Below, piece by piece: positions 1 to 64,000 of a stretch of DNA of 64,000 nucleotides. The translations under genes were made by a program, and so were the position numbers. The first letter of the stretch is position 1; the number at the start of each line of letters is the position of its first letter. The notes beneath the pieces were generated by a model. It worked only from the letters and a program-made list of their open reading frames with translations. It made no database searches and was not told the DNA's origin. The stretch is from Bacteroidales bacterium (lineage in GTDB: Bacteria > Bacteroidota > Bacteroidia > Bacteroidales > UBA1402), in contig JAFUDT010000003.1 of NCBI GenBank assembly GCA_017464285.1, forward strand, positions 1 through 64,000, in the 5' to 3' direction.

Positions 1-141
1 ATCCGGTCGAACTACTTTCGTAAGGGATGCTTCTTCCATCTGTGGTTCTTCTCCCTTCAGCAAAATGCTTGAATCATCTTTTGAGCAACTGCCCAAAAGG
101 AACCCCAGAAGCATAAGGGATAATAATGATATTTTCTTCAT
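1..141 (-). CDS. Lipoprotein, N-terminal part only (cut by window edge)
   Basis: A minus-strand reading frame starts with ATG at 141 and runs off the left edge, giving 47 residues. It opens with a short basic start, a leucine-rich hydrophobic stretch and the lipobox LGSC, followed by an acidic/serine-rich linker, which is the pattern of a Bacteroidales surface or periplasmic lipoprotein. The rest of the protein is outside the window, so no family can be assigned. It lies 111 bp downstream of the O-antigen ligase-like gene on the same strand and could be cotranscribed with it. The signal sequence is clear; the function is unknown. Confidence 0.7.
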   Translation of the reverse strand, partial: MKKISLLSLMLLGFLLGSCSKDDSSILLKGEEPQMEEASLTKVVRPD

Positions 142-252
142 GATTAAATATATTAAAGATAATTACTCATGGTTGTACGATTCCTTTTGAGGCCGTAATC
201 ATATCGATACGTCTTGTCTTCCATGAAAAGACTTCCTCTTTGTCATTAAGTC

Positions 253-1935
253 TTATTTTCCCACATTATAGTTCTCGATATTATTAACGATGTTTTTTGC
301 TAATGATTTGATTTCCGTCACCTTATCTGATGGTACTTTGACGGGTTTTGTTATTATCTCGTTTGAGAGCCTATACATATCACTTAGTGATAAAGTCTTC
401 TGATATAATTGCAATTGGTAGTAAAGCGGAATAAAACGACAGGGAATCATCTTAGAGGCGTGCTCAAAAAATGATAGAGCATTATGAAAAGACACCTCAT
501 CCTTGTCTGCGTGAAAAACCTGCATATTAATCAAGCCGAGCATTAACTCTAGATCATAATCCGACCAGTGCTGTCGGCATTTCAAAGCAATATTTAATGC
601 AGTATCATAATCTTCAAATGATAATAACACGGCAGCGTAGTTATAAAGGAATGCTGGATTATTGCCCATCTCCTTTTCCAATGATTTGTATCCGTCAGTA
701 ATGTCGTTATCGATTATGCCATAGTTTACCTTGTCAACCAGTTCCTTCCACTTTAATTCCAGAGAAGTCTTGTTTGTTATGAAAACAATACAACAGATGG
801 ATAATATTATTGTAACCAATTTTACAAACCTAAAGGGAAGAATGCATGCGGTTGTCCGTTGACCTAAGTGTGTTTCCGTTATTAGTGTCCACATATTAAG
901 CAAAACAATCAACCATGTATATGGGTAACAAAAGGGGTATGAGAACAGCGAAAAAATAGCTAAGGATAACAATGATAGCAGAGCTCCCCAGCATAACGCA
1001 TTTAGAGTTCTCTTAGTAACAGCGCGTAAGAAAAAGAAGGCAGATAATAACAGGACAGAAAAACCCATTATTCCAAAATTGACAAGCAACAATAGGTACT
1101 CATTCATAGGATGCCTAATATTTCCTGCTAACATAGCAAAACGACTTTGCGGATGAGCTGCAAAATAGTGCGCTTGGTAATCCATGTAATGAGAGGTGAA
1201 CCCATTCAATCCAAAGCCGAAACACGGTTTATCTTTAATCATCTCAATAGAGCAGAGGCTAATCAAAAATCTTCCGTCGGAAGAATCTTTGTTTACAAAA
1301 TATAAACCGAATGATAGTATTAGAAACAGAACAATGGAAACTCTGATTGCTTGAGTCCTGTTCTTAAATAAATGAGATAGGAGGAAGATATAGATGATTG
1401 TTAGGGTTATAATACCAGCTCTGGATTTGGTGTATAAGAGGAATAGAAATATGGCTGATAATACAAGTATTGCTATGGGTACAGCATAAGAACTCTTCTT
1501 CTTCAACAGCAAAAAACAATATGGGGCCGTGATACACACAGAGGATACAATGCCGGCTGAATTGTCAAAAGAACCTGTCACATTTGCTTCACCTGAAACA
1601 AATGCTTTCCCCAAAGAATACAGCATATTGGCAGTGACGCATGTCACTAAAGCATAAAAGACAAATTCCCTTTTCGGGAGCCCCCCCCCCCGCTTTTTTA
1701 ATCTTGTTTTACTATCATTATTTGCCAAATGAGAGTTAATACCCCCAACTGATAACAATAATAAGATGCCACAAATACACAGAATAACCGCATAACGTTT
1801 TGGTAATAATAGTCCATCGACTACTTTATCCGAAGTCAAAAACAGGGAAGATATGGCAGCTCCAACGAATAATATAGCGCAAACTCCATGGATGAAGCGC
1901 TTGTGCCGTGCTATGTTTAATCTATCCCATGGCAT
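253..1935 (-). CDS. O-antigen ligase / polymerase-like membrane protein with C-terminal TPR-like region
   Basis: The protein is about 560 aa with roughly ten hydrophobic segments in its first 390 residues, then a soluble helical C-terminus that looks like tetratricopeptide repeats. The loop near residue 250 contains HPMNEYLLLLVNFGIMG, resembling the conserved H-N-x-x-L region of the Wzy/WaaL O-antigen ligase family (PF04932). Such proteins act in the inner membrane on lipid-linked glycans, either polymerising or ligating them. I place the start at ATG 1935, not at the upstream TTG at 1980, because that TTG lies inside a promoter -7 box. The gene is much more AT-rich than its right-hand neighbours, suggesting transfer. 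An 11-G tract lies at about codon 83 and currently keeps the frame open. The acceptor glycan cannot be told from sequence. Confidence 0.75.
   Translation of the reverse strand: MPWDRLNIARHKRFIHGVCAILFVGAAISSLFLTSDKVVDGLLLPKRYAVILCICGILLLLSVGGINSHLANNDSKTRLKKRGGGLPKREFVFYALVTCVTANMLYSLGKAFVSGEANVTGSFDNSAGIVSSVCITAPYCFLLLKKKSSYAVPIAILVLSAIFLFLLYTKSRAGIITLTIIYIFLLSHLFKNRTQAIRVSIVLFLILSFGLYFVNKDSSDGRFLISLCSIEMIKDKPCFGFGLNGFTSHYMDYQAHYFAAHPQSRFAMLAGNIRHPMNEYLLLLVNFGIMGFSVLLLSAFFFLRAVTKRTLNALCWGALLSLLSLAIFSLFSYPFCYPYTWLIVLLNMWTLITETHLGQRTTACILPFRFVKLVTIILSICCIVFITNKTSLELKWKELVDKVNYGIIDNDITDGYKSLEKEMGNNPAFLYNYAAVLLSFEDYDTALNIALKCRQHWSDYDLELMLGLINMQVFHADKDEVSFHNALSFFEHASKMIPCRFIPLYYQLQLYQKTLSLSDMYRLSNEIITKPVKVPSDKVTEIKSLAKNIVNNIENYNVGK
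1681..1691 (-). repeat. Poly-G tract (11 G on the coding strand) inside the O-antigen ligase-like gene
   Basis: Eleven C on the plus strand read as eleven G in the coding direction, giving R-G-G-G around codon 83 after the first membrane segments. A gain or loss of one or two G would shift the frame. Tracts of this length are prone to slipped-strand mispairing, so it is a candidate contingency tract. Confidence 0.8.
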
Positions 1936-1977
1936 ACATGTAATGTGTTTCTTTGTTAAAGAATATTCATCCGAGCG

Positions 1978-1985
1978 CAAAGATA
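1978..1985 (-). promoter_or_regulatory. Putative -7 box of the O-antigen ligase-like gene
   Basis: The minus strand reads TATCTTTG, matching the Bacteroidota -7 consensus TAnnTTTG, 43 bp upstream of the ATG at 1935. No good -33 TTTG is seen at the usual distance. Confidence 0.5.
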
Positions 1986-2114
1986 ATGGTTTATGTCAAT
2001 TTTTTCATGTCTAGGCTGTTTTTTTGTAATAATCACCCTAAAATTATAAGCATTCAAGCATTCTCCTTAACTACAGCAGAAGCCAATTACTACCGGTCAA
2101 ATAATCCCGGTGTT

Positions 2115-2146
2115 GTTGCAAAAGCCTTTGGATTGCACTATCTTTG
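2115..2146 (+). promoter_or_regulatory. Putative promoter of the aminotransferase gene
   Basis: GTTG (2115-2118), a 20-bp spacer and TATCTTTG (2139-2146) fit TTTG-N19-21-TAnnTTTG with one mismatch. It makes a start at 2144 impossible for a transcript from this promoter and favours ATG 2168. Confidence 0.6.
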
Positions 2147-2167
2147 CAGAGTTTTCAACTGATAGCT

Positions 2168-3367
2168 ATGCCTTTGCCCTCACATCGCGGGTGGATCATG
2201 CCCGAATCGCCTATCCGTAAACTGGTGCCCCTGGCTCGCGAAGCCGAGAAACGGGGTGTCGAGATATACCATCTGAATATCGGTCAGCCCGACATACCGA
2301 CACCTCAGGTCGGCATGGACGTGTTGCAGCATATCGACCGCAAGGTGTTGGAATATACCAACTCCGAAGGCCTGCTCAGCCTGCGTGAGAAACTGGCGGC
2401 CTACTATCACCGTTTCGGCATCGAGGTGACCCCCGACGAAATCATCATCACCACCGGCGGCTCCGAAGCGGTGCTGTTTGCCTTTATGGCCTGTCTGGAT
2501 CAGGGTGACGAGATTGTGGTGCCCGAGCCGGCCTATGCCAACTATACGGCATTCGCCATTTCGGGCGGAGCCATTATCCGGCCTTTCCTGTCGAGTATCG
2601 ACAACGATTTCGCGCTGCCCTCGTTCGAGGAGTTCGAGCAGATGATCACCAAGCGCACCCGGGCCATTCTTATCTGCAATCCCAACAACCCTACGGGCCA
2701 TATCTACAGCGCCGAGGAGATGGAGCATATCCGTCAGCTGGTCAGGAAATACGACCTCTACCTGTTTTCGGACGAGGTCTATCGGGAGTTCTGCTATACC
2801 GATACGCCGCATATTTCGGCCATGCAGCTCAAGGGTATCGAGGACAATGTCATCCTCATCGACTCGGTCTCGAAGCGCTACAGCGAGTGTGGCATCCGCA
2901 TCGGCGCGCTGGTCACCAAGAACAAGCAGGTGCGCCGCGACGTGATGAAGTTCTGCCAGGCCCGCCTTTGTCCGCCCCTGATCGGTCAGCTGGTGGCCGA
3001 GGCTTCGATGGATGCTCCCGAGTCGTATATGAAGGGCGTCTATGACGAATACCTGGCCCGCCGCAATTTCGTGGTTGAGGCCATCAACGCCATTCCGGGC
3101 TGCTACACGCCCAAACCCATGGGTGCTTTCTATACGGTGGCCCGTCTGCCCATCGACGATGCCGACAAATACTGCGCCTGGCTGCTCGAAAGCTTCGAAC
3201 ACGAGGGCAGGACCATCATGGTGGCTCCGGCTTCGGGATTCTATTCCCTGCAGAACGTGGGACGTAATGAGGTGCGTATCTCCTACACCATGAACCAGGC
3301 CGATCTGGCTGTCGCCATGGACCTGCTGCGTCGTTCGCTGGCTGTCTATCCCGGCCGCACCATGTAG
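2168..3367 (+). CDS. Class I/II PLP-dependent aminotransferase (aspartate aminotransferase-like)
   Basis: This 399-aa protein has the fold type I aminotransferase hallmarks: a GQPDIPTP region near the N-terminus, the NPNNPTG motif, the YSDEVYRE-type segment (here FSDEVYREF), and the lysine of DSVSKRYSECG (about Lys236) that should form the Schiff base with pyridoxal phosphate. It would move an amino group between an amino acid and a 2-oxo acid in the cytoplasm; the exact substrate is not readable. The start is ATG 2168, just after a Bacteroidota promoter; an earlier in-frame start lies inside the promoter. The permease gene follows after 31 bp, so the two are probably cotranscribed. Confidence 0.88.
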   Translation: MPLPSHRGWIMPESPIRKLVPLAREAEKRGVEIYHLNIGQPDIPTPQVGMDVLQHIDRKVLEYTNSEGLLSLREKLAAYYHRFGIEVTPDEIIITTGGSEAVLFAFMACLDQGDEIVVPEPAYANYTAFAISGGAIIRPFLSSIDNDFALPSFEEFEQMITKRTRAILICNPNNPTGHIYSAEEMEHIRQLVRKYDLYLFSDEVYREFCYTDTPHISAMQLKGIEDNVILIDSVSKRYSECGIRIGALVTKNKQVRRDVMKFCQARLCPPLIGQLVAEASMDAPESYMKGVYDEYLARRNFVVEAINAIPGCYTPKPMGAFYTVARLPIDDADKYCAWLLESFEHEGRTIMVAPASGFYSLQNVGRNEVRISYTMNQADLAVAMDLLRRSLAVYPGRTM

Positions 3368-3398
3368 GCCTCAGCCTTGCCCGGAGGTTACAGTTGTC

Positions 3399-4646
3399 AT
3401 GGATTATACCTATCATATTGCCAAGCGTCTGTTCTTCAGTACGGAACAAGACAAGCGCGTGTCCCGGCCCGCTGTGAGGATAGCCCTGATCGGTATTGCT
3501 GTTGGTTTGGCCGTGATGCTCATTTCCGTTGCCGTTGTCATCGGCTTCAAGCATCAGGTCGAAAGCAATGTGGTGGGGCTCAGTTCGCATATCCAGCTCA
3601 CGAGCTATCAGTCGAACTTTTCCTACGAAATGGCTCCCGTCGAGCAGTCCGACAGTTTGCCGCTGTGGCTGGCTGACATTCCCAATGTCCGTCATATCCA
3701 GCATTTCACCACCAAACCGGGCATCATCAAACTCTCGGACAATGTGCAGACGGTGGTATTCAAGGGAGTGGCCTCCGATTTTGACTGGGATTTCCTCCAG
3801 GAGCGGATGACCGATGGCCGCCTGCCCGATTACGGGAGTGACACGCTTTCTGCCGAAGTTCTCATTTCCCGTACGCTGGCCGACCTGCTGGAACTGAAAA
3901 CCGACGACAGCTTTGTCTCCTATTTCACCCGTGATGAACGGATTCTGGCCCGACGATGGACAATTTCGGGTATTTTCGACACCCACTTTTCAGAGTTCGA
4001 CAAAACTTTCGTGCTGGTCGACAACCGCCAGATAGCCCGGCTCAACGGCTGGGAGCCGGGGCAGACGGGCGGGCTGGAAATCTTCGTCGACGACATCCGC
4101 CGTCTGCCCCGGACCGATATGCTTCTTTACGAGCGTCTGTTCGACATAGCAGACAGCAAGGGCTATACCTATTACGCCCAGTCGGTCTACGACCTGAATC
4201 CCGAGATGTTCGGCTGGCTCGATTTGCTCGATATGAATGTCTGGTTTATCCTGATACTGATGATTTTTGTTTCGGGCTTCAACATGATTTCCGGCCTGTT
4301 GATCCTGATTCTGGAGCGCACCCGTCTTATCGGGCTGCTCAAGTCACTGGGGGCGGACAACGCTGCGGTACGCCGGATTTTCGTCTGGCTGTCGGCCATG
4401 CTCATCGGCAAAGGGTTGCTCTGGGGCAATGCACTGGGACTGGGGCTCTGCGCCCTGCAGTATTTTTTTCATCTGATCCCCCTGGATCCTTCGGTCTATT
4501 ATGTGGCTTCGGTGCCCATCGAGTTCAACTGGTTCTACATCCTGCTGATCAATGTCGGTACGGTGGCCGCGTCACTGCTGATGATGTTGCTGCCCACCAT
4601 GCTGGTGAGCCGGATCGTCCCTGTCAAGGCCATCCGTTTTGAGTGA
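3399..4646 (+). CDS. FtsX/LolC-like ABC transporter permease
   Basis: A 415-aa inner-membrane protein with one hydrophobic helix near residues 30-55, a large periplasmic domain, and three hydrophobic helices in the last 140 residues. This is the MacB-PCD plus FtsX layout of the LolC/LolE/MacB permeases. The conserved patch SGLLILILERTRLIGLLKSL before the second helix is typical of LolC/E, which lift lipoproteins off the inner membrane. No partner ATPase (LolD-like) is encoded nearby, so it must use one from elsewhere. It follows the aminotransferase closely and ends 167 bp before the next gene. Confidence 0.82.
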   Translation: MDYTYHIAKRLFFSTEQDKRVSRPAVRIALIGIAVGLAVMLISVAVVIGFKHQVESNVVGLSSHIQLTSYQSNFSYEMAPVEQSDSLPLWLADIPNVRHIQHFTTKPGIIKLSDNVQTVVFKGVASDFDWDFLQERMTDGRLPDYGSDTLSAEVLISRTLADLLELKTDDSFVSYFTRDERILARRWTISGIFDTHFSEFDKTFVLVDNRQIARLNGWEPGQTGGLEIFVDDIRRLPRTDMLLYERLFDIADSKGYTYYAQSVYDLNPEMFGWLDLLDMNVWFILILMIFVSGFNMISGLLILILERTRLIGLLKSLGADNAAVRRIFVWLSAMLIGKGLLWGNALGLGLCALQYFFHLIPLDPSVYYVASVPIEFNWFYILLINVGTVAASLLMMLLPTMLVSRIVPVKAIRFE

Positions 4647-4740
4647 TGGTGGCGGACGGACGTCCTTCCCGAAGTTTTTTCTGCAAAAATAGCTGGCCGG
4701 GCTTGGCTTTGTAGGTTCTGCTGATTATCTTTGGAATCCT

Positions 4741-4770
4741 TTTGAAGTCGGGGATAAAACATTATCTTTG
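4741..4770 (+). promoter_or_regulatory. Putative promoter of the GH51-rhaB-rhaA set
   Basis: TTTG (4741-4744), an 18-bp spacer and TATCTTTG (4763-4770) match the Bacteroidota promoter form. A second TATCTTTG lies at 4726-4733 and could be an alternative start. The ATG of the first gene is 43 bp downstream. Confidence 0.6.
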
Positions 4771-4813
4771 CCCCAAAGGGGAAGCCATTGTCTATCTACC
4801 AAACAACAGAGCT

Positions 4814-6370
4814 ATGAAACATATTTCAGTATTGTCCGGCCTGGTGCTGTCAGTGGTCCTGGGCGTATCGGCCGCCGACAAAGCCACGCTTATCGTCAAC
4901 GGGGATCAGCCCGGGTCCCAGATCAGCCGCCATATCTACGGCCACTTTTCCGAACATCTGGGGCACTGCATCTATGGCGGCATCTGGGTGGGACCGGACT
5001 CTCCGATTCCCAATACCGACGGCTATCGTAACGATGTCGTGGCGGCACTCAAGGAAATCAGGGTACCCAACCTGCGCTGGCCCGGCGGCTGCTTTGCCGA
5101 TGAATACCACTGGCGTGACGGCATCGGACCCCGCGAGAGCCGTCCCAAGATGATCAACACGCACTGGGGCGGGGTGGTGGAAGACAACTCCTTCGGAACA
5201 CATGAGTTCCTGAACTTTTGCGAACTGATCGGCACGGAACCCTATATTTGCGGCAATCTGGGCAGCGGAACCGTCGAAGAAATGTCCAAGTGGGTTGAAT
5301 ACATCACTTTCGACGGCGAATCGCCCATGGCCAACCTTCGCCGGCAGAACGGACGGGACAAGCCCTGGAAAGTACAGTTCTGGGGCGTCGGCAACGAAAA
5401 CTGGGGCTGCGGGGGCAATATGACCCCTGAGCATTATTCCGACCTTTACCGCAATTATGCCACCTATTGCCGTGACTACAGCGGCAACCGCCTGCGCAAG
5501 ATTGCCGGCGGTCCCAATTCGGGCGATGTCAACTGGACCGAGGTGCTGATGAAAAATATCGGTTCGGGACGTATGTGGGGCCTGTCGCTCCACTACTACA
5601 CGGTACCCAAGGGCTGGGGGCCCGGCGGCAAGGGCTCGGCCACGAAATTCAGTGAAGAAGAATATGCCGTCACGATGGAGAAAGCCTTGGCCATGGACGA
5701 CCTGATTACCCGGCACAGCGAGGTGATGGACAAATACGACCCCCGCAAGCGAGTGGCTTTCTGTGTCGATGAATGGGGCGCCTGGTACGATGTGGAACCG
5801 GGTACCAACCCCGGCTTCCTCTATCAGCAGAACACGCTGCGCGATGCCTTGATCTGCGCCTCCACGATGAATATTTTCCACAAGCACTGCGACCGGGTAC
5901 GTATGGCCAATATCGCCCAGATGGTCAATGTCCTGCAGTCCATCATCCTTACCGAGGGCGACAAGATGCTGCTTACGCCGACCTATCACGTCTACAACAT
6001 GTACAAAGTACATCAGGATGCCACCAACCTTCCCGTAGAACTGGATGCTCCGCTCTATGTGGAAGGCTCGCACAGTCTTGCGGCGCTGAATGCCAGTGCC
6101 TCCCGGGACAAGGAGGGGGTGGTACATCTGTCGGTGGTCAATATCGATCCGGAGAATGCGGTCCAGATGACTTGCCAGCTCAGGGGCATGACAGCTGCCA
6201 CGGTGAGCGGACAGATTCTGACAGCCGAGCGCCTGGATGTCCACAATACCTTTCAGCAGCCCGAGAATATCCGGCTGCAGGATTTCAAGGCTGCCAAACT
6301 GAACCGTAAAACCGGCGAACTTACGCTGACCGTACCGGCCAAGTCGGTCATTACCCTGACTATTCAATAA
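4814..6370 (+). CDS. Alpha-L-arabinofuranosidase, GH51, secreted
   Basis: The 518-aa protein begins with a signal peptide ending around VLGVSAA. GH51 hallmarks follow: [10 protein letters not shown] near the N-terminus, the acid/base glutamate in [11 protein letters not shown], and the nucleophile glutamate in CVDEWGAWY, followed by a C-terminal beta-sandwich. The enzyme should remove terminal L-arabinofuranose from arabinoxylan, arabinan or pectin side chains, probably in the periplasm. The start is ATG 4814, because longer in-frame forms lack the signal peptide at the N-terminus and overlap the promoter. rhaB follows after only 6 bp, so release of arabinose is linked in transcription to rhamnose catabolism, as expected if the substrate is pectin-like. 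Confidence 0.9.
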
Positions 6371-6376
6371 TTTTTT

Positions 6377-7858
6377 ATGGAAAAGACATACAATTTTCTT
6401 GCTTTTGACCTGGGGGCCACCAGCGGCAGAACCATCCTGGCCACCTTGGACAGGGAAAAACTGGAAATGAAGGAGCTCACCCGTTTCCCCAATCTGTTGT
6501 TGCCCATCGGCGGTAAATTCTACTGGAATATCTACAGCCTGTACGAATCTCTGAAAAACGGCCTGGCAGCCGCGGCTAAGGAAGGCCGGCATATCGATGC
6601 CATCGGTATCGACACCTGGGGAGTGGACTTTGTCTATGTCGGTAAGGACGGCTCTTTCCTGGGCTGCCCGCGCGCCTACCGCGATCCTTATACGGATGGC
6701 ATACCCGAGAAGTTTTTCCAGCTGGTGCCGCGCAAGCAGGTCTATGACCTGACGGGCATCCAGGTGATGAACTTCAACAGTCTCTACCAACTCTATGCCT
6801 CCCGTCTGGCCGGCTGCTCGGCACTGGAAGCCGCCGACAAGATTCTTTTCATGCCCGATGCCCTGTCTTATATGCTGACAGGCAAGATGATTTGCGAGTA
6901 CACCATCGCCTCCACCTCGCAGATGCTCAATCCGCGTACCAAGCAGTTTGAGCAGTCCCTGCTCGAGGCGGCCGGCATCAATCCCGCCCTTCTGCCCGAA
7001 ATTACCAACCCCGGTGTGATTATCGGCCCGCTGACCGATGCGCTGGCCGAAGAAAGCGGGCTGGGCAAGGTGCCTGTCGTGGCCGTGGCCGGTCACGATA
7101 CAGGCTCGGCAGTGGCAGCCGTACCGGCCGAGAGCGAGGGTTTTGCCTATCTGAGCTGTGGTACCTGGTCGCTGATGGGAATCGAGGTCAAGGATCCGAT
7201 CATCAACGACGAGACCTGCCGGATGAATTTCACCAATGAGGGTGGGGTGGACGGTACAACCCGTTTCCTGAAGAACATCACCGGCATGTGGCTTTTGGAA
7301 CAGTGCCGCAAGGAATGGAAGAAAAAACTGAATGTATCCTATTCTTATCCCACCATCGCCGAGCTGGCGGCCTCGGCGGATGCGTTCCGTTCGCTCATCG
7401 ACCCGGACGATCCCTCTTTTGCCAATCCTCCGAGCATGGTCAAGGCTATCGAGAACTATTGCGAGCGCACCGGCCAGCTGGTGCCCCAGAATCATGCCCA
7501 GTTTATCCGCTGCATCTACGACAGTCTGGCTCTGAAATACCGCATGACCCTGGCCAACTTGCAGAATGTCGCTCCTTTCAAGATCGAGAAACTGCATATC
7601 ATCGGCGGCGGTGCCCAGAACCCCTTTGTCTGTCAGCATACGGCCAGTGCTGTAGGCATACCGGTCGTGGCCGGCCCGTCGGAAGCCACGGCCATCGGCA
7701 ATGTCATGATGCAGGCCAAGGCCCTGGGAGTCGTCAAGGACCTCCGGGAAATGCGTCAGCTGATTTCCACCTCCATCCAGACCAACATTTATCTGCCTCA
7801 GGACAGTACGGCCTGGGAACTGGCCTATCAGCGTTTCCGTTCTATCGTGGAAAAATAG
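6377..7858 (+). CDS. rhaB: Rhamnulokinase
   Basis: This 493-aa FGGY-family sugar kinase has the N-terminal nucleotide-binding start FDLGATSGRTILATL, the IDTWGVDFVYV segment and the GHDTGSAVAAVPA region that are characteristic of rhamnulokinase. It phosphorylates L-rhamnulose to L-rhamnulose 1-phosphate with ATP in the cytoplasm. The length agrees with the family. It lies between the GH51 gene (6 bp) and rhaA (37 bp). The aldolase that would cleave the product (RhaD) is not in the window. Confidence 0.92.
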   Translation: MEKTYNFLAFDLGATSGRTILATLDREKLEMKELTRFPNLLLPIGGKFYWNIYSLYESLKNGLAAAAKEGRHIDAIGIDTWGVDFVYVGKDGSFLGCPRAYRDPYTDGIPEKFFQLVPRKQVYDLTGIQVMNFNSLYQLYASRLAGCSALEAADKILFMPDALSYMLTGKMICEYTIASTSQMLNPRTKQFEQSLLEAAGINPALLPEITNPGVIIGPLTDALAEESGLGKVPVVAVAGHDTGSAVAAVPAESEGFAYLSCGTWSLMGIEVKDPIINDETCRMNFTNEGGVDGTTRFLKNITGMWLLEQCRKEWKKKLNVSYSYPTIAELAASADAFRSLIDPDDPSFANPPSMVKAIENYCERTGQLVPQNHAQFIRCIYDSLALKYRMTLANLQNVAPFKIEKLHIIGGGAQNPFVCQHTASAVGIPVVAGPSEATAIGNVMMQAKALGVVKDLREMRQLISTSIQTNIYLPQDSTAWELAYQRFRSIVEK

Positions 7859-7895
7859 ACATCAATATTCTAATAACAATTTAATACACAGGTTT

Positions 7896-9149
7896 ATGGT
7901 AAAAGAGAAAAACGTTCGGCAGGCCTATGAGGTCGCCAAAGAACGCTATGCCGCCATCGGCATTGATACAGATCAGGTGCTTGACCTGCTCGAGAAGCAA
8001 CAGATTTCCCTGCACTGCTGGCAGACCGACGATGTGATCGGCTTCGAACGCAACGAAGCCTTGTCAGGAGGCATTCAGACCACCGGCAACTATCCCGGCC
8101 GTGCCCGCAACATCGACGAGGTGCGTCAGGATATCGAATTTGTCAAGACCCTGCTGGCGGGCAAGCACCGTCTGAACCTGCATGAAATCTACGGCGATTT
8201 CGGCGGAAAGTTCGTCGATCGCGACCAGGTGGAGGTCAAGCACTTTCAGAGCTGGATTGATTGGGCCAAGGCCAACGACATGAAGCTCGACTTCAACTCC
8301 ACCTCCTTCTCACATCCCAAGAGCGGCGATATGACCCTTTCGAATCCCGATAAGGGCATCCGCGATTTCTGGATTGAGCATACCAAACGCTGCCGCCGCA
8401 TTGCCGATGCCATGGGTAAAGCCCAGAACGACCCCTGTATCATGAATATCTGGGTACACGACGGTTCGAAGGACGTGCCCGTACAGCGCAAGAAATATCG
8501 TGAAATCCTGGCCGCTTCGCTCGACGAGATCATGACCGAAAAACTCGACGGCGTGAAGAACTGCTTCGAAGCCAAACTCTTCGGCATCGGACTGGAATCC
8601 TACACGGTAGGCTCACACGACTTTTATACCGCCTATTGCGCCACGCGCAAGCAGATGTACACGCTGGACACCGGCCACTACGAACCCACCGAGAATGTCA
8701 GCGACTTTGTCTCCACCCTGCTCATGTACGTGCCCGAGCTGATGCTGCACGTAAGCCGTCCGATCCGTTGGGACTCCGACCATGTGACCATCATGAACGA
8801 CCAGACACTTGACCTGTTCAAGGAACTGGTCCGCGCAGACGCGCTGGACCGTGCCCACGTCGGCCTGGACTATTTCGACGCTTCGATCAACCGCATCGGT
8901 GCCTATATCATCGGCACTCGTGCCACGCAGAAATGCATCCTTCAGGCTCTGCTCGAGCCCAAGGCCATGCTTCGCGACTACGAAGACAAGGGGATGTATT
9001 TCCAGCGGCTCGCGCTGTTGGAGGAGGCCAAGTCCCTGCCTTTCGGAGCCGTGTTCGATTACTTCAACCTCAGGAACGATGTTCCCGTAGGCGAGGATTT
9101 CATCGGCTGCATCCAGCAGTACGAGAAAGATGTCACATCCAAGCGGTAG
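7896..9149 (+). CDS. rhaA: L-rhamnose isomerase
   Basis: A 417-aa protein of the family's usual size, with the RhaA signatures SGGIQTTGNYPGRARN near residue 50, LDFNSTSFSHPKSGDMTLS and IWVHDGSKD. It interconverts L-rhamnose and L-rhamnulose in the cytoplasm using a divalent metal, the step before RhaB. The gene order kinase then isomerase, with a 37-bp gap, indicates an operon. Aminopeptidase P follows after 8 bp, probably as a passenger in the same transcript and not as part of the pathway. Confidence 0.94.
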   Translation: MVKEKNVRQAYEVAKERYAAIGIDTDQVLDLLEKQQISLHCWQTDDVIGFERNEALSGGIQTTGNYPGRARNIDEVRQDIEFVKTLLAGKHRLNLHEIYGDFGGKFVDRDQVEVKHFQSWIDWAKANDMKLDFNSTSFSHPKSGDMTLSNPDKGIRDFWIEHTKRCRRIADAMGKAQNDPCIMNIWVHDGSKDVPVQRKKYREILAASLDEIMTEKLDGVKNCFEAKLFGIGLESYTVGSHDFYTAYCATRKQMYTLDTGHYEPTENVSDFVSTLLMYVPELMLHVSRPIRWDSDHVTIMNDQTLDLFKELVRADALDRAHVGLDYFDASINRIGAYIIGTRATQKCILQALLEPKAMLRDYEDKGMYFQRLALLEEAKSLPFGAVFDYFNLRNDVPVGEDFIGCIQQYEKDVTSKR

Positions 9150-9157
9150 GCTGAACA

Positions 9158-10954
9158 ATGAACACTGTTCCGGAGCGCCTGGCTGCCCTCAGGCAGTTCA
9201 TGCGCTCCTGCGGCATAGATGCCTGCATTATCCCCAGTGATGATGTCCATCAGAGCGAATATGTCTCCGACCATTTCAAGTATCGCGAATACTTGAGCGG
9301 ATTTAGCGGCAGTGCCGGTACCTTGGCCGTGTCCCTGACCGGGGCCGGCCTGTGGACCGACTCCCGCTATTTCCTGCAGGCCGGGCAGCAGCTCGCGGGC
9401 AGCGGGATCACTCTCTTTAAACTCAAGACAGCCGGCTGTCCCACTCTGACAGACTGGCTGCTGGAGCAGGGTTGTCGTAAGGTCGGCCTGGACGGTGAGG
9501 TCTTTGCCATGCAGACAGTCGTTGACCTGAAAAAAGCCCTGGAAGTCCGGGGCTGCCGTCTTCAGAGCGACTTCAAGTCCTATGCGCAGGTCTGGGTGGA
9601 CCGTCCTCCTTTGCCAGATCATCCCTTTTTCATTTTGGAAGAACGCTATGCCGGACGTTCCTGCCGGGACAAACTCTCGGCGGTCAGGGCGGCTGTGCGG
9701 GAGGCCGGGGCAGACTATCTGCCGCTGAGTTCTCTGGACGATATCGCCTGGCTGACCAATCTGCGCGGCGGAGACATCGATTACAACCCTGTATCATTGG
9801 CCTACCTGCTGCTCGGTCCGGATAGTTGCATGTTGTTTGCCGAAGAGACCAAACTTGGCCCGGAGGTAAAGGATTATCTCGCCCGCAACGAAATCGGCAC
9901 CGGCCCTTATACGGCGTTGCCGGAGTATCTTGAACACTTGCCTGCCGGCAGTCGGGTACTTGTCGATCACAACCGGTTGAATTATGCTGTCTATCAGCAT
10001 ATACCATCGGTATGTCGGGTGGTGGAGGCCACCCTGCCCACCACTGTGATGAAGGCCGTTAAGAACGAGACCGAAATACTCGGACTCAGGCAGGCCATGG
10101 TCTGGGACGGCGTAGCCTATGTCCGTTTCTGGCGCTGGCTGGAAGCGGAACTGGCCCGTGGAGCAAACCCCGACGAGATGGCACTTTCGCGAAAGCTCAG
10201 AGCCTTCCGCCTGGCCCAGGAGGGCTGCCGGGGCGAGAGTTTCGAACCCATTGTGGCTTATGGAGCAAACGCTGCCATCGTCCATTACGAACCGGCCTCC
10301 CAGGGCAGTGCCCCGGTGGCTGCGGGCAATATCCTGCTCATCGACCAGGGAGGTCAATATCTGCAGGGAACCACCGATATGACCCGCACTCATAACCTTT
10401 ACGTCCTGGGGGCGGCTCCCCGGTCTTACCTGGTCGATTATGCGGCCGTCCTGAAAGGCAATATCGCCCTTTCCCAAGCTGTCTTTCCCGACAATACCCG
10501 CGGCTGTCAGATTGATGTGCTGGCGCGACAGTTCCTTTGGAAAAACGGCGCCCAGTATCTGCATGGAACGGGCCATGGGGTAGGGCATTTCCTTAATGTG
10601 CACGAAGGGCCGCAGAGCATACGCATGGAGGAGAATCCCGTCCTGCTGCAAAGCGGCATGCTCCTGTCCGATGAGCCGGGCATTTACCGTGCCGGCCGGT
10701 ATGGCATCCGCTTGGAGAACATGCTGCTGGTAGAAGAAAAGTTCCAGACCGAATATGGCCGTTTCCTTGGGTTTGAGGTGCTGACCCTTTGTCCCTTTGA
10801 CAGGGCTTCCATCGCTCCTGAACTGTACAGTGCGGAGGAAATCGCCTGGATCAATGCATATCACCGCCGGGTGGAGGCGGGGCTTTCCCCCTGGCTCGAC
10901 GAGGCGGAAAAAAACTGGCTTGCGGACAAGATCCGTCCTATTGCCACAATATAA
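9158..10954 (+). CDS. Xaa-Pro aminopeptidase (aminopeptidase P, M24B)
   Basis: This 598-aa protein has two N-terminal creatinase-type domains and a C-terminal pita-bread catalytic domain, the long form of aminopeptidase P. Metal-binding residues are visible in order: the two aspartates of LLIDQGGQYLQGTTDMTRT, the histidine of HGTGHGVGHFLNVHEGP, and the glutamates of SDEPGIY and RLENMLLV. It removes N-terminal residues followed by proline, probably in the cytoplasm because no signal peptide is seen. It starts 8 bp after rhaA and is followed after 29 bp by the hexapeptide-repeat gene. Confidence 0.9.
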   Translation: MNTVPERLAALRQFMRSCGIDACIIPSDDVHQSEYVSDHFKYREYLSGFSGSAGTLAVSLTGAGLWTDSRYFLQAGQQLAGSGITLFKLKTAGCPTLTDWLLEQGCRKVGLDGEVFAMQTVVDLKKALEVRGCRLQSDFKSYAQVWVDRPPLPDHPFFILEERYAGRSCRDKLSAVRAAVREAGADYLPLSSLDDIAWLTNLRGGDIDYNPVSLAYLLLGPDSCMLFAEETKLGPEVKDYLARNEIGTGPYTALPEYLEHLPAGSRVLVDHNRLNYAVYQHIPSVCRVVEATLPTTVMKAVKNETEILGLRQAMVWDGVAYVRFWRWLEAELARGANPDEMALSRKLRAFRLAQEGCRGESFEPIVAYGANAAIVHYEPASQGSAPVAAGNILLIDQGGQYLQGTTDMTRTHNLYVLGAAPRSYLVDYAAVLKGNIALSQAVFPDNTRGCQIDVLARQFLWKNGAQYLHGTGHGVGHFLNVHEGPQSIRMEENPVLLQSGMLLSDEPGIYRAGRYGIRLENMLLVEEKFQTEYGRFLGFEVLTLCPFDRASIAPELYSAEEIAWINAYHRRVEAGLSPWLDEAEKNWLADKIRPIATI

Positions 10955-10983
10955 TATAGGTAGATATTCAAATCAAGAACAAT

Positions 10984-11496
10984 ATGGCTCTCATCAAGTC
11001 TGTACGCGGATTCGATCCGCAAATCGGCAAGGACTGCTTTCTGGCGGAAAATGCCACCATCATCGGTGACGTGGTCATGGGGGACGGCTGCACTGTCTGG
11101 TTCAATGCCGTCGTCCGCGGCGACGTCAACTCCATCCGTATCGGCAACAATGTCAACATCCAGGACGGATCGGTACTTCATACGCTCTACCAGAAATCGA
11201 CCATAGAGATCGGCAACAACGTTTCCATCGGTCACAATGTCACCATTCACGGCGCCAAAATAGAAGACCTGGCCCTGATCGGCATGGGCTCCGTGGTGAT
11301 GGACAATGTCATTGTGGGCGAGGGGGCCATCGTGGCCGCCGGAGCCGTCGTACTGAGCGGCACCAAGATTGAGCCCTACAGCATCTATGCCGGCGTGCCG
11401 GCCAAGTTCGTCAAGTTTGCGGATCCCCAGCAGACGCAAACCATCAACCGACGGATTTCAGATAATTATCAGTTTTATGCAAGCTGGTATAAATAG
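10984..11496 (+). CDS. Gamma-carbonic anhydrase-like hexapeptide-repeat protein
   Basis: The 170-aa protein is built of left-handed beta-helix hexapeptide repeats from about residue 15 to 135, followed by a C-terminal helix. The three histidines that bind metal in gamma-carbonic anhydrases are present, in VLHT and in GHNVTIHG. The family forms trimers. Some members hydrate carbon dioxide, and many bacterial homologues (YrdA/PaaY type) have other or unknown roles, so activity is not assured. It is the last gene of a co-directional group; topA has its own promoter downstream. Confidence 0.82.
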   Translation: MALIKSVRGFDPQIGKDCFLAENATIIGDVVMGDGCTVWFNAVVRGDVNSIRIGNNVNIQDGSVLHTLYQKSTIEIGNNVSIGHNVTIHGAKIEDLALIGMGSVVMDNVIVGEGAIVAAGAVVLSGTKIEPYSIYAGVPAKFVKFADPQQTQTINRRISDNYQFYASWYK

Positions 11497-11571
11497 TTAA
11501 TTATTAATTGCTTGTAACTCTTTTTCCGCCCATCCGGCGGAAGAGATGCGAGTTTTTTTTACCGAGGACCC

Positions 11572-11602
11572 TTTGCGCTCGAAGGGTTTTATAGTACTTT
11601 TG
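11572..11602 (+). promoter_or_regulatory. Promoter of topA
   Basis: TTTG (11572-11575), exactly 19 bp, then TACTTTTG (11595-11602): a perfect match to the Bacteroidota housekeeping form. The topA start codon is at 11637. Confidence 0.8.
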
Positions 11603-11636
11603 CGCCGTTTTTGTCGCACGTAACACTCACCGTCTA

Positions 11637-14039
11637 ATGCAGAAAAATTTAGTTATTGTCGAGTCTCCAGCCAAAGCCAAGACTATCGAACGTTTCCTGG
11701 GAAAAGACTACAAGGTCATGTCGAGCTTCGGCCATATCAGAGACTTGCGCAAAAAGGGATTCGGCATAGATATAGATCATGGTTTTCAGCCCTTGTATGA
11801 GATTTCTCCGGACAAGAAAAAGCTGGTCGGCGAACTCAGTCAGGCAACCGGAAAAGCCGAGACTGTCTGGCTGGCCTCCGATGAAGACCGCGAAGGAGAG
11901 GCTATTGCCTGGCATCTGTACGATGTCCTGGGTCTCAAGGAAGAGAACACCCGTCGTATTGTATTCCATGAAATCACCAAGAACGCCATCGAAGAGGCCG
12001 TCAAGCATCCTCGCGGCATCGACTTCAATCTGGTGAACGCCCAGCAGGCCCGTCGTGTGCTGGACCGTCTGGTCGGCTTTGAGCTGTCGCCCATCCTGTG
12101 GAAGCGTATCAAGCCCTCATTGTCGGCCGGTCGTGTGCAGTCGGTCGCCGTCAGGCTCATTGTCGAGCGCGAACGCGAAATAATGCACTTCACCCCGGAG
12201 CCCTACTACAAGGTGGTGGTCACTTTCATGCTGCCCGATGCCGACGGCAACATGGTGGCCCTCAAGACAGACTATCAGGACAAACTCTCCGGCAAACAGG
12301 CGGCACTCGATTTACTCGAAAAGTTCAGGTCGGCTGAATTCGTCGTGGAAAATATCTCCCGCAAACCTGCCAAGCGCAGCCCGGCGGCCCCTTTCACCAC
12401 TTCGACCCTTCAGCAGGAAGCCGCCCGACAGTTGGGCTTCTCTATTTCGCAGACCATGCGGGTGGCCCAAGGACTGTATGAATCCGGTAAAATCACCTAT
12501 ATGCGAACCGACTCGGTGCATCTGTCATCGCTGGCTCTGGGCACTGCCCGTGCCGAGATTGAGGCCACGATGGGCCCCGAATATGTCAAGACCCGGCAGT
12601 ATCAGACGCGCAGCAAGGGAGCACAGGAAGCTCACGAAGCTATCCGTCCGTCCTATATGAACGTGCGCAGCATCGAAGGTACCCTGCCCGAAAGACGCCT
12701 TTACGATCTTATCTGGAAACGGACCGCTGCCTCACAGATGGCGGACGCCCTTATTGAGAAGACCACCGTGACGATCGGTATGGCAGGTCAGGAAGAAAAA
12801 CTCGTTGCTTTGGGGGAAGTCGTCAAGTTCGACGGTTTCCTGAGGGTGTACGGCTACCGTGGCGAAGACGAGCAGAATGAAGCATCCATCTCCTTGCCTC
12901 CCCTTAAAAAGGGTCAGAAGCTGAACCTGGACAAGGCGGTCGCCACGGAACATTTCTCCCAGCGCCCGCCCCGGTACACCGAGGCTTCGCTGGTGCACAA
13001 GCTGGAAGAACTGGGTATCGGCCGTCCTTCGACCTACGCCCCCATCATCAGCACCATCCAGCAGCGTGACTATATTGTCAAAGCCAACCGGGAAGGAGAA
13101 AAACGCGAATATAACCTTCTGGAGCTGGGCAAGAGCGGCAAGATCAGCGACAAAACCAAAACCGAGAATGCCGGATCTGAGAAAGGCAAACTGTTCCCCA
13201 CCGATACGGGTATGGTAGTCAATGACTTTCTGACCGAACATTTCCCGAAGATCATGGACTACAATTTTACGGCTTCGGTTGAACAGCAGTTCGACCAAGT
13301 AGCCGAAGGCAAGAAAGACTGGCAGAAACTCATCGCAAACTTCTATGAGAACTTCCATCCTCAGGTGGAGGAGGCTAATACCTATTCCAAAGAGAAGGTG
13401 GGAGCCCGCCAGCTGGGCACCGACCCTGCTTCGGGCCGTCCGGTCTCGGTCAGAATCGGGCGTTTCGGACCTATCGTGCAGATAGGTACGGCCGAGGACA
13501 AGGAAAAACCCCTCTTCGCTTCCCTGAAAAAGGATCAGCTCATGGAGAACATCACTCTGGAGCAGGCCCTTGATCTCTTCAAACTGCCCCGTCAGCTGGG
13601 CGAGTTCGAGGACAAGGCCGTGACGGTCGGCGTAGGCCGCTTCGGCCCCTACATACGCCACGACAACAAGTTTGTCTCCCTGCCCAAGTCTTATGATCCT
13701 CTGGGCATCACCTTGGAAGATGCGGTCCGGCTGATTACCGACAAGCGTGAGGCCGATCTTAAGAAAGTGTTGCGCACTTATCCCGAGGATGCCGGTCTGA
13801 CGGTGATGAACGGCCGTTTTGGCCCCTATATTGCCAAAGACGGAGTCAATTACAAGATTCCTAAGAAGACCGATGCTGCCATGCTCAGTTATGACGACTG
13901 CCTCAAGCTGATGGACAGCCAGCCCCGGGCCAAATCCAAGGCAGCCGCCGGAAAGACTGGTAAGTCTGCTGCAGGCACAGCCAGGGCCAAGGCTTCCAAG
14001 CCGGCTTCCAAGAAGGCCGCCTCTGTCAGGAAAAAATAA
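11637..14039 (+). CDS. topA: DNA topoisomerase I
   Basis: An 800-aa type IA topoisomerase that relaxes negatively supercoiled DNA. It begins with the Toprim domain (LVIVESPAKAKTIERFLG, then the acidic DEDREGEAIAWHL motif), continues with the type IA core containing the active-site tyrosine in KITYMRTDS (about Tyr288), and ends with several C-terminal repeats of the GRFGPYI type in place of zinc fingers. The last 40 residues form a lysine/alanine-rich tail, probably for DNA contact. The gene stands alone behind a strong promoter; rpsU follows with its own promoter. Confidence 0.96.
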   Translation: MQKNLVIVESPAKAKTIERFLGKDYKVMSSFGHIRDLRKKGFGIDIDHGFQPLYEISPDKKKLVGELSQATGKAETVWLASDEDREGEAIAWHLYDVLGLKEENTRRIVFHEITKNAIEEAVKHPRGIDFNLVNAQQARRVLDRLVGFELSPILWKRIKPSLSAGRVQSVAVRLIVEREREIMHFTPEPYYKVVVTFMLPDADGNMVALKTDYQDKLSGKQAALDLLEKFRSAEFVVENISRKPAKRSPAAPFTTSTLQQEAARQLGFSISQTMRVAQGLYESGKITYMRTDSVHLSSLALGTARAEIEATMGPEYVKTRQYQTRSKGAQEAHEAIRPSYMNVRSIEGTLPERRLYDLIWKRTAASQMADALIEKTTVTIGMAGQEEKLVALGEVVKFDGFLRVYGYRGEDEQNEASISLPPLKKGQKLNLDKAVATEHFSQRPPRYTEASLVHKLEELGIGRPSTYAPIISTIQQRDYIVKANREGEKREYNLLELGKSGKISDKTKTENAGSEKGKLFPTDTGMVVNDFLTEHFPKIMDYNFTASVEQQFDQVAEGKKDWQKLIANFYENFHPQVEEANTYSKEKVGARQLGTDPASGRPVSVRIGRFGPIVQIGTAEDKEKPLFASLKKDQLMENITLEQALDLFKLPRQLGEFEDKAVTVGVGRFGPYIRHDNKFVSLPKSYDPLGITLEDAVRLITDKREADLKKVLRTYPEDAGLTVMNGRFGPYIAKDGVNYKIPKKTDAAMLSYDDCLKLMDSQPRAKSKAAAGKTGKSAAGTARAKASKPASKKAASVRKK

Positions 14040-14053
14040 TCCCGGGAAAATAT

Positions 14054-14084
14054 TTTGTCATGTCAAAAGCATTCTATACTTTTG
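14054..14084 (+). promoter_or_regulatory. Promoter of rpsU
   Basis: TTTG (14054-14057), 19 bp, then TACTTTTG (14077-14084). It starts 15 bp after the topA stop. The leader to the rpsU ATG is about 40 nt and G-poor. Confidence 0.8.
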
Positions 14085-14129
14085 CGCTCCGAATTAATCA
14101 ACAAACAAATTAATCAATCAATTACAGCT

Positions 14130-14321
14130 ATGATCGTAGTTCCCATCAAAGAAGGAGAAAACATCGAACGGGCTCTGAAGAAATTCAAACGTAAATTCGA
14201 GAAGACGGGTACCGTAAAAGAACTCAGAAACAGACAGGCTTTTACGAAACCTTCCGTCACCAAGCGCCAGCAGAAGATGAAGGCCATTTACGTGCAGCAG
14301 CTCCAGCAGTCTGAGGAGTAG
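14130..14321 (+). CDS. rpsU: 30S ribosomal protein S21
   Basis: This 63-aa basic protein starts MIVVPIKEGENIERALKKFK, the typical S21 start, and ends with a lysine/glutamine-rich tail. S21 sits in the small subunit near the 3' end of 16S rRNA and, in Bacteroidota, helps to bury the anti-Shine-Dalgarno sequence. The longer in-frame form starting at 14055 is rejected because it overlaps the promoter and the family starts at MIVV. The next gene, xerC, is 150 bp downstream. Confidence 0.93.
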   Translation: MIVVPIKEGENIERALKKFKRKFEKTGTVKELRNRQAFTKPSVTKRQQKMKAIYVQQLQQSEE

Positions 14322-14471
14322 TCTTTTAAGCAAGTGCTCCGTCTGATTAACAAAGTGTTGAATCTCGATTCACAGGAGGTGTAGCCGAGAGGACGAAAAA
14401 AAGTCCCGAAAAAATTGTTTTGAAGAAATAGCTTTGCTATATTCGTTGCCGGATAACAAAAGTGCAACGAG

Positions 14472-15371
14472 ATGTGGCTGGAGCGTTTTATACAATACCT
14501 GCGGTATGAGAAGAATTATTCTTCCCATACCGTTTTTGCGTATAAAAGGGATATAGAACAGTTCCTGGCCTATGTCGCCGATGCCTGTCAGACGACGGAT
14601 GTCGCCCAAGTCGATGCCGACATGATCCGCAGTTGGATGGTGTCCCTCATGGAAGAAGACGGTTGCGGAGCCCGTACCGTTTCCCGCAAACTCTCGTCCC
14701 TGAGGTCTTTCTGGCACTTCCTGCTGCGTGAGTCGGCCGTCAGTGCCGACCCTGTAGCCAGGGTACGTCCTCCCAAGGTGCACAAGCCGCTGCCTTCTTT
14801 CCTCAAGGACGGAGAAGTGGAAGAACTGCTTGACGTCGGGGAGGAGCAACCGGACGACTTTGTGTCGGTCCGCGACAGGCTGATTCTTGAAATGTTTGTT
14901 CAGACTGGAATGAGGCGGGCAGAGCTTATTGGGCTGACTCTGCCCGGTGTCGATCTGCCGGCAGGCTTGCTCCGCGTCGAGGGGAAACGCAGCAAGCAGC
15001 GTCTGATTCCATTCGGACAGGTGTTGAAGGACCAGATCCTCTCCTACCTGGAGGCCAGGAGCCGTTTCCTGGACCGGCAGGGTGTGGAAAGGGCCGAGGC
15101 GTTTTTCGTCAGGGAAGGCGGCCGTCCGCTCTATCCCATGCAAGTCTATCGTCTGGTGCACGGACGTTTGTCCACCGTGGGCTCGCTGTCCAAGAAAAGT
15201 CCGCACGTGCTGCGGCACACTTTTGCCACTTCCATGCTCAACAACGGCGCTGAGCTGGGGGCGGTCAAGGAGCTGCTCGGCCATGCCAGCCTTTCGGCAA
15301 CGGAAGTCTATACCCATACGACTTTCGAAGAACTCAAAAAGGTATATAAACAGGCTCATCCCCGGGGCTGA
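14472..15371 (+). CDS. xerC: Tyrosine recombinase, XerC/XerD type
   Basis: A 299-aa protein with an N-terminal SAM-like core-binding domain (LERFIQYLRYEKNYSSHTV) and a C-terminal catalytic domain. The catalytic residues can be seen: Arg in TGMRRAELIGL, the H-x-x-R of HVLRHTFATSM, His in LGHASL, and the nucleophile Tyr in EVYTHTT. Its size and features match the chromosomal dimer-resolving Xer recombinases and not phage integrases. Its place between rpsU and hpf next to the tuf cluster also favours a housekeeping role. XerC against XerD cannot be settled by eye. Confidence 0.88.
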   Translation: MWLERFIQYLRYEKNYSSHTVFAYKRDIEQFLAYVADACQTTDVAQVDADMIRSWMVSLMEEDGCGARTVSRKLSSLRSFWHFLLRESAVSADPVARVRPPKVHKPLPSFLKDGEVEELLDVGEEQPDDFVSVRDRLILEMFVQTGMRRAELIGLTLPGVDLPAGLLRVEGKRSKQRLIPFGQVLKDQILSYLEARSRFLDRQGVERAEAFFVREGGRPLYPMQVYRLVHGRLSTVGSLSKKSPHVLRHTFATSMLNNGAELGAVKELLGHASLSATEVYTHTTFEELKKVYKQAHPRG

Positions 15372-15392
15372 AAATGAAAAAGGAGATCTGTT

Positions 15393-15692
15393 ATGGAAAT
15401 CAGAATTCAAGATGTGCATTTTGATGCAACAGAAGCTTTGAAAAGCTTCATCCAGAAAAAAGTGTCGAAACTGGATCAGTACTATGATGGCATTCTGGCT
15501 GCAGAGGTGACGCTCAAGGTTGTCAAGCCTGAGACGGCGGCCAACAAGGAGGCACAGATACGTCTGGCCGTCTCTGGACAGGACCTGTTCGCCTCAAAAA
15601 CAAGTGATACCTTCGAAGAGGCTATTGATGCGGATGTCGATGCCCTCCAGAAGCAGCTCATGAAATTCAAGGAAAAAATGCGTGCCAAATGA
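15393..15692 (+). CDS. hpf: Ribosome hibernation promoting factor (HPF/RaiA family)
   Basis: A 99-aa protein with the beta-alpha-beta-beta-beta-alpha pattern of short HPF/YfiA proteins: the first strand contains IRIQDVHFDATEALKSFIQKK and the last helix is lysine-rich. These proteins bind the decoding region of the 30S subunit in slow growth and promote ribosome dimerisation or silencing. It lies 21 bp after xerC and ends just before the promoter for tRNA-Tyr. Confidence 0.88.
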   Translation: MEIRIQDVHFDATEALKSFIQKKVSKLDQYYDGILAAEVTLKVVKPETAANKEAQIRLAVSGQDLFASKTSDTFEEAIDADVDALQKQLMKFKEKMRAK

Positions 15693-15710
15693 TTTTTTTG
15701 GGAGAAAATT

Positions 15711-15740
15711 TTTGCGATTCAAAAATAGTCCATATCTTTG
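15711..15740 (+). promoter_or_regulatory. Putative promoter of the tRNA-Tyr/Gly/Thr-tuf region
   Basis: TTTG (15711-15714), 18 bp, then TATCTTTG (15733-15740), about 70 bp before the tRNA-Tyr acceptor stem. Confidence 0.65.
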
Positions 15741-15810
15741 CAGCCGTTTCGCCGAATTGAAAAGTCGTCGTGACGGCTGCAACTCATTGAGGCATAAACA
15801 TCTAAATATC

Positions 15811-15893
15811 GGGCAGTTACCAGAGTGGCCAAATGGGGCAGACTGTAAATCTGCTGGTTTTTACCTTCGGTGGTTCGAATCCATCACTGCCCA
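15811..15893 (+). tRNA. tRNA-Tyr (anticodon GTA)
   Basis: The acceptor arms GGGCAGT (15811-15817) and ACTGCCC (15886-15892) pair fully, the anticodon GTA is at 15845-15847, and there is a long variable arm as expected for tRNA-Tyr. The discriminator base is A; CCA is not encoded. Confidence 0.95.
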
Positions 15894-16045
15894 CAAAGAG
15901 TTAGGTAGAGCTTTTGCTCCCGAAGTTGAAATATTGGTGACAGGTTCTTTAATTAAGGACATCGCGAGGCGGCCCGGGGCTGTTCGGCCGGTTCTGAAAT
16001 CTCCACTATGAAACTTCGCTTAATTAGAGAATGTAGAGTAAAGTT

Positions 16046-16118
16046 GCGGGAATAGCTCAGTTGATAGAGCATTAGCCTTCCAAGCTGAGGGTCGCGGGTT
16101 TGAGTCCCGTTTCCCGCT
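16046..16118 (+). tRNA. tRNA-Gly (anticodon TCC)
   Basis: The acceptor arms GCGGGAA and TTCCCGC pair fully, and the anticodon TCC is at 16079-16081 in a 7-nt loop. The discriminator is T; CCA is not encoded. It is followed at once by a run of T and then by tRNA-Thr. Confidence 0.95.
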
Positions 16119-16126
16119 CTTTTTTT

Positions 16127-16198
16127 GCCTGTGTAGCTCAGTGGTAGAGCGCTTCCTTGGTAAGGAAGAGGTCCCGAGTTCAACTCTCGGCACCGGCT
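16127..16198 (+). tRNA. tRNA-Thr (anticodon GGT)
   Basis: The cloverleaf has anticodon GGT at 16159-16161 and good D, anticodon and T stems. The acceptor arms are GCCTGTG (16127-16133) and CACCGGC (16191-16197): the fourth pair is a T-C mismatch. CCA is not encoded. Confidence 0.92.
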
Positions 16199-16247
16199 CA
16201 AAGTTCAAGTGGAAGATTGATTACTTATTAATATAAACTTTTTGATT

Positions 16248-17435
16248 ATGGCAAAAGAACAATTTGTTAGAAGCAAGCCCCATGTCAACATCGGTACTAT
16301 CGGCCACGTTGACCACGGCAAAACGACCCTGACCGCCGCCATCACCATGGTTCTGGCCAAGAGAGGTCTTTCCGAAGTCAAGTCTTTCGATCAGATTGAC
16401 AACGCTCCCGAAGAAAAAGAAAGAGGTATCACCATCAACACGGCTCACGTTGAATACGAAACCGCCAAGCGTCACTATGCACACGTTGACTGCCCGGGTC
16501 ACGCCGACTATGTGAAGAACATGGTTACCGGTGCTGCCCAGATGGACGGTGCTATTATCGTTGTCGCCGCTACCGACGGCCCGATGCCCCAGACCCGCGA
16601 ACACATCCTGCTGGCTCGTCAGGTGAACGTGCCGAAGCTGGTTGTCTTCATGAACAAGTGCGACATGGTTGACGACCCCGAAATGCTTGACCTTGTCGAA
16701 ATGGAAATGCGCGACCTGCTGGATCAGTATCAGTTCGACTCGGAGAACACTCCTTTCATCAGAGGTTCTGCCCTGGGTGCCATGAACGGCGATCCCAAGT
16801 GGGAAGAGAAGGTGATGGAGCTGATGGATGCTGTCGACAACTGGATCGACCTGCCCGTCCGTGCTACCGACAAACCCTTCCTGATGCCTGTTGAAGATGT
16901 CTTCTCGATCACCGGTCGTGGTACCGTTGCCACCGGTCGTATCGAAGCTGGTGTCATCAAGACCGGCGACGAAGTTCAGATCATCGGTCTGGGTGCCGAA
17001 AAGCTGAAATCAGTCGTTACCGGTGTCGAAATGTTCCGTAAGATCCTGGATCAGGGTGAAGCCGGTGATAACGTCGGTCTGCTGCTCCGTGGTATCGACA
17101 AGGACGAAATCAAGCGTGGTATGGTTATCACCCATCCGGGACAGGTAACTCCTCATACCTCCTTCAAGGCCTCTGTCTATATCCTGACTCAGAAAGAAGG
17201 CGGACGTCACACTCCGTTCCACAACAAATATCGCCCGCAGTTCTATATCCGTACTTTGGACGTTACCGGTGAAATCACCCTGCCCGAAGGAACTGAAATG
17301 GTAATGCCCGGCGATAACCTGGAAATCACCGTTACCCTGATTTACCCGGTTGCCTGCAGCGAAGGTCTGCGTTTCGCTATCCGTGAAGGCGGTCGTACCG
17401 TCGGCTCCGGTCAGATCACCAAGCTGATTGACTAA
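16248..17435 (+). CDS. tuf: Elongation factor Tu
   Basis: A 395-aa GTPase that carries aminoacyl-tRNA to the ribosome. The G-motifs are visible: [14 protein letters not shown] (P-loop), RGITINT (switch I), [12 protein letters not shown] (switch II) and [10 protein letters not shown], followed by the two beta-barrel domains. The start is ATG 16248 (MAKEQF); a TTG two codons upstream is in frame but unlikely. A strong hairpin follows the stop codon, then tRNA-Trp and secE, the standard Bacteroidota order. Confidence 0.98.
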
Positions 17436-17441
17436 TATCAT

Positions 17442-17477
17442 CATTGGAAAGTCCTTTCGGGGACTTTCCAATGTTTT
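17442..17477 (+). terminator. Intrinsic terminator after tuf
   Basis: A 13-bp perfect stem (17442-17454 with 17461-17473), a 6-nt loop and four T end right at the first base of tRNA-Trp. The short T run suggests that some transcripts read through into tRNA-Trp and secE. Confidence 0.75.
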
Positions 17478-17550
17478 ACGGGACTAGCTCAGTTGGTAGA
17501 GCATCGGTCTCCAAAACCGAGTGTCGGGAGTTCGAGTCTCTCGTCCCGTG
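17478..17550 (+). tRNA. tRNA-Trp (anticodon CCA)
   Basis: The acceptor arms ACGGGAC (17478-17484) and GTCCCGT (17543-17549) pair fully, the anticodon CCA is at 17511-17513, and the discriminator is G. It is the only tRNA here followed by a CCA that could be the encoded 3' end (17551-17553). secE starts 20 bp later. Confidence 0.95.
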
Positions 17551-17569
17551 CCAATAAAACCGCATCATA

Positions 17570-17776
17570 ATGAAAAAGTTTTTTAATAGGATCGCAACCT
17601 ATGTCTCGGAGTCTTACAACGAGTTGGTGCACAAGGTCTCCTGGCCTACGCTCTCCGAACTCAGCAACAGCGCAGTTGTCGTATTAACTGCTTCCTTGGT
17701 GATTGCGCTGATTGTGTTTGTCATAGATTTAGGTTTCGAAAACCTGCTGACCTTCATTTACGAGAAAGTCCTTTAA
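17570..17776 (+). CDS. secE: Preprotein translocase subunit SecE
   Basis: A 68-aa protein with one C-terminal membrane helix (about residues 35-60) preceded by the amphipathic segment with the family motif KVSWPT. This is the short, single-helix SecE. It clamps SecY in the SecYEG channel. It lies between tRNA-Trp and nusG, as in most bacteria. Confidence 0.92.
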   Translation: MKKFFNRIATYVSESYNELVHKVSWPTLSELSNSAVVVLTASLVIALIVFVIDLGFENLLTFIYEKVL

Positions 17777-17788
17777 TCTTTAGCAGTG

Positions 17789-18331
17789 ATGGCTGATACA
17801 GCGAGAAAATGGTACGTTCTGCGTGCCATCAGCGGCAAGGAGACCAAGGTGAAGGAGTACCTGGAACAAGCCATGGCACACACTTCCCTGGGTCAACATG
17901 TCTTTCAGGTGTTGATACCCACCGAAAAGGTTTATCAGCAGCGGAACGGTAAGAAAGTCCTCAAGGAACGTTCTTACCTGCCCGGTTATGTGCTGGTGGA
18001 GGCTGAGCTCGTCGGTGAAGTTCCCCACACCCTGCGTAATGTCCCCAATGTCCTTGGATTTTTGGGCGGCATGGATGCTCCGCAGTGCGTTCAGGAGTCT
18101 GAAATGAATCGTATCCTGGGTAAGGTCGATGAGTTGCAGGAGGCTGGCGAGGAATTCAACATTGAATACATCGTCGGTGAGAACGTCAAGATCAATTATG
18201 GTCCTTTCAGCGGCTTCAGCGGGGTCATTGAGGAAGTGAACACCGAGAAGAAGAAACTCAAAGTTATGGTGAAGATTTTCGGGCGTAAGACTCCGCTCGA
18301 ACTCGGTTATATGCAAGTTGAGAAAGAATAG
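17789..18331 (+). CDS. nusG: Transcription termination/antitermination protein NusG
   Basis: A 180-aa protein with an N-terminal NGN domain that starts [20 protein letters not shown] and a C-terminal KOW domain with [23 protein letters not shown]. NusG binds the RNA polymerase clamp and links it to Rho or to the ribosome. I prefer ATG 17789; the GTG just before it is in frame but would add only one residue. It is 12 bp after secE, so the two are cotranscribed. Confidence 0.95.
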
Positions 18332-18397
18332 CGGGGGTTACGCGCCGCCAGGATCGTCTCACAACAACACAATCCACAAATTTTAAATTAGAAGAAA

Positions 18398-18841
18398 ATG
18401 GCTAAGGAAATTGCCGGACAAATTAAACTGCAGATTAAGGGAGGAGCTGCAAACCCCTCTCCGCCAGTAGGCCCTGCTTTGGGTTCTAAGGGCGTCAACA
18501 TCATGGACTTTTGTAAGCAATTCAACGCCAGAACTCAGGACAAGGCCGGTAAAGTCTTGCCTGTTGTGATTACGTACTACACCGACAAGTCTTTCGACTT
18601 CATCGTCAAGACTCCTCCGGCAGCTGTCCAGCTGCTCGAGGCTGCCAAGCTGAAATCAGGCTCCGCAGAACCCAACCGTAAGAAAGTGGCTTCTGTTACC
18701 TGGGATCAGATCAAGGCGATTGCCGAAGACAAAATGTCCGACCTGAACTGCTTCACCGTCGAATCGGCCATGAGACTCGTAGCCGGTACGGCACGGAGCA
18801 TGGGGATCACAGTACAAGGAGAATTTCCCACTAACAATTAA
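18398..18841 (+). CDS. rplK: 50S ribosomal protein L11
   Basis: A 147-aa protein with the conserved N-terminus [20 protein letters not shown], the proline-rich hinge of L11, and the C-terminal rRNA-binding domain ending in the SMGI segment. L11 forms the stalk base of the large subunit, where elongation factors act. It is first in the rplK-rplA-rplJ-rplL set; rplA follows after 14 bp. Confidence 0.97.
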
Positions 18842-18855
18842 ATTGAACAACGAAG

Positions 18856-19551
18856 ATGAGTAAACTGACAAAAAATCAGAAGTTGGTCCAGGATAAGATT
18901 GAGGTGGGTAAAGTCTATACACTCAAGGAAGCATCCGCTTTGCTGAAGGAAATCACTTTCACCAAGTTCGACGCTTCTGTTGATATTGACGTTCGCCTTG
19001 GTGTGGATCCCAGAAAGGCCAACCAGATGGTACGTGGCGTTGTCTCGTTGCCTAACGGCACGGGCAAACAGGTCCGCGTGTTAGCTTTATGTACTCCGGA
19101 CAAAGAAGCTGAAGCTAAAGAAGCCGGAGCTGATTATGTAGGTCTGGACGAGTATATCGAAAAGATCAAAGGCGGTTGGACGGATGTGGATGTTATCATC
19201 ACAATGCCTTCCATTATGGGTAAAATCGGTGCTTTGGGACGTGTCTTGGGTCCGCGTGGCTTGATGCCTAACCCCAAGAGCGGCACAGTGACGATGGAAA
19301 TCGGCAAAGCAGTCAAGGAAGTCAAGCAGGGTAAGATCGACTTCAAGGTTGACAAGAGCGGTATCGTTCATACCTCAATCGGTAAAGTCTCCTTCACCCC
19401 CGAGCAGATTTACGGCAATGCCCGTGAGTTTGTACAGACTCTGATCAAGCTGAAACCTACCGTTGCCAAGGGCACTTATATCAAGAGCATTTATCTTTCA
19501 ACAACAATGAGTCGCGGTATCAAAGTTGACCCGAAGAGCATTGAAGAATAA
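18856..19551 (+). CDS. rplA: 50S ribosomal protein L1
   Basis: A 231-aa protein with the L1 signature [21 protein letters not shown]-like region in the middle (19218-19280) and the two-domain layout. L1 forms the mobile stalk that guides tRNA out of the E site; in many bacteria it also represses its own operon at the mRNA level, which I infer but cannot see here. Spacing is 14 bp from rplK and 11 bp to rplJ. Confidence 0.97.
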
Positions 19552-19562
19552 AACAAGTAATT

Positions 19563-20081
19563 ATGAAGAAGGAAGATAAAAGTGCTGTTGTTGCGTCAAT
19601 CGCATCATTGATTCAGGAGTATGCACATTTCTATGTGACCGACATCACCGCCCTGAATTCCGAGAAGACAAGTGCTTTGAGAAGGCGTTGCTTCAACGAC
19701 GGTATCAAGCTTGTTGTCGTCAAGAATACTCTGCTCAAGAAGGCTCTGGAGAGTCTGGAAGGCGATTTTACGGCACTTGATCCGGTGCTGAAAGGCAATA
19801 CTGCCCTGATGTTCTGCAACACGGGCAATGTGCCTGCCAAGCTGATCAAGGAAGTCGGCAAAGATGGTGTTCCAGCCTTGAAAGCCGCCTATGTAGAAGA
19901 GTGTTTCTATATTGGTTCCGACCAGTTGGAGACCTTGGTTCATGTCAAGAGCAAGAACGATCTTATCGCAGACGTTATTGCCCTGCTGCAATCCCCGGCC
20001 AAAAACGTGGTTTCTGCACTCCAAAGCGGAGGAACTCTTCTTCACGGTGTGTTGAAGACCCTCGGCGAGAGAGAAGCGTAG
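19563..20081 (+). CDS. rplJ: 50S ribosomal protein L10
   Basis: A 172-aa protein with the L10 N-terminal rRNA-binding region (KKEDKSAVVASIASLIQEYA) and the C-terminal helix that carries L7/L12 dimers. It anchors the stalk. It is 11 bp after rplA and 59 bp before rplL. Confidence 0.96.
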   Translation: MKKEDKSAVVASIASLIQEYAHFYVTDITALNSEKTSALRRRCFNDGIKLVVVKNTLLKKALESLEGDFTALDPVLKGNTALMFCNTGNVPAKLIKEVGKDGVPALKAAYVEECFYIGSDQLETLVHVKSKNDLIADVIALLQSPAKNVVSALQSGGTLLHGVLKTLGEREA

Positions 20082-20140
20082 GTCCGCCTACGATTTTATT
20101 CATAATCAAATTATTACAAACATCTTAATACATTACAAAA

Positions 20141-20518
20141 ATGGCAGATCTGAAAGCTTTTGCTGAACAATTAGTAAATTTGACCGTTAAGGAAGTGAAC
20201 GAACTTGCTACGATCCTGAAAGAAGAATATGGTATCGAACCCGCCGCAGCTGCTGTCGCTGTTGCCGCCGGTCCTGCTGCCGGTGCTGCTGAAGCTCCCG
20301 CTGAAAAGACTTCTTTCGACGTCGTTCTCAAGTCGGCCGGTGCTGCTAAGCTGGCTGTCGTCAAGGCTGTCAAGGAATCTTGCGGTCTCGGCCTGAAGGA
20401 AGCCAAAGACCTGGTTGATGCTGCTCCCTCTGTTCTGAAGGAAGGTGCTGCAAAAGACGAGGCTGAAGCTTTGAAGAAAGCCCTCGAAGAGGCAGGCGCA
20501 GAAATTGAACTTAAATAA
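20141..20518 (+). CDS. rplL: 50S ribosomal protein L7/L12
   Basis: A 125-aa acidic protein with the N-terminal dimerisation domain, an alanine/proline-rich hinge at about residues 37-52, and the C-terminal domain with [19 protein letters not shown] and [15 protein letters not shown] that binds elongation factors. A large hairpin between its stop codon and rpoB may tune expression of the polymerase genes. Confidence 0.97.
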
Positions 20519-20524
20519 AAGTAC

Positions 20525-20586
20525 TCACCTGGTTTACAGGTGACTAGGCTTAGAATCCCCGATACAAGGGGATTCTATGCCTTTTT
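20525..20586 (+). terminator. Double hairpin between rplL and rpoB (attenuator or processing site)
   Basis: A small hairpin (stem 20525-20531 with 20537-20543) is followed by a long one: stem 20546-20560 with 20568-20582, nine contiguous pairs at the top plus more below one mismatch, ending in TTTTT (20582-20586). It has the form of an intrinsic terminator but lies inside the rplL-rpoBC operon, 38 bp before the rpoB start, so partial termination or RNase cleavage is likely. Confidence 0.75.
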
Positions 20587-20623
20587 GTGTCTATATCTTT
20601 TTCAAGTTTCAAATCCCTCGATA

Positions 20624-23600
20624 ATGTCCTCAAATACACCGAATAAAAGAGTAAATTTTGCCTCCATTCAGAGCCCGATCAATTATCCGGACTTCCTGGA
20701 AGTGCAGTTGAAGTCATTCCAAGACTTTTTACAATTAGATACGCCCCCTGAAAAACGAAAAAACGAAGGATTGTACAAAGTATTCGCCGAGAGTTTTCCT
20801 ATTGCGGATACAAGGAATAATTTCGTCCTCGAATTTCTGGACTACTACATCGACTCGCCGCGCTACAGCCTCGAAGAGTGCATAGAAAGAGGCCTGACCT
20901 ATAGCGTGCCCCTCAAAGCCAAGTTGAAACTATACTGCACCGATCCCGATCACGAAGATTTCGAGACCAAGGTGCAGGATGTGTATCTCGGTGCCATCCC
21001 TTACATGACCCCCAAGGGAACCTTCGTCATCAACGGGGCCGAGCGTGTCATTGTCTCCCAGTTGCACCGTTCTCCCGGTGTCTTCTTCGGACAGAGCGTT
21101 CACGCCAACGGAACCAAGCTTTATTCGGCCCGTATCATCCCCTTCAAGGGCTCTTGGATCGAGTTTGCCACAGACATCAACAATGTCATGTACGCCTACA
21201 TCGACCGTAAGAAGAAACTGCCCGTTACCACGCTTCTGCGCGCCATCGGTTTCGAGTCCGACAAGGACATCCTCGAAATCTTCGACCTGGCCGAAGAAGT
21301 GAAGGTCTCCAAGGCCGGCCTCAAGCGCCTGGTAGGTCGCAAGCTGGCCGCACGTGTACTGAAAAGCTGGGTGGAGGACTTCGTTGACGAGGATACCGGC
21401 GAAGTGGTCTCCATTGAGCGTAATGAAGTGATCATCGATCGCGAGACGGTACTCGAGACCAGCCACATCGACGATATTATCGAGTCGGGTTCCCAGACTA
21501 TCCTGCTGCATCGCGAGCAGGAAGGCCGTTCGGACTACAGCATTATCTTCAACACCCTGCAGAAAGATCCGAGCAACTCTGAAAAAGAGGCGGTCAACTA
21601 CATTTACCGCCAGTTGCGTAATGCCGATCCTGCCGATGACGCCAGCGCCCGTGAAGTCATCCAGAACCTGTTCTTCTCGGACAAGCGCTACGACCTGGGC
21701 GATGTCGGCCGTTACCGTATCAACAAGAAACTCAATCAGGACACTGACATGGATATCCGCGTCCTGACCAAGGAGGACATTATCCATATCATCAATTACC
21801 TGATCGAACTGGTCAACTCCAATGCCGATGTCGACGACATCGACCATTTGAGCAACCGTCGCGTACGCACCGTAGGCGAGCAGCTGAATACCCAGTTCGG
21901 TATCGGTCTGGCCCGTATGGCCCGTACCATCCGCGACCGCATGAACGTCCGCGACAACGAAGTTTTCTATCCCGTCGACCTGATCAACGCCAAGACCATT
22001 TCGTCGGTCATCAACTCGTTCTTCGGCACCAACGCCCTGTCGCAGTTCATGGACCAGACCAACCCTCTGGCCGAAATGACCCACAAACGCCGTCTGTCGG
22101 CTCTCGGCCCCGGCGGTCTGTCGCGTGAGCGTGCCGGCTTCGAAGTTCGTGACGTACACTATACGCATTATGGCCGTCTTTGCCCGATCGAGACCCCGGA
22201 AGGTCCGAACATCGGTCTGATTTCATCACTCTGTGTCTATGCCAAGATCAACGATCTGGGCTTCATCGAGACCCCCTATCGTATCGTCGAAAATGGCAAG
22301 GTCAAGCTTGACGAGGTGGTTTACATGACTGCCGAGGAAGAGGAGAACAAGGTGGTGGCTCAGGGAAATGCACCGCTCAACGAAAAGGGCGAGTTCATCC
22401 GTAATCGCGTCAAGGCACGTCTGGAGGCCGATTTCCCGGTCGTCGAGCCTGGTGAGGTCAACCTCATGGACGTATCTCCCTCGCAGATCGCCTCCATTGC
22501 TGCCTCCCTGATTCCTTTCCTGGAGCACGACGATGCCAACCGTGCCCTGATGGGTTCGAACATGATGCGCCAGGCCGTGCCTCTGCTGCGGCCTGAGGCA
22601 CCGATAGTCGGTACCGGTCTGGAAGGTCAGATTATCCGCGACTCGAGGACCCAGCTCATGGCAGAAGGCGCCGGTGTCGTGGAATATGTCGATGCCACTA
22701 CCATCAAGATCCGTTACGACCGCACCGAAGATGAGGAATTCGTCAGCTTCGAAGATGCCGTCAAGACCTATCATATCACCAAGTTCCAGAAGACCAACCA
22801 GAGTACGACTATCGACCTGCGTCCTATCGTACGTACAGGAGATCGCGTGGAATACGGCCAGCTGCTTACCGAAGGTTTCGCCACCCAGAACGGCGAACTG
22901 GCCCTCGGCCGCAACCTGAAGGTGGCCTTCATGCCCTGGAAGGGTTACAACTACGAAGATGCCATCGTGCTGAACGAACGCATGGTCCGTGAAGATATCT
23001 TCACCTCGGTCCATGTCGATGAATATACTCTGGAGGTCCGCGAGACCAAGCGGGGCATGGAAGAACTCACTTCCGATATCCCCAATGTCAGTGAGGATGC
23101 CACCAAGGATTTGGACGAACATGGTATCATCCGTGTCGGTGCCCATGTCGAGCCCGGTGATATCCTGATCGGTAAGATCACCCCCAAAGGCGAATCCGAT
23201 CCTTCGCCCGAGGAAAAACTTCTGCGTGCCATCTTCGGCGACAAGGCCGGCGATGTGAAGGACGCTTCTCTGAAAGCTACGCCTTCCCTGCGTGGCGTGG
23301 TCATCGGTTCTCATCTCTACGAGAAAGCCCTCAAGACCCGCAAGAGCCATCTGGTCGACAAGGCTCGCATGCCGAAGATCGAAGAGGAGTTCGAAGCAGA
23401 AATGTCCCGCTTGCGGGAAATCCTGCTCAACAAGCTCTGGACCCTGCTTTCGGGCAGAACTTCTCAAGGTGTCAAGGACAATCTGGATGTGGAGCTTATC
23501 CCCAAGGGTGTGAAGTTCAATCAATCCAGGCTGTCGGAAATCAATTATTCTACAGTCCAGCTGAGCAAATGGACCTCCGATGCACATCGGAACGATATGG

Positions 23601-24430
23601 TCAGAGATCTCATCTCCAACTACCTTAAGAAGGTCAAGGAGCTCGATGCCAAGCTGAAACGTCAGAAATTCAATGAAACCATCGGCGACGAACTGCCCTC
23701 TGGTATCATCAAACTGGCAAAGATCTATGTGGCCAAGAAGCGCAAGATCCGTGTCGGTGACAAGATGGCCGGCCGCCATGGTAACAAGGGTATTGTCTCA
23801 CGTATTGTCCGTCAGGAGGATATGCCTTTCCTGGCCGACGGTACGCCAGTCGATATTGTGCTCAACCCGCTGGGTGTGCCTTCGCGTATGAACCTGGGAC
23901 AGATTTTCGAAACCGTTCTGGGCTGGGCCGGTAAGGAACTGGGTGTCAAGTTTGCCACTCCGATATTCGACGGTGCCAGTCTGGAGGATCTCGAAAAATG
24001 GGCCGACAAGGCCGGCGTCCCCCGCTACGGCAAGACCTATCTTTACGACGGCGGCACTGGTGAACGTTTTGACCAGCCTGCCACGGTGGGCGTCATCTAC
24101 ATGCTGAAGCTCGGCCACATGGTCGATGACAAGATGCATGCACGCTCCATCGGTCCGTATTCTCTCATCACGCAGCAGCCTCTGGGCGGTAAGGCCCAGT
24201 TCGGCGGCCAGCGTTTCGGAGAAATGGAAGTCTGGGCACTGGAAGCCTTCGGCGCTGCCCATATCCTGCAGGAAATCCTGACTATCAAGTCGGACGACGT
24301 GACGGGTCGCAGCAAGGCCTTCGAAGCTATTGTCAAGGGTGATCCGATGCCGCCTGCCGGCGTACCGGAATCTTTGAACGTGCTGGTTCACGAGCTGAGA
24401 GGCTTAGGCTTAAGTATTCACTGGGATTAA
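20624..24430 (+). CDS. rpoB: DNA-directed RNA polymerase subunit beta
   Basis: A 1268-aa beta subunit starting [16 protein letters not shown] longer in-frame start at 20540 lies within the attenuator hairpin and is rejected. The rifampicin-binding region reads [25 protein letters not shown]-type sequence near residue 490, with Asp, His and Ser at the usual resistance positions unchanged, so no resistance change is seen there. The [13 protein letters not shown] segment near the C-terminus that contacts the active centre is intact. With beta-prime it forms the catalytic core of RNA polymerase. rpoC follows after 24 bp. Confidence 0.97.
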
Positions 24431-24454
24431 TTAACGACAATATTACTACACCAT

Positions 24455-27400
24455 ATGGCTTTTAAGAAAGATATCAAAACAGGCGGTAATTTCACCAAGA
24501 TTACCATCGGTCTGGCTTCTCCCGACGAAATCAAGTCCATGTCGAAAGGGGAGGTCCTCAAGCCCGAAACCATCAATTACCGCACCTATAAGCCCGAACG
24601 TGACGGTCTGTTCTGCGAGCGCATCTTCGGTCCGGTAAAAGACTATGAATGTCATTGCGGCAAATACAAACGTATCCGCTACAAAGGCATTGTCTGCGAC
24701 CGTTGCGGCGTAGAAGTCACCGAGAAGAAGGTCCGCCGTGAGCGTATGGGCCACATCCAGCTGGTTGTGCCTGTAGCCCATATCTGGTACTTCCGCTCTC
24801 TGCCCAACAAGATCGGGTATCTGCTGGGACTGCCTACCAAAAAACTGAATGCTGTCATCTATTACGAACGTTATATTGTCATCCAGCCCGGTATTCTGGG
24901 TCAGGGAGAGGAACCGGTCCATGCCGGAGATCTGCTGCTCGAAGAGGAGTACCTGGCACTGATGGAGAAGCTGCCTCGCGAGAACCAGTACCTCGACGAC
25001 AAGGATCCCGACAAGTTCATCGCCAAGATGGGGGCCGAGGCCATCCAGGATATGCTGCAGCGCGTCGATCTGGACGAACTTTCCTACGAATTGCGTGACC
25101 GCGCCGGCAAAGAGACTTCCGTACAGCGTAAAAACGAGGCGCTCAAGCGCCTGCAGGTCGTCGAAGCCTTCCGTATGGCCAAAGACACCAGCAAGCCCGA
25201 ATGGATGATCCTCAATGTCATTCCGGTCATCCCTCCCGAACTGCGCCCGCTCGTACCGCTCGACGGCGGCCGTTTTGCCACGACGGATGTCAACGACCTC
25301 TACCGTCGTGTCATCATCCGCAACAACCGTCTGAAAAAGCTTATCGAAATCAAGGCTCCCGAAGTCATCCTGCGTAACGAGAAGCGCATGCTGCAGGAGG
25401 CCGTCGATTCACTGTTCGACAACTCGCGCAAGGCCAGCGCCGTCAAGACCGACTCGAACCGTCCGCTCAAGTCCTTGTCCGACTCGCTCAAGGGCAAACA
25501 GGGACGTTTCCGTCAGAACCTGCTGGGTAAGCGTGTGGACTATTCGGCCCGTTCGGTTATCGTGGTCGGTCCCGAACTGCAGATGCATGAATGCGGTCTG
25601 CCCAAGGATATGGCCGCCGAACTCTACAAGCCGTTCATTATCCGCAAACTCATCGAAAGGGGTATTGTCAAGACCGTCAAGTCGGCCAAGAAGATCGTCG
25701 ACCGTAAGGATCCGGTGGTCTGGGACATCCTCGAATATGTCATGAAGGGTCACCCCGTTCTGTTGAACCGTGCCCCGACATTGCATCGTCTGGGTATCCA
25801 GGCATTCCAGCCCAAGATGATCGAGGGTAAGGCCATCCAGTTGCATCCGCTGGCATGTACGGCATTCAACGCCGACTTCGACGGTGACCAGATGGCTGTC
25901 CACCTCCCCCTGGGTAACGAGGCTATCGCCGAGGCTCAGCTGCTGATGCTGGCTTCGCACAATATCCTCAATCCGAGTAACGGTTCGCCGATCACTGTTC
26001 CTTCGCAGGATATGGTACTGGGTCTGTATTACATCACCAAGGAACGCTCCGGCGTCAAGGGTGAGGGTCTGGTCTTCTATTCTCCGGAAGAGGCGAAAAT
26101 TGCCTTGAACGAAGGTCGTGCCGACATGCACGCCAAAGTCAAGGTCCGCATCAACGGCGAACTCATCGATACGACCATCGGCCGTATCATTGCCAACGAA
26201 TTTGTGCCCGAGGAAGTCGGCTTTGTCAATAAGCTGCTCTCCAAGAAAGAGCTGCGCAATATCATCTCCGACGTGATTGCCAAGTGCGGTGTGGCCCGTA
26301 CGGCTCAGTTCCTGGACGATATCAAGAACCTGGGTTACCGCATGGCCTTCGAAGGAGGTCTGTCCTTCAACCTGTCCGATGTGATCATCCCCAAGGAGAA
26401 GGCACAGCTCGTACAAGAAGGACACGATGCCGTCGAAGCTATCTCTGACGAGTACAAGATGGGTCTGATCACCAACAATGAGCGCTACAACAAGGTCATT
26501 GATGTTTGGACCGATGTCAACAAGAAACTCTCCGAAATTCTGATCCAGCAGCTGGCCGAGGACGACCAGGGATTCAACTCTGTCTACATGATGATGGATT
26601 CCGGTGCCCGTGGTTCGAAAGAGCAGATCCGTCAGCTTTCCGGTATGCGTGGTCTGATGAACAAGCCGCAGAAGTCAGCTTCCGAAGGAGCCCAGATTAT
26701 CGAGAACCCGATTCTGGCCAACTTCAAGGAGGGGCTGTCCGTGCTGGAATACTTCATCTCTACTCACGGTGCCCGTAAGTCATTGTCCGATACAGCCCTT
26801 AAGACGGCCGATGCCGGTTATCTGACCCGTCGTCTGGTCGATGTCTCCCATGATGTCATCATCAACGAGGAAGACTGCGGTACGTTGCGTGGCTTGACGG
26901 CCATGGGTGTGAAGGGCGTATGCACGCTTTACGAACGTATCCTGGGCCGTGTCTCTGTACACGATATCTACAATCCTGAAAATCCCGAAGAGCTTATCGT
27001 GGCTGCCGGCGAGCAGATCACCGAGCCCATTGCCGAGAGAATTCAGAACTCGACCATCGACCGTGTCGAGATCCGCTCGGTGCTCACATGCGAATCCCGC
27101 AAGGGCGTCTGTGCCAAGTGCTATGGCCGCAATCTGGCCACAGGCCGCATGGTTCAGAAGGGAGAGGCTGTCGGTGTCATTGCCGCCCAGTCTATCGGTG
27201 AACCCGGTACTCAGCTGACACTGCGTACCTTCCACGCCGGTGGTGTAGCCAAGAGCGACACGGTGGCTTCCGATTTGAAGGCTCCTTACGACTGCGATGT
27301 CTATATTGACGAACTTCATACCGTTCCTTCGGCGGACGATCCCAACGCCCAGATTGTTGTCGGCCGTTATGGCGAAATCCGCCTGATCGATCCCCAGACC

Positions 27401-28711
27401 AATACGGTCACCACTCACCAGCTGTCCTACGGCTCCAAACTGTATGTCAAGCCCGGTGACAAGGTAAAACAGGGAACGCTCATCTGCGAGTGGGACAACT
27501 ACAATGCCGTCATCATCTGCGAAGAGTCCGGTCGTCTGCAGTTCGACACCATCGAAGACGGTGTTACCTTCCAGACCTACGTCGATGATACGACCAAGGT
27601 CAAGGACAAGATCATCATCGAACCCAAGGACCGTTCCAAAGTGCCCGCCATCCATATCCTGGATGCCAACGGCGAGCGTGTCCACTCTTATAACCTGCCT
27701 GCAGGCGCTCACCTGCTCAAGGAGGACGGAGAAAAGATCGAGGCCGGTCAGATACTGGTCAAGATTCCGCGTGCGGTAGCCAAGTCGGGTGATATCACCG
27801 GCGGTCTTCCCCGTGTTACTGAACTCTTTGAAGCCCGTAATCCGTCGAACCCCGCTGTGGTCTCTGAAATTGACGGTGATGTCATCGAGTTGGGACGTAT
27901 CAAACGTGGTAACCGTGAAATCGTCATCCAGTCCAAGACCGGAGATATCAAGAAATATCTGGTACCTCTGTCCAAGCAGGTGCTGGTTCAGGTCAACGAC
28001 TTTGTCCGTGCCGGCACGCCGCTGTCCGACGGTGTGGTCACTCCGGCCGACATCCTGGCCATCAAGGGCCCGACGGCTGTCCAGGAATACATCGTCAACG
28101 AGGTTAAGAACGTCTATCGTCTGCAGGATGTGAAGATCAACGACAAGCACTTTGAGGTCATTGTGCGTCAGATGATGCGCAAGGTCGAGATTGTCGATGC
28201 CGGCGATACCCGTTTCCTAGAACAGCAGGAAGTTGACAAGAACGAATTCATGGAGGAGAACGACCGCATCTGGGGCAAGAAAGTTGTCGTCGATGCCGGT
28301 GATTCCCAGAACATGAAGCCCGGTATGATTGTCACTGCCCGCAAACTGCGCGATGAGAACTCCAGTCTGAAACGTCGCGACCTGAAACTCGTCACCGTAC
28401 GTGACGTGGTTCCGGCCACTTCGAATCAGATCCTGCAGGGTATCACCCGCGCCGCTCTGCAAACCAGTAGCTTCATGTCGGCAGCCTCCTTCCAGGAGAC
28501 AACCAAGGTCCTCAACGAGGCCGCTATCCAGGGCAAGGTCGATTATCTGGAAGGCATGAAGGAAAATGTCATCACGGGTAACCTGATTCCTGCCGGTACC
28601 GGACAGCGTGAGTTTGACAAACTCATTGTCGGTTCCAAGGAAGAATTTGAGCGCATGGAGTCCGATCAGCAGGCTGCTGCCGAGACCGAGGAAACAACCG
28701 AAGCTGAATAG
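24455..28711 (+). CDS. rpoC: DNA-directed RNA polymerase subunit beta-prime
   Basis: A 1418-aa protein with the N-terminal zinc site ([13 protein letters not shown] then CDRCGVEV), the catalytic [12 protein letters not shown] motif that binds the two magnesium ions (about residue 470), the trigger loop region ([16 protein letters not shown]) and a second zinc site near [13 protein letters not shown]. The acidic glutamate-rich tail is common in Bacteroidota. A strong terminator follows; the genes for S12, S7 and EF-G that often come soon after are not here. Confidence 0.97.
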
Positions 28712-28755
28712 TCTCAGAGAGGATATTAATAAGTACTTCGAACCATAATCAAACG

Positions 28756-28793
28756 AAGAGGCCGTCGGTGCAGACCGACGGCCTCTTTATTTT
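28756..28793 (+). terminator. Terminator of the rpoBC operon, probably bidirectional
   Basis: A 12-bp GC-rich perfect stem (28758-28769 with 28774-28785), a 4-nt loop, flanking A/T tracts and TTTATTTT downstream. It lies between rpoC and a convergent minus-strand gene, so it may stop transcription from both sides. Confidence 0.92.
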
Positions 28794-28808
28794 CCCCCGC
28801 GGAAAGGT

Positions 28809-31367
28809 TTATTTCCATTCTACATCCAGTTGATGCAGCATGATGGCACTGCTACCCACCGTGCCGGTGTGCTGGATGCCGGTACCGCCGAAGGCATTGG
28901 ACTCAATACGGGCGCTCAGGCGCACTTCTCCGGGTAATCCGTCCGGATGTTCGCTCAGGGGTGTGGAAGTGGCTACAGCGGCCTGGAAAACGTCCCCACG
29001 GACGCTCAGGTCAATCTGACAGCCTGTACGGAAACAGGTGGACGATACGGGCTCTGAAATAGCCTCGGTCTGCCCGTCCTGGTATTTCATCAGGACAAAG
29101 TCCACGGCATTGGCATATTTGGTGGTGCGCATGATTCTCAGCGCATAACCCGTCAGTGTCCGGGTGTCAAACTTGATATAGACATCCAGGTACTGTCCCG
29201 TGGCACTGCCGAAGCCCTGTCCTGCCGTCTTGCAGGGATCGGCCAGCAGGGAGACGCTCATGTCGCCGTAGTCGCCTGCCACAGGCGTGTAGAGCAGGCG
29301 GGCACCTTTTTTGTCCTGCACCAGCCCATAGCCGACGGCACCATCCTGAGCTTTGCCGTAGAACCAGGTCTCCGTATTGGAAGGAGCCTGCCAGCCGTAC
29401 TGTCGGGTATCGGCCGGTTTAAATCCGTCCACCGTCCAGAAGCCGGGCAAAATCTGAGGCTGCCAGCCGGTGGGAAAGTTGCGGAAATTTGTGTGGATGG
29501 CATACTCATGCTTGATGTCCGAAGCCTGGACCGGAGCGGCGGTAATGGCTGTCATGGGCCGTCCGGGCAAAGATCGGATATGTTTGGGAGCGATGCTGGC
29601 CATGATGTAATAACCTACATCGGCACGAGTGAGGGGATAGACCATTTCCGGAACATTGAGCCGTGATACAGCCACGGGTACAGCTTCTCGTCCGTGGGCA
29701 TCCTTACAGCGGAACCAGGTGATCTGTGACTGGTCGGAACGGTTCTTCAGATTCAGTTTGTACGAGACATACAGATTGCCCTTGGAATTGAGCATGACAT
29801 AGGGGGCCTGAATGAATTCAGGTGCGGAAAGTGTACGGGGGCGGATCTCGACGGCGGCGGCTGCCTGCAGCCCGGATTCGGTAGAGGCACGGACAATGCA
29901 GGTACGGGTGCGGTCGTCAAAATTGGCACCATAGACATGACAGGTATCGCCGCTGACCACCAGTTTGGCAAATTTCTGGTCCTTCTCGTCCAGATACCAG
30001 TTGACGGTCTGGCGGGTCGGAGCATCGCTGAAACGGAACATTTGCCAATGGAGGGCGGCCCCTGTGACACCGGTCTCGACCGAGGCCTGATCGGGCTGTA
30101 TGCGCAGCATGGTGGCAATATCCGTATAGTCGGTTTGGTCGCGTTGTGACAACTGCTCGATCAGCTCTTTCTGTCGGGTGGGATCCCAGTTGTCCTTGCC
30201 GCGCAGCAGGCCATAGATATTATAGACAGCTTGTCCGTGATTGTCGATGCGATAGGCGTTCAGCACGCGCTTGCCTTCCATGTCTACCGTCAGTTCGGGC
30301 CGATCCTCGTTAAAGGAGACAGGCCTGCCGTTGAGTGTGAGGTTGTACTGATAGCTGCGCAGCGAGGCTTTGGGATAGGGTGCCCATTTGAGCTGCAGGT
30401 CGTCGCCTTCGTGGCGGAAGCGGCAGTCGATCAGTGCCACCGGCGCACCGACCTTGGTCAGATACTGAGTGCCGTCGGTGCGAATCAGAAAATCGCAGTC
30501 CAAAAAGGCGGCGCCGGTACCGTGGGTGCTCCAGAAGGGTTTTGAACTGTAGAAATCCAGGTCACATCCCAGATAGACCCCATTGCCGCAAAGAGCGTCG
30601 TCTGTACATTCAAAATGGCAGTTCTCAAAATAGGCTCTTTTGGCTCCGACAAAAGGACAGCTGTTCAGACGGCTGATAAACGAGCAGTTGACGGCCGTCA
30701 CCTTGTCGCTCTGACAAAGGACGAGCTGAGCCTGGGTAATGGCGCTCATGCGTTTGGGCCGTCCCAGTTCAGGCTTGAGCGGATAGCTGAGATCGACATT
30801 GCAGTAGTTGCCCAGGGTGATGTTCTCGGTATGGATACCGTCACCCGTAAAGCGGAACATGGTGAAATTGCCCTCGGCACCCTGTGTCTGTCCGCGGTTA
30901 CAGGCCAGCACGACATTCTCGGGACGTGCCGAGAGACCGTAGAGCGAGATCCAGCTTTGTCCCAAGACCATGCCATAAGGGGTGCCCCCTTGTTCTGGCT
31001 TGCGTATTTCGGGATCGTCGGGGTCGTCTATCCAATAGACATTAGGGGCAATGTAAAGCACGGCAGGCTCCTCCTCCGTCCCCGAAGGCAGGTGTCGGAG
31101 AGCCTCGCGGATGTCGTTATAGACGTAGGGGAACAGACTCGCCATTTTGTCCGACAGGCTGGCATCGACAAAAAAGGCTTTGGGACCCAGGCCGATGTGT
31201 CTGTCTTGAAAGACAATACTGCGGCCTGTGAACCGAAATGGGTTCTCCTGGTCGAGCGATACGACTTTGGAGGTGTTGACCCAGACTTCCGGGAAGTAAA
31301 TTCTCAGGGTGAGCAGCACGACTGCGGCTGCAACAGCGGCAAAAAGGATCTTGTTTAAATGCTTCAT
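28809..31367 (-). CDS. Pectinesterase-like right-handed beta-helix protein, membrane-anchored
   Basis: An 852-aa protein with an N-terminal hydrophobic segment (residues 8-22) and no clear cleavage site, so perhaps anchored with the rest in the periplasm. Residues about 90-330 have beta-helix turns with repeated NCxF/DCxF elements (AVNCSF, FENCHF, FLDCDF, LIDCRF), like the pectin methylesterase (CE8) fold. The place where CE8 has its D-F-x-F-G catalytic motif reads CTDDALCGNG here, so activity is doubtful or altered. The middle looks like Ig-type domains and the last 220 residues like a jelly-roll. The start overlaps the histidine kinase stop by 4 bp (ATGA), so the two are translationally coupled. 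No substrate is proposed. Confidence 0.6.
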   Translation of the reverse strand: MKHLNKILFAAVAAAVVLLTLRIYFPEVWVNTSKVVSLDQENPFRFTGRSIVFQDRHIGLGPKAFFVDASLSDKMASLFPYVYNDIREALRHLPSGTEEEPAVLYIAPNVYWIDDPDDPEIRKPEQGGTPYGMVLGQSWISLYGLSARPENVVLACNRGQTQGAEGNFTMFRFTGDGIHTENITLGNYCNVDLSYPLKPELGRPKRMSAITQAQLVLCQSDKVTAVNCSFISRLNSCPFVGAKRAYFENCHFECTDDALCGNGVYLGCDLDFYSSKPFWSTHGTGAAFLDCDFLIRTDGTQYLTKVGAPVALIDCRFRHEGDDLQLKWAPYPKASLRSYQYNLTLNGRPVSFNEDRPELTVDMEGKRVLNAYRIDNHGQAVYNIYGLLRGKDNWDPTRQKELIEQLSQRDQTDYTDIATMLRIQPDQASVETGVTGAALHWQMFRFSDAPTRQTVNWYLDEKDQKFAKLVVSGDTCHVYGANFDDRTRTCIVRASTESGLQAAAAVEIRPRTLSAPEFIQAPYVMLNSKGNLYVSYKLNLKNRSDQSQITWFRCKDAHGREAVPVAVSRLNVPEMVYPLTRADVGYYIMASIAPKHIRSLPGRPMTAITAAPVQASDIKHEYAIHTNFRNFPTGWQPQILPGFWTVDGFKPADTRQYGWQAPSNTETWFYGKAQDGAVGYGLVQDKKGARLLYTPVAGDYGDMSVSLLADPCKTAGQGFGSATGQYLDVYIKFDTRTLTGYALRIMRTTKYANAVDFVLMKYQDGQTEAISEPVSSTCFRTGCQIDLSVRGDVFQAAVATSTPLSEHPDGLPGEVRLSARIESNAFGGTGIQHTGTVGSSAIMLHQLDVEWK

Positions 31368-32545
31368 ATCTGTTTGTCCGTTACTTGTTTCATTAATATA
31401 CGGAAGGTGGTGCCTTGGCCGAGTTCCGACTGTTTGACAAAGATTTTTCCGTGGTGATATTCCTCAACGATACGCCGGGCCAGCGACAGGCCCAGTCCCC
31501 AACCTCTGGCTTTGGTCGTATAGCCGGGCTTGAAGACCTGACGCAGGCGGTTCTTGGCGATGCCTTTGCCCGTATCCTGTACGTCGATGTACACCTCTTT
31601 CCGTTCACGCCCGACGGTGATGTCGATGCGTCCGTCGCCGTCCATGGCATCGATGGCGTTCTTGCACAGGTTTTCGATGACCCATTCGAAAAGAGGAACA
31701 TTCAGGTATACATACAGGCTTTCGTCATTGTAATGCGTATTGATGGATACTTTCTGTGAGCAGCGTCCCCGGATATAATTGACGGCGTTTTCCACGGCCG
31801 GTGCCAGTGGCTCGGGTGTCGGCCGGGGCTCGCTGCCGATTTTTGAAAAGCGTTCGGCAATGGTCTGCAGTCGTCGGGTGTCTTTTTCTATTTCAGCGAG
31901 CAGGCTTGGATCTATCTCTTTGATTTTGAGCAGTTCTTCCCAGGCTAGCAAGGATGAGATCGGTGTCCCCAGCTGGTGGGCGGTCTCTTTGGACAGTCCC
32001 ACCCAGACACGATTCTGTTCGGCACGCTTGGAGAGGCTGAGTGACAGCAGTGTCACCATCAAAAAAAGGAACATCACGGCCAGCTGTACGTAGGGGAAGT
32101 ATTTCAATTGTTTGAGATGCAGAGAGTCGGCATAATAGACATATTGGGTGATTTCGTCGCTCAGCCTTACTTCTATGCGACGGTTCTGGCCGATAATCGA
32201 GGCCGCCTGTCGGGCCAGGTCGCCTTCGGGATCCTTGGTCGACAGTTTCAGGTTGGCATAGCTTTGGATCTCGCCCTGTTCATTGACCAGCACCACGGGT
32301 ATGCTCGTGTTGCCTTCGAGAATTTTCAGTGTAAGGGAATAGTCTGAATGAGTATCGTCCTCCGATTCAGTCTCTTGGGCCAGCAGGCGGATGGCTTCGG
32401 CCCATATCTCCATCTTGTCCTGTTCCTCACGGGCCATCTGTCGGGCCAGTCGGTTGGAAAACCAGGTCGAGGCCACGATGATAAGCAACGCGACAGCGAA
32501 AAAGGCAATCCGAAAACCGAAGGCAAAGTCTCTGGCTGGTGACAT
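31364..32545 (-). CDS. Sensor histidine kinase without a neighbouring response regulator
   Basis: A 393-aa membrane kinase: helix 1 at residues 12-30, a periplasmic domain of about 115 residues, helix 2 at about 150-172, a HisKA domain with the phospho-acceptor His190 in ETAHQLGTPISSLL, and a HATPase domain with N box NLCKNAIDAM, G1 DTGKGIA and G2 GWGLGLSLARRI. It should phosphorylate itself and a response regulator after sensing a periplasmic signal. No response regulator is encoded in the window. It is 4 bp after exonuclease III and overlaps the beta-helix protein gene. Confidence 0.9.
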   Translation of the reverse strand: MSPARDFAFGFRIAFFAVALLIIVASTWFSNRLARQMAREEQDKMEIWAEAIRLLAQETESEDDTHSDYSLTLKILEGNTSIPVVLVNEQGEIQSYANLKLSTKDPEGDLARQAASIIGQNRRIEVRLSDEITQYVYYADSLHLKQLKYFPYVQLAVMFLFLMVTLLSLSLSKRAEQNRVWVGLSKETAHQLGTPISSLLAWEELLKIKEIDPSLLAEIEKDTRRLQTIAERFSKIGSEPRPTPEPLAPAVENAVNYIRGRCSQKVSINTHYNDESLYVYLNVPLFEWVIENLCKNAIDAMDGDGRIDITVGRERKEVYIDVQDTGKGIAKNRLRQVFKPGYTTKARGWGLGLSLARRIVEEYHHGKIFVKQSELGQGTTFRILMKQVTDKQI

Positions 32546-32549
32546 GGCG

Positions 32550-33320
32550 CTAATTGATACTCAAGTCTATCATAATGGGGCAGTGGTCGCTTTGCACGGC
32601 TTCGCTGCGGATGGCGGCATCTGTCAGGCAGGGACGCAGATTGTCGGTAATCCAGTGATAGTCGATGCGCCAGCCCAGGTTTTTGGCCCGGGAACCGGCG
32701 CGGAAGCTCCACCAGGAATATTTTTCCGGGGAAGGATCTATTTGGCGGAAACTGTCAGTCAGGCCGGCGGCTTCCCAGCGATCCATCCATTCCCGCTCTT
32801 CGGGCAGGAATCCGGAATCCTTGGTGTGCCGTTCGGGATGATTGATGTCGATAGGCTTATGGCAGATGTTGAAATCGCCGCAGATCAGCAAGCGGGGCCT
32901 CTCTTGGCGCAGCTGGTCGATGAACTGCTGAAAATCGGCCAGAAACTGCATTTTGAAGGCTTGACGCTCATCGCCCATACTGCCCGAAGGCACATAGGCG
33001 CAGAGGACGCTGAAATCGCCGTAGTCGGCCCGCAGAATCCGCCCTTCGCTGTCATAGGTTTCGTTCTGCATGCCAACCACCACGCGGTCGGGCTGCATTT
33101 TGGAGAGTATGGCCACGCCGCTGTAGCCTTTTTTGACGGCCGAATGGTAGTAACAGTACTGGTAGCCCAGCTCCCAGAAAACGGACGAGTCTATTTGTTC
33201 GGGCTGTGCTTTGGTTTCCTGAAAGCAGACGACATCCGCGTTCTCTTGTCTGAGATAGCCTGTCAGGTCTTTGCTTAGGGCCGAGCGGATGCCGTTGAGG
33301 TTGTACGAAATGACTTTCAT
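32550..33320 (-). CDS. xth: Exodeoxyribonuclease III
   Basis: A 256-aa endonuclease/exonuclease/phosphatase-fold enzyme. It starts [15 protein letters not shown] and has the catalytic glutamate in CFQETKAQ, the [12 protein letters not shown] segment, and the C-terminal aspartate/histidine in [11 protein letters not shown]. It cleaves DNA at abasic sites and trims 3' ends in base excision repair. It is the promoter-proximal gene of a three-gene minus-strand set with the histidine kinase and the beta-helix protein, an odd combination. Confidence 0.94.
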
Positions 33321-33349
33321 GTCGCTGATTGTTTAGACTACAGAACCGA

Positions 33350-33381
33350 CAAAGATAATGATTCTTCCCCCTTCTTGCAAT
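33350..33381 (-). promoter_or_regulatory. Putative promoter of the xth operon
   Basis: On the minus strand ATTG (33381-33378), 20 bp, then TATCTTTG (33357-33350), 30 bp upstream of the xth ATG. It fits the Bacteroidota promoter with one mismatch in the -33 box. Confidence 0.65.
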
Positions 33382-33406
33382 TCCCTATGTCGCCTCATGC
33401 CGGCAG

Positions 33407-34288
33407 TTATTTGGCCGCAAGATAGCGTCGGCGGAGGAGACGGATGTCATCCTCCGTCAGGCCTACGGGGCCTTTCAGGTAGTTTTCCATCGAGCCGTAT
33501 TCCTGGTCGATGCGGTCAAGAGCTTTGATGAAGTTGTCGGTATTGCATCCCAGAAAGGCTTTGACCACGCCGATTTCTTCTTCCTTGCCTCCCAGGAACC
33601 TCACTCGGCGGACATATTTTTTCACGTCCTTTTCATAGACGCGGTTGGTGGCATCGAAATCGGCTACGATGGTCGCCCGGTCAGCGCCCAACGCGGCCAG
33701 CAGGAGGGCCGAGGCAATGCCGGTGCGGTCTTTGCCCTGGGTACAGTGATAGAGCACAGCCCCGCTTTCCGTGTCAAGGGCCTCGCGGAAAAACCGGGCG
33801 AACTGCTGTTGGCACTGCTCATCAAAAAGCAGGGTCGTATACATTTCCCGGGCCACTTTTTTCGCTTTCTCGTTGAAGGCGATCATTACGATGATTCTTT
33901 TGACATCGAATTTTTCACGGCCGGCCAGTCTCTTTTTCTCCTCGTCAGTAGCCTCGGCGGCCGCATTGCCGCTGGCATCGACAGGAATGCTGACATAGGC
34001 GGCTCCCGGAATGATGCGGTCGTCCTTGCCCTGTTTCTCCTCATCTTTGCGAAAATCGATGACTTTGGTGACGGGAAGGTCGGCCAGATATTGCAAATCG
34101 GCCTCGGTGGCATCGGACAGGCCTGCCGTTCTCAGAAGCAGCCCGTCGCGGACATGCGTTCCGTCGGGCATGATATAGCCGCCCAGGTCTCTGGCATTGA
34201 CGATGCCTTTGACGGGGAGGAACTGTTGTGCCGATACAGGAAGGGAGATTGCCATGGTTGCCAGAATAAGGGAGAGCAGGGGTCTCAT
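33407..34288 (-). CDS. Secreted tyrosine phosphatase-like protein
   Basis: A 293-aa protein with a signal peptide ending near SLPVSAQQ, the NARDLGGY motif of bacterial dual-specificity phosphatases, and the P-loop HCTQGKDRTG with the catalytic Cys182 and Arg188. It belongs to the protein tyrosine phosphatase family PF13350. Being exported, it probably acts on periplasmic or outside phosphoesters such as phosphotyrosine, phosphoinositides or inositol phosphates; which one cannot be told. Its ATG overlaps the stop of the kinase-like gene by 4 bp, so the two are made together. Confidence 0.85.
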   Translation of the reverse strand: MRPLLSLILATMAISLPVSAQQFLPVKGIVNARDLGGYIMPDGTHVRDGLLLRTAGLSDATEADLQYLADLPVTKVIDFRKDEEKQGKDDRIIPGAAYVSIPVDASGNAAAEATDEEKKRLAGREKFDVKRIIVMIAFNEKAKKVAREMYTTLLFDEQCQQQFARFFREALDTESGAVLYHCTQGKDRTGIASALLLAALGADRATIVADFDATNRVYEKDVKKYVRRVRFLGGKEEEIGVVKAFLGCNTDNFIKALDRIDQEYGSMENYLKGPVGLTEDDIRLLRRRYLAAK

Positions 34289-35148
34289 TTCAGATAAAAC
34301 TGTTTGAAAAGTCGCCTAACATAGAGGCCGAAAAAGATCTTTTCCGCGAAGGAGGGCGCTACGAAATGGGTACGCAAGATTATGTCCAGGCAGGCGAACT
34401 TTCCGGCCAGATGGTCAAACCCGGCGTGGTTGTCCTGTCCAGTATAAGCAGTGGCGAAGGCATCCCATAGGCGCAGTAGCTGCTCTTGGCTCATGTGAAA
34501 TATGTCCTGCACTTGCTTCATGGACGAATACACCTTGCAAATCTGGAACAGATGGCCGATGTCGAACATGGGATCGCCGTGGGCGAAACGGTCCAGGTCG
34601 ATCCAATAGCATACGCCCCCGGCCATGATGAGATTGCCTGTCTGGAAATCACCGTGCACACAATGGTCGTTTTCCGGGATGGTCTCGGCAAACGAGCGGA
34701 TCAGACGCCGATGTTTGCACGGCACGAAGGTGGCTTTGTCGATAGCTTGCAGTACCTGCTCTTTGCGGCTGGGAAAGACACGGGTGTTGCAGGGGGTGGC
34801 AAACAGTTGTTTGCCCTGTTCGCACAGCAAGGCGGCCATTTCGTCGAGGCGCTCCGGCTCGTCGTGGCAGATGCGCGACAGGGATTTCTTGTCCTTGATG
34901 CGCTGGGCGATGGTGGCGTAGGCCTCTCCCACACGCACTATCTCATACATCTTGGGGGTGGACAGGCCCAGTCGCTCCACTGCCTGGGACACCTCGTACT
35001 CATGCTTGACTGTGTCCAGGCAACTGAGTCGCGGTTTGTTGACTTTCAGGATGATGTCGCTCTGGGATGGGTTCTCGTAGGTGACTCCATTGCCGCCTTC
35101 GCCCACTTTGATCCAGGCGCTCAGGTCGATGTTTCTGTATTCGCTCAT
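34285..35148 (-). CDS. Aminoglycoside phosphotransferase/choline kinase-like protein
   Basis: A 287-aa protein with a small protein-kinase-like fold: GEGGNGVTYE (glycine loop), an invariant-lysine region DIILKVNKP, the catalytic loop HGDFQTGNLI and the metal-binding DLDRFAHGDP. This is the APH/choline kinase superfamily and resembles the TIGR02172 group by memory. It should transfer phosphate from ATP to a small molecule in the cytoplasm; the substrate is unknown. The start ATG 35148 is chosen because the longer form from 35220 lacks family-like sequence and covers a promoter box. It is coupled to the secreted phosphatase. Confidence 0.75.
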   Translation of the reverse strand: MSEYRNIDLSAWIKVGEGGNGVTYENPSQSDIILKVNKPRLSCLDTVKHEYEVSQAVERLGLSTPKMYEIVRVGEAYATIAQRIKDKKSLSRICHDEPERLDEMAALLCEQGKQLFATPCNTRVFPSRKEQVLQAIDKATFVPCKHRRLIRSFAETIPENDHCVHGDFQTGNLIMAGGVCYWIDLDRFAHGDPMFDIGHLFQICKVYSSMKQVQDIFHMSQEQLLRLWDAFATAYTGQDNHAGFDHLAGKFACLDIILRTHFVAPSFAEKIFFGLYVRRLFKQFYLK

Positions 35149-35197
35149 AGGGACAGGATGCTGGTTGTCCGATCGATGAATCGGTCTTTTCCACCGC

Positions 35198-35205
35198 CAA
35201 AGGTA
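35198..35205 (-). promoter_or_regulatory. Putative -7 box for the kinase-phosphatase pair
   Basis: The minus strand reads TACCTTTG, a TAnnTTTG match 50 bp upstream of ATG 35148. No clear -33 box. Confidence 0.45.
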
Positions 35206-35238
35206 ATCATTTCCCTGCAACCAACGCTGTAGATGTTG

Positions 35239-35246
35239 TATATTTG
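35239..35246 (+). promoter_or_regulatory. Putative -7 box for the sigma factor operon
   Basis: TATATTTG matches TAnnTTTG and points away from the kinase gene. The first start codon is 128 bp downstream, leaving a long leader that contains a GGAAA-rich stretch but no hairpin I could define. Confidence 0.4.
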
Positions 35247-35374
35247 CATCGTCGTTGACCGGTCAACGATATTTTTTTTCGACTTTTTCCAACCTTTCGG
35301 ACGTCGTTTCCGTCTAACTGGCGAAACCCTTCCGGAAAACGGGCTTAAGTCGAACAATTTTAAAGAATACAACT

Positions 35375-35809
35375 ATGGATTTTGATTTTTTGATTCCTAT
35401 CTGCATTTGCGTGGTATTACCCATTGTGGTGGTGTGGCTCAGAACTCGCGCCCAACAGAACGAGACCAACAGAAAGACCGAAATCATGCTCAAGGCCATC
35501 GAGTCGGGGGCTACCATCGACACCGACTTTTTCAAGGCACAGTCACAGCAGAACAAGCCGAAGACTTTGAAGGAAAAACTGCTGGGCCGGCTCACCGGCG
35601 CCTGCATCAACACCCTGCTGGGCGTTGCCGGCTTGATCGGGGGTGGCCTGCTGTGGAAAAGCGGTGCCCAAAACGAAGGCCCCATCTTCCTGATGGGACT
35701 CGGAGCCATCCTGCTGGCCGTCGGTATAGCCCTGTTCATCGTTTATTTCGTGGGCAAGCGCATGCTGGCCGGCGAGATTGCCGCCGAAGAACGCGCCCTG
35801 GAGAAGTAA
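35375..35809 (+). CDS. Small membrane protein, DUF6249-like
   Basis: A 144-aa protein with a hydrophobic helix at residues 5-22, a charged cytoplasmic stretch to about residue 75, and two more hydrophobic helices (about 77-95 and 103-127) ending in a charged tail. Proteins of this kind next to an ECF sigma factor and a short membrane protein are common in Bacteroidales. It is 3 bp before the sigma factor gene and probably part of a membrane stress-sensing unit, but that role is inferred from position only. Confidence 0.65.
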   Translation: MDFDFLIPICICVVLPIVVVWLRTRAQQNETNRKTEIMLKAIESGATIDTDFFKAQSQQNKPKTLKEKLLGRLTGACINTLLGVAGLIGGGLLWKSGAQNEGPIFLMGLGAILLAVGIALFIVYFVGKRMLAGEIAAEERALEK

Positions 35810-35812
35810 TCT

Positions 35813-36289
35813 ATGACCCGGGAACGGTTCATCGAATATGTACGGACGGAGCAGGAGCCTTTGAGAAGGTTCCTGCTTGCCCTGTGCAACGGCAACGCCG
35901 CTCTGGCCGACGACCTGGCCCAGGATGCGCTGATCCGGGCCTATGTGGCCTCGGGCTCCTTCCTGGGCCTGTCGAAATTCAGCACCTGGCTCCTTCGGAT
36001 TGCCTACAACTGCTACATGGACCATTGCCGCCGGTCGCATCCCGACCAGGTGCCCCTGGAGCAGGCGCTGGATGTCCCCAGCCTGGACGCCACTGATGCT
36101 TCCTTCCGCTACGAGGGGCTGTATCAGGCCCTCGAACGCCTGCCCGGCAACGAAAAGGCCGCCATAGCCCTGTTCTACTTCGAAGACCGCAGCATCAAGG
36201 AGATCGCGACCATCCTGGATATGCCGCAAGGCACTGTGAAATACCATCTTTCGATGGGACGTAACCATTTAAAGCAATTGATACAGTGA
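35813..36289 (+). CDS. ECF-type RNA polymerase sigma factor
   Basis: A 158-aa sigma-70 family protein. Region 2 is at about residues 10-70 (ALADDLAQDALIRAYVASGSF then FSTWLLRIAYNCYMDHCRR), and region 4 at about 100-158 (LPGNEKAAIALFYFEDRSIKE then the DNA-reading helix MPQGTVKYHLSMGRNHLKQL). It lacks regions 1 and 3, as ECF factors do. It should direct RNA polymerase to a small stress or envelope regulon. It starts 3 bp after the DUF6249-like gene and is followed after 1 bp by a membrane protein that may be its anti-sigma partner. Confidence 0.92.
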   Translation: MTRERFIEYVRTEQEPLRRFLLALCNGNAALADDLAQDALIRAYVASGSFLGLSKFSTWLLRIAYNCYMDHCRRSHPDQVPLEQALDVPSLDATDASFRYEGLYQALERLPGNEKAAIALFYFEDRSIKEIATILDMPQGTVKYHLSMGRNHLKQLIQ

Positions 36290-36290
36290 T

Positions 36291-36659
36291 ATGAAAGACA
36301 TAGACGAAATCCTTCGCGAAAACAAGCCCGTGGTCAAAGACGACCCCACCTTCATCCTTGAGACCAAGCATCGGATGGAGGCTGTGGAGGGCATCAAGGC
36401 CGAGGTGGAGCGTCAGCGCAGCCATGGCCGTGTGGCACTGATCGTGGCATTGGCCATCGGGTTGGCGGCAGGTGTGCTGGCAACGGCTATAGCCTTCCTC
36501 TGGCCCGTCGATGCCAAGTCGGTCGAAGAGGGTTTGTGGCAGAGCTTCCGTCTCTTCCTGGAAAGCTGGAAACAGTACCTCATCTATCCGGTAGCCGTCC
36601 TGGCCGTCGCCCTGAGCCTGGTGGTCTCCATGGGTAGGGACCGGCAAAGTTTTTGCTAA
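36291..36659 (+). CDS. Small membrane protein, possible anti-sigma factor
   Basis: A 122-aa protein with a charged N-terminus of about 45 residues and two hydrophobic helices (about 46-68 and 95-114). A cytoplasmic N-terminus joined to membrane helices directly behind an ECF sigma gene is the usual position of an anti-sigma factor, yet I see no zinc-binding H-x3-C-x2-C motif. The role is inferred from position. The gene ends 22 bp before a terminator hairpin. Confidence 0.55.
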   Translation: MKDIDEILRENKPVVKDDPTFILETKHRMEAVEGIKAEVERQRSHGRVALIVALAIGLAAGVLATAIAFLWPVDAKSVEEGLWQSFRLFLESWKQYLIYPVAVLAVALSLVVSMGRDRQSFC

Positions 36660-36681
36660 AAGGAAAAACAACGTATCTTTG
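36652..36681 (+). promoter_or_regulatory. Putative promoter of the zinc-ribbon fusion gene
   Basis: TTTG (36652-36655), 18 bp, TATCTTTG (36674-36681). The expected start point, about 7 nt further on, falls inside the left arm of the next hairpin. Confidence 0.65.
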
Positions 36682-36715
36682 CGAGGACACCCATTTTGTG
36701 TGTCCTCGTTTTTTT
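36682..36715 (+). terminator. Intrinsic terminator lying between a promoter and its start codon
   Basis: A perfect 9-bp stem CGAGGACAC (36682-36690) with GTGTCCTCG (36700-36708), a 9-nt loop and seven T. It terminates read-through from the sigma factor operon. Transcripts from the promoter just upstream would lack most of the left arm and so should escape it. Confidence 0.8.
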
Positions 36716-36718
36716 GTC

Positions 36719-37576
36719 ATGGATGATCCGATCACAATACTTTTGATTCTATGTGCCGTCGTTGTCTTGGCGTGGCTCGTCATCTACATTGTGCTGCCCA
36801 CCAGATACAATGTGTTCAGGAATAGGAGGGAGAGAAGAAAACCTGTTCCGGAATACACCAGCGAAACCTCCTACAACAGTGGTATAGACCCTGTCCTGTA
36901 TCAAGCACCGGCCCATTTCCTGCAACCCAAGCCCGGTATCTTCCTTGACAGCCGCATCGTTGGCAGTGTGAAGACTGATGAGCGGGAGGTGAAAGATCCC
37001 AAAGTCCGCGTCATAGGATACAGGGAGGAAACGACGGTCCATCGGCGTCCCCTGGCAGGGGCAGCCATGACACTGCTAGGCGGCATGGTGGGCGGCCGCA
37101 AGGGAGCGATGCTCGGCGCTTTTGCCGGCGGTCCGCGGGTAGAAACCAATCAGGTGCCTGTTTATGAGCCTATTGAACACTCATTTTTCAGAATCTGTGT
37201 TTACGATTGGCAGGGTCGGCCGGTGGTGGACTACTCACCCTACATGAAACACGAATACGACTCTCTGGTGGAGTTTTATCAACGTATTATCAAGGATAAC
37301 GAAACTATGGAACAGAAATTTTGCCAAAGCTGCGGTATGCCGCTGAGCAGTGAAGTTGTGGGCACCAACGCCGACGGAAGCCCGAGCGAGGACTATTGCA
37401 AGTATTGCTATGTCGATGGCCATTTCCTGCAAGACTGCACGATGGACGAGATGATTGAGCATTGTGTCCAGTTTGTCGACGAGGTGAACAAGCATATGCC
37501 TGAGCCTCTCACCAAGTTGAAATACAAGCAGATGATGCAAAGCTATTTCCCGATGCTCAAACGCTGGAGGAAATAG
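36719..37576 (+). CDS. Membrane protein fused to a putative zinc ribbon domain
   Basis: A 285-aa protein with an N-terminal membrane helix (residues 5-27), a region of unknown type, a glycine-zipper-like hydrophobic patch (about 112-140), and a C-terminal domain of 85-90 residues starting MEQKFCQSCGMPL. The last part has a CQSC and a CKYC pair that should bind zinc, followed by a helical tail, like stand-alone zinc ribbon proteins (PF12674) that normally begin at that methionine. The methionine lies in frame at 37306, so the gene may be a fusion of two former genes. The start is ATG 36719; a longer form would cover the terminator. Function unknown. Confidence 0.65.
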   Translation: MDDPITILLILCAVVVLAWLVIYIVLPTRYNVFRNRRERRKPVPEYTSETSYNSGIDPVLYQAPAHFLQPKPGIFLDSRIVGSVKTDEREVKDPKVRVIGYREETTVHRRPLAGAAMTLLGGMVGGRKGAMLGAFAGGPRVETNQVPVYEPIEHSFFRICVYDWQGRPVVDYSPYMKHEYDSLVEFYQRIIKDNETMEQKFCQSCGMPLSSEVVGTNADGSPSEDYCKYCYVDGHFLQDCTMDEMIEHCVQFVDEVNKHMPEPLTKLKYKQMMQSYFPMLKRWRK

Positions 37577-37777
37577 CTCGTGGCAGCAGGCTAAGGCCCT
37601 TGGGAAAGGGGCGAGAGTGGTGTGTATGCAGGAATCGGTAAATTTTTATTAACAGATTCTTTGGGTGTGCAATTCTTGTTAATAATAAGTGCTCCTTCAA
37701 GTTGTAATTATCTTGTGTTACGAGCTGCAAAGATACTAATAATCCGTCTATTTTACATAAATACTGCGTCGGTCTGC
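37577..37777. other. AT-rich intergenic region with a minus-strand -7 box
   Basis: This 201-bp stretch between two convergent genes has no credible coding sequence. On the minus strand TATCTTTG (37735-37728) could start a short transcript running left towards a weak hairpin (about 37596-37613). It may hold a small RNA or be the remnant of one; no known family was recognised. Confidence 0.3.
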
Positions 37778-38839
37778 TCATTTCCCCTCCCTGAGGGCCT
37801 GGGCGGTGCGGAAGATGGTATCGACCTTGTCGTCGGTCACGTTGGCATCCATGTTGATGCAGCACAGGCCGGTCAATTCGAGCGGGCCGCTGTCGCCCAC
37901 CAGCCGGCGGATGTGGCCTTCGAGCTCGTCGCACGTCATGCGGTTGATGCTCACCGGATCGAGACGAACGTTGAGCAGGGTGTTGGGCAGAGCCTGACGC
38001 AAAATCTTCATGTCGCCGCCCCAGCCGGCATCGAGGAAGGCCAGATGGGGGACCATGGCCATCTTTTCGGCCATGCGGTGCGGATCGGGACCGCAGTAGT
38101 GGATGCCGTAGGGCTGGTATTTCTTGCTCCACTCGATGTCGTAGGGCAGCAGAAACTCCTCATACTGCTCCTCAGAAATCATGGTGTGCGAACATTCGGA
38201 CTGCAGATAGACCGAACCCTTCATGTTGATGACATTGCGGTTGACCGAGATGGAGGTGGTTCCCGTGAGCGAGAAGATGTAGCAGAAGAAACGCTCGATA
38301 ACGGCAGCGATCTTGTCGAAATAGGCCTTCACCTGGTCGGGCTCGAGCATCATATCCAGCAAAATGTTTTCGCCCTTGAGGTCCATGGCCAGGTTTAGTA
38401 TGCCGCTCCAGTTGATATCGCCCGTCACATAGCCGTAGGTCTGCTTAAGCTCTGCAACAAGCTTTTCCAGCCGTTTGAAGGCCGGGCCCCGGAAGGCACC
38501 CTCGACATCCACCTCGAAATCTTCCCGGTGGGCGCAGATCACCTGGGGGGCTGCATCGTCGCTGTAGCGGATCTCGCAGCCGAGCATTTCGGAGAGCAGG
38601 TAGCCGGCGGCATTGTGGACGGCACCGATCTGGGGCAGCATCCTGCCCTTGTCGGCGCCCAGGCCCCAGCGGCCGAAGCGGTCGTAGAGTTCGCGCTCCA
38701 TGCGCTCTTCGCACTCGACTCTTTTCTTAGGATTATAGAAGAAATCCTCGTCGAAGGTGATGCCGCAGTGCTTGTTCCACCACGAGGGATGGAACACTAT
38801 TTCAACGGGAAGGACTTGGTTCTTGATCAGATCGTTCAT
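37778..38839 (-). CDS. Uroporphyrinogen decarboxylase-family protein, methyltransferase-like
   Basis: A 353-aa protein of the UROD/MtaA TIM-barrel superfamily. It has H-x-C in YGIHYCG (about residue 248) and a later cysteine in LTGLCCINMD (about residue 325), the H-x-C-x(n)-C zinc pattern of corrinoid- or methionine-synthase-type methyltransferases, which true uroporphyrinogen decarboxylases lack. It therefore probably moves a methyl group and does not act in haem synthesis. It is the last gene of the glycan/PTS operon, 24 bp after the GH2 gene, which suggests a link with methylated sugars or plant-derived methyl groups; this is inference. No corrinoid protein is encoded nearby. Confidence 0.65.
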   Translation of the reverse strand: MNDLIKNQVLPVEIVFHPSWWNKHCGITFDEDFFYNPKKRVECEERMERELYDRFGRWGLGADKGRMLPQIGAVHNAAGYLLSEMLGCEIRYSDDAAPQVICAHREDFEVDVEGAFRGPAFKRLEKLVAELKQTYGYVTGDINWSGILNLAMDLKGENILLDMMLEPDQVKAYFDKIAAVIERFFCYIFSLTGTTSISVNRNVINMKGSVYLQSECSHTMISEEQYEEFLLPYDIEWSKKYQPYGIHYCGPDPHRMAEKMAMVPHLAFLDAGWGGDMKILRQALPNTLLNVRLDPVSINRMTCDELEGHIRRLVGDSGPLELTGLCCINMDANVTDDKVDTIFRTAQALREGK

Positions 38840-38863
38840 AGTGGTATGTTTTTTTGTCGATGA

Positions 38864-41788
38864 TTATTCCAAACTGATCATCAGCCGGCCCTTTTGCGGG
38901 CCATGAAGCTGACGTATCTGACCGGATGGACCGGTCATGTCGGGGGCATGCCCCTTGTTGCCGACAGCCGGGATGATGTCCAGCACGGCCAGGCCGGTGG
39001 GGGGCAGGGTGTAGATGAGGCCGTCGCGTCCGTCGCACGGCGTGTAGAGACCGAGATAGCTGCCATGGCGGCCGTTGTGCCAGACAAAACGCCCTTCGGC
39101 GGTATGGAAATCGGCCCATTGCCAGTGGCCATAGTAGCCTTTGAACTCGGGATAGTCGAAACTCTCACCGGGCACGGGGTCGTTCCAGACCTTGGCCCAG
39201 ACATCGAGGCGCGGGCCGTGGAGCCGGTTCTGCCAGACCCGGTAGGGACCTTCGGCCAGCATGCGTAGACTCTGCATCTGCCCTTCGGGATAGTCGAAGC
39301 AAATGCCGCAGAGCTCGGTGGGTTCCTCCCAGAGGTATTCGTAGTCGAGCTGGATTTCGCCCAGGCGGTTGATGTGCCATTGCATGGAGCGGAGCGGACC
39401 CTCGTAGGCGGCCTTGATGAGCAGCATGCCTTCATCGTCCTCCCAGGTGAAGGATTTGAGTTGCGAGTCGGGAGCTATGTTCTCGAAGGTGCGTTCCTTG
39501 GGCCGGTCCTGCATCCAGTTAGGGTTGCCCCGTTTTTCGGGCGTGGTGCGCTTGGCAGCAACCAGGCGAGGGCCGTTGCCAAGGGATATTCTGCCCAGAC
39601 GAAGCAGGCGGCCGGTGCGCAAGTCGAACAGCAGGTCGCTGGCGGGGTCATCCTCCTTCCAGCAGACATGTAGCGTCTGACCATCCACGCGGCAGGCCGG
39701 CGCGGCGGCCGATGGATCGGTAGGCTCGGTGATGAGCGGTTCGGGCACTTTCCAATAGTAACTCCAGGTGAAGAGACTGTCGCCACGGGGATCGAAGGCC
39801 GTCAGGTAGAGCGCGTCTGCCTGCTGCCAGAGCGGAGGCAGGTCCAGGCTTAGCTCACCGCTCTGGCGGGGCGGTATGTCAAGGCCGGCAACCTGGCCGC
39901 CGCCAAAGTGGCGATGGCCGCTCTTGTCGTCCCTGGGCAGCCGGAACTTGACCAGTTCCCAGTCGAAACGGCATTCCTTGAGATTGATGAAATCGTAGCG
40001 GTTTTCTATCAGAAAACGCCCGTTGAACACTGCCAGGTCAGCGATGAAGATGTTCTGGTCGGCCTGCAGGGCCAGTGCCTCGTCACCGGGTGCCGGGGCT
40101 CCGGCGGGCTGGACATGGACAGGGCACCAGATCTGGCGAATGGCGTCGTAACTGCCTTCCTTCTCGTGATGGGGACCGACTATGCCGTCGGGGGCATAGT
40201 TGCCCACACAGTCGATGCGGCCGCCTTCATCGGTGCGCAACACGCCTTCATCGGCCAACGACCACAAAAAGCCGCCGCCGGCACGCTCATGGCGCCGGAT
40301 CTGTTCCCAGTAGTCCCACAGGGCTGCCCCGTGACCGCCGTCGTAGAGCCCGTGCAAAAACTCGGTGGGCATATAGATACCAGGACGTGTCAGCGCCATT
40401 TTCATGCGGTCGTAGAGAGGATAGTGCTGGGTCTCGAAACCGTTGCGGTTGGACCAGGGATAGAGCACCGGACGCTGCTGGAGGTCGGCCTGTTTGAACA
40501 CCGGTTCCAGCTCATAGTTGAAGCCGCCCTCGTTGCCGTTGGACCACCATACGACCGAAGGATGGTTTTGGTCGCGGACCACCATGGCCTCGACCAGGGG
40601 CGTGCCTGCCGCCGTGCTGTAGTGGCCGTGCCAGCCGCCCAGCTCGTCCATGACGTAGAGACCCAGGCTGTCGCAGGCATCCAGGAAGTCCGGATCGGGC
40701 GGGTAGTGCGACAAGCGTACGGCATTCATGTTCATCTGTCGCATCAGCCGCACATCGTCCAAGTTGTCCTGACGACTCAGGGCCCGGCCGGTCTCGGGCC
40801 GGAAGCTGTGGCGGTTGGCGCCTTTGACCAGCACCTTGCTGCCGTTGATGTAGAGGCCGTCCTCTTCGCGCACCTCGATGGTGCGGAAGCCGATGCGCTG
40901 CGTCGTGGCATGCAGCAGCTGCCGGCCGTGATAGAGTTCCAGGCAGAGACGGTAGAGCGCAGGTGTCTCGGCCGTCCAGGGCCGGATATGGCTGAATCGG
41001 GTTTCAATCAGGGACTGGCCGGCATTGACCGTGACACTGACCGGGCGGCCGATGCGGCGGCCGTCCATGTCGCTGAGGCGGGCCACCAGGCGATAGCCTT
41101 CGTCAGAGGTGCCGACTGTCTGGATGCAGGCTTTGAGACGGCCGTCCATCTGGGCATCGACAGCCACCTGGCCGATATGCTGCTGAGGCCGGGCTGTCAG
41201 GAAAACGGGGCGGAAGATGCCGCCGAAATTCCAGAAATCAGCCCTGCGTTCGGCTGCATTGACACTGGGGTCGGCCGATTCCTTGCTTACCAGGACTTCA
41301 AGCTCGTTGTCCTGCCCGTCGTAGCGTAGCAGCCGGCTCACATCGGCCGAGAATCGGTAGAAGGCTCCCTGGTGCAGGCCGACGGCCGTCTGTCCGTTGA
41401 GCTTGACCGAGCAGTCGGTCATCACTCCCTCGAAGACCAGGTCGATGACACGGTCTTTCCAGGCATCAGGTACACGGAAACGGGTACGGTAGAGTCCCGT
41501 TTCGTCAGCGGGAGCCGGCGCATCCTGGCCGCGTAGCAACACGCCGTACTGGTAGGTGCCATAGCCTTGCAGCTCCCAACAGGAGGGCACGTCGATGTGC
41601 CCCCATTGGCCGGCCTGCTGACCGCCGCTGCACAGGAAGTCCCATTGGACCGCTGTGGCGGCATCCCGTCCCGACAGATACTGGATCTCGGTCCGGGTGT
41701 CGGGAGCCACTCCTTGCCGGCAGGCCGTAAAGGCTCCGCCGGCAAGCAGCAGCAAAGCGAGAATCAGTCCCCTTTGTTTCATCAGCAC
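38864..41788 (-). CDS. Glycoside hydrolase family 2 lipoprotein
   Basis: A 974-aa protein with a signal peptide and lipobox FTAC near residue 22, so exported and lipidated. The layout is that of GH2: N-terminal sugar-binding beta-sandwich (WGHIDVPSCWELQGYGTYQYG-type region), Ig-like domain, TIM barrel, then a long C-terminal beta-sandwich part. The barrel shows the acid/base glutamate in WSNGNEGG (about residue 418) and a likely nucleophile glutamate in PTEFLHG (about 475). GH2 includes beta-galactosidases, beta-glucuronidases, beta-mannosidases and enzymes for pectin side chains; I cannot choose among them. It lies 13 bp after the 908-aa lipoprotein gene. Confidence 0.85.
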   Translation of the reverse strand: MLMKQRGLILALLLLAGGAFTACRQGVAPDTRTEIQYLSGRDAATAVQWDFLCSGGQQAGQWGHIDVPSCWELQGYGTYQYGVLLRGQDAPAPADETGLYRTRFRVPDAWKDRVIDLVFEGVMTDCSVKLNGQTAVGLHQGAFYRFSADVSRLLRYDGQDNELEVLVSKESADPSVNAAERRADFWNFGGIFRPVFLTARPQQHIGQVAVDAQMDGRLKACIQTVGTSDEGYRLVARLSDMDGRRIGRPVSVTVNAGQSLIETRFSHIRPWTAETPALYRLCLELYHGRQLLHATTQRIGFRTIEVREEDGLYINGSKVLVKGANRHSFRPETGRALSRQDNLDDVRLMRQMNMNAVRLSHYPPDPDFLDACDSLGLYVMDELGGWHGHYSTAAGTPLVEAMVVRDQNHPSVVWWSNGNEGGFNYELEPVFKQADLQQRPVLYPWSNRNGFETQHYPLYDRMKMALTRPGIYMPTEFLHGLYDGGHGAALWDYWEQIRRHERAGGGFLWSLADEGVLRTDEGGRIDCVGNYAPDGIVGPHHEKEGSYDAIRQIWCPVHVQPAGAPAPGDEALALQADQNIFIADLAVFNGRFLIENRYDFINLKECRFDWELVKFRLPRDDKSGHRHFGGGQVAGLDIPPRQSGELSLDLPPLWQQADALYLTAFDPRGDSLFTWSYYWKVPEPLITEPTDPSAAAPACRVDGQTLHVCWKEDDPASDLLFDLRTGRLLRLGRISLGNGPRLVAAKRTTPEKRGNPNWMQDRPKERTFENIAPDSQLKSFTWEDDEGMLLIKAAYEGPLRSMQWHINRLGEIQLDYEYLWEEPTELCGICFDYPEGQMQSLRMLAEGPYRVWQNRLHGPRLDVWAKVWNDPVPGESFDYPEFKGYYGHWQWADFHTAEGRFVWHNGRHGSYLGLYTPCDGRDGLIYTLPPTGLAVLDIIPAVGNKGHAPDMTGPSGQIRQLHGPQKGRLMISLE

Positions 41789-41801
41789 AATTGTTTATCG
41801 A

Positions 41802-44528
41802 TTAATAGAACAGCCAGTCAATGGAAGAAGATTCCTTCAGGCCGGCATCGCGGGTCTTGAAGTCGTTCACTTGCCTGGAGAAGCCAAGTATCAGACACAT
41901 GCCGCGCCCCAAGGTAATATTGTGCTGTCCTGGATCAAACTGGTAGCTGTGGACATTGACTGCCGGCATGCGGGCAATTTCCAGTGCATTGGCAATCTTG
42001 ATGTCTGCCTGCCCGTAGTCGTTGGCCGTGGCATCGGTTTCCAGACGCGGGGCCTGCATATAGCGGCTGCTCGGGCTGATGGACCGATAGTAGCCGACCC
42101 ACAGGGTGACGGGCTCCTGGCAGGAAAATTCAAGGGAGGTGACCCCGTCGCGCTGCTGCATGGTGTTCACGCGCAAAGCCTTCAGACCTTTCAGCTCCGG
42201 AGCGATCTGCAGGATGGTCTCAGGACGGTCGTAGAAGAGGGACGCCCCTTCGCTGAGCCCGACCCATTCCCCCTGGGGTGCCTGAATCTTGACATCGGCT
42301 GCCTGAAAAGGCGCGATGTCGGTCGAGGCAGACTCCTTATCCCGGAGTTTCTGTATATTGGCGGCGAAATTGGCCAATTCCTGTTCGAACTGCGGCAGCA
42401 GCTCCCACCATTCCTTGTTGCGTCCGTTGGCTCCGCTGGCCGGAATGCGGCGCTGGGAAGTCTGCATGCTGTTGGCGTAGAGATAACTGTCCTTGGTCAG
42501 CTCGACCAGCCGGCGGTAGGATGCCAGGCTTTTCTCCATCCAGGAATAGGCTATATCCAGGTCGGTCAGGTCGTTGCTGTATTTGTAGCGCAGCACCGAC
42601 ATGGCAGCTTCGAGCTTGTCGTCGAAACTGGTCGTGAAGGCTTCATAGCAGTGCATGTCGTTTTTCAGGCGGGCAAATTCATCGGCATTGCGACTGACGC
42701 TTCTGACCTTGTCGATGGCTTGTACGGCCAGCCGGGCATGCTGGCGGGTCTGGGCTATCAGGGCCGGCGGCAGGTCGGTGCCTTCATGAGGCTCGCCGTT
42801 CCATTCTCTTTCGGCCCAGACCTCGAGTTTCTCACCCAGCGGGCCGCAGGAATTGGCGAAATCCGGATAGACGGTCCAGCGGTTGGGATTGACCAGCTGG
42901 CTCATGAACATGCCCAACAGGAAACACTGGCGGTTGCCTTCGGTGATGCCGAACTTGCGCAGCAGTTTGGGCGAAATCTCGCCGGCCTGTTCGTAGGCTT
43001 CCAGGATGCGCGCGGCATCACTCTTGGAACAGCCGTAATAGTCGGCCAGGCGGTAGCGCCAGTAGTCGATTTCTTCCTGACGGTCGCGACCGGCTTTCCA
43101 GGCGTAGCGCCCCCAGGTGCCGTACCAGATCCAGTCGCGCTCCATCTCCTTGAGACGGGAGCCGTCGGAGAGTTTGTCGGCCGTGTAGGGCCAGTCCCAG
43201 TAGGAAGCCTGGGGATAGAGATGCAGTCCGTTGCCGCCGTGTATCTCGTGCATAGCTTTGACGCTCTTCTGTACAAAATCGGGCGAACCGTAGCGGAAGG
43301 GCTCCAGATTGGCCAGAATGTGTACGTTCTCGATGTGGACGGATCCCAGCGCGCTGAGTGAGCGGTGAGTCTCGGTCCAGGGGCCTCTGGGCTCGTAGGT
43401 GCAGAGCGACTCGCCGTTGTACTTGTTCATGGTGTAGAGATTCTTGTAGATGGGCAGGGCAGCGTCCATCACCATCTTGCAGTTGGTGTCGTGGGCACGC
43501 AGTACGATAGGAGGCTCCTGTTCGATCCCCAGGGCTTTGAGTCCGTCCTGCACTCCGGGAATGATGGTCTTGGTAAACCAGTTCACATCGTCGTCCCAGG
43601 TGTTCATGGCCTCACCCAGGCAGACCAGCAGGCCAACGTTGGGATATTTTTCGATGAAGGCGGCCACCGATTTGCGGGTATAGTCCGACAGCAGGGGCGT
43701 AATCTCCACATTGCGGTTCTGGGTGGGAATGCCGTGGTGTTCGGCAAAGGGTTTGGACACGATGATGTTGTAGAACATCTGGATGACCCAGATACCGCGT
43801 TTGTTGGCCTCGGTGGTAAGAAAACTGAATATTTCCTCGTTCTTCTGGAAGTCTTCCTCGCTCACTTCCAGGGCATAGGGGTAGTCGGGCAACTTGACCA
43901 GAGAGGCAAAGGGATGCCCGTTCCACAGATAGAGCGAGTTCATGCGGTTTTCGACCAGCATGTCGAGATATTCAATCCACAGTTCTTTGTCGTAGAACCA
44001 TGGGAAGAGTTCTTCGGTGTAGGGGTATTCATAGACCCTGCGGCCGGGCAGCCAGTAGGTCTTCTGCACGCCGATGCAAGTGCCGCGCAGCACCATTTCG
44101 GGCTGGTCGGAAAAGTCGATCCGGGCAGGCAGGCGCTTATCGCGGGCCAGCCGGTCGCAAAGTTCCATACAGCCGTACAGCGCGCCGCTGGCATCATAGC
44201 CGGCCACATAGAGTCGGTTGTCATGCCGGTACAGGCGAAAGGCTTCCTTGGCCTGGGGAATCTCCAGACCGGCCTCTTGCATGAGGGTGTCGTCGCCGGT
44301 GCCTATGACAATTTCCAGCACCTTGCCCTCCTGGGCCGGTGTCTCGGAACTGACGAGTGTATAACCACAGTCGTTCAGGGCCGCCGAGAGTTTTTCGGCA
44401 GCAAATTCAATACGGGGATTGTCCTGGTCCGCCAGGAGGATGGTCACCTGTTCTTGGTTGGCTGCAGTCCGGCAGGCGGACAGCAGGAGGGCGCAGGCAA
44501 GCCCGGTCAGTAATACTCTAAGTTTCAT
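41802..44528 (-). CDS. Large lipoprotein with GH67N/GH20b-like N-terminus, putative glycoside hydrolase
   Basis: A 908-aa protein with a signal peptide and lipobox LSAC (Cys19). Residues about 25-140 look like the zincin-like N-terminal domain shared by GH20, GH67 and GH84 (ILLADQDNPRIEFAAEKLSAAL, VIGTGDD, YDASGALYGCMELCDRL). A TIM-barrel-like middle follows with VLRGTCIGVQKTYW and NRMNSLYLWNGHPF, then a helical part and a C-terminal beta-sandwich. By analogy it may act on a uronic acid or hexosamine linkage, but no characterised family could be named. It is 6 bp after the PTS gene and 13 bp before the GH2 gene. Confidence 0.6.
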   Translation of the reverse strand: MKLRVLLTGLACALLLSACRTAANQEQVTILLADQDNPRIEFAAEKLSAALNDCGYTLVSSETPAQEGKVLEIVIGTGDDTLMQEAGLEIPQAKEAFRLYRHDNRLYVAGYDASGALYGCMELCDRLARDKRLPARIDFSDQPEMVLRGTCIGVQKTYWLPGRRVYEYPYTEELFPWFYDKELWIEYLDMLVENRMNSLYLWNGHPFASLVKLPDYPYALEVSEEDFQKNEEIFSFLTTEANKRGIWVIQMFYNIIVSKPFAEHHGIPTQNRNVEITPLLSDYTRKSVAAFIEKYPNVGLLVCLGEAMNTWDDDVNWFTKTIIPGVQDGLKALGIEQEPPIVLRAHDTNCKMVMDAALPIYKNLYTMNKYNGESLCTYEPRGPWTETHRSLSALGSVHIENVHILANLEPFRYGSPDFVQKSVKAMHEIHGGNGLHLYPQASYWDWPYTADKLSDGSRLKEMERDWIWYGTWGRYAWKAGRDRQEEIDYWRYRLADYYGCSKSDAARILEAYEQAGEISPKLLRKFGITEGNRQCFLLGMFMSQLVNPNRWTVYPDFANSCGPLGEKLEVWAEREWNGEPHEGTDLPPALIAQTRQHARLAVQAIDKVRSVSRNADEFARLKNDMHCYEAFTTSFDDKLEAAMSVLRYKYSNDLTDLDIAYSWMEKSLASYRRLVELTKDSYLYANSMQTSQRRIPASGANGRNKEWWELLPQFEQELANFAANIQKLRDKESASTDIAPFQAADVKIQAPQGEWVGLSEGASLFYDRPETILQIAPELKGLKALRVNTMQQRDGVTSLEFSCQEPVTLWVGYYRSISPSSRYMQAPRLETDATANDYGQADIKIANALEIARMPAVNVHSYQFDPGQHNITLGRGMCLILGFSRQVNDFKTRDAGLKESSSIDWLFY

Positions 44529-44534
44529 CGTGAT

Positions 44535-46019
44535 TTATTTTTCAGTGATTAATTCTCTCATTTCATCGGCCACAAACTGGACGCGTGTACCGATGACAAT
44601 TTGTATGCTTCCCTTGCCGGGACGGATCAGACCGCTCACGCCGCCGGCTTTGACAGCGGCGTCATCGACCAGGCTGTCATCGGCCAGCTCAATGCGCAGG
44701 CGGGAGATGCAATTGTCCAGCCGGCGGATGTTATCCTTGCCACCCAGAGCATCGACCAGGCGGCGTGCCAGTTCCCGCTGCGGCATGTCGGGAGGCGTCG
44801 CCGTTTCGGGCAAGGATCCCGGTCTGCGGAACAGATGACGCGCAGACGCGGACGTCCTATCCCCGGACCGGCCAGGTCCTTTCTCCCTGCCCGGAGTGGG
44901 CAGGTCAAACCAGACGATCATCAGGCGGAAGACCAGATAATAGACAGCTGCCACTACCAGTCCGATGAGGAGCAGCCAGTGCGGATTGAGTGCCATGGGC
45001 GCTTTCAGGCAGAGCAGATAGTCGACCAGCCCGGCACTGAAGTTGAATCCGGCCCGGACGGGCAGCAGTGCTGTCACATAGGCTGTCAGACCGCTGAGCA
45101 GGGCATGGGCCAGGTAAAGCCCCGGAGCCAGGAACATGAAAGAGAACTCCAGCGGTTCGGTCACTCCGGTCAGGAAACTGCTGAGAGCCGCGGCCAGCAG
45201 CAGTCCGCCGACGGTCTTGCGCCTTCCGGGGCGGGCCGTACGATACATGGCCAGCGCAGCGGCGGGAAGTCCGAACATCATGATGGGGAAGAAGCCCGTC
45301 ATGTACTGGCCGGTCTCTCCCAGTATGCCTTGCCCGCTCCAGAAACTGCCCAGATCGTTGATCCCGGCCACGTCAAACCAGAACACCTGATTCAGGGCAT
45401 GATGCAGCCCCAGGGGAATGAGCAGCCGGTTCAGGAAGACATAGATGCCGGCGCCGGCAGCCCCGAAGTGCATGATCCAGCTGCCGAAATCTATCAGTGC
45501 GTTGTACAGCCAGGGCCAGATGAAAAGCAGTGGCAGGCTGACCAGGCAGCTCAGGGCGGCAGCCATGATGGCCACCGAACGCTTGCCGCTGAAGAAAGCC
45601 AGTGCCTCGGGCAGGTGGGTGTCTTTGAACCGGTTGTACGACCAGGCACCGATCAGGCCGGCGATGATGGCCATGAATACATTCTCGGTTTTGGCAAAAG
45701 CCGGGTCGGCCTCTCTGCCGGTCAGCAGTGTGACGCTTTGCGTCGAGAGCAGGCTGGCAAGTACTATCCAGCTCACCAGGCCGGCCAGGGCCGAAACGCC
45801 GCCTCGGTCTTCGGACATGCCGACGGCTATTCCGACGGCAAACAGGATGGGAATGTTTTCTATGACGGCTCCTCCCGCCCTCTGCAGGAATGTGGCCGCC
45901 ACATTGACTCCCAGTGCCGACTCTATCCAGTAGCCGATGCCGATAAGAATGCCGGCCACGGGCAGACAAGCCACCGGCAGCATCAGCGATTTCCCCAGTC
46001 TCTGTAAATATATCATCAT
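44535..46019 (-). CDS. PTS sugar transporter, EIIC-EIIB (glucose/N-acetylglucosamine family)
   Basis: A 494-aa protein. Residues 1-365 are the EIIC membrane domain with about ten helices, MMFGLPAAALAMYRTA and the substrate-site motif TGVTEPLEF; these look closer to the GlcNAc (NagE) branch than to PtsG, from memory. A Gly/Arg/Ser-rich linker (about 370-415) joins it to an EIIB domain with the phospho-acceptor Cys437 in DNCISRLRIEL. It should bring in a sugar and phosphorylate it in the same step. It is the last PTS gene in the operon, 35 bp after HPr. Which sugar it carries cannot be read. Confidence 0.9.
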   Translation of the reverse strand: MMIYLQRLGKSLMLPVACLPVAGILIGIGYWIESALGVNVAATFLQRAGGAVIENIPILFAVGIAVGMSEDRGGVSALAGLVSWIVLASLLSTQSVTLLTGREADPAFAKTENVFMAIIAGLIGAWSYNRFKDTHLPEALAFFSGKRSVAIMAAALSCLVSLPLLFIWPWLYNALIDFGSWIMHFGAAGAGIYVFLNRLLIPLGLHHALNQVFWFDVAGINDLGSFWSGQGILGETGQYMTGFFPIMMFGLPAAALAMYRTARPGRRKTVGGLLLAAALSSFLTGVTEPLEFSFMFLAPGLYLAHALLSGLTAYVTALLPVRAGFNFSAGLVDYLLCLKAPMALNPHWLLLIGLVVAAVYYLVFRLMIVWFDLPTPGREKGPGRSGDRTSASARHLFRRPGSLPETATPPDMPQRELARRLVDALGGKDNIRRLDNCISRLRIELADDSLVDDAAVKAGGVSGLIRPGKGSIQIVIGTRVQFVADEMRELITEK

Positions 46020-46054
46020 CTTCTCAGTCTCTCAATGGAAAAACGGCTGTCTCT

Positions 46055-46303
46055 CTAGGGAAGAACGGCCGTCAGGGCTTGAGCTGCCTCTGCTTCGTCG
46101 GGGCCGTCCAGAGTAATGTCCATCCGGTCTCCCTGTTTCAGCCCCAGTGTCATAAGCCCCAGAATGCTTTTCAGGCTGACGGTCTTACCCTTGGCCGTGA
46201 GCCGGATGTCCGAGGCGAAGCCGGCTGCCGTCTTGACCAGCAGGCCGGCGGGGCGGGCGTGGATGCCCAGCGAATCTTGTATGACGTGTGTTATGGTTTG
46301 CAT
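46055..46303 (-). CDS. ptsH: Phosphocarrier protein HPr
   Basis: An 82-aa protein of the normal HPr length, with the phospho-acceptor His15 in LGIHARPAG and the regulatory-type Ser46 in SLKSILGLMTLG. It carries phosphate from EI to EIIA. In Firmicutes, Ser46 is phosphorylated by HPr kinase as a carbon-catabolite signal; no HPr kinase gene is in the window, so that use is open. Its start overlaps the end of the EI gene by 13 bp, indicating coupled translation. Confidence 0.93.
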   Translation of the reverse strand: MQTITHVIQDSLGIHARPAGLLVKTAAGFASDIRLTAKGKTVSLKSILGLMTLGLKQGDRMDITLDGPDEAEAAQALTAVLP

Positions 46304-47910
46304 ATCTGACGGATTTTGGCTTTGACGGCCGGCAGATGGGCCGGGCTTACCGAAAAGCGTGTCAGCCCCAGCTGCAGGAGTTCGGGCAGTGCCTCCAGGT
46401 CGTGTCCCAGCTCGCCGCAGAGGCTCAGACCGACACCCTGTCGGCGGGCGGCCTCGACAGTCAGGCCAATCATTTTCATCACGGCCGGATGCCGGTTGCC
46501 GAATTCGGCAGCCAGTGCCTCGTTTTCGCGGTCGGCGGCCAGTGTGTATTGCGCCAGGTCGTTGCTGCCGATGCTCATGAAGTTTACTTCCCGGGCCAGC
46601 TCGTCGGCCAGCATGACGGCGGCCGGCGTTTCAATCATCACTCCCAGAGGCAGGTCGTCGCGATAGGGGAGTCCGGCTTCCTTGAGCTCCGCGGCGGCCT
46701 TCTGCAGCAGTGCCTTGGCACGTATCACCTCACTGAGGGAAGTGATCATCGGAAACATCAGGGCTGCCCGTCCTTTGACGGCGGCCCGCAGCAAGGCCCG
46801 TAACTGCATTTTGAACAGCTCGGGATGGCTGAGGCAGAAGCGGATGCCCCGGCAGCCCAGGGCCGGATTGCTTTCCTTTTCGGTGGAAAGACCCGGAATC
46901 TGTTTGTCGCTGCCGATGTCCAATGTGCGGAACACCAGCTGACGGTCGGGCATCAGGTCCAGACATTGTCTGTAGTATTCGGTCAGTTCTTCTTCCCGGG
47001 GTAGCCGGCGACAACCAAGGAACGAGAGTTCGGTACGGAACAGGCCGATACCGTCGCAGCCGTTGGCGACGGCCTTGCGCAGGTCCTCGATACTGCCGAT
47101 GTTGGCCAGCAGCTCGATGCGGTGACTCTGATAGCTGAGTACTTCGCCTGTGGAGGCAAGAACCTGCCGTCGGTAGATCAGTTCCTGGTTCTTTTCTTTG
47201 AGCAGGGTAATGGTCGAACTGTCGGGATCGATGAAAATAAGCCCTTCGCCACCGTCCATGGCCAGTGACCGGCTTTCTAGATCCGGATTGAGTTCCAGCT
47301 GCGGACAGACAATCATGGGCAGATTCATCTCGGTCGCCAGGATGGCCAGATGTGAGGAGGCTGAGCCATGGCGGACAATGATACCCAGCAAATTCTCCTG
47401 TCCCATCTCCATCAGGTCGCCCGGCAGCAGGTAGTCGGCCACGACTATGCCTGGAGTCTCGGTTCTTCGCTCGTTCTCCCCCTGACACAGACACCGTACC
47501 AGCATCGAGGATACATCGCGGATATCGGCCGATTTGCTGCGCATGAGCTCGTCCTCCATGCCCAGAAAAACGTCGGCATAGAATTCACTGGTCTGCAAGA
47601 CCGCATAGACGGCCGTGCGCTTGTCGTGCAGGATGCTTTCTTCGACCCGGCCGATGAACTCCTGGTCTTCAAGCATCAGCTTCTGGGCTGCAAAAATGTC
47701 GGCCCGGTCTTTCTGGAATAGCGCCTGGGCCTTCTCATAGCGAAGTGCCATCTCGTTGTCGGCCTGTTGCCATGCCTGGCGGAAGCGGGCCAGCTCGGCA
47801 GCCGTGTCCTGGACCGGCTGCTCAAACTCTCCCAGTGCGGGCCTTCGGTAGAGAACAATATGGCCGATGGCTATGCCATCGACAATGCCTTCTCCTTTGT
47901 AGTCTTTCAT
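46291..47910 (-). CDS. ptsI: PTS enzyme I (phosphoenolpyruvate-protein phosphotransferase)
   Basis: A 539-aa protein, somewhat shorter than the usual 570-575. The phosphohistidine region reads RHGSASSHLAILATEM, where the catalytic histidine is expected after the S-S pair. The PEP-binding barrel shows FRTLDIGSDKQIP, NPALGCRGIRF, MIETPAAVMLADELA, SIGSNDLAQYTLAADREN and the active-site cysteine in SLCGELGHD. EI takes phosphate from phosphoenolpyruvate and passes it to HPr. It overlaps EIIA by 4 bp and HPr by 13 bp. All key residues appear intact, so the system looks functional. Confidence 0.93.
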   Translation of the reverse strand: MKDYKGEGIVDGIAIGHIVLYRRPALGEFEQPVQDTAAELARFRQAWQQADNEMALRYEKAQALFQKDRADIFAAQKLMLEDQEFIGRVEESILHDKRTAVYAVLQTSEFYADVFLGMEDELMRSKSADIRDVSSMLVRCLCQGENERRTETPGIVVADYLLPGDLMEMGQENLLGIIVRHGSASSHLAILATEMNLPMIVCPQLELNPDLESRSLAMDGGEGLIFIDPDSSTITLLKEKNQELIYRRQVLASTGEVLSYQSHRIELLANIGSIEDLRKAVANGCDGIGLFRTELSFLGCRRLPREEELTEYYRQCLDLMPDRQLVFRTLDIGSDKQIPGLSTEKESNPALGCRGIRFCLSHPELFKMQLRALLRAAVKGRAALMFPMITSLSEVIRAKALLQKAAAELKEAGLPYRDDLPLGVMIETPAAVMLADELAREVNFMSIGSNDLAQYTLAADRENEALAAEFGNRHPAVMKMIGLTVEAARRQGVGLSLCGELGHDLEALPELLQLGLTRFSVSPAHLPAVKAKIRQICKP

Positions 47911-48407
47911 TGTCTGATACGTATGATTTGGTCGGAATGGTTCAGACGATCATGTGGAATAATATCCAGCGTCCCGATGCTGTCGGCATTGCAGACAACC
48001 ACGGGAGTGGTGGTGTCGTAGCCGGCGGCCTGCAGGGCGGTCAGATCGAAACGCAGGAGCACCTGCCCCGTCTCGACTATGTCGCCCGGCCGGACCTGAG
48101 GCTCAAAACCTTGTCCGGCCAGCTTGACCGTATCAAGGCCTACATGAATCAATATCTCCGCACCCGAGGGATGCTGCAGTCCGACGGCATGTCCCGTTTC
48201 GGGAAGGACGGTGACAAGCCCCTGACAGGGAGCCACGACCACTCCTTGACTGGGAACGATGGCTATGCCCTTGCCCAGCATGCCTTGGCTGAATGCAGCG
48301 TCCTTCACCTTTTCGAGCGCCAGCCAGCGACCTTGCAGGGGCGCGTACAGTATGATACTTCCCTTTTTCTTCAGCAAATTTCCCAGCAGCATGTCAGATA
48401 GCTTCAT
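47907..48407 (-). CDS. PTS EIIA, glucose family (Crr-like)
   Basis: A 166-aa stand-alone EIIA domain. It has both active-site histidines: one in ETGHAVGLQHPSG and the phosphorylated one in EILIHVGLDTVKLAGQGF, plus the earlier APLQGRW start strand. It takes phosphate from HPr and passes it to the EIIB domain. In enteric bacteria this protein also controls adenylate cyclase and inducer uptake; nothing here shows that. It overlaps the GH78 gene by 14 bp upstream and the EI gene by 4 bp downstream. Confidence 0.93.
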   Translation of the reverse strand: MKLSDMLLGNLLKKKGSIILYAPLQGRWLALEKVKDAAFSQGMLGKGIAIVPSQGVVVAPCQGLVTVLPETGHAVGLQHPSGAEILIHVGLDTVKLAGQGFEPQVRPGDIVETGQVLLRFDLTALQAAGYDTTTPVVVCNADSIGTLDIIPHDRLNHSDQIIRIRQ

Positions 48408-50625
48408 AGTGAACGTGGTACTTCTTGTAGGGCTCCGTGAGCTTCAGACGATAGCATTTACGGTCGATCAGATCCCGTCTGACCGGGTCTGTCTCACATA
48501 CAGGCTGACAGTTGCTGTAGAACACCAGTTCGCCCTTCCCCTCGGGAATTGTCACATAGATGTCCGTGCTATAGACAGCCACTTCAATGATGCCATGGGG
48601 TGTCGGTACCCGGCCGTTCATCGACCGCTGGCCTGCCAGACAGGGCTTTATCTCGAAAGTGGCGTAACCCGGAGAGGTGGGGCGTACCCCCAGAAAATAC
48701 TTGCCCAGCAGATAGATCGGACTGGCTCCCCAGGCATGGCACAGGCTTTTGCCGTAGGGCCGGCCGTACATGGCCAGGTGCTGGAGCCCTTTCTCCTGAG
48801 GATTGTATTTTTCCCAGAAGGAGGTGGCCCCCTCTCGTATCATTCCCCCCCAGTAGGCCTTGATCTCCTTGAGTACCGACTCCTGCTGTCCCATTTCGCA
48901 GAGGGCTTCCAACTCGTAAAAACGCATATACGGAGTGGTGATCTTCTCTATCTTGTCGTTGAGCAGGACCTGTCTGAGAATCTCTTTCTTTTCCTGGGGA
49001 CTCACATAGTCGTAGAGGATGGCAAACATGTTGGGAAACTTGGTAATCATGGGATTGACCTTGCCCTGGTCCATGTTGTGCATGAAAGCATTGAGCTTTT
49101 TGCTCCAGAAGAGCTTCTTCGTCTTTTTGAGCAGACTGTTGAACAGCGCATCGTATTTTTTGATATCGGCTTCGTAGTCTTTTCTGCTCAGACTGCCCTG
49201 AGGCGGATCGCTCAGGGGATGGCGGCACAAGAGCTCGGCACATAGTTTCATGGTTTCCAGAGCCTTGCAGAACAAAATCTGCTCAAAGCACATCACCCCC
49301 CGTTTGGGCATGGGAAAATCTGTCCAGTCCACGAAAATCCAGTCATCGGGCTGTCCTGCGGCCATACCGTCCTGATCGAGACGCTCCAGACAGTAGTCCA
49401 TCAGGCTGCGCATCCGGGGATAGATTTCCCGTACAAAACCGACATCGCCAGTGTGGAAATAGTAGTCATAGACCGACTTGAACCAGTAGAAGCTATAGTC
49501 CATGATGGTGTTCACATGGGCTGTGACAGGATCCTTGCCCCTGAGCTGCCGGATCGTGCGGCGTACCAGCCGGCTGTTGAATCGCAGGTAGTAGTTCATC
49601 AGGTACGACTGTATGGCATCGCCCGACCAGGTCCAGCGGTCGCGCTTGATGCCGTCCAGGAAGAACTCCCGGGTGGTGAGATCCATGGTGTGGGCACTCA
49701 CCCGCCAGATCTTGCTCAGCTCGTTGTCGTAGCTGTGGAAAAAGCCGCTTTCAGCGGTATTGAAGGTATTGTACTCATAGTCGGCCGACACTTCGAACAG
49801 CAAGGTTTTCGGGGCGACGACATAGATATAGCGGAAAGCCTTGCTCGAGGGCAGGGTATAGCTGTCGGAGTAGGGGCAGACCGTTCCGGTAGCCAGGTCG
49901 GTGATGCTCTCCTGGGTGATTTCCACACGGTCCAGCGTCTCGCAGTAATCAGTGTCGAGTGCCTCTTCACGGCTCTCTCCGTAATAGATCCCGACAGTCC
50001 CCTGACCGTCGATGGTTGCCAGACGGACATAGCCGAAAGTCTCCTTCCCGAAATCATAGAGCATTCCTTTTTTCACTGGCTCCATCGAAACCGCAGCCAC
50101 GGTCTTCCGACGCAGACGATACTGGGATGGCAGCTGCCCGGCACTGTCGAAATTCTCGAATCCCGGGTGGACATAGATGCCCGATCCGTGGGCCACGCCG
50201 TTTTCATCGATCCAGATCTTGTCCTCGTAGGTCACCAGCCAGCTGGCATCGGTATGGACTGTCGTACCCTTGATGAACAGAGCCGGCGGCGAGGCAAGGT
50301 TGTGCACCTTGATGTTGAGCTTGTGTTCTCCTGCCGGCAGTATCAGGTCCTTGGGCTGACCGAACTGCAGTTTGCCGTCGAGCATCAGGTTGTAGCTGCC
50401 CTCGGCCGTGATGTGGAGGGTTTCGTCCTTTTCCAGCGTGAAGGATTTGGAGAACTCCACAGTGGCCCAGTGGCTGTCCTGTTTCCAGAAGGGCGGGAAC
50501 ATACCGCCTCTTTCGGTGCGACGGTTGTTGAAACGGTTGCCCAGCCAGATCTCGAAGTCACCCGGATACCAGATCCAGGTGGCTTTCGAGGTCTGAACCG
50601 AACTGTTGTCAGATATTGTCGCCAT
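48394..50625 (-). CDS. Alpha-L-rhamnosidase-like enzyme, GH78, cytoplasmic
   Basis: A 743-aa protein with an N-terminal beta-sandwich and an (alpha/alpha)6 barrel that contains FFLDGIKRDRWTWSGDAIQSY, the GH78 acid-region signature, followed by a C-terminal beta-sandwich. No signal peptide is seen, so it should work inside the cell on imported rhamnosides. It overlaps the MFS transporter gene by 17 bp and the EIIA gene by 14 bp, tying it closely to uptake. Freed L-rhamnose could enter the RhaA/RhaB route encoded at 6.4-9.1 kb. Substrate linkage is unknown. Confidence 0.85.
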   Translation of the reverse strand: MATISDNSSVQTSKATWIWYPGDFEIWLGNRFNNRRTERGGMFPPFWKQDSHWATVEFSKSFTLEKDETLHITAEGSYNLMLDGKLQFGQPKDLILPAGEHKLNIKVHNLASPPALFIKGTTVHTDASWLVTYEDKIWIDENGVAHGSGIYVHPGFENFDSAGQLPSQYRLRRKTVAAVSMEPVKKGMLYDFGKETFGYVRLATIDGQGTVGIYYGESREEALDTDYCETLDRVEITQESITDLATGTVCPYSDSYTLPSSKAFRYIYVVAPKTLLFEVSADYEYNTFNTAESGFFHSYDNELSKIWRVSAHTMDLTTREFFLDGIKRDRWTWSGDAIQSYLMNYYLRFNSRLVRRTIRQLRGKDPVTAHVNTIMDYSFYWFKSVYDYYFHTGDVGFVREIYPRMRSLMDYCLERLDQDGMAAGQPDDWIFVDWTDFPMPKRGVMCFEQILFCKALETMKLCAELLCRHPLSDPPQGSLSRKDYEADIKKYDALFNSLLKKTKKLFWSKKLNAFMHNMDQGKVNPMITKFPNMFAILYDYVSPQEKKEILRQVLLNDKIEKITTPYMRFYELEALCEMGQQESVLKEIKAYWGGMIREGATSFWEKYNPQEKGLQHLAMYGRPYGKSLCHAWGASPIYLLGKYFLGVRPTSPGYATFEIKPCLAGQRSMNGRVPTPHGIIEVAVYSTDIYVTIPEGKGELVFYSNCQPVCETDPVRRDLIDRKCYRLKLTEPYKKYHVHYEAI

Positions 50626-51973
50626 ATCTCTCTCTGGTTATCTGGTCGAGTGTCTTGCCGCGGGTTTCGGGAGCGCAGAACACACCGATGAGCAGCGAGA
50701 CGATCAGCAGGCCGGTCATGATGGCGGCAGCCAGACCGAAGCCTTGTCCGTTGGCCCCGTAGATGTAGGCGAAGACCACCCCCCAGACAGCCGACAGGCC
50801 GCGTACGAAGAAGAACATGACACCCTGGGCGGCTGCACGGTATTTGGCCGGGAACAGCTCGGTGGCCCAGAGAGCATAGAAGGTCTGTACGCCCAGACCG
50901 GAGTGGAGGCCCCAGAGGACGGTGAACAATACCAGGTATTTCATATCGGTGATACCGATAAAATCAATGATGAACCAGGCGCAGATGCCGATGACGACAC
51001 CCAGGGCAAATACCCAGCGCTGGTTGACCTTGTCAATGATAAAGGACAGCAGGAAGGTGAAGGCAATGATGATGAGCCACTGCCCGGAGGCCAGCATATT
51101 GGCCTGGCTGTTGGACAGCCCACCGGCCGTCTCGTAGATATGAGGCTGGAAGAAACCCATCACAGAGGCCACCAGATTCCATGTCAGGTACATGCAGGCC
51201 AGGAAGGCCAGCGTCTTGACCACCTTCTTGTTGGAGAACAGCGTGCCGAACGAGGAGAATACACCGGCCGTTTTCTCGGCCTTCTCTTCGGCTTTCATGG
51301 CTGTCCATTCGGCCGATTCGTCCAGGCGGCGCTGCAGCAGCCAGGCAACGAGTGCCACGATAAAGAGCGAGCCGAAGACCACGCGGCTGCTGAACACGTT
51401 CAGGGCAGCCCCGGTAATAGATCCGCCCGAGAGGGCATTGACACAGCTTTCAATGACACCGAACAGGACACCGCTCTCCTTGCCGGCCGTGGCAGGGGCG
51501 AAGAGCATACCCAGGAACAGGATGATGGTCGGGCCGATGCCCCAGGCCATCTGGGAGATACAGATGTTGCGTCCGCGCTTTCCCACCTCGGAGCTCTCCG
51601 AGATATAAGTCCAGGAGGCGGGCACCCCTACGCCCACGGAAATACCCGTGACGAGGAACCCGGCCAGCAGCATCGGGAAATTGACGGCAAAAATGACGAT
51701 GGCGACGCCCAGCATGTAGAGGAGCATGTTGTAGGTATAGATGAACTTACGGCCGTATTTGTCGGCCAGAAAGCCGCCGATGATGGCTCCGATGGCCGCC
51801 CCCAGACAGTTGGCGCTGACAAAGTTCAACCAGCCCAGATGTCCTTCGGACAGACCCAGGTATTCCTGCCACAGCGTCAAGCCGCTGGCACCGGCCACGA
51901 TGGCGCCGGCATCAAGATAATTGGTCAGAGACACGGTAATCGTACTCTTCAAGCTTCCTTTTTTCTTTTCCAT
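50609..51973 (-). CDS. MFS transporter, sugar porter family
   Basis: A 454-aa membrane protein with about 12 helices. Sugar porter signatures are visible: FLADKYGRKFIY between helices 2 and 3, SGISVGVGVP-type sequence (here TGISVGVGVPASWTYISE) near helix 4, and APETRGKTLDQI at the C-terminal end. It probably imports a mono- or small oligosaccharide with protons. It lies between the GH141-like gene (42 bp) and the GH78 gene (17-bp overlap), so the imported compound is probably the GH78 substrate. The operon thus encodes two unrelated inner-membrane sugar importers, this and the PTS. Confidence 0.88.
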   Translation of the reverse strand: MEKKKGSLKSTITVSLTNYLDAGAIVAGASGLTLWQEYLGLSEGHLGWLNFVSANCLGAAIGAIIGGFLADKYGRKFIYTYNMLLYMLGVAIVIFAVNFPMLLAGFLVTGISVGVGVPASWTYISESSEVGKRGRNICISQMAWGIGPTIILFLGMLFAPATAGKESGVLFGVIESCVNALSGGSITGAALNVFSSRVVFGSLFIVALVAWLLQRRLDESAEWTAMKAEEKAEKTAGVFSSFGTLFSNKKVVKTLAFLACMYLTWNLVASVMGFFQPHIYETAGGLSNSQANMLASGQWLIIIAFTFLLSFIIDKVNQRWVFALGVVIGICAWFIIDFIGITDMKYLVLFTVLWGLHSGLGVQTFYALWATELFPAKYRAAAQGVMFFFVRGLSAVWGVVFAYIYGANGQGFGLAAAIMTGLLIVSLLIGVFCAPETRGKTLDQITRERYGDNI

Positions 51974-52015
51974 AAGAAACAGTTGATTAATGAATTGATA
52001 TGATTGTTTTTGCCA

Positions 52016-53926
52016 TTATTTCTTTCCGCCTGTCGTGCGGCCGGCCTTAGTCCTGATCCAGTCGCCGGCCTGCGGACCGTTGTTCTCCCAGTAGTTGAGC
52101 CCCGGCTGGTTCTGCCCGAACTTGGCCTCGGTGCACCAGTTGTCGCGGATGGTCATCCACGAGGAGGCCTCGTCGAGGTAGATGTAGTGGCCCTGAGTCG
52201 TGTCGTGGACATAGTCGGGGTGATAGATGTCGTGGATATAGTTCTCGGCAATGACCGTGCCCGTCTGGGCCGAGAGTGTGTAGATGCCGCCGCAGCTGTA
52301 GTTGTGCCGGCCGAAATGATGCACATCGTTGGCCAGGATGCGGTTGTCTCTCATCACGTTGGCAGTCCGTATCCAGCCCCAGCCCACACTGATGCCGCTG
52401 TAGGGCAGTTCAAAGACTTCATTGTGCTCGATGAGGAAATCACGCACGTAGCCGGCAATGATGCCCACACAGCCCCAGTATTCGCTGGCGCAGTCGAAGA
52501 CTTCGTTTTCGGTGATGTGCAGGTTGCTGCATACCTCCCGAAGATCCTGCGGCTGATAGGGCAGATGGGTCTCGACGCCTGGATCGGAGAATTTGCCGGC
52601 CACCAGCCCGCTGCCGGCAATGTGGCTGAACTTGCAGGCATACACGCGGCTGTCGCTGCATCCTTCCACATAGTCCAGGCCCGAGGCTCCCAGCAGGCTG
52701 AAACGGCAGTCGGTAAAGCTGACGTTCCTGGCCCCCCGCAGACTCACGGCGGCAGGCTGCCGGCCTATCCATGCCTGGTTCTCCAGATTCTCCTTGAGCG
52801 GAGTGCCGGGCTCCTGCAGCTTGTAGGCATCCAGCAGATACATGCCCGCCTGCAGGGGAACATAGCCCTGCAACGAAGGCCTGAGCCAGGTGCTGTGCCT
52901 GAAATTGAGATCTTCGAAGACGATGTTCTCCACAGGCGCATCCAGGCTGCCTTCGACCCGGATCAGGTTCTCCAGTACCGGCACGACACATTCGGCCATG
53001 TTCATGTCCTGGCCTGCGGAGGCATAGTAGTAGAGGCGGCCCGAGTGCTCGTCGTAGTACCATTCGCCCGGCTGGTCGAGCAGCTCGATGGCTCCGCTCA
53101 GACGGAAGGGCGAGTTGCCGCTTTCGGCGATGACGGCCGGCGGCCAGGGATGCTCGAACTCCAGCCGGCTTTCGGGCTGGTGGAACGACAGCACGGCTTG
53201 CGTACCCTTGATCTCTATCGCTTTGATGCGCAAGATGGCCACCTCCCACATCTGGTGGATAAAGAATTCCATGCCGTCCACCTTGGTGAACGACCTGACT
53301 TTAGGCGCCGGAATGGTGATGGTCTGCCGCTCTTTATCGACGGCCAATATCTTGTTGAGCCGGTCTGGATCTTCTATGTCGCAGGCTTTCAGTGCCTTTT
53401 TTCCATTCACGTAGAACTGGCGGAAGTGCAGCTGCTGTCCGCCGGTCCTGGGAACATCCGTGTACCAGATGTCGGCCGCAGGCACACGCAGGCCCTTGGG
53501 CGCTTTGCTTAGTCTTTTCCAGTTTTTCAGGGGCATGCCGCCGCTTATCGTCACTTGTACACCCTCCATGTCGTCGCTCTGTCGGGGCAGCTGGCTGTAC
53601 CTCGTGCCGTGGATATAGGTCGGGCAGTCTTTCGTGCCGGAATCTTCCGGCCGTATCAGTATCGGCTCGTCCAGATAGTAGGTGCCGGGTATGTGCCATA
53701 TATGGATGGCGTCGCCCAGTTCGCGGCCCAGGCGGCGCATTTCGCGGGCTTCCCGCAGAGCTCCCCGCAAGGTGGCTTTGGGCGCCTCAAAGCTGCCGCT
53801 GTTGCTGTCATTTCCCTTGGGGCTGACCCAGAGGTCGGCAGCCTGCATGCCCGGCAGGCTGGCTGCGAGCAGCAGCAGGGCGGTCATCCGGCCGGGAAGT
53901 TTGCTATGGCTGTGGTTCTTCTTCAT
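52016..53926 (-). CDS. Secreted right-handed beta-helix protein, GH141-like
   Basis: A 636-aa protein with a signal peptide (LLLLAASLPGMQA) and then the opening ADLWVSPKGNDSNSGSFEAP found in GH141 and related beta-helix enzymes. Repeated turns of the type NVSFTDCRFSLLG, NLHITENEVFDCASE and NVMRDNRILANDVHHFG follow to the C-terminus. Known GH141 members include a fucosidase that acts on rhamnogalacturonan II and a xylanase. The start ATG 53926 lies inside the end of vanZ (23-bp overlap), and a start further upstream is less likely because the signal peptide would be buried. Exact activity is unknown. Confidence 0.72.
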   Translation of the reverse strand: MKKNHSHSKLPGRMTALLLLAASLPGMQAADLWVSPKGNDSNSGSFEAPKATLRGALREAREMRRLGRELGDAIHIWHIPGTYYLDEPILIRPEDSGTKDCPTYIHGTRYSQLPRQSDDMEGVQVTISGGMPLKNWKRLSKAPKGLRVPAADIWYTDVPRTGGQQLHFRQFYVNGKKALKACDIEDPDRLNKILAVDKERQTITIPAPKVRSFTKVDGMEFFIHQMWEVAILRIKAIEIKGTQAVLSFHQPESRLEFEHPWPPAVIAESGNSPFRLSGAIELLDQPGEWYYDEHSGRLYYYASAGQDMNMAECVVPVLENLIRVEGSLDAPVENIVFEDLNFRHSTWLRPSLQGYVPLQAGMYLLDAYKLQEPGTPLKENLENQAWIGRQPAAVSLRGARNVSFTDCRFSLLGASGLDYVEGCSDSRVYACKFSHIAGSGLVAGKFSDPGVETHLPYQPQDLREVCSNLHITENEVFDCASEYWGCVGIIAGYVRDFLIEHNEVFELPYSGISVGWGWIRTANVMRDNRILANDVHHFGRHNYSCGGIYTLSAQTGTVIAENYIHDIYHPDYVHDTTQGHYIYLDEASSWMTIRDNWCTEAKFGQNQPGLNYWENNGPQAGDWIRTKAGRTTGGKK

Positions 53927-54347
53927 GAGGTTTGTTTTTACGATAGAGTGCGACAATGTAATAGAACAGGAAGGCGAACAAAGCTCCGGCCAGGTCGGCC
54001 GTCAGGTCCGTCTGTTCGGCTCCCCGGTAGGAAGTAAGGCTCTGCAGGTATTCGATTCCTCCGCCCAGGATGGCCGTCAGCAGCAGGGTCAGGGTGAAGA
54101 GCCTGAGTTCCCGGCCGTCGGATCTGAACAGGTTCCGGCGGTGATGATATTCCCAGATGAAAACCAGTGAGAGGACAAAATAGAACAGAAAATGAACCAC
54201 CTTGTCCATGCCTTCGAAAGTCGGCACCTCATCGGGTATGTCCGAGAGATTGATCAGACAGGCCACTACGATGACAATCGTCCACAAGACGGTCAGCGTG
54301 AATCTCGGCAGTTTTCCCGACAATGTCTTCAGTTGGTTCTTATCCAT
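53904..54347 (-). CDS. VanZ-like membrane protein
   Basis: A 147-aa protein with four hydrophobic helices and the VanZ family features: SDIPDEVPTFEGMDKVVHFLFYF near the first helices and SLTSYRGAEQTDLTADLAG near the third. The family is widespread with no general function known; it should not be read as a vancomycin resistance gene. Its first codons (MDKN) and leader lie in one copy of the 44-bp direct repeat. Its last 23 bp overlap the GH141-like gene. The placement as the original first gene of the operon, before the toxin cassette entered, is inferred from the repeat. Confidence 0.78.
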   Translation of the reverse strand: MDKNQLKTLSGKLPRFTLTVLWTIVIVVACLINLSDIPDEVPTFEGMDKVVHFLFYFVLSLVFIWEYHHRRNLFRSDGRELRLFTLTLLLTAILGGGIEYLQSLTSYRGAEQTDLTADLAGALFAFLFYYIVALYRKNKPHEEEPQP

Positions 54348-54378
54348 ACTCGTACCTGAGTCTGCATTAGCTTTCAAA
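54335..54378 (-). repeat. 44-bp direct repeat, copy 2 (vanZ leader and start)
   Basis: Identical over 44 bp to 55134-55177, and different on both sides. It covers the leader, the ATG and the first four codons of vanZ, and starts 5 bp after the antitoxin stop codon. Confidence 0.95.
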
Positions 54379-54383
54379 AAGGA

Positions 54384-54581
54384 CTAACACTGCTGTTCAT
54401 CAGCTCCTTCAGATGTTTCCTCGATAATCTGTCGGGCGGGTATGCGCTGAAAAGTTTCACCATCAGGAGAAACAATGATGTCTTCATCATGCAAGGCCTT
54501 TTCTTCCAGCATATTCCTTTCAGCTATTTCCAGACCTTGCCTCAGCATGTTGGAAAACTCATGGACTTCCTTATTTGACAT
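54384..54581 (-). CDS. Small acidic protein, putative antitoxin of the zeta-like toxin
   Basis: A 65-aa protein starting MSNKEVHEFSNMLRQGLEIA, rich in Glu and Asp, with no membrane helix. Its ATG overlaps the end of the toxin gene by 11 bp, which points to coupled translation. Small acidic partners directly next to zeta-type toxins are usual for antitoxins, though many lie upstream and not downstream. I chose ATG 54581; longer in-frame forms lie wholly within the toxin gene. Role inferred from position and composition only. Confidence 0.55.
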   Translation of the reverse strand: MSNKEVHEFSNMLRQGLEIAERNMLEEKALHDEDIIVSPDGETFQRIPARQIIEETSEGADEQQC

Positions 54582-55146
54582 ACTCTTGAATTTTTGCAAA
54601 CAGTTTTTTTTCGAAGATGACAGCTTCCGCGTTTTTACCTCCGCAAGCGATTTGTTTGCGGGGAAATACGCTATTGTCATATATATCCCAATAATCTACT
54701 TGATTTATAAACAAGTTGAATAAGTTGATGATGCCGGCAGAATACCTCCGTCTGACTACATTATCAGGTATGTTATGTCCTCCTTTTGACACCCGTTCAG
54801 CCACTCTTTTCATGGCCAGTTCTGGTGAGTTGAGCCAGAAAAAAAGAAGCATGACACGATATCCCTCTCCTTGGGCCTGTCTAACAAGATGGATGTAGGA
54901 CTTAGTGGCAAGGGTTGTTTCAATAGAAAATGAAACACCTTGATTTATAAGAGTGTTGATTCTTTGCAGCATAAGACGCCCTGCCTCTAAGGCCACGCTT
55001 TCAGGATTGAATGGCGATAGTCCACGGGCAATTTCATCGGCATTGACAAACTCTTTACAATGCAGGATTTTTGGCAATACTGTGTATGAAGCAGTTGTTT
55101 TTCCTGCCCCATTACAACCTCCGATGATGTATAGGTTCTTATCCAT
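54571..55146 (-). CDS. Zeta-toxin-like P-loop kinase
   Basis: A 191-aa protein with the Walker A motif GGCNGAGKTT (Lys16), FVNADEIARGLSP (the aspartate region of zeta toxins that binds the sugar-nucleotide), an ETTLA motif and RVAERVSKGGHNIP, the arginine-rich lid. This is the zeta toxin/AAA_33 family. True zeta toxins phosphorylate UDP-N-acetylglucosamine and block wall synthesis; whether this one does is unproven. Its leader and first codons, MDKN, lie within the 44-bp repeat, so it uses the start region that otherwise belongs to vanZ. A longer form from 55203 would overlap the promoter. AT-rich relative to the neighbours. Confidence 0.8.
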   Translation of the reverse strand: MDKNLYIIGGCNGAGKTTASYTVLPKILHCKEFVNADEIARGLSPFNPESVALEAGRLMLQRINTLINQGVSFSIETTLATKSYIHLVRQAQGEGYRVMLLFFWLNSPELAMKRVAERVSKGGHNIPDNVVRRRYSAGIINLFNLFINQVDYWDIYDNSVFPRKQIACGGKNAEAVIFEKKLFAKIQEYVK

Positions 55147-55177
55147 ACTCGTACCTGAGTCTGCATTAGCTTTCAAA
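55134..55177 (-). repeat. 44-bp direct repeat, copy 1 (toxin leader and start)
   Basis: Identical over 44 bp to 54335-54378. It begins at the last four bases (TTTG) of the promoter -7 box, and covers the leader, ATG and first four codons of the toxin gene. Confidence 0.95.
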
Positions 55178-55204
55178 GATACGGCAAGACTGTCGAAAAA
55201 CAAA
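55174..55204 (-). promoter_or_regulatory. Promoter of the 17-kb toxin/glycan/PTS operon
   Basis: On the minus strand TTTG (55204-55201), 19 bp, then TATCTTTG (55181-55174): a perfect Bacteroidota promoter. The start point should lie about 20 nt before the toxin ATG. No other good promoter was found before the last gene of the run at 37778. Confidence 0.8.
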
Positions 55205-55311
55205 TCAATTACGACATTTTTAAATCTGATGCCCTTCAGTTTATCTTTTAACTCACCTCAGAATCTGCCAGAAATAATCATTGATATAATAATAGAGAAA
55301 TAATAAATTAA

Positions 55312-55319
55312 TATATTTG
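55312..55319 (+). promoter_or_regulatory. Putative -7 box of the ComEA-like gene
   Basis: TATATTTG fits TAnnTTTG, 28 bp before ATG 55347, in a very AT-rich stretch. The -33 box is not clear. Confidence 0.5.
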
Positions 55320-55346
55320 CGTCGAGAAACACAGTACATACATACT

Positions 55347-56129
55347 ATGAAAAATTTCCGTCTCTACCGGGCAGAACAGCTGTCCCTGCTGACGCTGATA
55401 TTGGGCGTCTTGCTAATCAAGTTCTTGACTTTCAGGATCTGGTCGCGCGAAGAACGGCGGCCGGATTCGGAAGAGCCGCCGGCTGCCCTGACAGAGCCGA
55501 TAGAAAAATCGCCACGCGGGACATTGCCCGGAGGCACTCTGTCGGAGGATGTCCTGCAGGAGCAAAGCTATGAGGCCGGTGTGCTGCCTGCCGGGCAGAC
55601 CCGGGTGTCGGAAAAAGGCAAAACCGGCTACTTCGGGCCGTCTGTCCAGCCCGCCCCGGCCGAGCGTCCCGTCCGTAATGGCCGGCCGGCTCCGGCGGCT
55701 TCCGACGGCCGACCTGTCCGGAACTTCCGGCCAACCCGCATCGACCTGAACCGGGCCGACTCCACAGCACTGGTGGCAGTCAAGGGTATCGGCCCCTACA
55801 CGGCTTCCCGCATTCTTCGTTACCGCCGTCAGCTGGGCGGTTTTGTCTCCCTGGAACAGCTGGACGAAATCCGTGGCCTCCGGCCGGAAAACCTGGAACA
55901 GCTCAAACTGCTTGCCGACATCGACACCACGGCCGTCAGCCGGCTCTCGCTCAACGGAGCAACCGTGGAGACGCTGGCCTCCCATCCCTATCTGAGCTGG
56001 CGGCAGGCCCGGGCGCTGGTCGGCCTGCGAAAAAAGCGCGGTGGGCTGCATTCGGCGGACGAGCTCGGTTTTCTCGACGACTTCACCTCTGCCGACCTGG
56101 TTCGCCTGGCCCCCTACCTTCGGCGGTGA
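55347..56129 (+). CDS. ComEA-like helix-hairpin-helix DNA-binding protein
   Basis: A 260-aa protein with one N-terminal membrane helix (about residues 10-27), a long proline/arginine-rich linker, and two or three helix-hairpin-helix units in the second half: RIDLNRADSTALVAVKGIGPYTASRIL, a second at SRLSLNGATVETLASHPYLS, and a final ELGFLDDF segment. HhH proteins of this build hold double-stranded DNA at the cell surface (ComEA) or on the inner side. The start is ATG 55347, after the -7 box. It is co-directional with murF 147 bp downstream. A role in DNA uptake is possible but not shown. Confidence 0.8.
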   Translation: MKNFRLYRAEQLSLLTLILGVLLIKFLTFRIWSREERRPDSEEPPAALTEPIEKSPRGTLPGGTLSEDVLQEQSYEAGVLPAGQTRVSEKGKTGYFGPSVQPAPAERPVRNGRPAPAASDGRPVRNFRPTRIDLNRADSTALVAVKGIGPYTASRILRYRRQLGGFVSLEQLDEIRGLRPENLEQLKLLADIDTTAVSRLSLNGATVETLASHPYLSWRQARALVGLRKKRGGLHSADELGFLDDFTSADLVRLAPYLRR

Positions 56130-56230
56130 GTAGTTCCGTTTGGCGGCTCCGGCAAACTGCCACCCGGCGAACGTGCCGGCTCCATCCTCCAAAAATGCCG
56201 GGGAGGCATAGGACTTCGGTAAAATGTTGC

Positions 56231-56238
56231 TATTTTTG
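56231..56238 (+). promoter_or_regulatory. Putative -7 box of murF
   Basis: TATTTTTG fits TAnnTTTG, 37 bp before the murF ATG. No clear -33 box. Confidence 0.45.
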
Positions 56239-56275
56239 CTGCCTGCTTTACCACAATGTATTTCAATCATAGAGG

Positions 56276-57676
56276 ATGGAAACCACTGCGACAACAGAAA
56301 CATTATACGAGCTGTACCGGCAGCATCCGGTCGTTACGACCGACAGCCGGAAGTGCCCCCGGGGCAGTCTCTTCTTTGCCCTGAAGGGCGAAAAGTTCGA
56401 CGGCAACGACTTCGCGACCCAGACGCTGGCCGCGGGTTGCGCCTATGCCGTAGTGGACCGTCCCGAACTGGCAGCGGCCGATCCGCGTATGATACTGGTC
56501 GAAGACACGCTCCGGGCCCTGCAGCAGCTGGCCGCATATCACCGTCGCCAGCTAAGCATCCCCGTCATCGGCATCACCGGCACCAATGGCAAGACCACCA
56601 CCAAGGAGCTGACGGCTGCGGTCTTGTCCAGGCGTTTCAGGGTACATTATACACAGGGCAATCTCAACAATCAGATCGGTGTGCCGCTCACCCTGCTCAG
56701 CCTGCAGCCCGACTGCCAGTTGGCTATCATCGAGATGGGCGCCAGCCATCCCGGCGACATCCGTGAACTGGTCGAGATAGCCCAGCCCGACTACGGTATC
56801 ATCACCAACGTGGGCAAGGCGCATCTGGAGGGCTTCGGGTCCTTCGAGGGGGTCATGCGCACCAAGGCCGAGCTCTACGACTTTCTGCATGAGCACGGCG
56901 GGCGGGCCTTCATCAATGCCGGCAATGCATGGCTCAGGCAGATAGCCGTCGGGCATCTGGGCCGGGATGGCTGCCGGCAAAGCATCACCTATACCACCCA
57001 GATATCCCCGGAGGCTCCAGGCGGGGTTTCCTCCCAAGCGGTGGAGGAGGGCTGTTTTCCCGCCGCTTGCATCGTGGGGCACGTGCTTCAGAGCGAGCCG
57101 CGTCTGTGCTTGCGCTGGCAGGCAACGACATCCCGGCAGACACATGAGCTGCCGACCCGTCTCATCGGCAGCTACAATCTGGAGAATGTCCTGGCTGCCG
57201 TCTGCATCGGACGGCATTTCGGCGTGCCAGCCGAGGACATTGATGCGGCCATTGCCGCCTATCAGCCCTCCAACAACCGTTCGCAGTGGCAGCAGACCGC
57301 CCGCAATGTGCTTATCATCGATGCCTACAATGCCAATCCCACCAGCATGAATGCGGCCTTGGATAATTTCCTGTCCTCGGGCCAGCCTCACAAGGTGGTG
57401 ATACTGGGTGGTATGCGCGAATTGGGCTCCTACAGCCAGGCCGAACACGAAGCCTTGCTCGGCCGGCTGGCCGGAGCCGACATCGAGCAGGCATGGCTCA
57501 TCGGACCGGAATTTGCCCGGGCGGCCGCCAACGTCGCCAGTCCGTCGGCCCGTTTCTTTGCCGCCACCGAGGACTGCCAGGCCTATCTGCAGACCCATCC
57601 CCTGACGGGCTGCACCATCCTGCTCAAAGGCTCCCGCTCCAACCGTCTCGAAGAGCTCCTGCCCGGGCTATCTTAA
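56276..57676 (+). CDS. murF: UDP-N-acetylmuramoyl-tripeptide--D-alanyl-D-alanine ligase
   Basis: A 466-aa Mur ligase. It has TDSRKCPRGSLFFALKGE at the N-terminus (the MurE/MurF substrate region), the ATP-binding GITGTNGKTTTKELTAAVL, the conserved glutamate/histidine region IEMGASHPGDI typical of MurF, and the C-terminal domain with IIDAYNANPTSM. It adds D-Ala-D-Ala to the wall precursor in the cytoplasm. Its last 9 bp overlap the end of the convergent nucleotidyltransferase remnant. If the zeta-like toxin acts on UDP-GlcNAc, it would block the same pathway at an earlier step. Confidence 0.95.
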   Translation: METTATTETLYELYRQHPVVTTDSRKCPRGSLFFALKGEKFDGNDFATQTLAAGCAYAVVDRPELAAADPRMILVEDTLRALQQLAAYHRRQLSIPVIGITGTNGKTTTKELTAAVLSRRFRVHYTQGNLNNQIGVPLTLLSLQPDCQLAIIEMGASHPGDIRELVEIAQPDYGIITNVGKAHLEGFGSFEGVMRTKAELYDFLHEHGGRAFINAGNAWLRQIAVGHLGRDGCRQSITYTTQISPEAPGGVSSQAVEEGCFPAACIVGHVLQSEPRLCLRWQATTSRQTHELPTRLIGSYNLENVLAAVCIGRHFGVPAEDIDAAIAAYQPSNNRSQWQQTARNVLIIDAYNANPTSMNAALDNFLSSGQPHKVVILGGMRELGSYSQAEHEALLGRLAGADIEQAWLIGPEFARAAANVASPSARFFAATEDCQAYLQTHPLTGCTILLKGSRSNRLEELLPGLS

Positions 57677-58273
57677 CAGGCACTCCTCTTCAAGAGCCTG
57701 CTTTATTCGGTCTCTTATGGCTTCTGCCGTTACGTTCCAACGGGGAGACATCCCCCGGAAATCTTCGTCTTTACGGAAAAGCTGAGGGGAGAGCAGCCTG
57801 GAGTACATTGTCTTGGAGCGTATCTGATGCCGGGAGAGATAGCTCGCATAGCTGACGGCATCCTCCACTTTCATGCCGTTTTCCAGCAAGCTGTAAATGT
57901 CATAGTAGTCTCTGAAGACGGAACGGACACAGAGGGCATAGACTTTCATTCCCAGGAGCTCTTGCAACGTGGGCGTTTTCAGATGATTGTACCGGAGCCC
58001 CACGTTCATTGTCTTGACCGGATTTTCCGGTCGAAAGAAATACAGTTTCACCCTCCCTCCGTTGATGAACACCATAAAATGGTCGCTGCCCAGTATCTCT
58101 TCCCTTGCATCGGAGAAAACCGACTTGATTTCGCCGATGATAGCATCGTCGTCCAGATGTTCCGGGATGCCCTGGTAGGACCAGAAGCCGCCGTTGGCCT
58201 TGATTTTGTCCTTGACCAGTCTCTTCCGGTCCTTTACAGAGGCTGCCTGTCTGTTCTTTAGCTCTTTTTCCAC
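57668..58273 (-). pseudogene. AbiEii-like nucleotidyltransferase, N-terminally truncated
   Basis: The readable part is 201 aa from a GTG at 58273. It resembles the C-terminal half of nucleotidyltransferase-fold AbiEii/AbiGii toxins: VFINGGRVKLYFF, the LGMKVYAL helix and SVFRDYYDIYSLLENG. The expected N-terminal catalytic G-G-x(n)-D-x-D motif is absent. The same frame stays open to about 58405 with coding-like sequence but no ATG, ending at a TAA, so the front of the gene seems lost. Type IV antitoxin (AbiEi) is not seen either. It is probably an inactive remnant; a short functional protein from GTG is less likely. It overlaps the murF end by 9 bp. Confidence 0.55.
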
Positions 58274-58593
58274 AAGAATGCGGGTTTGTGCAGCGGCCAG
58301 TGTGCCGGGCGTATAGCCCAGCTCCTCGTCGAGCCTGACAGAGAGGGGAATGGCGCTGAAACGGTTCGATGAGCTTGGTTTTTCGGTGCGTTGCAGGTGG
58401 AAATCTTAAATAATCTGGCCGAAGGAAGAAATGACTATCGAATGTATATTATTGCTTTTCACCACTTTTGGGGAAGTGTTCCCTGCGCTGGTAGTTAAAA
58501 ATGTAAAAATATGAAACCAGTTTGTTAATTACCCCCCCTATTTTTACTTTTCACACAAAAGTGTTTACCTTTGTGTCGAATTTATGCTTGAAG
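58274..58593. other. Gap between the nucleotidyltransferase remnant and the fimbrial operon
   Basis: Of these 320 bp, the left 130 bp continue the open frame of the remnant without a start codon. The right part is AT-rich and holds a C7 tract (58532-58538) and the -7 box of the fimbrial operon. No complete gene is seen. Confidence 0.6.
58566..58573 (+). promoter_or_regulatory. Putative -7 box of the fimbrial operon
   Basis: TACCTTTG fits TAnnTTTG, 20 bp before ATG 58594. The -33 position is T-rich but lacks TTTG. No inverted repeats that would mark an invertible promoter were found. Confidence 0.5.
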
Positions 58594-59205
58594 ATGAAGA
58601 AAGTTCTTCTGGTAAATGTTGCTTTGATAGTCAGCTTGTTAGTTTCCTGCTTGCTGAATGGCGTCCAGGCCCAGCAGCTGGCAGTGAAGAACAACTTGCT
58701 CTACGACGTGACTGGCACGCCCAACCTCTCTCTGGAACTCCGTACCGGCAAACGGTGGACGACAGAGTTGACGCTGGGCTTTAAGCCTTTCCCCCTGTAC
58801 AATCCCTTTGACTACAGCCAGGATGTGGACAAGCGGCAGAAGCATCTGCTCATTGAGCCCGAACTGCGCTACTGGATCTGTTCTCCCTTTGCAGAGTTCT
58901 TTATCAGCGGCAACGTTTTCTGGACACATTATAATATAGGTGGCTACAAGATGCCGCTGGGACTGATGTTCACCGAAGTGGAGAACAACCGCTACCAGGG
59001 CGATGCCATAGGTGCCGGCCTGAGTGCGGGCTATTCGTGGATACTGGCCAACCGCTGGAGCATCGAGGCGGAAATCGGCGTCGATGTCGGCTGGACTTGG
59101 TACGATCGATATGAGTGCATCCATTGCGGTGCCAATTTCGGCCCGGAGGACAAAATTTTTGTAACGCCCAAGGCCGGGATCAGTCTTATTTACTACATTA
59201 AATGA
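58594..59205 (+). CDS. DUF3575 protein of the fimbrial locus
   Basis: A 203-aa protein with a signal peptide ending near GVQAQ, then the DUF3575 pattern: LAVKNNLLYDVTGTPNLSLEL, GFKPFPLYNP and RYWICSPFAEFFISGNVFW, with many alternating beta strands as in a small outer-membrane barrel. Members of this family head FimA/Mfa-type fimbrial operons in Bacteroidales, and probably help assembly or anchor at the outer membrane. The start is ATG 58594 (MKK followed by the signal peptide). DUF3868 follows after 13 bp. Confidence 0.85.
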   Translation: MKKVLLVNVALIVSLLVSCLLNGVQAQQLAVKNNLLYDVTGTPNLSLELRTGKRWTTELTLGFKPFPLYNPFDYSQDVDKRQKHLLIEPELRYWICSPFAEFFISGNVFWTHYNIGGYKMPLGLMFTEVENNRYQGDAIGAGLSAGYSWILANRWSIEAEIGVDVGWTWYDRYECIHCGANFGPEDKIFVTPKAGISLIYYIK

Positions 59206-59218
59206 GGAAAGCTGAGAG

Positions 59219-60565
59219 ATGAGACGGTTCCTTTATATATTATTGCTTAGTTTCCCGCTGCTTGCCGGGGCTCAGCAGGTAACGCTGACCGACACCGAAT
59301 GGTCGGGCAACGGCCGTCAGCTCCGCTTCGGCTACGACATCCGGCCCGACCGGCACAAGAGCCTGACCACGGTCACGCCCATGCTCTGCGGCCAGAACGA
59401 CACCCTGCTTCTCGAGCCAGTCACCTGGAGAGGCCGCACCAATGCCAAGAAACAGCGCAGGGCCGCCTATTTCGACCATACCGACTTCGACGAGAACTTC
59501 CGCGATATCAAAGATACCTCCACCGTCAGCCGGCAGGTGTTGCTCGACGTGGCCGACTATCCTTGGCTCAAGGACGAGAATGGCGTCACGCTTTGTGCCT
59601 CTGTGACTACCGAAGACTGCACCTGCGATGCCGGTCCCGCACTTGTCTGCGAGCAACTGTCCGAGCGTCCGAAAGACTTCGTGCCCGTGCTGGCCGTGGT
59701 GCCCGAAAAGGGCGGCCGTGCCGAGGAAATGCAGTCCTACCATAACATCCTGGAGCCCTTCTCGGCCTACCGTCCCTACGACAAGACCCGCATCCTGCGC
59801 AAGGAAGAAGGGGCGCTCTATGTCTATTTCCCCTTGGACAAGATCGAGCTCAGGTACGATTTCCGCGAGAACGCTCCGGTACTCGACACCATTATTAATA
59901 TAACCCGGCAGATTGCCGAGGACACCGTCTCGATTATCCGCCGTATCCAGATTATCGGTCTGGCTTCGGTCGAAGGTCCGCTCCAGCACAATATCTGGCT
60001 GGCCGACGAGCGTGCCCTGGCCCTGCAGAAATATATCCAGGACCGTATCAGCCTGCCCGACAGCTTGTTCGATACCATCGGCGGGGGTGAGGCCTGGACC
60101 GAGTTCCGCGACCAGATGAACGACCTGCGTCTGGCCGGCGGCAACGGCGATCTCTCGCTTTCGGAGATAGAGGAGGTGCTCCGCATCATCGACACCGAGG
60201 CCGACCCTGTCCGTCGCGAGCAGCAGCTCAAGGCCATGAATGGTCGGCGCACCTATCCCAAGCTCAAGCCCATCATCCTGGCCGACCAGCGTAATTCGGG
60301 TTACCTGCGTATCTATTGGGACCGCGTACCCGATCCGGCTGCCGGCATCATCAACCAGGCTTCGCAGCTCATCAGCCAGGAACGTTACCGGGAGGCCGTC
60401 GATCTGCTCGACAGTGTCAAGGACGACCCGCGCTGCTTCAATACGCTGGGTACGGCCCTCTACCTGCTGGGCGACTACGTGAGCGGACTCGACTACATCC
60501 GCCGTGCGGCCGAGGCCGGCAACCCCGATGCCGTTGAAAACCTGAAACAACTGAACAACAGATAA
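59219..60565 (+). CDS. DUF3868 protein of the fimbrial locus
   Basis: A 448-aa protein with a signal peptide (LLLSFPLLAGAQQ), the DUF3868 N-terminal beta domain, and a middle part with features of an OmpA/MotB-like domain (LASVEGPLQHNIWLADERALALQKYI), ending in a TPR-like helical region. It is the usual second gene after DUF3575 in fimbrial operons and probably forms part of the envelope anchor or assembly machine. It lies 126 bp before the major subunit gene. Confidence 0.85.
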   Translation: MRRFLYILLLSFPLLAGAQQVTLTDTEWSGNGRQLRFGYDIRPDRHKSLTTVTPMLCGQNDTLLLEPVTWRGRTNAKKQRRAAYFDHTDFDENFRDIKDTSTVSRQVLLDVADYPWLKDENGVTLCASVTTEDCTCDAGPALVCEQLSERPKDFVPVLAVVPEKGGRAEEMQSYHNILEPFSAYRPYDKTRILRKEEGALYVYFPLDKIELRYDFRENAPVLDTIINITRQIAEDTVSIIRRIQIIGLASVEGPLQHNIWLADERALALQKYIQDRISLPDSLFDTIGGGEAWTEFRDQMNDLRLAGGNGDLSLSEIEEVLRIIDTEADPVRREQQLKAMNGRRTYPKLKPIILADQRNSGYLRIYWDRVPDPAAGIINQASQLISQERYREAVDLLDSVKDDPRCFNTLGTALYLLGDYVSGLDYIRRAAEAGNPDAVENLKQLNNR

Positions 60566-60691
60566 CGAGATAGACAACAATATAATTAACAATTAAAACA
60601 ACAAACCAAAAAGTAGAAAACATCATCCTCAAGCAACAAATTCAAGCAAGCAAATTCAAACAAATTATCAACACTTATCCAACAAACAAAA
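60566..60691 (+). promoter_or_regulatory. A/C-rich, G-poor leader of the fimbrillin gene
   Basis: This 126-bp stretch is almost free of G and consists mainly of A and C, with near-repeated CAAGCA and CAAATTCAA units. Such a stretch should stay unfolded as RNA and help strong translation. No promoter box was found in it. Confidence 0.55.
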
Positions 60692-62410
60692 ATGAAAAAG
60701 TTTTTCAAAACCACCCTGGCCTTCGTGGCTACGGTTTCGCTGCTTTCCCTGGGCGGTTGCCAAAAAGCAAGCAAGGAGGACATCAATCCTACCTATGACG
60801 GTGAAGCTGTGAAGACACAGTTCTCGATCTCTATTCCTGGTGCCCTTAAGACTCGTATGACTGCCGGTGACGCGCAGGAAGATGAAACATTCTCGGGAAT
60901 GACGAATATCAAGCTGTATCCTTTCCCTCAGGCTGTTACCGCCGGAACGGAACAGGTGACCACTGCTCCTATCGAATTGGCTGACATTGCAGCATTGAAC
61001 TATCATGGGACTGGAACGGAGTTCAACAGTAAAGTTTATCATGATGTTGCCGTGCCTATTGGTACGACCAATTTCCTTTTTTACGGCAAGAAAACTTCCA
61101 CGACCGATGGTGAACTGAAAGCTACATTTGCTGCAAACGGTGAAAATGCCAACAATACTTCTTTTGCACAGGTGAATATTTCCGATTATACGGTTGCCAC
61201 TGTGAATGGAGATACTGAATCTGCTTCTTTGCTGACTGCCTTGAATAATGTAGCTACCGAAATAGAGAATCAGCGTGCTGCTGCTGCCGCTGCCAGTGAA
61301 GCCATCGAGCAGACCATCACCGATATTCAGACCCTGTATGAAAGCAATAAGGCTGGTTCTGCCAACTCCGTTGATTCGATGCTGGGAGATTTGTCTGAGA
61401 CCCTTGGTGCCAGCTCCAATGACAGGATGGCAGCCATCAAAACCGTTGTCGATGCTAGTAAGACCACTGTTGACGGTTTGACCTTCCCGCGTAATATCAA
61501 TCTGCCGGACGGTGCTGTCGGTGTGGCCTGCACTTCTCACGCTTTCGCCTTTGCCGCTCAGAACAACTCGGGTATGGGTACTCCTGAGCTGAACACCTAT
61601 GTCAAGCCGGCCGAACTGTACTATTATGTCAATACTCCGATTCATGTTTCGAATGGAACTCATGAGGACGAGTATGATGATCAGGCTGCCTGGACCAACG
61701 TTGTTGCCCTGTACGATGACGGTACCAAAGTGGCCAATACCACCCGTGGCGTTGTTCTGGACAACAAAATCCAGTATGCAGTTGCCCAGCTGGTGACCGG
61801 CGTGAAGATTACGGCTGGAACGCTGAAGGCCAATGACGGAACCGCAGAACCTACCAAGGTCGATCTGACCTCCACTTCGTTTGCTGTTACCGGTATTTTG
61901 ATTGGCGCTCAGGGCGATGTTGACTGGAAATTCCAGCCTACGGCGGCCGGCACCCATGTGGTCTATGATCCTACATGGGCCGGAACGACTCCTGCCACCT
62001 CTTCCGATCCGGCGGCTAAGAACTACACCCTGGTGCTTGAAACTCCGGGCGTGCCCAATCCTGCCGCTGATGTCGCTGCCGGTACGAACGATGAAGTGGT
62101 TCGTGTCGCCATCGAATTTGAAAACGGTTCGGAAGAATTCTTCGGTGTCAATGATGAATTGATTCCGGCCGGTTCTCGCTTCTACCTGGTTGCCGAGCTG
62201 AAAGTTTCGGGTGCCACCAGCGGTTCCTTGAAGAAGGTCTTCCAGCAGGACTATAAGACCATTGCCAACTTCACCATCGGTGTAAACTCCCTCTGCAATG
62301 CCTACAACACCATTCCCGATCTTCGCACTCCGAAGATGGAACTGGGTTTGGCCGTTGATCTGCAGTGGCAGGAAGGTCTGACCTTTAACGTTGAATTGGG
62401 ACAACTCTGA
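60692..62410 (+). CDS. Major fimbrial subunit, FimA/Mfa1-like lipoprotein
   Basis: A 572-aa protein with a lipoprotein signal (LLSLGGC, Cys at about 24), followed by the fimbrillin N-terminal beta-sandwich region (FSISIPGALKTRMTAGDAQ) and a C-terminal domain ending in strands of the Mfa1 type (TFNVELGQL). In related species the lipidated precursor is cut after an arginine and subunits join by strand exchange. It uses AT-richer, highly expressed-type codons (many GTT, GCT) compared with its neighbours. The G-poor leader upstream and hairpins downstream fit a gene expressed above its operon partners. Confidence 0.82.
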   Translation: MKKFFKTTLAFVATVSLLSLGGCQKASKEDINPTYDGEAVKTQFSISIPGALKTRMTAGDAQEDETFSGMTNIKLYPFPQAVTAGTEQVTTAPIELADIAALNYHGTGTEFNSKVYHDVAVPIGTTNFLFYGKKTSTTDGELKATFAANGENANNTSFAQVNISDYTVATVNGDTESASLLTALNNVATEIENQRAAAAAASEAIEQTITDIQTLYESNKAGSANSVDSMLGDLSETLGASSNDRMAAIKTVVDASKTTVDGLTFPRNINLPDGAVGVACTSHAFAFAAQNNSGMGTPELNTYVKPAELYYYVNTPIHVSNGTHEDEYDDQAAWTNVVALYDDGTKVANTTRGVVLDNKIQYAVAQLVTGVKITAGTLKANDGTAEPTKVDLTSTSFAVTGILIGAQGDVDWKFQPTAAGTHVVYDPTWAGTTPATSSDPAAKNYTLVLETPGVPNPAADVAAGTNDEVVRVAIEFENGSEEFFGVNDELIPAGSRFYLVAELKVSGATSGSLKKVFQQDYKTIANFTIGVNSLCNAYNTIPDLRTPKMELGLAVDLQWQEGLTFNVELGQL

Positions 62411-62470
62411 TTGCTTGCCGGACTCTCGCTTTGAGATGTCTGGCACAGTACTAAACTAAAGTTCTCCAGC

Positions 62471-62501
62471 CTGCGGCGGATGTCCTGTATATCCGCCGCA
62501 G
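62471..62501 (+). terminator. Strong hairpin after the fimbrillin gene
   Basis: An 11-bp perfect GC-rich stem (62471-62481 with 62491-62501) and a 9-nt loop, without a T run. It more probably protects the upstream mRNA or slows polymerase than acts as a full terminator. Confidence 0.65.
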
Positions 62502-62527
62502 ACGGGGGAAAACCCAAAACCAAACTA

Positions 62528-62560
62528 CGCTTCGGCAGACCATGACGGCCTGCCGAAGCG
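62528..62560 (+). promoter_or_regulatory. Second strong hairpin before the FimB/Mfa2 gene
   Basis: An 11-bp perfect stem (62528-62538 with 62550-62560). An in-frame ATG at 62542 lies in its loop, but the lipoprotein signal is better served by the later ATG at 62596. Confidence 0.65.
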
Positions 62561-62595
62561 GCAGATTGGAAACCTTAGCAAACAGGACAGAATAC

Positions 62596-63735
62596 ATGAT
62601 TCAAAATCACTTGTTTAGCCGTTTGGACGCTTACAGAAAACAGATGACCGCCTGCGTTGCTGCGACAGCGTGGCTGAGGAGAGGTGTATCTGTCCTGCTG
62701 CTTGTGTCGCTTCTTTTTGCATCTGCCTGCGCCATGATCGACGAAGACCAGAGCGACTGCGGCGACAGCTATCGCATCGGCTACGAGCTGCGCCTGGTGA
62801 CCAACATGTCCACCAAGCTGCAGACCGAGCTCAACCTGACTTCCGATGTCTATGTGGCCACCGAGCTGCGCTCCTATTTGCGCGACATCTTCACAGACAA
62901 GGCCCACGACATCGACCTGTCGTTCTACGACGTCGATACGGAGCAGCACCGGCTCTACCACTGGATCGACACGATCGACGCCAACCAGACGAGCTACACG
63001 CTGCATCTGCCCATGCGCGAGTACATGCACCTGTGTGCGGCCAACCTGGAGGACAACCTCCTGGTGGACCTCGACGGCGATGAGTATTGCAACAGCGCAA
63101 GGCTGCTGCAGCGTCCGCTCAATACACGCGCTGCGGCGGTCGATACCATCCGTCCGCATAAGACGGGGCTGTTTACGGCCCGTCAGGCGATGGATGTGCT
63201 CGAGGGGATCGACCAGTCCTTCGACGTGCATCTGTACATGGCCAACTGTGCCACGGCACTGGTCCTGGACACGGCCGGCAGCGACCTGCGCGACATCAAG
63301 GTGCTGACCACGGGCTTTGCTACAAGTTTCAGCCTCAGGGACAGCACCTATCAGTTTACCGACTCGGTGGTGGTCGTCAACGACCTGTTGCCTTATGAGC
63401 AGGGATCGAAGCTCTGTTTTGCCTCGGTCAACTTTCCCTCGCGCGACAATCGCGAGCCAGATACGAAAAGCATTATCGAAGTGACCGAACCCTTTATTGC
63501 CGAGAGCAGCCGTGAGGCGCTGTGGACGATGTTCGTGCGTGCCACGCTGGCCGACCACACGGTGACCGAGACGGTGCTCTCGATGAACAAGCCGCTCCGG
63601 GCGGGCCAGTTGGAAATCATCAAGGCCTTTGTCCGTTCCGACGGGGCAGTAGTGCCCACGGGCAGTGCCTCGGAGGTCGGTGCCACGGTGACGCTCGACT
63701 GGAAGGAGGGCGGCGGCCACGATATCGAGCTGTAA
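62596..63735 (+). CDS. FimB/Mfa2-family fimbrial anchor subunit, lipoprotein
   Basis: A 379-aa protein with a long basic N-terminus, a hydrophobic stretch (SVLLLVSLLFASAC) and a lipobox cysteine, then CGDSYRIGYELRLVTNMS, typical of FimB/Mfa2 proteins. The family member at this position in other Bacteroidales caps and anchors the growing fimbria at the outer membrane and limits its length. The start is uncertain: ATG 62596 (chosen, with AGGA 11 bp before it) or ATG 62644. It lies behind two hairpins that may lower its expression relative to the major subunit. Confidence 0.82.
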   Translation: MIQNHLFSRLDAYRKQMTACVAATAWLRRGVSVLLLVSLLFASACAMIDEDQSDCGDSYRIGYELRLVTNMSTKLQTELNLTSDVYVATELRSYLRDIFTDKAHDIDLSFYDVDTEQHRLYHWIDTIDANQTSYTLHLPMREYMHLCAANLEDNLLVDLDGDEYCNSARLLQRPLNTRAAAVDTIRPHKTGLFTARQAMDVLEGIDQSFDVHLYMANCATALVLDTAGSDLRDIKVLTTGFATSFSLRDSTYQFTDSVVVVNDLLPYEQGSKLCFASVNFPSRDNREPDTKSIIEVTEPFIAESSREALWTMFVRATLADHTVTETVLSMNKPLRAGQLEIIKAFVRSDGAVVPTGSASEVGATVTLDWKEGGGHDIEL

Positions 63736-63811
63736 GAGCGGCTGCCGGTGCGGCAAAATCCGGCGCGAAGTGATTCATGCATAGAGACAGACAGAAACCT
63801 GGAAAAAACAA

Positions 63812-64000
63812 ATGACAAGGAGAAGAAGGACACAGAGACAGACATTGTCCGCAAGGCTGCAACGAGGCCTTCTATACGGCATGGCTGTGCTGTCGCTTGC
63901 CTTGACGGGCTGTAAAGACTCCGATGCGGGTTTCGCCAGCATCAGCGATCCGCGTCTTTCGGGACACTGGACGCGCTATAGCCACGACACGCTGGTGATG
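63812..64000 (+). CDS. Lipoprotein of the fimbrial locus, N-terminal part only
   Basis: The frame starts at ATG 63812 and runs off the right edge (63 codons). It begins with a very basic stretch rich in Arg and Gln, then a hydrophobic segment and the lipobox LTGC, followed by KDSDAGFAS. From its position after the anchor subunit it is probably a minor or tip fimbrial component, but the visible part cannot prove this. Confidence 0.7.
   Translation, partial: MTRRRRTQRQTLSARLQRGLLYGMAVLSLALTGCKDSDAGFASISDPRLSGHWTRYSHDTLVM

Follow-up and report, generated by a model that had tools for sequence, protein, structure and literature searches.

The window, a 64,000-nt stretch of Bacteroidales DNA, encodes a complete sugar PTS (EIIA, EI, HPr and EIICB; positions 44535–48407, minus strand) that keeps every phosphorelay residue and is interlocked with pectin-type glycosidases resembling rhamnogalacturonan-II (RG-II) enzymes. 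From what was observed directly, namely the gene content, the conserved catalytic residues, the scarcity of such systems in the order, the gene trees and a conserved neighbourhood, we consider it likely that this is a working, GlcNAc-leaning PTS that came from a gut Clostridia/Butyrivibrio-like bacterium or a gut spirochaete and has been inherited vertically since.

A self-contained PTS in one operon

The four PTS genes lie as follows.

47907–48407, minus strand: EIIA, 166 aa, glucose/beta-glucoside type (Pfam PTS_EIIA_1, 159.9 bits)
46291–47910, minus strand: EI, 539 aa, with a short C-terminus (Pfam PEP-utilizers_C, 327.7 bits; PEP-utilisers_N, 85 bits)
46055–46303, minus strand: HPr, 82 aa (Pfam PTS-HPr, 95.2 bits)
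44535–46019, minus strand: EIICB of NagE type, 494 aa (Pfam PTS_EIIC, 230.8 bits; PTS_EIIB, 49.9 bits)

All four proteins score far over the Pfam cut-offs, and these matches together with the coordinates bear out the gene positions given in an earlier, sequence-only reading of this DNA. The coordinates likewise confirm the coupled overlaps that it described on the EIIA side, of 14 nt between the GH78-like gene and EIIA and of 4 nt between EIIA and EI, and add a 13-nt overlap of EI with HPr that was absent from it. HPr and EIICB are separated by 35 nt, and EIICB lies 6 nt from the downstream glycosidase gene. The host, a rumen-type Bacteroidales genome (2.37 Mb, 83.5% complete), has a single detected EI and a single detected EIIC, and the PTS contig (410 kb) also carries rpoB/rpoC. 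GC and GC3 of the PTS block are similar to those of neighbouring genes. No long direct or inverted repeats were found at its flanks, and the four tRNAs located in a search for signs of mobile elements lie far away, at 15.8–17.6 kb. Promoter and terminator scans gave results at chance level.

Phosphorelay residues and the proposed mechanism

EI (432.8 bits against TIGR01417; cut-off 341.7) carries His187 within GSASSHLAIL and Cys498 within CGEL, both invariant among six aligned EIs, as are R292, R328, E427, N450, D451 and R461, which we take to be the PEP-binding set. HPr has His15 and Arg17, EIIA has TGHAVGL and the phosphohistidine motif EILIHVG, and EIIB Cys437 aligns with E. coli PtsG Cys421. 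The active residues of EI, HPr, EIIA and EIIB that had been picked out by eye are therefore all present on alignment, with none of the losses that the sequence-only reading had named as counter-evidence. By sequence criteria the set is a PTS, having EI, HPr, EIIA, EIIB and EIIC with their phosphorylation residues, and a dedicated PEP-driven sugar PTS most likely functions here. In the proposed mechanism, whose activity, sugar, direction of transfer between lineages and use of the sugar phosphate we infer, phosphate would pass from PEP through EI His187, HPr His15 and the soluble EIIA to EIIB Cys437, while EIIC would move a glucosamine-type hexose, most likely GlcNAc, across the inner membrane during its phosphorylation.

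HPr Ser46, present in the window, is Lys or Arg in two relatives (G006 and G002), and HPr kinase/phosphorylase (PF07475) had no matches across the PTS-bearing genomes; the combination of that kinase with HPr Ser46 that marks a Firmicutes-type regulatory PTS was thus not found. Of the further ptsHI or HPr kinase genes that it had seemed worth looking for, neither a second EI in the genome nor an HPr kinase in the PTS-bearing genomes was detected, and the description of a complete, self-contained PTS in a Bacteroidales glycan operon is supported. The EIs share a short length (531–547 aa versus 559–617) and a histidine motif starting with GS rather than GG, which also occurs in Lachnospira, Ezakiella, Leptolinea and Paenibacillus and speaks for the proposed origin. 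Divergence within the family is strong, the EIs of the window and its congener G002 matching at 41%, and the EI frame of one congener contains an in-frame TAG; together these suggest that constraint may be loose in places.

The EIICB pocket is of NagE type

Using published pocket residues (PMC11393339), we located N197, R198, H206, H207, N210, M247, T287, E288, F327 and S328 in EIICB. N197 and M247 align with N181 and M237 of E. coli NagE and with E202 and K257 of PtsG, and a pocket of NagE rather than glucose type is found in all members. Against the NagE equivalog model TIGR01998 (cut-off 553.2 bits), the window EIICB scores 559.4 bits and its relatives 560.6 (G003), 563.8 (G006) and 549.3 (G002, slightly under), while scores against the glucose model TIGR02002 reach 389–412 bits versus a cut-off of 591.8. 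The substrate is probably a glucosamine-type sugar. A search for closer EIICB relatives on plasmids gave a best match of 51%.

Fate of the imported sugar

Profile searches of these incomplete genomes detected NagA (TIGR00221) in none of the seven that carry the PTS, two weak matches resembling dihydroorotases once the whole sequences were inspected, and NagB (TIGR00502) in none of the six that represent the window's genus; NagB is present in the sister genus. These absences weigh against the favoured GlcNAc reading. The two enzymes belong to the pathway and do not define the NagE-type protein family. As a rough product of the listed completeness values, with independence assumed, the odds that the genes exist everywhere and were missed through incompleteness are ~5e-8 for NagA over seven genomes and ~2e-5 for NagB over six. 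On a less probable reading, a captured GlcNAc-type PTS would be used in a non-standard way, its product entering a route free of NagA and NagB or its transporter being re-aimed at a pectin-derived sugar. The first variant would have GlcNAc-6-P or another C2-substituted hexose phosphate as product; in the second, the sugar would be released by the adjoining GH141 protein with its changed nucleophile.

The same absences could be read in favour of a glucose PTS, in which the NagE-type EIICB shifted to D-glucose, or always carried it as well, and delivered glucose-6-phosphate straight to glycolysis in place of glucokinase. Consistent with this, glucokinase-like ROK proteins (~200 bits) occur in four of the six family genomes without a detected PTS versus none of the seven with one, although the contrast rests on 13 phylogenetically non-independent genomes. 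Nearly all family genomes nevertheless have a divergent ROK protein that bears a kinase motif, which weakens the idea that the PTS replaced all sugar kinases, and the low TIGR02002 scores and the N and M in place of the glucose-OH-2 binders of PtsG, as in E. coli NagE, also argue against glucose, leaving this explanation rather unlikely.

Pectin-type neighbours

The PTS is flanked by the following genes.

52016–53956, minus strand: exported GH141-family beta-helix protein, a BT_1002 relative in which Ser replaces the proposed nucleophile
50609–51973, minus strand: MFS sugar porter, weakly GlcP-like, overlapping the GH78-like gene by 17 nt
48394–50625, minus strand: GH78-like alpha-rhamnosidase, lacking an evident signal peptide and akin to the solved structure 3cih
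41802–44528, minus strand: lipoprotein alpha-D-galacturonidase of BT0997/BPa0997 type (GH138), 6 nt past EIICB
38864–41788, minus strand: lipoprotein GH2 beta-galactosidase-like enzyme
37778–38839, minus strand: URO-D-like protein, which co-travels with the galacturonidase and GH2 genes

The tie to one glycan product suggested by the sequence-only reading is tentative: the PTS always adjoins pectin-type genes, but its EIIC pocket is of GlcNAc type, and RG-II is not known to contain GlcNAc. Most RG-II monosaccharides have no C6-OH. In G002, as in the sister genus, GH141 lies directly upstream of the PTS. In BT1002 the catalytic residues are Asp523 and Asp564 (PMC10154630); all seven PTS-linked GH141 copies have Ser for Asp523 and keep Asp564, so that the BT1002-type pair is incomplete, while GH141 paralogues keep Asp523.

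An RG-II-dedicated PTS, its EIICB taking up a hexose that the adjacent enzymes cut from pectin side chains, would account for the position of the PTS beside GH141 in the two genera, joined in the window by relatives of the pectin enzymes of families GH78, GH138 and GH2. We hold it to be improbable, given the NagE-type pocket in all members, the missing BT1002 nucleophile in the PTS-linked GH141, the scarcity of C6-OH among RG-II sugars and the operon's MFS porter, which could itself import pectin sugars.

Distribution in the order and the phylum

Earlier work describes Bacteroidetes as having no PTS (PMC2405797) and Bacteroides as having no PTS phosphoryl transfer proteins (PMC6281302). Among 393 sampled Bacteroidales genomes, five have an EI over the cut-off, three of them from the window's family; within that family, EI occurs in seven of 13 genomes and two of three genera, and the order EIIA-EI-HPr-EIICB is common to both PTS-bearing genera. 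In the third genus the site could be read on two short contigs (L040 and L041), from genomes without EI; there the GH78-like gene comes after GH141, and the PTS is missing from the space between the two. The two EI-bearing Bacteroidales outside the family represent unrelated settings, one (G224) having another EII on a contig without a NagE-type EIICB and the other (G337) an isolated EI among other genes; kinship with either was rejected, the block being absent from both, although the EI of G337 falls near the same clostridial group and a grouping with G224 is not rejected. The wide presence of the same PTS that the sequence-only reading had named as counter-evidence is not seen outside the family. 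In a draw of the phylum, PF05524 matched 274 of 392 genomes, and among the matches listed all but the window's own lie outside the class. The earlier statement that the PTS is uncommon in Bacteroidota thus holds for the class Bacteroidia and fails for the phylum, in which EI is common in other classes.

Gene trees and origin

The EIICB and EI trees each recover the family as a single supported clade, within which the branching matches the genera. In the EIICB tree the family (100/99) is sister, at 99/92, to Spirochaetaceae plus Butyrivibrio, here a termite-gut spirochaete and a rumen Butyrivibrio. In the EI tree the family (100/99) groups, with 99/99 support, with Lachnospira, Ezakiella and the lone Bacteroidales EI of G337, and the sampled EIs of other Bacteroidota fall into a clade of their own (100/100). 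The AU test rejects uniting the family EI with these other Bacteroidota EIs (p-AU 0.0011). A clade restricted to the family, Lachnospira and Ezakiella was also rejected (p 0.013), because the G337 EI sits in the same group; grouping with G224 was not (p 0.086). Donor sampling was limited, with 80 loci for EIICB and a small number of clostridial EIs.

A single family clade, genus-like order and outside kin in both trees point to an ancient acquisition followed by vertical descent. Since the gene order is found in two genera, the PTS probably arrived as a whole or was put together very early; a recent transfer is rejected because the block is common to two genera and has a neighbour-like composition. 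The acquirer would have been the common ancestor of two genera in one ruminant-gut Bacteroidales family, and the genes would have entered a region for pectin degradation, next to GH141. Of the two origins that the sequence-only reading had offered, acquisition from outside agrees with the placement of EIICB and EI among Clostridia and gut-spirochaete sequences apart from other Bacteroidota, and with an order at large devoid of EI, while an ancient local invention is not supported. The vertical descent named as a counter-argument is seen inside the family, and the PTS is absent elsewhere.

An ancestral Bacteroidota PTS lost from nearly all Bacteroidia would fit the frequency of PF05524 outside the class, but the rejected EI grouping, the affinity of EIICB with Bacillota and one spirochaete, and the description of the Chlorobia EI as regulatory, with no PTS transporters (Comas et al., PMC2405797), make it highly improbable. 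Contaminating DNA in the bin or a decayed, non-functional remnant, to which the TAG in one congener's EI and the fast evolution of EI might point, is scarcely credible, since rpoB/rpoC on the PTS contig and recurrence with conserved neighbours in seven assemblies reject contamination, and the catalytic residues are all kept in a block of neighbour-like GC.

Significance and comparison with known systems

An old, vertically kept PTS in Bacteroidales would indicate that group translocation can establish itself where other sugar uptake rules. With no HPr kinase detected, the PTS-bearing genomes offer a clean case for a minimal one-sugar PTS minus the usual regulatory network; with NagA and NagB missing, what becomes of the imported sugar is a question open to direct test, and the GH141 subfamily with an altered nucleophile offers enzyme discovery another lead.

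This is a known kind of system in an unexpected lineage. With NagE/NagP (TIGR01998) it shares the IIC-IIB domain order, the N/R/H/N/M/T/E/F/S pocket and a score over the model cut-off, members from Butyrivibrio and a spirochaete being 54–56% identical to the window EIICB; it differs in that a separate EIIA is followed, in one operon without nagA/nagB, by a dedicated EI and HPr, and in its Bacteroidales host. The E. coli PtsG-Crr glucose PTS belongs to the same superfamily, likewise pairs EIICB with a separate soluble EIIA, and has His211, His212, Asn215, Thr297 and Glu298, whose equivalents are kept here, whereas its OH-2-contacting E202 and K257 are replaced and identity is 39%. The Lachnospira eligens megaplasmid fructose PTS (EIIC-HPr-EI) also has a short EI (541 aa) with a GS-type histidine motif and, as in some family relatives, an HPr without Ser46, but its EII is for fructose and HPr precedes EI. 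The RG-II system of B. thetaiotaomicron (enzyme roles in PMC7939467 and PMC10154630) includes BT1002, BT1001 and BT0997, to which the GH141, GH78 (this relation being inferred) and GH138 genes of the operon are related in sequence, yet it has no PTS, and the PTS-linked GH141 carries Ser at the proposed nucleophile. Self-contained clusters in other PTS-poor lineages (Haloarcula plasmid pNG700 and Deinococcus; PMC2405797) similarly keep general and specific proteins together, but with other neighbours, whereas the Bacteroidales PTS lies in the chromosome, is old and has been passed down in two genera.

A complete PTS in a close-packed gene set

The sequence-only reading had claimed a complete four-gene sugar PTS within a glycan operon, and the PTS is borne out by unambiguous Pfam and NCBIfam assignments for the four genes located here:

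47907-48407, minus strand, EIIA
46291-47910, minus strand, EI
46055-46303, minus strand, HPr
44535-46019, minus strand, EIICB

EI could be aligned over nearly its full length with solved EIs of the staphylococcal type (top score 364 bits), as could EIICB with E. coli IICB-Glc, at 304 bits; the full set of phosphorelay residues is present, and those of EI and EIICB are invariant across the relatives aligned. By coordinates, EIIA shares 14 nt with the upstream GH78-like gene and 4 nt with EI, and EI shares a further 13 nt with HPr; 35 nt separate HPr from EIICB, and 6 nt separate EIICB from the next glycosidase. The arrangement reads as one transcription unit, although a promoter scan returned matches at chance level and established no promoter. 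The PTS itself is an ordinary machine; its location in Bacteroidales is unusual.

Distribution of EI

The window lies within a 410-kb contig of a 2.37-Mb genome (20 contigs, 83.5% complete), in which no second EI or second EIIC of these families was found. EI occurs in 7 of the 13 genomes of the window's family: four of six in the window's genus (two congeners, both "Bacteroidales bacterium", come from goat reticulum and yak rumen), all three in the sister genus and none of four in the third genus. In an evenly drawn sample of 393 Bacteroidales genomes, five had EI above cut-off, three of them from this family; of the remaining two, one has HPr and EI clustered next to an EIIC of another kind, and the second has an EI on its own. 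Among the EI matches listed for a phylum draw of 392 genomes, all fell outside the class save the window's own. These distributions agree with reports that the PTS is absent from Bacteroidetes (PMC2405797) and that its phosphoryl transfer proteins are missing in seven Bacteroides species (PMC6281302); the PTS of Chlorobia is reported to be regulatory, without transporters (PMC2405797).

Outside the family, locus L029 (G224:C132, 90-3517; 39% GC) carries EIIC, an EIIB-like gene, HPr and EI on a Bacteroidales contig, apparently of fructose/mannitol type. Locus L030 (G337:C42, 1342-2985) holds a lone Bacteroidales EI that has no EII genes nearby and groups with clostridial EIs, an independent-looking second acquisition within the order.

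Origin and divergence

In trees of EIICB (54 rows, with sampling confined to the best 80 loci) and EI (37 rows, few of them clostridial), the family formed a single clade (100/99 in each). The order inside the EIICB clade matches the genera, and its sister group (99/92) is one spirochaete plus two Butyrivibrio, presumably from termite gut and rumen, respectively, judging by isolate names. The EI clade joined Lachnospira, Ezakiella and the lone G337 EI at 99/99, a clostridial grouping consistent with its short length and GS-type histidine motif. The remaining sampled Bacteroidota EIs formed their own 100/100 clade, and constraining the family EI to group with them was rejected (p-AU 0.0011). 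GC and GC3 of the PTS block are similar to those of its neighbours, as expected if the acquisition is old and ameliorated. The transfer first proposed from sequence is supported, but as an older acquisition that has since been vertically maintained. As EIIA also immediately precedes EIICB in the Butyrivibrio loci, EI-HPr could, speculatively, have been inserted between the members of such a pair.

Between the window and its congener G002, EI has diverged far more (41% identity) than HPr (53%), EIICB (63-64%) or GH141 (67%), which suggests relaxed or rapid evolution of the general PTS protein when it serves one transporter. In the yak rumen congener G005, an in-frame TAG lies within the first ~53 codons of the EI frame (L021, G005:C32, ~2501-2660) and may reflect early decay, sequencing error or a different start.

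Sugar specificity and regulation

EIICB scores 559.4 on the GlcNAc-specific model, above its cut-off of 553.2, but only 389.5 on the glucose model, whose cut-off is 591.8. Residues that hold glucose OH-2 in E. coli IICB-Glc include E202 and K257 (PMC11393339); these positions are Asn and Met in both the window EIICB and E. coli NagE, with the remaining pocket residues retained, a pattern that favours a C2-substituted hexose. The ordinary GlcNAc pathway is nevertheless disfavoured, since NagA (TIGR00221) was found in none of the seven PTS-bearing genomes and NagB (TIGR00502) in none of six genomes of the window's genus; NagB is present in the sister genus. A glucokinase-like ROK protein occurs in four of six family genomes without a detected PTS (G001:C69, G010:C9, G011:C26 and G012:C611) versus none of seven with one, but nearly all family genomes carry a divergent ROK protein that has a kinase motif. 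The likely substrate is therefore a glucosamine-type sugar. Glucose, the main rival, would accommodate the missing NagA and NagB, but sits poorly with the failed glucose model and the NagE-like replacement of the OH-2 contacts.

HPr kinase was found in none of the PTS-bearing genomes, and conservation of HPr Ser46 is lacking: the window and its closest relatives have Ser, whereas other members have Lys or Arg. Firmicutes-type carbon-control signalling is therefore unlikely in these genomes.

Neighbourhood and glycosidases

The EIIA-EI-HPr-EIICB block occupies the same chromosomal neighbourhood in both PTS genera, with VanZ, HHH, Mur-ligase and GH141 genes (the first three labelled in relatives by visible N-terminal similarity to window genes). 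GH141 lies directly upstream of EIIA in G002 and the sister genus; an MFS porter and the GH78-like gene intervene in the window's lineage, and in two third-genus genomes without EI the GH78-like gene follows GH141 directly. A trio of galacturonidase, GH2 and URO-D genes comes after the PTS in the window; in the sister genus it is ~20 kb away. Adjoining VanZ, upstream of the glycan operon, a zeta-toxin-like kinase gene overlaps a small ORF (54384-55203), a possible toxin-antitoxin pair. Elsewhere in the window, a predicted 852-aa protein without a Pfam match (28809-31367) lies between rpoC and a histidine kinase.

The neighbouring glycosidases resemble known enzymes: GH141 (52016-53956) matches BT_1002 at 601 bits, the GH78-like protein 3cih at 889 bits and the galacturonidase BPa0997 at 1108 bits. 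Rhamnogalacturonan-II is the substrate of B. thetaiotaomicron BT1002, BT1001 and BT0997 (PMC7939467, PMC10154630). With BT1002 numbering mapped via the PDB chain (offset 5, which fits both catalytic aspartates), all PTS-linked GH141 copies carry Ser at the position of the proposed nucleophile Asp523, whereas paralogues in the family keep Asp; across the window gene and loci L034-L041, the PTS-linked copies have the motif NYSCGG in place of MYDVAG. In the PTS-less third genus, one copy also has Ser there and another His. The PTS-linked GH141 is a sequence relative of BT1002 whose activity should not be assumed, given the replaced nucleophile, and such proteins may form a separate GH141 subfamily that acts differently.
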